This document shows positions 1-24,046 of a DNA stretch of 24,046 bases, piece after piece (positions within the stretch are counted from its first letter, which is position 1; each line of letters starts with the position of its first letter). Under the pieces are notes generated by a model, which did not search any database, was not told the origin of the DNA, and saw only the letters and a list, made by a program, of their open reading frames with translations. This DNA is from a virus. The DNA lies in IMG/VR virus record IMGVR_UViG_3300035698_007044, positions 1 to 24,046 of that record; one strand, 5' to 3'. A program made the translations under genes and the position numbers.

Positions 1-18
1 AACTTCCTTGATTTTATT

Positions 19-291
19 TTAAATATTTTTACTTTTCATTTTTTCTTTTTCGGAAATTTCTGTGAAATTATTTATTTCTCCTAATATTTTTTTTAATTCT
101 GTATAATGGTGTCCTGTTGTTCTCCAATGTTTAGGACTAACATTTTTTGTAAAATTATCATATACACTAAGAAGATTTTTAATTTTTAATTCTAAACTAT
201 CTTTCATTTTATCAAAAGATACTTCTTCAGTACCATAATCTGTCCATTTTCCTTCGTCTATTTTAAAATTTTTAAATGATTTTTCCATCAT
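19..291 (-). CDS. Hypothetical protein, 90 aa
   Basis: I do not recognise this protein. It is a small, lysine- and glutamate-rich, probably helical polypeptide with no signal peptide, membrane segment or known motif. Two ATG codons stand side by side at the start (286-291), so the first residue is uncertain by one. It lies 7 bases downstream of the stop of the 247-residue gene on the same strand, so the two are probably co-transcribed. Its TAA stop is 19 bases from the window edge. Base composition matches its neighbours. That it is a real gene is inferred from tight packing and an uninterrupted frame. Confidence 0.6.
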   Translation of the reverse strand: MMEKSFKNFKIDEGKWTDYGTEEVSFDKMKDSLELKIKNLLSVYDNFTKNVSPKHWRTTGHHYTELKKILGEINNFTEISEKEKMKSKNI

Positions 292-298
292 ATAATTT

Positions 299-1042
299 TT
301 ATTTTAATAGGTTACTTAATAATCCTTTGATTAAGGTTGTTGTATTATCTGATGAGTTTTTAATAATACAGAATTCATTATTACCAACTACTTTCATTTG
401 TGAAATATCTTCTTTAATCATTTTATTTTTAAGTAAATGACCAATAACACCTTCTACAAATGGTTTCATTTCAAATCCATCTTTAATTTTAACAACATGT
501 AATTCATTATTCTTTTCTACGATAAAATATTTGGCTTCTTTAAAATTAACAAGTGCTTCATCAATATCTTTTTGTTTCATTTCATCTGGAAAGAAAATAA
601 CATTTTTATTTTTAAGAGTTTTTTCTACAGGTGGTTTAACCATGTCTTCTTTTATTGAAGATGGTTTTTTATTCATCATAATTCCATCCATATCTTTCCA
701 TCCTTTTGGATATAATTCTGGGTTATTCTTTTCAATTTCTGTTTGTTCTTCTTTTACAAAATCTACATTTTTCGGATAATGTTCAACTATTTGGTCAAAT
801 TCAATTGATACTTGTTTGGTTTCCATTGTAAAATTTCCATTAATAACATATCTGTCATTTAATATGTTATTGACATGTCCTTTAAGTTCCATTTCGTTGA
901 TCTTAAAAACAATCATATCACCAACTTTAATACCATTTAATTCATTCACGTTATTATCACTGTTTTTAATTACATTAGATTCTTTAATAGAATTATATAT
1001 ATTCATCAAATTTTGATTTTCTTGTTCATATAAATTATCCAA
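299..1042 (-). CDS. Hypothetical protein with SH3-like segment, 247 aa
   Basis: Function unknown. Residues about 38-85 (GIKVGDMIVFKINEMELKG onward) read like a small beta-barrel of SH3/KOW type: a 'VGD-x-(I/V)-x-(F/V)' entry, alternating hydrophobics, and a closing 'VSIEFDQIVE'. The middle is lysine- and proline-rich, and the C-terminal 100 residues look alpha/beta. There is no signal peptide or membrane segment. The start is uncertain: the longest frame opens on a TTG (1040-1042), while almost every other gene here uses ATG; the first in-frame ATG is residue 13 (1004-1006). The polar residues before it look coding-like, so I kept the longer form. The next gene follows after 7 bases. Given the adjacent fibre-like genes, a structural or assembly role is possible, but that is inference. 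Confidence 0.6.
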   Translation of the reverse strand: MDNLYEQENQNLMNIYNSIKESNVIKNSDNNVNELNGIKVGDMIVFKINEMELKGHVNNILNDRYVINGNFTMETKQVSIEFDQIVEHYPKNVDFVKEEQTEIEKNNPELYPKGWKDMDGIMMNKKPSSIKEDMVKPPVEKTLKNKNVIFFPDEMKQKDIDEALVNFKEAKYFIVEKNNELHVVKIKDGFEMKPFVEGVIGHLLKNKMIKEDISQMKVVGNNEFCIIKNSSDNTTTLIKGLLSNLLK

Positions 1043-1070
1043 AATAATTATATTTGTTTATGTTATATAT

Positions 1071-1109
1071 AAAAAAAAGAAAGCCATTTTTTGCAAATAA
1101 CTTTCTTTT
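1071..1109 (-). terminator. Possible Rho-independent terminator after the Q/G-rich gene
   Basis: Read on the minus strand, AAAAGAAAG (1109-1101) and CTTTCTTTT (1083-1075) can form a 9-bp stem around a 17-nt loop, and the 3' arm runs directly into a tract of eight T (1078-1071). It lies 22 bases past the stop of the 189-residue gene. The stem is AT-rich, so it is weak by standard criteria. Confidence 0.45.
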
Positions 1110-1131
1110 ATTTATTTAAGTAAAAAACTTC

Positions 1132-1701
1132 TTATATTTCTTGTGGGGCAATTTTTTGAGCAGTTTTTTGTGTTTGTTGTCCCTGTCCTTGTCCACCTAA
1201 ATCTAAATTAAGATCTAATTGTCCTTGAAGTTGTCCTTGAGGTTGTCCTTGAGGTTGTCCTTGAGATTGTCCTTGTCCTTGAGGTTGAAGATCTAAATCA
1301 AGTTGTCCTTGATCTTGTTGTCCTTGTGGTTGAAGACCTAAATCAAGTTGTCCTTGTCCTTGTTGTCCTTGTAAATCAAATTGTCCTTGTCCTTGACCAA
1401 CAACTAAATCTTGTTTGTCTGGGATAAGTGCATTTGTTGGGATATTTTCTATGTTCAAATATGAAGAAGAAACATATTTAGCCATTTCTTCAGCAAGTTC
1501 CATTTCTGAATACATTTGTCCAATATCTTGACCAGTTTCATCTTTAATCTTTTTCATATAAGATTTCACTAAAGAAAATGGTATATCAACAGGTACTCTT
1601 ATCTTATAATGATCATCAAATGCAAGTACACTTTCGTTTGTTATTTGTGTTCCTTTTCTTTTGTTTTGGAAGTCACCAAATCTAAAAATATTCTTTTCCA
1701 T
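1132..1701 (-). CDS. Protein with Gln/Gly-rich repeat tail, 189 aa
   Basis: The first 100 residues form an ordinary mixed-charge domain of unknown fold (RFGDFQNKRKG..., with a helical segment at 45-80). Residues 102-175 are a low-complexity tail built from Q-G-Q, Q-P-Q-G-Q and Q-L-D-L-(D/N/G)-L units; the last residues return to normal composition (TAQKIAPQEI). I do not recognise the family. The QLDLxL units could be short linear binding motifs on a flexible arm. The gene is flanked by a putative promoter 20 bases upstream (TTTAATATATAAATA) and a hairpin terminator downstream, so it may be its own transcription unit. Its position beside fibre-like genes suggests a virion or assembly function; this is inference. 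Repeat number may vary between relatives because the DNA is a near-tandem repeat. Confidence 0.75.
   Translation of the reverse strand: MEKNIFRFGDFQNKRKGTQITNESVLAFDDHYKIRVPVDIPFSLVKSYMKKIKDETGQDIGQMYSEMELAEEMAKYVSSSYLNIENIPTNALIPDKQDLVVGQGQGQFDLQGQQGQGQLDLGLQPQGQQDQGQLDLDLQPQGQGQSQGQPQGQPQGQLQGQLDLNLDLGGQGQGQQTQKTAQKIAPQEI
1177..1398. repeat. Degenerate short repeats encoding QGQ / QLDL units
   Basis: On the plus strand this stretch is dominated by repeats of TTGTCCTTG with GAGGTTG and ATCTAAATCAAG spacers, coding on the minus strand for Gln-Gly and Gln-Leu-Asp-Leu units. Copies are close to identical at the DNA level, which favours slippage or unequal recombination. Confidence 0.8.
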
Positions 1702-1720
1702 AATATTGTGTTTTATTTTT

Positions 1721-1735
1721 TATTTATATATTAAA
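1721..1735 (-). promoter_or_regulatory. Putative late-type promoter element
   Basis: On the minus strand this reads TTTAATATATAAATA, containing the T4 late-promoter core TATAAATA, and ends 20 bases before the ATG of the Q/G-rich gene, a spacing that would give a short leader. The identical 15-mer recurs at 23276-23290 and near copies at 2694-2708 and 15726-15740, all on the same strand. In such AT-rich DNA chance matches are possible. Confidence 0.45.
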
Positions 1736-1785
1736 TTTTAATATCGATTTTTGTTATAATTATATAGTAATTTAAAAAGTTCATT

Positions 1786-2682
1786 TTATTCAATCAAATC
1801 ACTTATTTTATCCTTACTATCAGATACTATATCTTTAGTTTTACTTTTCTTTTGTTTTATAGGTTTTTTACCAAATCCAAATAAATGATATTGAATTGAT
1901 AATCCGAATCCCCATCCAACTCTAGGGTCTTGTAACTTATAATCAAAATTGACACCAGCACCAATATAAGGACCTACAGTCCATCTATTTTGATAAGATG
2001 ACTCTGGGGTATATGGTGGTGGTTTATCAATGAAATAAGCTCCTGTGAGCTCACTAATTTTTATTCTTGGTGATAAAGATACTGCCCAAACTTTATATTT
2101 ATTATCATATTCTCTGAATCCATATGTAAGTCTAATACTCATATAATTTGTATCAATTGTAGTTGAACCAGGAAATATTTTATTATTAGATATACTAAAT
2201 TTAGATACACCACTTAATTTTTGTTCAAAACCACCATCATCAAAATTATAATCCCATCTTAATCCATAATTATTATTTTTATAATCTTCTAAATTATTAT
2301 CCACTTCAACAGGTTCGTTAAGAGTTTCTATTTTAGTATCAATTGCATTTATAATATCCCCTTTTACTTTATTTAACATAGATGCAAGTGATGAATCATA
2401 TTTAGCTAATTCATCTAATGTTGTTAAATATGTATCTTTATCATATTCAATCGCATTTAATGTTTTATTATATGTTTCATGAATCGTATCTAAAAAAGCT
2501 GAAAAATTCTGATTGAAAATTTCTTTATCTTGTTTCCTTGCTTGTTGTTCTAATTTTAATCTACTACAAGTGTTGATATTAAAAAACACTGATACAGCAA
2601 TTAATATGGTTAATGTAACTGGTAGAAAATCTTTACTGAAAATTTTACCAAAAAAGCTTCCTATTATTGAAAAAAATGCCAT
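1786..2682 (-). CDS. Membrane-anchored protein with coiled-coil and beta-rich C-terminal domain, 298 aa
   Basis: Residues about 18-36 form one hydrophobic membrane segment (LPVTLTILIAVSVFF), followed by a Cys (39) and a long charged helical region (about 40-125) likely to form a coiled coil. Residues about 140-275 alternate hydrophobic and polar residues with many aromatics (YMSIRLTYGF, VGPYIGAGVNFDY, GWGFGLSIQYHLFGF), resembling beta-barrel or outer-membrane-like strands. The last 25 residues are lysine/aspartate-rich. This order (inner-membrane anchor, periplasmic rod, C-terminal beta domain) is seen in lysis-associated or envelope-spanning proteins of Bacteroidetes phages, so a spanin-like role is one option; a virion membrane-interaction protein is another. 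I cannot assign a family. A putative promoter lies 12 bases upstream. Confidence 0.7.
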   Translation of the reverse strand: MAFFSIIGSFFGKIFSKDFLPVTLTILIAVSVFFNINTCSRLKLEQQARKQDKEIFNQNFSAFLDTIHETYNKTLNAIEYDKDTYLTTLDELAKYDSSLASMLNKVKGDIINAIDTKIETLNEPVEVDNNLEDYKNNNYGLRWDYNFDDGGFEQKLSGVSKFSISNNKIFPGSTTIDTNYMSIRLTYGFREYDNKYKVWAVSLSPRIKISELTGAYFIDKPPPYTPESSYQNRWTVGPYIGAGVNFDYKLQDPRVGWGFGLSIQYHLFGFGKKPIKQKKSKTKDIVSDSKDKISDLIE

Positions 2683-2693
2683 TTTATTTTTTC

Positions 2694-2708
2694 TTTTTAT
2701 ATATTAAA
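2694..2708 (-). promoter_or_regulatory. Putative late-type promoter element
   Basis: Minus-strand TTTAATATATAAAAA ends 12 bases before the ATG of the membrane-anchored protein gene; it differs at one position from the 15-mer at 1721-1735. Assignment rests on recurrence before same-strand genes only. Confidence 0.35.
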
Positions 2709-2730
2709 AAAGTGGAGTCAATATATTTTT

Positions 2731-5046
2731 CTATGTTCGAGGTTTTGGACTAGATGAACACCAAGTTGCACCTGATAGAAAATAACCATCAACCCAACGA
2801 CCACCGAACCAAGTTCCTGTGAAATATCCTCCAAAAAATTTACCATCTCTAAATCCACCAACTTCAATTGGTGCTGCAATATAGTATGAACCTGTTACAC
2901 CAGATGAATAATTTGACTCATTTTTTGACCATGCTTTATAATAAATTGTATATGGACCACTCTGTTTAGATATATCAATATAACTTTCAGCTGAAGATGT
3001 ATAACCATCTAATAAAACCTGTCCATTAGTCCCTATTGTATCACCTATTACATAAACATCTCCTTTAAGTGGTCCGAAATCATTTGTACGTCCAGATACA
3101 AATAAAACATCATCAGAGTCATCATTTAATCCCCATGATATAAGTATTTGATTACTATCCCACAATTCAACAAGAAAATTTGTTGGATCAGAAACTTCAA
3201 CAGTATATCCACTAACTACACCAGGTGAGTAACTTGTTCCATCTTTTGACCATACTTTATAATAAATTGTATATGGTGTATCCATATTGGGATTATAATC
3301 AACATAACTTACAGCAGTTGGAATATCAATTCCATCTAACAAAACTGTCCCCCCATCTGGTCCAATAGAATCACCCACTGCAAGATTAGCAATTGGTATC
3401 GATCCGAAGTCTGATGTTAATCCAGATGCAAATAAAACAGGATAACCATTTAACGTCCATCCTATATTTATTTCTTCCGAAGTAACTCCTGTTATCCCCA
3501 AACCAATTGGATCAGGAGGACCAGATACAGTAATTGAATCTACTATACCAGGTGAATAATATAATCCATCCTTTGACCATATTTTATAATAAATTGTATA
3601 TGCACCAGTTTCATAACTATGATCATCATTATAACTTTCAACACTTATATCACCATTTAATAAAACAATTGCACCAGTTCCTATTCCTTGATTTACAACA
3701 TAATTATTATATGGTGTTGTTGTTGGTAAATCGTCTAATGTTGTCCCAGATGCAAGTAAAATATTATTATCATCAGTATTTCCTGTCCATGTTAAAAGTA
3801 TTATATTCCCACTGAAATATGACACATCAAAAGAAACAGGATCATCAATTGAATTAATTGTTGTAGCACTATTTATTATACCTGGTGAATAACTATTTAA
3901 TATATTAGACCATATTTTATAATAATATGTTGTTTCTTGAATTAATCCAGTATGATTATACGATATTGTATCTGTACAACCTGTCAATACCACACCTTCT
4001 GTATCATCTGTCCAATTTATATAATCACCATCAGTATATCCACTTAAGGTAGGTGTACCAAAAGTATCACCTGTTGAAAATGCTACCACTACATTATTAT
4101 TATCAGTATTTCCTGTCCATGTTAAATCTATTTCTAAAAGTGTTGTGGATGCATCACTATTGAAAATTTGGGGATCATCTATTATTATACTATCAGTAAT
4201 TCCACTGGAATAATAAACTGAAGATAGAAAAAAACTCGTTACCGTGGCATCTGATCCTCTAGCAAAAGTCCATATTTTATAATCAAATTCAACACCTTCA
4301 GTTTCCACATCAATAGTATCAAAACTTCCAGAAGTAACAACTGTGCCTTCTGTATCATCCACCCAATTTATATAACCACCAGGTAGATATTTATAACCAG
4401 TAGGTATACCAAAAATCCCATCTGTAGATTTAGCAACTAATACTTTTCGAGGTGTACCCCAATCACCCTCAAATGACACCCACGTTAAAGTATCTATTGT
4501 ACCGCTTTTTGACACTGTAAAATTTGTTGGGTCATCTATAGGCATAGTTAAATATAATTCCAAATACATAAATGACAACCGCTTTTCATACCCAGATATT
4601 AAATCTATAGCAAATCTTTTTTCTTCATCAGTAGCCGTTCCTGGATCAAAACTACTAAGATCTATATCTTCAACATAATTATAAAATGTTTTTTTGTCAT
4701 TAACAAATGTTAATGTTGTTGATACTCCACCTATCATAATATTACAATCAAAATCAGCTGGATAACCACTCCAATAATATCCTGAAATATTCGATTTAAA
4801 TTTATAAACCCCAGATTGAATAATTGTTTCGGAATTTCTCCAAACCACATGTTGGGTTGCAGATACATCATCTATAATTAATGTCCCTGGTACTTTAGGT
4901 ACTTCTCCTGAATCCCTAGTTACGGGTATATTTAAAACACCACCATATAATGCAGCCGATATCCATTCAGTTGATTTTTTATTTTCAAAATCAAGTTCTC
5001 CTGGGATTGTTAAAATACTTCCTATTGGTACATATACAAATGACAT
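2731..5046 (-). CDS. Tail/fibre-like protein with five fibronectin-III-like repeats, 771 aa
   Basis: The N-terminal 165 residues form a separate domain. Five beta-sandwich repeats of about 110-119 residues follow, starting near 171, 290, 401, 511 and 620. Each opens with a (D)DP-x-x-F/L strand, has a L/I-x-W core, and most close with Y-Y-K-(I/V/A)-W-S followed by YS(P/S)G(I/V). This is the pattern of fibronectin type III or related Ig-like modules common in phage tail proteins. Residues 730-760 switch to Gly-aromatic repeats (GGFRDGKFFGGYF) matching the solenoid repeats of the upstream gene. There is no signal peptide, as expected for a virion protein. It lies 20 bases downstream of the solenoid gene on the same strand, suggesting joint expression and assembly. 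Likely role: tail fibre, baseplate spike or surface decoration. The host receptor cannot be inferred. Confidence 0.75.
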   Translation of the reverse strand: MSFVYVPIGSILTIPGELDFENKKSTEWISAALYGGVLNIPVTRDSGEVPKVPGTLIIDDVSATQHVVWRNSETIIQSGVYKFKSNISGYYWSGYPADFDCNIMIGGVSTTLTFVNDKKTFYNYVEDIDLSSFDPGTATDEEKRFAIDLISGYEKRLSFMYLELYLTMPIDDPTNFTVSKSGTIDTLTWVSFEGDWGTPRKVLVAKSTDGIFGIPTGYKYLPGGYINWVDDTEGTVVTSGSFDTIDVETEGVEFDYKIWTFARGSDATVTSFFLSSVYYSSGITDSIIIDDPQIFNSDASTTLLEIDLTWTGNTDNNNVVVAFSTGDTFGTPTLSGYTDGDYINWTDDTEGVVLTGCTDTISYNHTGLIQETTYYYKIWSNILNSYSPGIINSATTINSIDDPVSFDVSYFSGNIILLTWTGNTDDNNILLASGTTLDDLPTTTPYNNYVVNQGIGTGAIVLLNGDISVESYNDDHSYETGAYTIYYKIWSKDGLYYSPGIVDSITVSGPPDPIGLGITGVTSEEINIGWTLNGYPVLFASGLTSDFGSIPIANLAVGDSIGPDGGTVLLDGIDIPTAVSYVDYNPNMDTPYTIYYKVWSKDGTSYSPGVVSGYTVEVSDPTNFLVELWDSNQILISWGLNDDSDDVLFVSGRTNDFGPLKGDVYVIGDTIGTNGQVLLDGYTSSAESYIDISKQSGPYTIYYKAWSKNESNYSSGVTGSYYIAAPIEVGGFRDGKFFGGYFTGTWFGGRWVDGYFLSGATWCSSSPKPRT

Positions 5047-5066
5047 AATTTTTATATTTTTTTTTA

Positions 5067-6149
5067 CTAATGATAATATCCATTATAGAAATTCCCACCT
5101 AACCAAGTAGTTGAAATATTACCACGTTGTGACCATATATATGCCTCATCAATACCAAAATGTCCATTATTAAATGTACCACCACTCCAATATATTATAT
5201 GATCTTGATTAATTTCATAATTTAAAGGACCTATAACATTACCATTAAAAACACCATCTTTCCATTCTACCTTTATCATAATACTACCATTAACAACACC
5301 ATTATTAAATAAACCATCTAACCAATATGCATTAGTAAGTTCGCCACCATTGAAAACCCCTGTTATCCAAGTAGATGAATATGATTTGAAAAGTAATCCT
5401 TCTTCTTCTAATTGAACTCTTTCGTACTTATATGTTAATCCAGAATTTAATCCATTAAAAATTCCATCATTGAAAGTACCATTATACCAATCTGATCCTA
5501 ACATTATACCATTATTAAAAGTACCACCTGACCAAATACAACTTTCCATTACTCCATTATAAAAAATTCCATCTGTCCAAATTGAATTTTTCATATTTCC
5601 ATTATTGAATTCACCATATAACCAATTACTATTATTAATAAAGTTCCCATTATAAAAACTTCCATTATACCAAGTTGATGTTATAAAATCTCCAGATAAG
5701 AAATTTCCATTGTACCAGCTACTAAATGAAAAAGAGTTACCATTAAAAATTCCATCCCACCATATTGAATTATAGAATAATGAGTTATTAAATGTTCCAC
5801 CTGACCATGTTGAATTTGTAAATGATCCACCATTAAATATTCCATTTCTCCAAGTTGATCCACTAAATATTCCACCATTGAAAACTCCATTTAACCAATC
5901 TTTACCATTAAATTCTCCACTATTCCACACACCATTTATCCATGATGATAAACTATAATATCCTTCATACCATACTCCATATAACCAATTTGTTGATTCA
6001 TTTATAGTTGTACCACTATAACCACCATTATTTATTGTTCCACCTGATATATAACAATCTGTAAAAAAACCATTATTTATAGTACAATCAGTTAAAGTAC
6101 AATCATAAAACCACCCATTATCAATTGTTGAACCAGATATAGATTGATT
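5067..6149. repeat. 45-bp-period coding repeats
   Basis: The DNA encoding the solenoid repeats carries degenerate 45-bp units, visible on the plus strand as recurring ACCATTRAAAAT and CCATTATACCA-like words. Units have diverged in sequence but kept period, so they reflect old tandem duplication rather than recent expansion. Confidence 0.7.
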
Positions 6150-6791
6150 TTTTATTATTATATAACCATATTTATTGTTGTTATTTGTTATATGTGTGGT
6201 ATAACCTGTTGATATATTTAAGGATCTATAATCTAAATCATATTTACCATCAATATTCATAAATTTCATTGATGTTCCTGATAATACAATAGCTTGAATT
6301 AAATTTATATCAAGTGTGGTTTCACTTGAAGGTTCATTCATAATAACATTTTTATAAACAACTCCATCAATATCACCACCTGTAATATTTTGATTTTCAA
6401 CGTATATCTTTGTTAAATAATGATTTAAAATTTCTTTATCAGCAAATTTAGTTTCATATCTTCTATCAATTACTAAAGAATTTTTTTTGTTATTTGTACT
6501 TATGATAGTATATCCTTTCATATATGGATGATAATACCAATCTGTACAACCAGATACTTCTATTACATTATCTAAAACATAATTACTTAATGTATATTCT
6601 ACGCCAGTATCACCAGATAATGCACATATATAAACTATATCCCCAACAACCAAGTTAGAATTTACTTTAGTTTTTAATTCAATATAACCAAATTTTTCTG
6701 TTATAGATGTCATTAATTCTACTGAATTTGCAGATAACAAATATTCTGTTTTATTTTCTTCATTTAATTTAAGATCTATTCTATCTGACAT
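5067..6791 (-). CDS. Repeat-solenoid tail/fibre protein (15-residue WxxGxFxxGxF repeats), 574 aa
   Basis: Residues 1-210 form a non-repetitive N-terminal domain, a likely attachment module. Residues about 215-574 are built from 15-residue repeats of the form S-x-W-x-x-G-x-F-x-x-G-x-F-x-x. Tryptophans fall at 269, 284, 299, 314, 329, 344, 359, 374, then 390, 405, 420, 435, and irregularly at 475, 490, 510, 535 and 563. Such strict Trp-Gly-Phe periodicity indicates a regular beta-solenoid or MORN-like stack, a shape common in phage fibres. An insertion at about 447-471 (charged, LEEEG) breaks the array. The downstream fibre-like gene ends in the same kind of repeat. A virion location and host-surface contact are inferred; the repeat architecture is directly visible. 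Confidence 0.75.
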   Translation of the reverse strand: MSDRIDLKLNEENKTEYLLSANSVELMTSITEKFGYIELKTKVNSNLVVGDIVYICALSGDTGVEYTLSNYVLDNVIEVSGCTDWYYHPYMKGYTIISTNNKKNSLVIDRRYETKFADKEILNHYLTKIYVENQNITGGDIDGVVYKNVIMNEPSSETTLDINLIQAIVLSGTSMKFMNIDGKYDLDYRSLNISTGYTTHITNNNNKYGYIIIKNQSISGSTIDNGWFYDCTLTDCTINNGFFTDCYISGGTINNGGYSGTTINESTNWLYGVWYEGYYSLSSWINGVWNSGEFNGKDWLNGVFNGGIFSGSTWRNGIFNGGSFTNSTWSGGTFNNSLFYNSIWWDGIFNGNSFSFSSWYNGNFLSGDFITSTWYNGSFYNGNFINNSNWLYGEFNNGNMKNSIWTDGIFYNGVMESCIWSGGTFNNGIMLGSDWYNGTFNDGIFNGLNSGLTYKYERVQLEEEGLLFKSYSSTWITGVFNGGELTNAYWLDGLFNNGVVNGSIMIKVEWKDGVFNGNVIGPLNYEINQDHIIYWSGGTFNNGHFGIDEAYIWSQRGNISTTWLGGNFYNGYYH

Positions 6792-6876
6792 TTAAACTAT
6801 TTTTATTTATTCTATATATATAAAAACTTAACAACACTAAAATAATATATAAGAAAAAATAAAATAATCATTATTA
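6792..6876. promoter_or_regulatory. Divergent intergenic region between structural and early-type blocks
   Basis: These 85 bases separate the divergent starts at 6791 (minus) and 6877 (plus). On the plus strand a TAATATATAAG element (6843-6853) sits 23 bases before the start; on the minus strand TATATATAGAATAAATA precedes the solenoid gene. Both resemble the AT-rich elements seen at other starts here. Exact promoters cannot be fixed from sequence alone. Confidence 0.4.
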
Positions 6877-7176
6877 ATGACAGTAGATGAAAAAAAAAAT
6901 ATGATTACAAATAGATTATCTGAAATATTTGTTGAAAAATATGATTTTTTTAAAGATACTATAGATAAATTAAATGACGTTTTTATTAAATATAATGTTG
7001 ATTTTCAATATGATTATAATACTTTTTGTAAAGAATACATTAAAAAATGTAAAGCAGTTATAGATAAAGATCCAGAAATAGATCTTATGAATGATAAGTA
7101 TTTTCTCGTTTATGGAATAATTTCTGCAAGTATGGTAAATGATAAAAATAAAAAATATGGTAAAGAAAATGGATAA
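6877..7176 (+). CDS. Hypothetical protein, 99 aa
   Basis: A small, charged, probably all-helical protein without membrane segment or known motif. It contains a Y-D-Y-N-T-F-C-K segment (about residues 46-53) that resembles Y-D-S-Y-N-N-F-C-I in the next gene, so the two may be diverged tandem paralogues. It is the first gene of the plus-strand block leading to gene 32. In T4 the genes just upstream of 32 are 33 and 59 (late-transcription coactivator and helicase loader); position is suggestive, but I see no sequence basis for either name. The start is the only ATG giving full length. Confidence 0.6.
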   Translation: MTVDEKKNMITNRLSEIFVEKYDFFKDTIDKLNDVFIKYNVDFQYDYNTFCKEYIKKCKAVIDKDPEIDLMNDKYFLVYGIISASMVNDKNKKYGKENG

Positions 7177-7501
7177 AATTTTAGATAAAATGGATGAAAA
7201 TTTTGTTGATAATTATGAAGATTTAATGAAATATAAAAATAATTTCAATAATATTTTACATAAATTAGGATTTATTGGTTATGATTCATATAACAATTTT
7301 TGTATTGATATTAGAAATGTTGCAAAAAATAGAATTATAAAAGAAAAAATCAAATATTTAGATAAGGACACAACATTTTTTTCAGAAGTAATAAATCAAA
7401 CATTAAGATATAAAATCAAACAAAATAGATCATATGAAAAGAAGATTATGAACTATTTTGATGATGACGAATTGATTGATATTATCAAAGAGGACCTGTA
7501 A
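7169..7501 (+). CDS. Hypothetical protein, 110 aa
   Basis: A small, helical, lysine-rich protein ending in an acidic-hydrophobic tail (FDDDELIDIIKEDL). I chose the ATG at 7169 because it creates an ATGGATAA overlap with the preceding stop, the same arrangement seen at 12342; in-frame ATGs at 7139 and 7157 are alternatives giving 120 or 114 residues. A Y-N-N-F-C segment near residue 40 resembles the preceding protein. Acidic-hydrophobic C-termini are used by T4 gp33 and gp55 to contact the sliding clamp, and this gene sits just upstream of gene 32. That is only a positional hint; I would leave it unnamed. Confidence 0.6.
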   Translation: MDKILDKMDENFVDNYEDLMKYKNNFNNILHKLGFIGYDSYNNFCIDIRNVAKNRIIKEKIKYLDKDTTFFSEVINQTLRYKIKQNRSYEKKIMNYFDDDELIDIIKEDL

Positions 7502-7567
7502 AAATTACTATATAGATATGTATATTTTTTTAAAACTTTTGAATTAAGATTATATATAATAAAGACA

Positions 7568-7661
7568 ATTTTAAGCTTAAAATAATATTGTAAAATTAAA
7601 TTAAATTAAATGAAGGCAATTAAATTAAATTAACTTTCATCAAAAAAAAATTAAAAGCTTT
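7568..7661 (+). promoter_or_regulatory. Gene 32 leader with TTAAA repeats, palindrome and hairpin
   Basis: The leader has a 16-bp perfect palindrome (ATTTTAAGCTTAAAAT, 7568-7583). Three tandem TTAAA pentamers follow at 7596-7610, two more at 7620-7629 and one at 7651-7655. ATGAAGG (7610-7616) can pair with CTTTCAT (7634-7640), with one G-U pair, to close a loop containing the second TTAAA cluster. T4 gp32 represses its own mRNA by binding a 5' pseudoknot and then A/U-rich repeats up to the start codon, so this is a candidate analogous operator. The function is inferred. Confidence 0.5.
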
Positions 7662-8639
7662 ATGGCAACAAAAAATGACGATTATTTAGACGACAGTTTC
7701 CTATTTGACGGATCTGACGAATCACAACAACAAGAATTATCTTTTCTAGACAAAGAAAAGAGAAACCAAGATGGACTTTTCAGACCATCACTAGACCAAG
7801 CAAAAGATGCTCGCGAAGGTTACAAAGGAACAATAAGATTTCTTAGAAATTTATCAAGAGAAGGTAAGGTCGGCCCAGCCGCAATAGAAAAACATATACA
7901 CTATGTTGACTTACCAAATCATCAAGATTTAAGAGGTTATTATGAATGTGCTAAAAATTATTCACCAAAATGTGACTTATGTACATTTTATTGGAAATTA
8001 GCAAAATCAAACAATCAAGCTGATGTTGAAAAAGCCGATTTAATCGGAAGATCAACTAAGTTTTATAGTTATGTAATGATTATGGAAGACGAACAAAATC
8101 CAGATTTAGTAGGTAAAATAATGATTTTCTCATATGGATATCAAATTAAAGAAAAAATCGAAGCCGAAAGAAAAGGTGAATTAACTGGTGATAAAGTTAA
8201 TATTTTTGATTTCGTAAACGGTAAAGATTTTAGATTAATTATCAAAGAAAAAACAAGAACAGGTAGTAACAAAGCGTTACCAACTTATGAATTTAGTCAG
8301 TTTCTTGGCGAATCACCAATGAAAATTTATAACGAAAAGAATAAAAAATTCGTAGCTATTCAAGTTGATGACGATGGTAAAATTTCTGATAAAAGATGGC
8401 AAACTAAAATTAAAGAAACTCTTCTTGGAAGAGACGAAAATGTGAATATTGAAGATCACATGGCTAAAGAATGGGATGATGAAATGTCATCAAGAGTAGA
8501 AAAAGTAATTGCTGTTCTTTCTGGTGAAGAAGTAGATTTTGCTGAAAAATCAATATCTAAAGCAAAAGATGAACCAACAGATATATCACTTGATGATGAA
8601 GAATCAATGGACGATTTTTTCGATTTCTCCGATGATTAG
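7662..8639 (+). CDS. 32: T4 gp32-like single-stranded DNA-binding protein, 325 aa
   Basis: This is the phage replication ssDNA-binding protein, which coats unwound template, coordinates the replisome and protects recombination intermediates. Diagnostic features are in T4 order. A basic N-terminal region with a GTIRFLRNLS strand (56-65) is followed by a zinc-site candidate with Cys at 96, 104 and 107 (YYECAKNYSPKCDLC) and His at 78, 80 or 87. A GKIMIFSYGYQIKEKI segment (151-166) matches GKVFKYRFGKKIWDKI of T4 gp32. The highly acidic C-terminal tail (DDEESMDDFFDFSDD) recruits partner proteins in the family. Length is close to T4's 301. Codon use is richer in C-ending codons than its neighbours, consistent with high expression. 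Its TAG stop overlaps by 4 bp the stop of a convergent homing endonuclease gene. The leader suggests autogenous control. Confidence 0.9.
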   Translation: MATKNDDYLDDSFLFDGSDESQQQELSFLDKEKRNQDGLFRPSLDQAKDAREGYKGTIRFLRNLSREGKVGPAAIEKHIHYVDLPNHQDLRGYYECAKNYSPKCDLCTFYWKLAKSNNQADVEKADLIGRSTKFYSYVMIMEDEQNPDLVGKIMIFSYGYQIKEKIEAERKGELTGDKVNIFDFVNGKDFRLIIKEKTRTGSNKALPTYEFSQFLGESPMKIYNEKNKKFVAIQVDDDGKISDKRWQTKIKETLLGRDENVNIEDHMAKEWDDEMSSRVEKVIAVLSGEEVDFAEKSISKAKDEPTDISLDDEESMDDFFDFSDD

Positions 8640-9433
8640 TCATTGATTTCCAACAACTTATCGAACTCTTTATAATCTTTATCGATTATAAATAAGAAGT
8701 CAAATCCACTATTTATAGTGGATTTTTCTTTTTGTAGATTTTGTTTTAATTCTACATCATATGTCCAACAGGATTTAATTTCTATAACAAGATTTAGGTT
8801 TTTTATAAAAAAATCTGGAAAATATTTTCTATTTATATTTTCATAAAAATAATCAATTGTTCCTTTAAAATTTTCAATATCTATATTTTTTTCTATACAA
8901 TGATCGATAAAATCTTTTTCATAACTACCTCTATAATGAAGTCCATTATAATGTTTAAGTATATATCCATTTTGTTGTTTTAAATGTATTTCTGGTACTT
9001 GCGATGTATATTCAACACCATATAATTCTAACATTTTTTCCTTAAATTCTTTATTACAATTACATAAGAATAATTCTGTGCCATTGGTTTTCATTGTTTC
9101 TATTTTCTTATCTTTTACTTTTTCGGTTTGGGATATATTTTTAACATTATATTTTTTTAAATTTGTTTTTTCTCTTTTCGACAGATTGCAAATCTTACAG
9201 GTATATTGATTATTAGGATCTCTTTTAATATAATTGTTATAGTTAAGATATTTTACATATTTTTCAGTATCACAAATATCACATTTACATAAGATTTTTT
9301 TATGACTTCCTTTTGTTAAATCAGAAACTTTCACTTTAAAATATACACCACATTTAATATCATAACCTTTATTTTTATAATATTTGAAAATTTTAGCATT
9401 TCCCATTAATTCTGTGTATTTATTAACAATCAT
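8636..9433 (-). CDS. Free-standing homing endonuclease, zinc-finger plus PD-(D/E)XK type, 265 aa
   Basis: A likely DNA endonuclease that spreads its own gene. Residues 49-54 (C-K-C-D-I-C) and 79-82 (C-K-I-C) form a four-cysteine zinc ribbon. Residues 93-150 carry two helical repeats of the type seen in phage homing enzymes ('KKYNVKNISQTEKVKDK' and 'LYGVEYTSQVPEI'), which may bind DNA. The C-terminal part contains YFPDFFI (Asp207) followed by VIEIKSCW (Glu218-x-Lys220), the D...ExK signature of a restriction-fold nuclease, as in the Vsr-like homing enzyme group. It lies tail-to-tail with gene 32, overlapping its stop by 4 bp, and its start is overlapped by a small RHH gene. Insertion next to a conserved replication gene is typical of free-standing phage homing genes. 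Confidence 0.75.
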   Translation of the reverse strand: MIVNKYTELMGNAKIFKYYKNKGYDIKCGVYFKVKVSDLTKGSHKKILCKCDICDTEKYVKYLNYNNYIKRDPNNQYTCKICNLSKREKTNLKKYNVKNISQTEKVKDKKIETMKTNGTELFLCNCNKEFKEKMLELYGVEYTSQVPEIHLKQQNGYILKHYNGLHYRGSYEKDFIDHCIEKNIDIENFKGTIDYFYENINRKYFPDFFIKNLNLVIEIKSCWTYDVELKQNLQKEKSTINSGFDFLFIIDKDYKEFDKLLEIND

Positions 9434-9593
9434 GGTGAATTAATATTTTATTTTCAACAACACTATTTTTCATAAGGTCCTGATAAATTAAGTATTCTAC
9501 ATATTTAGATTTATTTTCCATTTCGTCTAAATGATCATATATATCTTGATTTAAAGAAACAGATATATTCTTTTTTGTTTTTATCTTCTTCAT
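9423..9593 (-). CDS. Small ribbon-helix-helix DNA-binding protein, 56 aa
   Basis: Translation gives KKNISVSLNQDIYDHLDEM then SKYVEYLIYQDLMKN, the beta strand, helix, helix pattern of Arc/CopG/MetJ repressors: residues 8-15 would be the DNA-contacting strand, 16-26 helix A and 29-41 helix B. Its last 11 bases overlap the start of the homing endonuclease gene, so the two are translationally linked, and it may limit endonuclease expression. The strand and helices resemble the N-terminus of the divergent neighbour at 9668, suggesting common origin. An 11-bp tandem direct repeat begins at its start codon and could be its operator. RHH proteins bind as dimers, often to repeated sites. The family call is good; regulation is inferred. 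Confidence 0.7.
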   Translation of the reverse strand: MKKIKTKKNISVSLNQDIYDHLDEMENKSKYVEYLIYQDLMKNSVVENKILIHHDC

Positions 9594-9612
9594 TGTTTTA
9601 TCATTGTTTTAT
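9591..9612. repeat. Tandem direct repeat, 2 x 11 bp, candidate RHH operator
   Basis: CATTGTTTTAT occurs twice without a gap (9591-9601, 9602-9612), between divergent genes that both encode RHH domains. RHH regulators commonly bind closely spaced repeats over their own promoters. The repeat is exact; its role is inferred. Confidence 0.5.
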
Positions 9613-9667
9613 AAGTATATAGTAAATTAAAATTATCAACTTTTTCCATTTTGTAGATATAATAATT

Positions 9668-10552
9668 ATGGCAAGACCGAAGAAAGAAAATAAGAAGAAA
9701 CAAGTTAATTTAACAATCAATGAAGATTTGTGTAATGATTTAGATAAGTACTTAGAAGAAGTGAAACTATCGAGATCGGAATATATTGAATATTTAATTA
9801 AAAAAGATAAGAAAAAACAAAATACAAATGTAATGGGCAATAAAATGTTATTTTTAATGAATTATCATAAATATCTTAAAGATATTGAATTTTTATCTGA
9901 AAAAGATGATAATTCTATGTATGAAAATTTTAAACAACATAGTAAAAATGGACATCTTGTAATAATCGAAGGATTGATAAAAACTTACCCATTAAAAAAG
10001 TCAGTAAATATTATTAGAAAAAGATTTCCAAATTTAATAATAAATATAGAGAAAGATGGTGAGATTTATATTGAAGGAGATATATCAGAATTAAAAAATC
10101 ATATTCCACTTTTTAATAATCTTGGTTATTTCATATCCACTTATACTATAAATGGTTCTGATTGGATAAAAGAATATAATGACGATACAAAACCATCTGC
10201 ACTCTATCTAGAACCTAAATATGATATGGAAATAGGTAAAATTCCTGAAAATTTATACCATGCTTCTCCTTTAAAAATTAAAAATAAAATATTAAAAATT
10301 GGATTTATACCAAAAACAGGTAATAAATTATCAGAACATCCAGAAAGAATTTATTTGACAGATAGTTTAAAAACTGCTGTTTATTTCGGAGAAAATATTA
10401 AAAAAGAACAGGGTATTGGATATTGTATTTGGAAAATAAATGGTGATTGTATATCCAATCTTTATAGTGACATAAATTTAAGAAATAGTGGTTATTACAC
10501 ACTTGGTAATATATCTCCAAAATGTTTTGAGTTAATAAAAGAAATACCCTAA
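9668..10552 (+). CDS. RHH / ADP-ribosyltransferase-like fusion protein, 294 aa
   Basis: Residues 1-50 are a ribbon-helix-helix DNA-binding domain (KKKQVNLTINEDLCNDLDKY, then SRSEYIEYLIKKD). Residues about 95-170 form an alpha/beta segment I do not recognise. Residues about 193-294 resemble the ADP-ribosyltransferase / Tpt1-like fold: NLYHASP with His198, 'ILKIGFIPKTGNKLSEHP', RIYLTDSLKTAVYFGENI with Tyr229, and a terminal GYYTLGNISPKCFELI. That layout (His, then Y-L-T-x-S, then a third strand) matches enzymes using NAD+ or removing 2'-phosphate from RNA; the usual third catalytic Glu is not obvious. T4-like phages use such enzymes (Alt, ModA, ModB) to modify host RNA polymerase or ribosomal proteins. 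Combining one with a DNA-binding domain suggests an autoregulated or DNA-targeted enzyme, or a toxin-like module. It diverges from the small RHH gene across 74 bases. Fold moderately sure; substrate unknown. Confidence 0.65.
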   Translation: MARPKKENKKKQVNLTINEDLCNDLDKYLEEVKLSRSEYIEYLIKKDKKKQNTNVMGNKMLFLMNYHKYLKDIEFLSEKDDNSMYENFKQHSKNGHLVIIEGLIKTYPLKKSVNIIRKRFPNLIINIEKDGEIYIEGDISELKNHIPLFNNLGYFISTYTINGSDWIKEYNDDTKPSALYLEPKYDMEIGKIPENLYHASPLKIKNKILKIGFIPKTGNKLSEHPERIYLTDSLKTAVYFGENIKKEQGIGYCIWKINGDCISNLYSDINLRNSGYYTLGNISPKCFELIKEIP

Positions 10553-10646
10553 CCAATTTGACTATAAATTTATCCATATTATCTTTTAAATATCATAAAA
10601 ATTCACAATTTAAAAAACAATTCTATAATTATATCATATAATTATT

Positions 10647-10922
10647 ATGGAAGATAAAGAATATTTCCCTCATGAAGATTGGAATGAAAACGAAAACTTA
10701 TTAGAAGAGTTAAAAAGTGAATTAAAAGATAGTGTTTATAATAACAATTTTAATTCATATTTTGAAACAATTGATGAATTAAAAGATATCTGTGAAACTT
10801 ATAAAAATTTTAATGCTATCGGAGATTATGACGTTAGATGGGACAATAATAGTAATATTAACATCTATTTAAATCCAATAAATAAATTAGAAACAATAAA
10901 TCTAAATATAACTATACAATAA
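10647..10922 (+). CDS. Small acidic protein, paralogue of the gene at 11545, 91 aa
   Basis: Function unknown. It begins with an acidic-aromatic stretch (EYFPHEDWNENENLLEELK) followed by a helical middle with D-I-C-E-T-Y-K and a C-terminal NIYLNPINKLETINLNI strand pair. The protein at 11545 has the same order (DWEEEEDELQDLK, then EVCDNYKDI, then DIYLENLKSEILILNV), so the two are tandem paralogues. The stop is followed at once by the ATG of the next gene (TAAATGGAT), the same junction that follows its paralogue. It starts after a 94-base gap in which I see no clear promoter. Confidence 0.65.
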   Translation: MEDKEYFPHEDWNENENLLEELKSELKDSVYNNNFNSYFETIDELKDICETYKNFNAIGDYDVRWDNNSNINIYLNPINKLETINLNITIQ

Positions 10923-11528
10923 ATGGATGTTAAAGATTTAAAAATTGGTGATTATGTATATATTAATTTTATTCGCAATAATGAGATTGTATCCACATCG
11001 ATCAAAAACTATTTTCAAATAGGATTTTTTGTTAATTGTAGAGATATTAGAGGTAAAAAAAGATTAGTTTTCACAATAGGAAATTTCTACACTATAAGAT
11101 ACAGAGATATGAATAATATTATTAGTATTATGGAAGATAAAATTGTTAGTGTTCATAAAATTAACAATTTAAAACATGATTCTTCAAATAGAAAAATTAT
11201 TTGTAAAAGATATGAATCTAAATGTGATATGACTGGATGGATTGATCCTAACCATAAATATATAAAACAAAGACAAGAAAGAATTAAAAACTCACCACCA
11301 GAAAAAAAGATAGAATTATTAATAGAACGATTAGCTGAAATAAATTGTGCAAGCACAATGATTGGATTGGGTGATAATTTATGTGATGAAAGAAAGATGA
11401 TAGTTGAATTATTAGTTGATGAAAAATTTATAGAATTAGGTGAAAAGGGTTCTGGTGGTTTTCAATTTATTGGTAATAAATCTGATGAACATAAAAATGT
11501 TTATCTGGAAATGTTTAACAATTTTTAA
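10923..11528 (+). CDS. Hypothetical protein, 201 aa
   Basis: The N-terminus (LKIGDYVYINFIRNNEI) looks like a small SH3-like beta-barrel, and strands continue to about residue 75. A basic linker (KHDSSNRKIICKRYESKCD) and a C-terminal helical domain (EKKIELLIERLAEINCASTM onward) follow. I cannot assign a family. The ATG abuts the stop of the preceding small acidic gene with no spacer, so expression is probably coupled. The gene pair 10647/10923 mirrors the pair 11545/11848 in spacing, though this protein and the 126-residue one do not obviously match. Cytosolic by composition. Confidence 0.65.
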   Translation: MDVKDLKIGDYVYINFIRNNEIVSTSIKNYFQIGFFVNCRDIRGKKRLVFTIGNFYTIRYRDMNNIISIMEDKIVSVHKINNLKHDSSNRKIICKRYESKCDMTGWIDPNHKYIKQRQERIKNSPPEKKIELLIERLAEINCASTMIGLGDNLCDERKMIVELLVDEKFIELGEKGSGGFQFIGNKSDEHKNVYLEMFNNF

Positions 11529-11544
11529 AAAAAATAAAATAATT

Positions 11545-11847
11545 ATGGATGAAAATATAGATTTTGAAAATTTTGACTGGGAAGAAGAAGAAGATGAATT
11601 ACAAGATTTAAAAAATGATTTGAAAGAATGCATACAGAATAATTGTTCTTTTGAATTACCAACAAAAATGACTGATATGATAGGTGAAGTTTGTGATAAT
11701 TATAAAGATATTATAAGTGATTATAGGGTTGTTTTCCCAAAAAGAGATAACGATAATTTTAATGTTATGGATATTTATCTTGAAAATTTGAAATCAGAAA
11801 TATTAATATTAAATGTGAGTATAGTAACATCAAATGAAATAGATTAA
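11545..11847 (+). CDS. Small acidic protein, paralogue of the gene at 10647, 100 aa
   Basis: Starts at the ATG at 11545, preceded by AATAAAATAATT, which matches the start context of its paralogue; the frame is open further upstream, but that extension is hydrophobic, unlike the rest, and lies inside the preceding gene. The N-terminus (ENFDWEEEEDELQDLK) is strongly acidic-aromatic, recalling the DFDxEEE stretch in several minus-strand proteins here. The rest parallels the 91-residue protein at 10647. It could be a DNA-mimic or protein-binding adaptor, but nothing in the sequence proves this. The next gene starts immediately after the stop. Confidence 0.65.
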   Translation: MDENIDFENFDWEEEEDELQDLKNDLKECIQNNCSFELPTKMTDMIGEVCDNYKDIISDYRVVFPKRDNDNFNVMDIYLENLKSEILILNVSIVTSNEID

Positions 11848-12228
11848 ATGGATTTTAAAGAAATAATAGATTGTATATTTCACAATAAGAAAAAGTATTG
11901 GGAAGTAACTGATGAAGATAAGGAAAAGAATTTCTTTATTATTAATCAGAAATTTTCACGAAAATATCCAAAAATTGGACAATTTTTCAATGATAAGAAT
12001 ATTGATAAATCTACAGCTTTAGATAGATGGTTTTTCTTTTTTGAAAATCAATATAGTATTCCTCAATGGTATTGGGGTAAAAAGGGTAATAAAGGTCCGA
12101 AAGAAAAAATTCATGGATATGAATTAATTGAAAGGGAAAATTTAAAAGAAAATGATATAATTTTTTTAAATAGAAATTTTAAAGATGAATTGAATAAGGA
12201 ATTAAAAAAGATTAAAAAATATGAATAA
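11848..12228 (+). CDS. Hypothetical protein, 126 aa; very weak resemblance to T4 gp62 clamp-loader subunit
   Basis: A helical protein with a conserved-looking core: NFFIINQKFSRKYPKIGQFF (about 28-47), LDRWFFFFENQYSIPQWYWG (58-77), and a lysine-rich C-terminus. The order 'F-(I/L)-x-N-x-x-(L/F)-S...P' followed by a Trp-rich segment and basic 'W-x-x-K' recalls the short gp62 clamp-loader small subunits of T4-like phages, where this part packs against gp44. The resemblance is from memory and weak. It starts directly after the preceding stop (TAAATGGAT) and overlaps the next 42-residue gene by 8 bases. An alternative is an unrelated phage protein. Confidence 0.5.
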   Translation: MDFKEIIDCIFHNKKKYWEVTDEDKEKNFFIINQKFSRKYPKIGQFFNDKNIDKSTALDRWFFFFENQYSIPQWYWGKKGNKGPKEKIHGYELIERENLKENDIIFLNRNFKDELNKELKKIKKYE

Positions 12229-12349
12229 ATTGGGCGAAATTTTCATAAGATATAGAAGATTAAGGTTATATAAAAAGTATAAAAAAGCAAAAATATCTTA
12301 TGAAAAATATATATTATTGAGAAAAAAATTAGAAAAAAGATATGGATAA
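12221..12349 (+). CDS. Small basic protein, 42 aa
   Basis: Translates as MNKLGEIFIRYRRLRLYKKY followed by a Lys/Tyr/Leu-rich helix. It is strongly basic (many Lys and Arg, few acidic residues) and probably one amphipathic helix, so nucleic-acid or membrane binding is conceivable. It overlaps both neighbours by 8 bp, with ATGAATAA at the front and ATGGATAA at the back, the coupling used elsewhere in this window, and it exactly fills what would otherwise be a 113-base gap. These overlaps are the main reason to believe it is translated. Confidence 0.55.
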   Translation: MNKLGEIFIRYRRLRLYKKYKKAKISYEKYILLRKKLEKRYG

Positions 12350-12647
12350 ATTAGATAAAATTTTTAATGATTGGGATGAAGAAGAATTTGAATGTTTTCC
12401 ATTTGAGAAAGATAATTTTGAAAAATTAGGTGGAGGTACAGTAACAGTTAGAAAACTTGCAACTTATGATATAGTTGCTGATCCTGGATTTTTAGAAGCT
12501 GGATTAGTTTATGCACCTTATGTTTCTGTTGAAAAAACACCCACCACAATAGAAGAAGATAATATGCTTGAATATTTTCATAAAAAATTAATATATGCAT
12601 CAAAGATACCTATGGAAAGATTTGAAACAATAACAATAAAAAAATAA
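12342..12647 (+). CDS. Hypothetical protein with acidic N-terminus, 101 aa
   Basis: The first 25 residues are acidic-aromatic (KIFNDWDEEEFECFPFEKD), like other small proteins here. Residues 30-101 look like a compact beta/alpha domain with LGGGTVTVRKLATYDIV, an EAGLVYAPYVSVEKTPTTI segment and a terminal helix plus strand (MERFETITIKK). I do not recognise the family. It overlaps the 42-residue gene by 8 bp and ends 9 bases before the fucose synthase gene, so the three are probably co-translated from one mRNA. Confidence 0.6.
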   Translation: MDKLDKIFNDWDEEEFECFPFEKDNFEKLGGGTVTVRKLATYDIVADPGFLEAGLVYAPYVSVEKTPTTIEEDNMLEYFHKKLIYASKIPMERFETITIKK

Positions 12648-12656
12648 ATAAATAAA

Positions 12657-13697
12657 ATGAAAAAAGATATAGGTAATATGGGCACACATGGATGTGATTT
12701 TGATTCAAATGGAGTTTTTTTAGGTAAATTAGCTACTGGTGATTTTTATAAAATGAAAAAAGATAGTAAAATATTTGTATCTGGACATAATGGTTTGGTA
12801 GGTAGCGAAATATTAAAAACGTTAAAAAATCAAGGATATACGAATATTATAACACGATCACATAAAAAATTAGATTTAACAAATCAAATAAAGACTAAAA
12901 AATTCTTTAAGAAAAATAAACCAGAATTTGTTTTTGTTGCTGCTGCTAAAGTGGGTGGTATAATTGGAAATTCAAAAGCACCTGCTGAATTTGTTTATAA
13001 TAATTTACAAATTCAATTAAATGTTATACATTATGCTTATGAATATTGTGTTAAGAAATTGGTATTTTTAGGATCAAGTTGCATTTATCCAAAAATGTGT
13101 CCTCAACCAATTAAAGAAGATTATTTAATGACAGGATTATTAGAATCATCAAATGACGGATATGCAGTTGCTAAAATAGCGGGAATAACAATGTGTAATA
13201 AATATAATTTCCAATATGATACTAAATTTATATCATTAATGCCAACTAATCTATATGGTTCATCTGTTGATAATTATGATTTAGAAAATTCACATGTTTT
13301 ACCAGCAATGATTAGAAAATTTCATGAAGCTAAAAAGAAAGGAAAACCACAAATGGAATTGTGGGGAACAGGAAATCCAATGAGAGAATTTTTGCATGTT
13401 AAAGATATGGCTGAATCTGCAGTATTTTGTATGAATAATTATGAAGATTATGAACAACATGTTAATATAGGAACAGGGGTTGATGTGACAATTAAAGAAG
13501 TTGCTGAAATTGTTAAAAAAGTTGTTGGTTATGAAGGTGAAATAGTTTGGGATACGGATAAACCTGATGGCACACCAAGAAAATTGCTTGATGTATCTAA
13601 AATAAATGATTTAGGTTGGAAACACACAATAGAAATCGAAGATGGTATTAAATCAACATATAAAGAATTATTAGAAAATCACCCATTATTTAAATAA
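12657..13697 (+). CDS. fcl: GDP-L-fucose synthase (NAD-dependent epimerase/dehydratase family), 346 aa
   Basis: This bifunctional 3,5-epimerase/4-reductase converts GDP-4-keto-6-deoxy-D-mannose to GDP-L-fucose with NADPH. Visible features: the nucleotide-binding loop GHNGLVGSEI near residue 42, the family-typical AAAKVGGIIGNSKAP, the catalytic Ser in LGSSCIYP and the Tyr-x-x-x-Lys pair in DGYAVAKIAG, then MPTNLYG, ELWGTGNPMREFLHVKD and a substrate domain ending near 'LLENHPLFK'. The family norm is about 310-320 residues. Here the canonical start corresponds to Met33 (12753, MKKDSKIFVSGH), so 32 extra residues (with THGCDFDSNGVFLGKLATGD) precede it. I kept the longer form because it leaves only 9 bases to the previous gene. 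No GDP-mannose dehydratase is present here. Likely role: phage or host surface glycan modification. Confidence 0.9.
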   Translation: MKKDIGNMGTHGCDFDSNGVFLGKLATGDFYKMKKDSKIFVSGHNGLVGSEILKTLKNQGYTNIITRSHKKLDLTNQIKTKKFFKKNKPEFVFVAAAKVGGIIGNSKAPAEFVYNNLQIQLNVIHYAYEYCVKKLVFLGSSCIYPKMCPQPIKEDYLMTGLLESSNDGYAVAKIAGITMCNKYNFQYDTKFISLMPTNLYGSSVDNYDLENSHVLPAMIRKFHEAKKKGKPQMELWGTGNPMREFLHVKDMAESAVFCMNNYEDYEQHVNIGTGVDVTIKEVAEIVKKVVGYEGEIVWDTDKPDGTPRKLLDVSKINDLGWKHTIEIEDGIKSTYKELLENHPLFK

Positions 13698-13702
13698 AAT
13701 AT

Positions 13703-13888
13703 ATGAAAAAAATTAACGAAGTAGAAGGATATAAAGAACCAGAAGAAAAAGGATTTGATATACCAATATGGTATGATGATGAACTTGGTGGTTATCAATG
13801 TATGACAGTGAGTTTTGAAGAACATTATGGTATTCATAATGCATATTGTTATGGAAAACACATTTTAAAAGAATGGATAAGAAAATGA
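13703..13888 (+). CDS. Hypothetical protein, 61 aa
   Basis: A small, acidic, aromatic-rich protein (EGYKEPEEKGFDIPIWYDDE, then GGYQCMTVSFEEHYG). There is no recognisable domain. It starts 5 bases after the fucose synthase stop and its TGA overlaps the next ATG (ATGA), so it is part of the same transcription and translation unit. The length and uninterrupted frame alone would be weak evidence; the coupling on both sides makes it credible. Confidence 0.6.
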   Translation: MKKINEVEGYKEPEEKGFDIPIWYDDELGGYQCMTVSFEEHYGIHNAYCYGKHILKEWIRK

Positions 13889-14256
13889 AAAATATTATAA
13901 TAATAAAAGATAAAATGGTAATATTACCTTATATTAAAAAGATTTCTAATATAAGAGTAGATATGCATAGATTGTCATTTTATTTTGAAGTAGAAAGTAT
14001 GGTAACAGATGATGTTTTAATTTATTGTGATAAATTTGATAATGAATTAACACCATATACAGGATTGTTATTTCTCAGTTCTATACCTGATGGAGATTTT
14101 GTAGAAAGATATAAAATATCAGATAAGAATAATTTTTCTATTGATGAAGATGTTTTATATAATGACTTAAAATCAAAATATGACGATTTAAATAATAAGA
14201 GGGAAGTGTTAATTAGTAAATGGGATAAATCTTTATCAAAGATAAAAAAGATTTAG
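13885..14256 (+). CDS. Hypothetical protein, 123 aa
   Basis: The N-terminal half is beta-rich (MKNIIIIKDKMVILPYIKK, RLSFYFEVESM, DDVLIYCDKF), and the C-terminal 45 residues form a charged helix likely to be a coiled coil (DLKSKYDDLNNKREVLISKW). Function unknown. I chose the ATG at 13885 because it forms an ATGA overlap with the preceding stop; an in-frame ATG at 13873 is an alternative adding four residues. The TAG stop overlaps by 4 bp the stop of the convergent gene on the minus strand (TTAG), just as gene 32 does with its convergent neighbour. It is the last gene of this plus-strand run. Confidence 0.65.
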   Translation: MKNIIIIKDKMVILPYIKKISNIRVDMHRLSFYFEVESMVTDDVLIYCDKFDNELTPYTGLLFLSSIPDGDFVERYKISDKNNFSIDEDVLYNDLKSKYDDLNNKREVLISKWDKSLSKIKKI

Positions 14257-14525
14257 AAATGATTTTTAAGTTTATTATCTTCAATATGCCAGTGATCTAT
14301 AGCATTATTTTTATATACTACCTTAACAATATCATTAAATAAGGACATTTGAGCATTTTCTACTTGTTCAATAGCTTCTTCTTCATAATATCCATCATCC
14401 ATCAATTTTTTGATTATCATCTTTTTAAGATATTCATCATTATTAAATTTATTTGGTGCTTCTTCTTCGTAATCAAAGTCTTCTTCTTTGAAATTGAAAT
14501 CTTCAAATAGTTTTAGTTTTTTCAT
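14253..14525 (-). CDS. Small acidic protein with MKxxKLFE leader, 90 aa
   Basis: The N-terminus is MKKLKLFEDF followed by NFKEEDFDYEEEAP, a two-part signature shared with the gene at 21039 (MKLKKFENFDFDEEDFDFEE). The first part resembles the capsid-targeting sequence of T4 internal proteins, and L-F-E fits the (L/I)-x-E cleavage rule of the T4 gp21 prohead protease. The remaining 60 residues are a short helical domain (LKKMIIKKLMDDGYYEEEAI) that may be an embedded adaptor; function unknown. Its ATG overlaps the stop of the polyphosphate kinase-like gene (ATGA), so the two are translationally coupled. Capsid targeting is inferred from the signature alone. Confidence 0.7.
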   Translation of the reverse strand: MKKLKLFEDFNFKEEDFDYEEEAPNKFNNDEYLKKMIIKKLMDDGYYEEEAIEQVENAQMSLFNDIVKVVYKNNAIDHWHIEDNKLKNHF

Positions 14526-15667
14526 TTAATTTCATATATAATTTCTGGATATACTTTTAAAATTTTCTCATTTTTATTTTCATAAGGAATTTTATTTAGA
14601 ATATATCTTAATGAATTTAACCATCCTAATGGTTTATCGTCCATATTGACTACTGCCCAAGGCATTGTGGGTGTAGATGTTTCAGAAAACATTCTATTGA
14701 TATAAGGATCGAACTCACTCCACTTATCTACAGCCCTTAAATCATTTGGACTAAATTTCCAAAATTTAGTTGGACTTGCTTTTCTTTGATCAAATCTATT
14801 TAATTGTGTTTCTTTATTGATTGATAACCAAAACTTTATGTGAATAATATCTTCGTCAGCAATTTTTTGTTCAAATGGAATAACATCAGTCATGAATTTT
14901 TCGTACTGTTTTTCAGTACAATAACCCATAACAGGATCATTTACAGCTCTATTATACCAACTTCTATCCATAAGAACCATTTGACCATTTTCTGGAAATA
15001 CTTTTTCATATCTATGAAACCAATTGCGTTGCTGCCACTTAGTTGGTATACCGAAGTCTTGGTAAATAATATTTCTACCCAAAGGTGCTGCAAAGAAATT
15101 TCTTAATATAAATCTTGAAATTGATCCTTTACCACCTGTATCTCTACCATCAAAGGTAATAAGAATCTTTTTGTTATTCTCTTTTATCCATAGAATTAGT
15201 TTGGTTAATTCAGCATATAAAGCAGGTGATTCTTTATCTAAAATATCATAAGATGTTTTATTTCTAAATTTAGATTTAATTTTCTTAACTTCTTTAAAGG
15301 CAGGATTTTCGTAATTTGTATAATCTTTATCAAATATTTTCTTATATCTACGTTGAATAGATTCTATATAACTATCAAAATAATTTAAAGCATCGTCTTC
15401 AGACATTTTTAAATTAACAGATAAAGATTTAAGAAATGCATTTAAATTCATTTTATTAAATAGATCTTTATCTATATCTTTTTTAATAATTTTCTTTAAA
15501 GATTTAATATCATAATCTTTATTAAATTCATTTTTATAAATATTAAATAAATCAGATATTTCTTCTAATGTATAATCAACATTGTCTAATTTATAATCAT
15601 TAGTATCATTTGTAGATGTTGTTGTAAAACCTGGATATAATCCTTCAAAAAATTTAATGTACTTCAT
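14522..15667 (-). CDS. ppk2: Polyphosphate kinase 2 (PPK2) family protein with MKxxKFFE leader, 381 aa
   Basis: PPK2 enzymes transfer phosphate between polyphosphate and nucleotides (for example making ATP or GTP from ADP or GDP). The catalytic domain spans about 155-360. Walker A is TFDGRDTGGKGS (171-182), Walker B is VLMDRSWYNRAVND (231-244, Asp234), then VMGYCTEKQYEKF, IHIKFWLSINKETQLNRF, and the lid RKASPTKFWKFSPNDL (295-310) with its basic residues. All key residues are intact. The 150 residues before it are a helical extension; the first eight are MKYIKFFE, the leader motif shared with unrelated proteins here. If that is a capsid-targeting tag, the kinase could travel in the virion and act at the start of infection; otherwise it may boost nucleotides during replication. 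It is coupled by ATGA to the small acidic gene. Confidence 0.88.
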   Translation of the reverse strand: MKYIKFFEGLYPGFTTTSTNDTNDYKLDNVDYTLEEISDLFNIYKNEFNKDYDIKSLKKIIKKDIDKDLFNKMNLNAFLKSLSVNLKMSEDDALNYFDSYIESIQRRYKKIFDKDYTNYENPAFKEVKKIKSKFRNKTSYDILDKESPALYAELTKLILWIKENNKKILITFDGRDTGGKGSISRFILRNFFAAPLGRNIIYQDFGIPTKWQQRNWFHRYEKVFPENGQMVLMDRSWYNRAVNDPVMGYCTEKQYEKFMTDVIPFEQKIADEDIIHIKFWLSINKETQLNRFDQRKASPTKFWKFSPNDLRAVDKWSEFDPYINRMFSETSTPTMPWAVVNMDDKPLGWLNSLRYILNKIPYENKNEKILKVYPEIIYEIK

Positions 15668-15676
15668 AAAAAAATA

Positions 15677-15709
15677 TTATATTTTTTCAAATAATTTTAA
15701 AAATTTCAT
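15677..15709 (-). other. 10-codon mini-ORF encoding a free-standing leader-type peptide (MKFLKLFEKI)
   Basis: Between a promoter-like element and the kinase gene the minus strand reads ATG AAA TTT TTA AAA TTA TTT GAA AAA ATA TAA. The peptide MKFLKLFEKI is almost the same as the N-termini of the kinase (MKYIKFFEG) and of the split nucleotidyltransferase (MKYIKLFEEV). It ends 9 bases before the kinase ATG and is in the better position relative to the promoter-like element. It may be a leader peptide, a remnant of a second tag, or the footprint of recombination that moves tags between genes. The translation is exact; whether it is made is unknown. Confidence 0.55.
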
Positions 15710-15725
15710 TAATGCCTTTTTGTTT

Positions 15726-15740
15726 TTTTTATATATTAAT
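15726..15740 (-). promoter_or_regulatory. Putative late-type promoter element
   Basis: Minus-strand ATTAATATATAAAAA, a near copy of the element at 2694-2708, ends 17 bases before the mini-ORF ATG and 59 bases before the kinase ATG. Assignment is by recurrence. Confidence 0.35.
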
Positions 15741-15762
15741 TTAATTATACCAAAAAATATTG

Positions 15763-15770
15763 TATCTTTG
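15763..15770 (+). promoter_or_regulatory. Bacteroidetes-type -7 promoter box (TATCTTTG)
   Basis: TATCTTTG is a perfect match to the TAnnTTTG -7 element used by the Bacteroidetes primary sigma factor. It lies 43 bases before the methyltransferase ATG, giving a leader of about 37 bases. No clear TTTG -33 partner is present about 20 bases upstream. A host-type promoter implies expression early in infection, or independent of phage factors. Confidence 0.65.
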
Positions 15771-15813
15771 CAGTATAATTATAATAAGACTAAAAATATT
15801 AATATATAACCAT

Positions 15814-18384
15814 ATGGGAAATTTTATAGATACGCTAAAAACATCAAGAAATGAAAAAGATGTTGAAAATAACTATCGCGGACACTTTAATGCTGTATTA
15901 GGTAGATTTGCAAAATCAAAAAATGATAATATTGGTACTATTACTTCACAGTATAATACTGATGGATTTTTAAAATATAGAAATAAAGATGAAAAAGTAA
16001 ATATTAATTGTTTGTTTGAATTTAAGAAAGATGTCGAATTTATGGATTTAACTGAACGTTCCAGGGTTATAATTCAATGTTTATATTATATGAAAACGTT
16101 TGAAAAAAATGGTGACATCATACCTACTTCATTATTTATTGCTGATATAAATCAATATTTTATTATTAATACAAGTATCCTCATTGGATATTTAGATTAT
16201 GATTTAAATTGGAAAATTGCACCAAGTAAAGCAGGATTTCAAAATAATGAATTATTAATGAAAATAATTCAAAATGATGAACTTAATAAAAAAATATATG
16301 TTGTTGATGTTGATGAAAAATTCAATACAATGGAAATTTTAAAAAAAATCAATAATATAACAAAAGGATTCCAATCCAAATTAAAAATTACGTCATATAA
16401 TGTATATAAAATCTATAATTCTTTTAATAATAGAGTATTAAAAGAAAAAAACTTATCAGTAAATGACTCAGTAAATTTATTTATCCATACATTAATTGAT
16501 AGAGACAACAATTATCCACACCCAACCAAAAAGAATATTTTGGTTACTAAAGGATTTGGGGAAATAAAAATAAATACTTCTAATTGGAATTCATATAAAA
16601 ATCATTTCAATACTGTATTATCACCAAGAGAAAAGGAAATTATAACTGCTACCCAAGATAGACTTATTGAAGATGAAACAAGAAAAAGAAGTGGTGAATT
16701 TTTCACACCAACAATTTGGGTTGATGAATCACATAAAATGGTGACTGAAACATTAGATAAAGATTGGAAAAATAAAATTGTATGGGATAATGCCTGTGGG
16801 ACAGGTAATTTAACTCGTGATTATAAGTTTAAAGAATTATATTCTTCTACACTTTTAAAAAGTGATATTGATACTATGGAACAAGCAGGATATAATCCAG
16901 AATCAACTAAATTTCAATATGATTTTTTAAATGATGGAATAAATGATGATGGTGAAATCGATGTGGAAAATGATACTAAATTACCATATGGTTTAAAAAA
17001 TGCAATTTTGAATGGTAAAGAAATCTATTTTTTTATTAACCCACCTTATGGTACAGCAAATGATCATGGTGAAAAAAATAAAAAAGGAACTGCTTTAACT
17101 AAGACAAATTTGTTGATGAAAAAGGATGATTGGGGTGCATCATCACAACAATTATATGCACAATTTTTATATAAAATAAATAAGATACACGAAAAGTATA
17201 ATTGTATTATTAAGTTATGTCTTTTCAGCCCACCTTTATTATTAAGTGGTGGATCATATAAAAAATTCAGAGATAATTTTTTCAAAAACTTTAATTTTAA
17301 AACTGGTTATTTGATTAATGCAAATAATTTTTCAGATGTAAGTGATTGGGGATTGAGTTTTTCCATATTTGAAACTGATAAAGAACATAAAACAAATGAT
17401 TTTAATTACATAGTTAAAGTCAATGAATTGGAAATTATTGATAAAGAAATTAAAAATATTTATAATTTAGATAATGGTATAAGTGCGAGTAAATGGGTTA
17501 GAGAAAAAGTAAAAAATAACAAAAATATATTAAAACCATCTTTAAATGGACCATTAAAAGTAAAAGATAGTAAAACTTTAATTTCGGAAAATAGTTTAGG
17601 TTATATGCACAACAATGCTAATAATGTTGGATTCAACCCTACTTATGTAGGAATTTATTCTTCTACATTTGCATCTGCACATGGGTTATCTATCACTAAA
17701 GACAATTATATGGATGTAGTGTCATTATTTCTTGCTCGGAAATCTATTCCATCCAATTGGATAAATCAAAAAGATGAATACATGGCACCAACTGAAGAAG
17801 TTCAAAATTCAGATAAATATAAACAATTCAACAACGATGCTATTGTTTATTCATTATTCAACACAAGTTCAAATCAAAGTTCAATGAGACAAGTTGAATA
17901 CAAAGATAAACTTTGGGATATTAAAAATGAATTCTTCTGGATGAACAATGAAGAAATGTTAGAACTTGCAGAAGAATATAAATTTGATGAATTATATAAA
18001 GACGCAAGAACATCTAAAGACAGATATGTTTATGACTTATTAAAATCTACACCTTTAAGTCCAGATGCTAAAGAACTTTTAGAAATGTCTAAAGAACTTA
18101 TTAGAAAATCTTTTGAATGGAGAAAAATTATGCATCAATCAAATCCAGAATATCATTTAAATGCATGGGATGCTGGTTGGTATCAAATTAAAAAAATTCT
18201 AAATGAACACTTTAAAGAAGAATATAAAATATTTGTTGAAAAATATAAGAAATTCGAAAATAGATTAAGACCACAAGTATATGAATTAGGATTTCTAAAA
18301 AGTGATGAAGTTGTTGAACCACATGGTATAGGTATAATGGAAAAATCAGGTAATGAACAATTGTGTTTATTTCCAGAAATGTAA
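15814..18384 (+). CDS. Type IIG-like N6-adenine DNA methyltransferase with N-terminal nuclease-like domain, 856 aa
   Basis: It probably methylates adenine in a specific DNA site. The methyltransferase core has the FTP motif (RKRSGEFFTPTIWVDE, 290-305), SAM-binding motif I (DNACGTG, 325-331) and catalytic motif IV (NPPYG, 409-413). Residues 20-130 resemble a restriction-fold nuclease: Asp50 (NTDGF) and Glu69-Phe-Lys71 in LFEFKKD give a D...ExK signature. The C-terminal 350 residues would hold target recognition. Length and order match single-chain type IIG restriction-modification enzymes; Eco57I-like is the nearest comparison. I chose the ATG at 15814 because an earlier in-frame TTG would place the promoter box inside the gene. 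In a phage it could shield its own DNA, or also cleave unmodified DNA. The cargo gene at 18453 follows after 68 bases. Confidence 0.82.
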   Translation: MGNFIDTLKTSRNEKDVENNYRGHFNAVLGRFAKSKNDNIGTITSQYNTDGFLKYRNKDEKVNINCLFEFKKDVEFMDLTERSRVIIQCLYYMKTFEKNGDIIPTSLFIADINQYFIINTSILIGYLDYDLNWKIAPSKAGFQNNELLMKIIQNDELNKKIYVVDVDEKFNTMEILKKINNITKGFQSKLKITSYNVYKIYNSFNNRVLKEKNLSVNDSVNLFIHTLIDRDNNYPHPTKKNILVTKGFGEIKINTSNWNSYKNHFNTVLSPREKEIITATQDRLIEDETRKRSGEFFTPTIWVDESHKMVTETLDKDWKNKIVWDNACGTGNLTRDYKFKELYSSTLLKSDIDTMEQAGYNPESTKFQYDFLNDGINDDGEIDVENDTKLPYGLKNAILNGKEIYFFINPPYGTANDHGEKNKKGTALTKTNLLMKKDDWGASSQQLYAQFLYKINKIHEKYNCIIKLCLFSPPLLLSGGSYKKFRDNFFKNFNFKTGYLINANNFSDVSDWGLSFSIFETDKEHKTNDFNYIVKVNELEIIDKEIKNIYNLDNGISASKWVREKVKNNKNILKPSLNGPLKVKDSKTLISENSLGYMHNNANNVGFNPTYVGIYSSTFASAHGLSITKDNYMDVVSLFLARKSIPSNWINQKDEYMAPTEEVQNSDKYKQFNNDAIVYSLFNTSSNQSSMRQVEYKDKLWDIKNEFFWMNNEEMLELAEEYKFDELYKDARTSKDRYVYDLLKSTPLSPDAKELLEMSKELIRKSFEWRKIMHQSNPEYHLNAWDAGWYQIKKILNEHFKEEYKIFVEKYKKFENRLRPQVYELGFLKSDEVVEPHGIGIMEKSGNEQLCLFPEM

Positions 18385-18452
18385 AACTAAAAAGATTTAC
18401 CTAAAAAACATAAACCATTTATTTAAAATCAACTATATAATTATAAATAAAA

Positions 18453-19898
18453 ATGAAAAAAATGAAAAGATATTTTTTAATAATCATCACATTAATATTA
18501 TGTGGTTTAACTACAGTGGGACAAACATCCAATTTTGAAACAAGGTATATGCAAACTCATGAAAAGTACAAGCAAAGTTTAGATCCTGTTTCATATATAA
18601 ATATAGAAAAAAATGTCCGTGACGGTTATGTTTTTATGATGGATGTTGCTACTAATTATCCCGTATCGGATAATCCCATGAAATATTTTTATGAATATAC
18701 TCCAGAAGGATATAAACAAAACACATTAGTAAAGGTACTTAATAACGGCAATTGGGAAATTGATAGTTACGAAATTTGTACATTTGATATAGATGGGAAT
18801 ATACTAACTTCTTTATGGAAAATATGGGTAGATGGTTCTCTTGAAAATGATACTTATACTACATATTCTTATGATAATGGTAATATACTTACTTATCTTA
18901 ATCAAGATTGGGATAATAATTGGGATAGTATTAGTCGAGGCACATATATTTATAATTCAAGTGGTAAAGTATTATCTTTTTTAAGTGAAGTGTGGGAAAA
19001 TAATTGGATAAATAATTCATTTGAAACATATACTTATGATGAATTTGGTAATATGATAACCGCTGTTGGTAGTATGTGGGAAAATGGTAATTGGGTAAGT
19101 GATCGTCAACATACTTATACTTATGATGATAATAATTTAATTATGGGTATTACTGAAATTTGGGATGAAACGTGGATAAATTTTTACAAAGAAACTTACA
19201 CTTATAATATTGCAAATAAGAGAGATACTTTTGTTGGGGAATATTGGATTAGTGATATTTGGGTTTATTCTAATAATATCACTTATTCTTATGATGAATT
19301 ATATTTTTTATCAATGACTGTTGAACAAATATGGGATAATGATTGGGTGAATACAAATAGAGAACAATATTTTTATGAAACTTATGGTGGTTTGGAAACT
19401 ATGTTGTCTGAAATATGGGATATAACATGGGTAAATTCAACACTATTACAAAATACATATGATGATTATGGTAACACCACTGACGGTGAGTTTTTTAATT
19501 GGATTGATGATAATTGGGATCATACTATTGATGGGGTTATTAAAATATACTATAATTATAGTTTGAATATAGAATATTTCACAGGTTATCTTACAGAAGT
19601 TACTTATTCATCTATATATGTTGATGTTGATGAAAACATAATAGATAATAGTTTTACTTGTAATCCTAATCCAGCAAAATATACAACAATAATAACAACA
19701 AACTTAAAAAGTCAATCTAATACAGAAATTGACTTATATAGTTATACTGGTGAAAAGGTTCAAAATATATTTAGTGGTCCTTTAGTTGGTATTCATTCTT
19801 TTGAAATATCAGTTCAAAATTTACCTGTTGAAATGTATATAGTTAGAATGATTACAAATAATAAAATAAAATCTTTAAAATTAATTATTGTAAAATAA
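18453..19898 (+). CDS. Secreted repeat protein with type IX secretion C-terminal sorting domain, 481 aa
   Basis: Residues 1-24 are a signal peptide (MKKMKRYFLIIITLILCGLT, then TVGQ). Residues about 91-368 hold roughly ten imperfect 27-29-residue repeats containing W-(D/E)-x-x-W-x-x-x followed by T-Y-x-Y-D-x-x-G-N, a YD-like beta repeat found in flavobacterial surface proteins. Residues about 399-481 match the type A T9SS sorting domain: CNPNPAKYTTIITTNL, EIDLYSYTGEKVQNIFSG, GIHSFEISVQNLPVEMYIV and a terminal KSLKLIIVK. Such proteins cross the inner membrane by Sec and the outer membrane by T9SS, then are released or attached to the surface. It probably shares a transcript with the methyltransferase gene, 68 bases upstream. 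A phage-borne T9SS client would alter the host surface, for example by blocking superinfection or adhesion; that role is inference. Confidence 0.88.
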   Translation: MKKMKRYFLIIITLILCGLTTVGQTSNFETRYMQTHEKYKQSLDPVSYINIEKNVRDGYVFMMDVATNYPVSDNPMKYFYEYTPEGYKQNTLVKVLNNGNWEIDSYEICTFDIDGNILTSLWKIWVDGSLENDTYTTYSYDNGNILTYLNQDWDNNWDSISRGTYIYNSSGKVLSFLSEVWENNWINNSFETYTYDEFGNMITAVGSMWENGNWVSDRQHTYTYDDNNLIMGITEIWDETWINFYKETYTYNIANKRDTFVGEYWISDIWVYSNNITYSYDELYFLSMTVEQIWDNDWVNTNREQYFYETYGGLETMLSEIWDITWVNSTLLQNTYDDYGNTTDGEFFNWIDDNWDHTIDGVIKIYYNYSLNIEYFTGYLTEVTYSSIYVDVDENIIDNSFTCNPNPAKYTTIITTNLKSQSNTEIDLYSYTGEKVQNIFSGPLVGIHSFEISVQNLPVEMYIVRMITNNKIKSLKLIIVK

Positions 19899-19904
19899 TT
19901 TTAT

Positions 19905-20201
19905 TTATTTATCAATTTGTTTTATATAATCAATTAATTGTTGGACATAATTTTTAGAATTAGCCACCCATTTTAGATCTTGTGTTTTGGTATCATAATC
20001 TTCATCAGACATAATTTCTCTCATATAATCACCATAAGGTCTATCTACCATTTCAACGAATTCAATATCACTACCCCAGTTACTATCCATTTTTATGTGA
20101 ATATATTTCCATTCACCTGGTGATGTTTCATTCATTTCCTTTTCAATTTTATCAATATCAGGAATATTTTCAGATTGTTCGTTAAATTTTTTGATCTTCA
20201 T
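19905..20201 (-). CDS. Small protein with MKxKKFNE leader, 98 aa
   Basis: It starts MKIKKFNEQSENIPDID, a looser version of the leader motif. The body has a beta segment (GEWKYIHIKMDSNWGSDIEF) and ends with DLKWVANSKNYVQQLIDYIK, similar in rhythm to the C-terminus of phage Ead/Ea22-like proteins ('F-I-A-x-A-R-x-x-V-P-x-L-L'). That resemblance is weak and gives no function. The stop is 6 bases from the convergent stop of the T9SS cargo gene, and it begins 4 bases after the stop of the nuclease-like gene, so it is the last gene of a minus-strand operon. Confidence 0.65.
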   Translation of the reverse strand: MKIKKFNEQSENIPDIDKIEKEMNETSPGEWKYIHIKMDSNWGSDIEFVEMVDRPYGDYMREIMSDEDYDTKTQDLKWVANSKNYVQQLIDYIKQIDK

Positions 20202-20205
20202 AATA

Positions 20206-21021
20206 TTATATATCTCTTTTTAAATTTTTAGGAATTTTTATTATATTTTTATCAAATTCAATAGAATTAGAATTACTAAACATATAAAATTTATTTTCTT
20301 TTTTATTATAAAAAGAAAAATAATCAACTTTATAAGGTTTAATGCCGTTTATATAAAAGATATTGTGAGTATCTGTTTCTTCCATTCTTGTGTAAGCTTT
20401 TGTTTGAATTGTTTGATTTTTATGTTTACCATAGGAAAATCTAATATCAATTCCTTTTAACATATCATCTTTCTCTCCAAATTTTGCTTGTTTGACATCA
20501 GTTATTCCTTTATTCATTAATCTTTTAATTGTTTCTTTTTCTGCATCATCACCAATTTTACTTGTTCTATCCATTGCTTTTAATAATTCTGGTAAAATAT
20601 CTGAATGTGGATGAAAAATTCTATCTTTGTATTCATCTAAAATTTTAAAAAGTTTTTGTAGTTCATTAGACCAAGAACTTAAATAAAAATCAACTTGAGT
20701 AAAATTTTTAATATCACCATTAACTATTTTATTATTTATCCAATTTACTAATATACATATTGCAATATAATTTGTATTTAAATAGTTTAATAAACTTCTA
20801 TTTTCATTATCTAATTTGTGACCAGTATTATAAACACCACCTTTTTCTATTGTATTTACCCATTTCCCTCTTGGATCATATACAGATTTTAATATTTTTA
20901 AAATATGATTTGGTAAAGTGATCTTATCTCTACCTCTACCAACTTCAAAATCAAATAATCTTTTTTTATTAGTTGCGAAAAATCCACTTCTACAATTATA
21001 TGTTACTACGTTTTCTCTCAT
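20206..21021 (-). CDS. Mrr-like PD-(D/E)XK nuclease candidate, 271 aa
   Basis: The N-terminal 150 residues are helical and unrecognised, with several Trp and Asn (LVNWINNKIVNGD). Residues about 155-240 carry a likely restriction-fold core: a helix with Glu161 (KIGDDAEKETIKRLMNKGI), Asp192 in GIDIRF and Gln206-Thr-Lys208 in TIQTKAY, followed by a strand pair (VDYFSFYNKKENKFYMF). The D...QxK arrangement is the one used by Mrr-type nucleases. This would make it a DNA-cutting enzyme, possibly acting on host DNA or recombination intermediates. Alternatives are an inactive nuclease-fold protein or an unrelated family. It lacks the MKxxKxFE leader of its neighbours and follows the small acidic gene after 17 bases. 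Confidence 0.6.
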   Translation of the reverse strand: MRENVVTYNCRSGFFATNKKRLFDFEVGRGRDKITLPNHILKILKSVYDPRGKWVNTIEKGGVYNTGHKLDNENRSLLNYLNTNYIAICILVNWINNKIVNGDIKNFTQVDFYLSSWSNELQKLFKILDEYKDRIFHPHSDILPELLKAMDRTSKIGDDAEKETIKRLMNKGITDVKQAKFGEKDDMLKGIDIRFSYGKHKNQTIQTKAYTRMEETDTHNIFYINGIKPYKVDYFSFYNKKENKFYMFSNSNSIEFDKNIIKIPKNLKRDI

Positions 21022-21038
21022 TATTTTTTATTTATTTT

Positions 21039-21431
21039 TTACCCTGGTGTATTTATTAATTTATTAAGATTATTAATAGTATATTCTATTTTATCTTTAA
21101 GTTCCACATTTTCTATTGGTATATAGTATTCTATATCTTCTGAATCAAATAATTTTCCTTCTATTTCATTATATAAATCTTTACTATATTCTGTTTTCAA
21201 CATATTATTCCAAGTTGATAATGGCATTTTTGAAGTTGGACCTTTACCATTAATATAATCTAATTTAACAATCTTATTATTCTTATATATTATTTTCTCT
21301 TTTGAAACACCAGACATCATTTTAAAAAAATTACTAAAATGAATATTGAAAAATTTTTCAAATGATTCTTCTTCTTCAAAGTCAAAATCTTCTTCATCGA
21401 AATCAAAATTTTCAAATTTTTTTAGTTTCAT
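21039..21431 (-). CDS. Small acidic protein with MKxKKFE leader and DFDxEEE stretch, 130 aa
   Basis: The N-terminus (MKLKKFENFDFDEEDFDFEE) combines the leader motif with an acidic-aromatic stretch almost identical to that of the gene at 14253. The rest (residues 28-130) has a lysine-rich beta segment (KEKIIYKNNKIVKLDYINGK) and a C-terminal helix (LKDKIEYTINNLNKLI). Function unknown. Its ATG overlaps the stop of the nucleotidyltransferase C-half (ATGA), so the genes are translationally coupled. The shared signature on different C-terminal domains suggests the signature is a portable tag rather than part of a domain. Confidence 0.7.
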   Translation of the reverse strand: MKLKKFENFDFDEEDFDFEEEESFEKFFNIHFSNFFKMMSGVSKEKIIYKNNKIVKLDYINGKGPTSKMPLSTWNNMLKTEYSKDLYNEIEGKLFDSEDIEYYIPIENVELKDKIEYTINNLNKLINTPG

Positions 21432-22345
21432 ATCAGTTCTTTAAATTTTTCACATTCAACTCTTCTAATTTCATTACCAATTTCTCTCCCAGTTATTCCA
21501 GCATCCATTAAATCTTTAGCATTAGTTGTTTTTTCATAATTAACGAATGCATTTATATATTTATCATTAATACCTTTTAATTTACCAAATTCTATAATTG
21601 TATTATTATCTATATCAATTTCTCTCTTTTTTGAATATAATGCATTTATATTAAATTCTCTATTATTTGGATCAAATGTTTTTTCAATATTTTGATCATT
21701 AAGAACATCTACCAATTTTAAAAGAAATATAACATTACTTGATATTGTACCTGGTATTTTAAATCCTTGTACTAAAGTATCATGTAATTTATTTGTTGGT
21801 TGATTATCAGAAAATAATTGAGTAAAAATAATTGAAATATTAAAAGTTCTGAAAAAATTTGTATTTATATGAATATCAGAAAACATTCTAACAAACATTT
21901 TATAATCTTTTAACAAATTTAAATACATTATCCAAGCATTCATATTTTTATTTTCTTCAGCCCACATTAACATACCTGGTTTATTTGTAGAACCATAAAA
22001 TTCATCAATAATTCTTTCCTGTGATACATCATCAGCTTCAGATATACCATTTAATCTATTATCAGATTTAATTGCAAGGGCGGTGTCCTTGTCGATTTTA
22101 AACCCATTCCTAGCACTAAATCTCATACATCTAAGAATACGCAACCGATCCTCTTTAAATCTATCTCTTGGATTTCCAACTGCTCTAACAATTCCTTTTT
22201 CAATATCGGATATTCCACCAACATTGTCTATTATTTTTTCTTTATTAATATCATAATATAAAGAGTTGATCGTAAAATCTCTACGTAGTACATCATCTCT
22301 TATTGTAATATGGGATCCAGTTTCTACATTTGTTTTCTTTCTCAT
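21428..22345 (-). CDS. C-terminal half of split CCA-adding-type nucleotidyltransferase, 305 aa
   Basis: It starts just before the family motif RRDFTINSLYYD (21-32) and continues with VGGISDIEKGIVRAVGNP (42-59), EDRLRILRCMRFSARNGF (65-82, the base- and tRNA-recognition helix motif) and the helical body typical of tRNA nucleotidyltransferase / poly(A) polymerase proteins. It lacks the catalytic head, which is encoded at 23293-23619. The two halves sum to 413 residues, close to intact bacterial enzymes, and about 26 residues would lie between YR and RRDFT across the break, as in intact relatives, so nothing essential is missing. Its ATG lies in the last codons of the homing endonuclease gene (ATGA overlap), so it depends on that gene's translation. 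The two chains could associate into a working enzyme for tRNA 3'-end repair or RNA tailing. Confidence 0.82.
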   Translation of the reverse strand: MRKKTNVETGSHITIRDDVLRRDFTINSLYYDINKEKIIDNVGGISDIEKGIVRAVGNPRDRFKEDRLRILRCMRFSARNGFKIDKDTALAIKSDNRLNGISEADDVSQERIIDEFYGSTNKPGMLMWAEENKNMNAWIMYLNLLKDYKMFVRMFSDIHINTNFFRTFNISIIFTQLFSDNQPTNKLHDTLVQGFKIPGTISSNVIFLLKLVDVLNDQNIEKTFDPNNREFNINALYSKKREIDIDNNTIIEFGKLKGINDKYINAFVNYEKTTNAKDLMDAGITGREIGNEIRRVECEKFKELI

Positions 22346-23274
22346 TTATTCGTATATTTTTTCCAAATATAACCAGATGCACTATTTCTCTGATTATTAA
22401 TTACAGATGTTATATTTCCTTGTGATATATTTAATTCTTTAGATGCTTCTGTGGTTGATTTCCATGTTTTAATATAATTCATATTCATATCATATTGATT
22501 TATTTTATATCTATTATGAGGTATAGAACCCTTTTTTGATAGTGAAATTTTTAATTTAGTTTCTTTTGTATGTTTTTTTCCTAAATTTCTTTTATTTCCT
22601 ATTAAACTTTCAGAAATTTTTCTTTTTGTTTCATTTGAAACAATTTTATTTTTATGAAACTCACTTAATTTTTTTTTTCCTTCTTTTGTTATCTTCTTTT
22701 TTCCTTTTTGACTTTTTGATTGTTTTTCTTTTATTAAGATAGATCTTTCTTTACCATATAAAATATCATATGATTTCCCTTTTTTACTTGAATTATTCTT
22801 AAGTTTCATTTTCATAGCTTTATCATATCCATAGTATTCTATATTTGTTTTTCCTCTTCTACCATTTCTTTTACTACATTCACTTAATTTTTTTCTTGTT
22901 TCTTCTGAAATAATTGTTGAATAAGCACCGTCTCCACCTGTTGTTAAATTAGTTAATGGACCATTTTTATAAATGATACATCCTATTTTAGATATAATTT
23001 CTTTTTCTTTATTATATGATTCAGTTTCATTCAAATTTTCATATAATTTTATTATATGAGGTTGTGAATTATTAGATAATATATTTTTTATAATTTTATT
23101 TTTTTCATTCTTTTTGTTTAGACTTCTATTATATAAATGATATTTGTATCTATTATTTTTTCCTTTACCCACATAAAATGGTTTATAATCAAATTTTAAA
23201 TTATCATATTTATATTTTCCTTCAATTAAAGGATTTAAATATATATAAACATAAAAGATTTTATCATTATTCAT
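22342..23274 (-). CDS. GIY-YIG homing endonuclease with NUMOD3/NUMOD1 DNA-binding repeats, 310 aa
   Basis: Residues 8-115 form a GIY-YIG nuclease: VYIYL (9-13), FYVGKGKNNRYKYH (33-46), NKEKEIISKIG (88-98, likely catalytic Glu) and TNLTTGGDG. Residues about 122-250 carry lysine-rich NUMOD3-type repeats (SEETRKKLSE, SNETKRKISESLIGNK, TKETKLKISLSKKG), and 257-308 a NUMOD1-like helix-turn-helix (KTWKSTTEASKELNISQGNI, then SGYIWKKY). It stands between the N- and C-halves of the nucleotidyltransferase, 18 bases after the first and overlapping the second by 4. There is no room for a group I intron core, so it is a free-standing gene that split its host gene. It probably cuts uninterrupted alleles at that position and spreads by repair. 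Confidence 0.88.
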   Translation of the reverse strand: MNNDKIFYVYIYLNPLIEGKYKYDNLKFDYKPFYVGKGKNNRYKYHLYNRSLNKKNEKNKIIKNILSNNSQPHIIKLYENLNETESYNKEKEIISKIGCIIYKNGPLTNLTTGGDGAYSTIISEETRKKLSECSKRNGRRGKTNIEYYGYDKAMKMKLKNNSSKKGKSYDILYGKERSILIKEKQSKSQKGKKKITKEGKKKLSEFHKNKIVSNETKRKISESLIGNKRNLGKKHTKETKLKISLSKKGSIPHNRYKINQYDMNMNYIKTWKSTTEASKELNISQGNITSVINNQRNSASGYIWKKYTNK

Positions 23275-23275
23275 A

Positions 23276-23290
23276 TATTTATATATTAAA
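23276..23290 (-). promoter_or_regulatory. Late-type promoter-like element in the 18-bp gap before the homing endonuclease
   Basis: Minus-strand TTTAATATATAAATA is identical over 15 bases to 1721-1735. It ends 1 base before the homing endonuclease ATG, too close to drive that start as a standard -10 element. It may have come in with the endonuclease gene, or be a leftover. Confidence 0.3.
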
Positions 23291-23292
23291 AT

Positions 23293-23619
23293 TTATTTAT
23301 CGTAAATATCTTTTCTATAAGAAGCAATTTCTATTCCTTCAGGTGTTTCTTCGGTGAAAACTCTAATAACTGCAAAATGTCTACCTTGTAGTCCTAATCT
23401 ATATTTATCTCTTAATAATTTTATGATTACTTGTGGTTGAGCATTTGTAACTAGATCATAATCATGTGGTTCTACACCTGTTATGAAATCTCTTACTGCA
23501 CCACCGACCACGTAAAGATCATAACCATTATCTGTAAATATTTGTGATATTTGTTTTACATCAACAGGTATATCCATTTTCTCATGTAGTACTTCTTCAA
23601 ATAATTTTATATATTTCAT
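23293..23619 (-). CDS. N-terminal catalytic head of split CCA-adding-type nucleotidyltransferase, with MKxxKLFE leader, 108 aa
   Basis: Residues 1-9 are MKYIKLFEE, the leader motif. The head domain follows: VVGGAVRDFITG (37-48, nucleotide-binding Gly motif with the conserved Arg-Asp) and HDYDLVT (52-58, the metal-binding Asp53-x-Asp55), then GRHFAVIRVF and GIEIASYRKD. It stops after IYDK, just short of the loop leading to RRDFT, which is now in the gene at 21428. In intact enzymes both parts are one chain. Alone, this half has the catalytic carboxylates but no base- or tRNA-recognition region. Its ATG overlaps the stop of the upstream gene (ATGA). The leader tag suggests virion packaging of the first half only; the second half lacks it. 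Confidence 0.82.
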   Translation of the reverse strand: MKYIKLFEEVLHEKMDIPVDVKQISQIFTDNGYDLYVVGGAVRDFITGVEPHDYDLVTNAQPQVIIKLLRDKYRLGLQGRHFAVIRVFTEETPEGIEIASYRKDIYDK

Positions 23620-24046
23620 ATTTCAAATTGAGGGTATTTTTTTATAAATTTATTATATGATAAACTTTTCCATTTATAACCATCGAAAAATCCTATCTTC
23701 ATATTTTTATTTTTAATAATATCCATTTCATTATTAGTAAGTGGTATAAAACTTTTTATATTCCAACCATTTGTCCATTTATCTTTGAACAATTTTAATT
23801 GTTCCCCTACTTCACCATCATTTTTTATTTCTTTTAAAGAAATATAAATATTACTATTGTGCATGAAATTAGAAGTTTTAACATATTCAAAATTTTTATT
23901 TATATCATCTTCATCCCATTCAAAATCTTCATCGTCAAAATCAAATTTCTCATTTAATGAAGGATTATATAATAAATGTCTATTACTATATCCATAATGA
24001 TTAGTAGTTCTATCACTCATACCATCCCACAATACCCAGTAAGGTA
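23616..24046 (-). CDS. Acidic protein with DFDxEDFEWDED stretch, start outside the window
   Basis: The frame continues to the window edge (PYWVLWDGMSDRTTNHYGYS), so the true start is probably beyond it; internal starts at 24032 (TTG) or 24020 (ATG) would give 138 or 134 residues. KFDFDDEDFEWDEDDINK matches the acidic-aromatic stretch that follows the leader motif in the genes at 14253 and 21039. The remainder is a beta/alpha domain with a helix (GEQLKLFKDKW) and a C-terminal basic segment (YNKFIKKYPQF). Function unknown. It is coupled to the nucleotidyltransferase N-half by an ATGA overlap. Whether it carries the MKxxKxFE leader cannot be seen. Confidence 0.6.
   Translation of the reverse strand, partial: PYWVLWDGMSDRTTNHYGYSNRHLLYNPSLNEKFDFDDEDFEWDEDDINKNFEYVKTSNFMHNSNIYISLKEIKNDGEVGEQLKLFKDKWTNGWNIKSFIPLTNNEMDIIKNKNMKIGFFDGYKWKSLSYNKFIKKYPQFEI

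Follow-up and report, generated by a model that had tools for sequence, protein, structure and literature searches.

A linear viral DNA fragment of 24,046 bases, a whole IMG/VR record that was analyzed over its full length (the window), encodes a predicted cargo protein of the T9SS. The best explanation, to which we give a probability of about 0.7, is that a huge phage, a relative of the 735-kb Mahaphage, took up a Bacteroidota surface-protein gene and has kept it as a working phage gene. Capture is suggested by the genuine phage genes on both sides and by the match to full-length proteins of T9SS-positive Bacteroidota. That the gene still works is suggested by a sorting domain diverging about as much as those of the bacterial orthologues, and by the T9SS proteins of related complete phages, one of which occupies a conserved place.

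Inspection of the sequence shows an intact reading frame of 481 amino acids (18453-19898, + strand), at the coordinates given in an earlier note on this DNA. Its first 23 residues (18453-18521, +) form a predicted Sec-type signal peptide, identified by inspection as MKKMKRYFLIIITLILCGLTTVG with the cut before Q24, a K/R n-region and a hydrophobic core at residues 8-19. V22 and Q24 are invariant among the closest relatives, and a helix at residues 5-21 of the predicted structure coincides with this region, which bears out the signal peptide proposed earlier. It is followed by an N-terminal region (18525-18746, +) that sequence comparison shows to be shared with the bacterial relatives (Y32-M33, K40, L43-D44-P45). 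A match to a Cor superinfection-exclusion PHROG (E 0.009) begins in the signal peptide and was dismissed as signal-sequence similarity. The T4-like late promoter TATAAATA at 18442-18449 is not claimed, as such sites are no commoner than in shuffles. A search for a terminator-like site found none, and a PDB sequence search with the protein gave no match.

The central part of the protein (18747-19568, +) is built of 28-residue repeats of the form W-x(3-4)-W ... TYTYD-xx-GN. This period gives an autocorrelation peak of 0.19, compared with 0.15 for the best of 1000 shuffles, and eight W-x(3-4)-W units can be distinguished, with degenerate ones on their N-terminal side. In the AlphaFold2 model (33 sequences, mean pLDDT 85), hairpins form a long antiparallel sheet, approximately between residues 59 and 389, and the C-terminus folds as a beta-sandwich of its own, so that the repeats are predicted to form one unbroken antiparallel beta-sheet of the RHS/YD type. 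Foldseek matches the model to RHS proteins with E-values down to 2e-11, but with low TM-scores. Although close relatives exceed the cut-offs of both TIGR01643 and PF05593, the cargo protein reaches only 11.1 bits with PF05593 (cut-off 22) and has no match to TIGR01643; it is therefore “YD-like” only. The “about ten YD-like repeats” reported earlier are accordingly a fair count with the right resemblance, but they are not YD repeats by the domain models.

The T9SS type A sorting domain is located at residues 401-481 (19653-19895, +). TIGR04183 matches residues 405-479 with 26.3 bits (cut-off 23), covering positions 3-71 of the 72 in the model, and PF18962 scores 25.6 bits, just below its cut-off of 27. 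Of the two models which the earlier note had suggested running, the type A model passes its cut-off and the type B model, TIGR04131, has no match to the cargo protein. In the predicted structure, a beta-sandwich occupies the very C-terminus (residues 401-479, block pLDDT 84-93), and the Foldseek matches for it include the C-terminal domain (CTD) from Tannerella forsythia mirolase (8qb1; E 0.012 at 26% identity). The PNPA motif near the start and the terminal IIVK are present, and the L-x-x-G-x-Y motif reads LPVEMY, the usual Gly being replaced. Against the captured-gene explanation stand the scores of the sorting domain, which clear one cut-off narrowly and narrowly miss the other, and the absence of the usual Gly. 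The CTD is 40-44% identical to those of the relatives, compared with 43-48% among the bacterial orthologues, and the address label is therefore not clearly decaying faster than in bacteria.

The surroundings of the gene are those of a phage genome. Four reading frames between 1786 and 8639 are collinear with the 735-kb phage LR756501: a phage protein (1786-2682, -; 34.9% identity), a repeat-containing, probably structural protein (5067-6791, -; 38.6% over 98% of the length), a small protein and a gp32-like single-strand DNA-binding protein (7662-8639, +; PF08804, 52% identity). The left flank holds a PPK2-like polyphosphate kinase (14522-15667, -; PF03976), with 40-43% identical genes in LR745206, LR756501 and LR756502, and the right flank the C-terminal part of a CCA tRNA nucleotidyltransferase (21428-22345, -), 37% identical to that of LR745206 over its full length. 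Both have their best matches in these three phages, which are taken to be Bacteroidota Mahaphages of 634-735 kb. Immediately upstream of the cargo gene, separated by 68 nt, lies a phage gene of 874 amino acids (15760-18384, +), methylase-like by inspection, with a 45% match over 833 aa in a viral contig (L002); another contig (L003) carries a near-identical start of it. The kinship with the Mahaphages rests on the gene order and proteins held in common with clade members, namely the synteny with LR756501 over 1786-8639 and the best matches of the gp32, PPK2 and CCA genes, and this synteny and the two flanks confirm the phage genome around the cargo gene. By this sequence comparison, the record is a genuine phage fragment, from a probable huge relative of the 735-kb Mahaphage. 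No terminase gene was recognized in the 24-kb fragment. The largest Mahaphages of Al-Shayeb et al. have genomes of 634, 636, 642 and 735 kb, which were manually completed and have Bacteroidetes as predicted hosts (PMC7162821).

Several other features of the fragment were observed. The CCA gene is split in two, with profile positions 1-71 in the reading frame at 23293-23619 (-) and the remainder in 21428-22345; a GIY-YIG/NUMOD homing-endonuclease frame (22342-23274) lies between the parts. The CCA enzyme of LR745206 is a single frame of 390 aa, and an Rfam intron search at the split gene found none. An N-terminus of the form MK-x-IK-x-FE recurs on proteins that are otherwise unrelated, PPK2 and the CCA enzyme among them (frames 14253-14525, 14522-15667, 19905-20201, 21039-21431 and 23293-23619, all on the - strand), and reading frames of LR756501, LR756502, LR745206 and LR756504 begin in a similar way. 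T4 internal proteins have prohead-targeting leaders, and by analogy this N-terminus might be such a leader. A DUF7487 protein (8636-9433, -) has weak similarity to phage endonuclease I and lies on the strand opposite to the gp32 gene, whose end it overlaps. A phage-borne GDP-L-fucose synthase-like gene (12657-13697, +) is another possible surface-altering gene. A search for relatives of the gene downstream of the cargo gene (20206-21021) found none.

The closest kin of the cargo protein are bacterial. A search of bacterial genomes with a degenerate DNA motif derived from the repeat returned 119 stretches, among which the real repeat arrays belong mostly to Bacteroidota, Ignavibacteria and neighboring phyla. 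Across the signal peptide, the N-terminal region, the repeats and the CTD, the identity to the nearest full-length relatives is 48-52%, and the two of them with fully read contigs are set among bacterial genes. In a maximum-likelihood tree, the cargo protein falls in a Bacteroidota clade with four of these relatives (support 99/99). Since these relatives are chromosomal proteins of T9SS-positive Bacteroidota MAGs, we regard the cargo gene as a captured host surface-protein gene, and the host itself is inferred from them to be a member of the Bacteroidota. In two Bacteroidota MAGs, the relative's gene is followed by that of a second conserved secreted protein (L164 and L165; MKKFNRFLSLTFLAI...), which is absent from the 24-kb window.

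The earlier note had proposed searching other phages for the sorting domain. Five related huge phages, chosen by the similarity of their gp32 to that of the window and without regard to T9SS, all contain TIGR04183 matches above the cut-off (LR756501, LR756502, LR745206, LR756504 and LR756500). The same search gave none in the 12 other phages tested: Bacillus phage G, phiKZ, Aeromonas CC2, cyanophage S-B68, Flavobacterium FCL-2, Sinorhizobium Phosso, Cronobacter GAP32, two other huge metagenomic phages and three Lak phages. The cargo bodies of the five differ, comprising a FISUMP domain, a propeller and small proteins. LR756502 and LR745206 share an orthologous and syntenic cargo of 186/199 aa (32% identity), which is bordered by a DnaJ-like gene on one side and by large opposite-strand genes on the other; a search of viral contigs gave no relatives for the 186-aa protein of LR756502. 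In a cargo protein of LR756501 (L010), the sorting domain is found mid-protein (aa 84-155) and followed by the FISUMP domain, an unusual place for a sorting signal. SprA, the T9SS translocon, is absent from all five phages and is encoded by the MAGs that contain the closest bacterial relatives; therefore, the machine would have to be supplied by the host. It is possible, though we hold it only tentatively, that the largest known Bacteroidota phages keep a set of non-homologous proteins addressed to the host T9SS as an inherited trait with a standing function, such as surface takeover or superinfection exclusion.

Taken together, the domain model, the fold, the phage context, the phage-like codon composition and the like genes in complete relatives support the earlier proposal of a phage-encoded protein that is predicted to be a client of the T9SS of its host. 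Its export by that system is a prediction from anatomy, and a well supported one. The protein would be made during infection, cross the inner membrane by Sec and be recognized by the host T9SS through its C-terminal domain. It would then be displayed on the outer surface, or freed from it, in the form of a flat, elongated beta-sheet of YD-like type. The most likely benefit would be that the exterior of the infected cell is covered or changed, so that competing phages might adsorb less well or adhesion might be altered. The earlier note had named superinfection exclusion, altered adhesion and protection as possible roles. In Flavobacterium columnare, mutations in sprA and gld genes arise under phage attack and confer phage resistance (PMC9233685). 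As T9SS genes thus matter for phage entry in this species, superinfection exclusion is a plausible benefit by analogy. With T9SS-dependent surface features tied to phage entry (PMC9233685), superinfection exclusion via T9SS would be testable in a laboratory Flavobacterium. If the explanation is true, it would be routine among huge Bacteroidota phages to borrow the outer-membrane secretion system of the host for showing phage proteins, and infected cells would commonly come to differ in this way from uninfected ones on the outside.

The benefit might equally lie with the host cell. An exported protein could serve host physiology in a long infection or carriage, by adhesion, gliding or the binding of nutrients or particles, and play no part in phage competition. 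This differs from the captured-gene explanation solely in the benefit and is a sub-reading of it. Nothing about the bacterial relatives, which are surface proteins of the usual chromosomal kind, hints at a role in phages, and glycoside hydrolases occur among the cargoes of Cryophage (PMC7468147). We consider superinfection exclusion and a host-side benefit, such as adhesion, about equally likely, and would put a purely physiological role at somewhat under even odds.

A captured gene could also be passenger DNA, of no use to the phage and heading to decay, and some of the results fit this. No close relatives of the cargo gene were found in other viral contigs, named phages and plasmids gave just weak or CTD-only matches to its protein, the 28-residue repeat was not found in the five related huge phages, and the CTD is without its usual Gly. 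However, the frame has stayed open over 481 codons at 26% GC, and its GC3 of 0.156 lies in the range of the phage neighbors (0.08-0.18), compared with 0.245 in the nearest bacterial relatives. The gene therefore has the composition of the phage, and its residence there is not very recent. Moreover, the divergence of every region is about that seen among the bacterial orthologues, and other T9SS cargoes have been retained in related phages, one of them orthologous and syntenic. We thus regard mere passage as unlikely.

Much less probable is a virion protein, decorating the tail or head, in which the sorting domain is idle for export. Such a role is suggested by LR756502 and LR745206, where the T9SS-type gene adjoins large structural-looking genes; a Sec signal peptide would, however, remove the protein from the cytoplasm, where virions are built, and full-length bacterial relatives outside phages bear the same signal peptide and CTD. 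An assembly join of phage and host DNA was rejected as highly improbable: a single record spans the gene, and the contig L003, which comes from a different sample and is nearly identical to the left-hand portion of the window, stops inside the upstream gene, but phage genes flank the cargo gene on both sides, its GC3 is phage-like, unlike that of the nearest bacterial copies, the host genes found reach at best 52% identity, and complete huge-phage records carry the same kind of gene.

The captured surface-protein gene has precedents in kind, and the statement in the earlier note that no well-described example is known does not hold. Cryophage encodes T9SS type A cargo for which superinfection exclusion has likewise been suggested (PMC7468147), and cluster-2 crAss-BACON phages contain T9SS sorting domains, one of them within a BACON reading frame (PMC6949934). 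In addition, a BFVD entry bears the title “Secretion system C-terminal sorting domain [uncultured Caudovirales phage]”. In its main text, the paper on the huge phages is silent on T9SS and states only that proteins localized at the surface may alter the susceptibility to other phages (PMC7162821). The recurrence of T9SS cargo in complete huge phages, with an orthologous pair, was not found in the literature searched and goes beyond the earlier reports.

As in the fragment described here, the type A sorting domains of Cryophage are thought to use the host machine and are joined to variable cargo bodies (PMC7468147). That different phage has an endoglucanase, a GH39 enzyme and a PA14 protein as its cargoes, whereas the present cargo is a surface protein with YD-like repeats, encoded by a relative of the huge phages of 634-735 kb. 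The crAss-BACON phages also carry T9SS sorting domains in Bacteroidota phage genomes, in another lineage and on other cargo, since BACON modules take the place of the YD-like repeats (PMC6949934). Four chromosomal Bacteroidota proteins (L158, L159, L166 and L167, in genomes G004, G003, G007 and G011) are 48-50% identical to the cargo protein and share its length, signal peptide, N-terminal region, repeats and CTD; two bacterial loci (L026 and L060) differ from the phage gene in their bacterial neighbors and higher GC3. With the RHS/YD-repeat proteins (PF05593, TIGR01643; PDB 8qja and 4igl), the cargo protein has the repeated beta-hairpin sheet in common, as predicted by the model. In contrast to them, it falls under the RHS cut-off with low global TM-scores, has no shell, core protease or toxin domain, and ends in a T9SS CTD.
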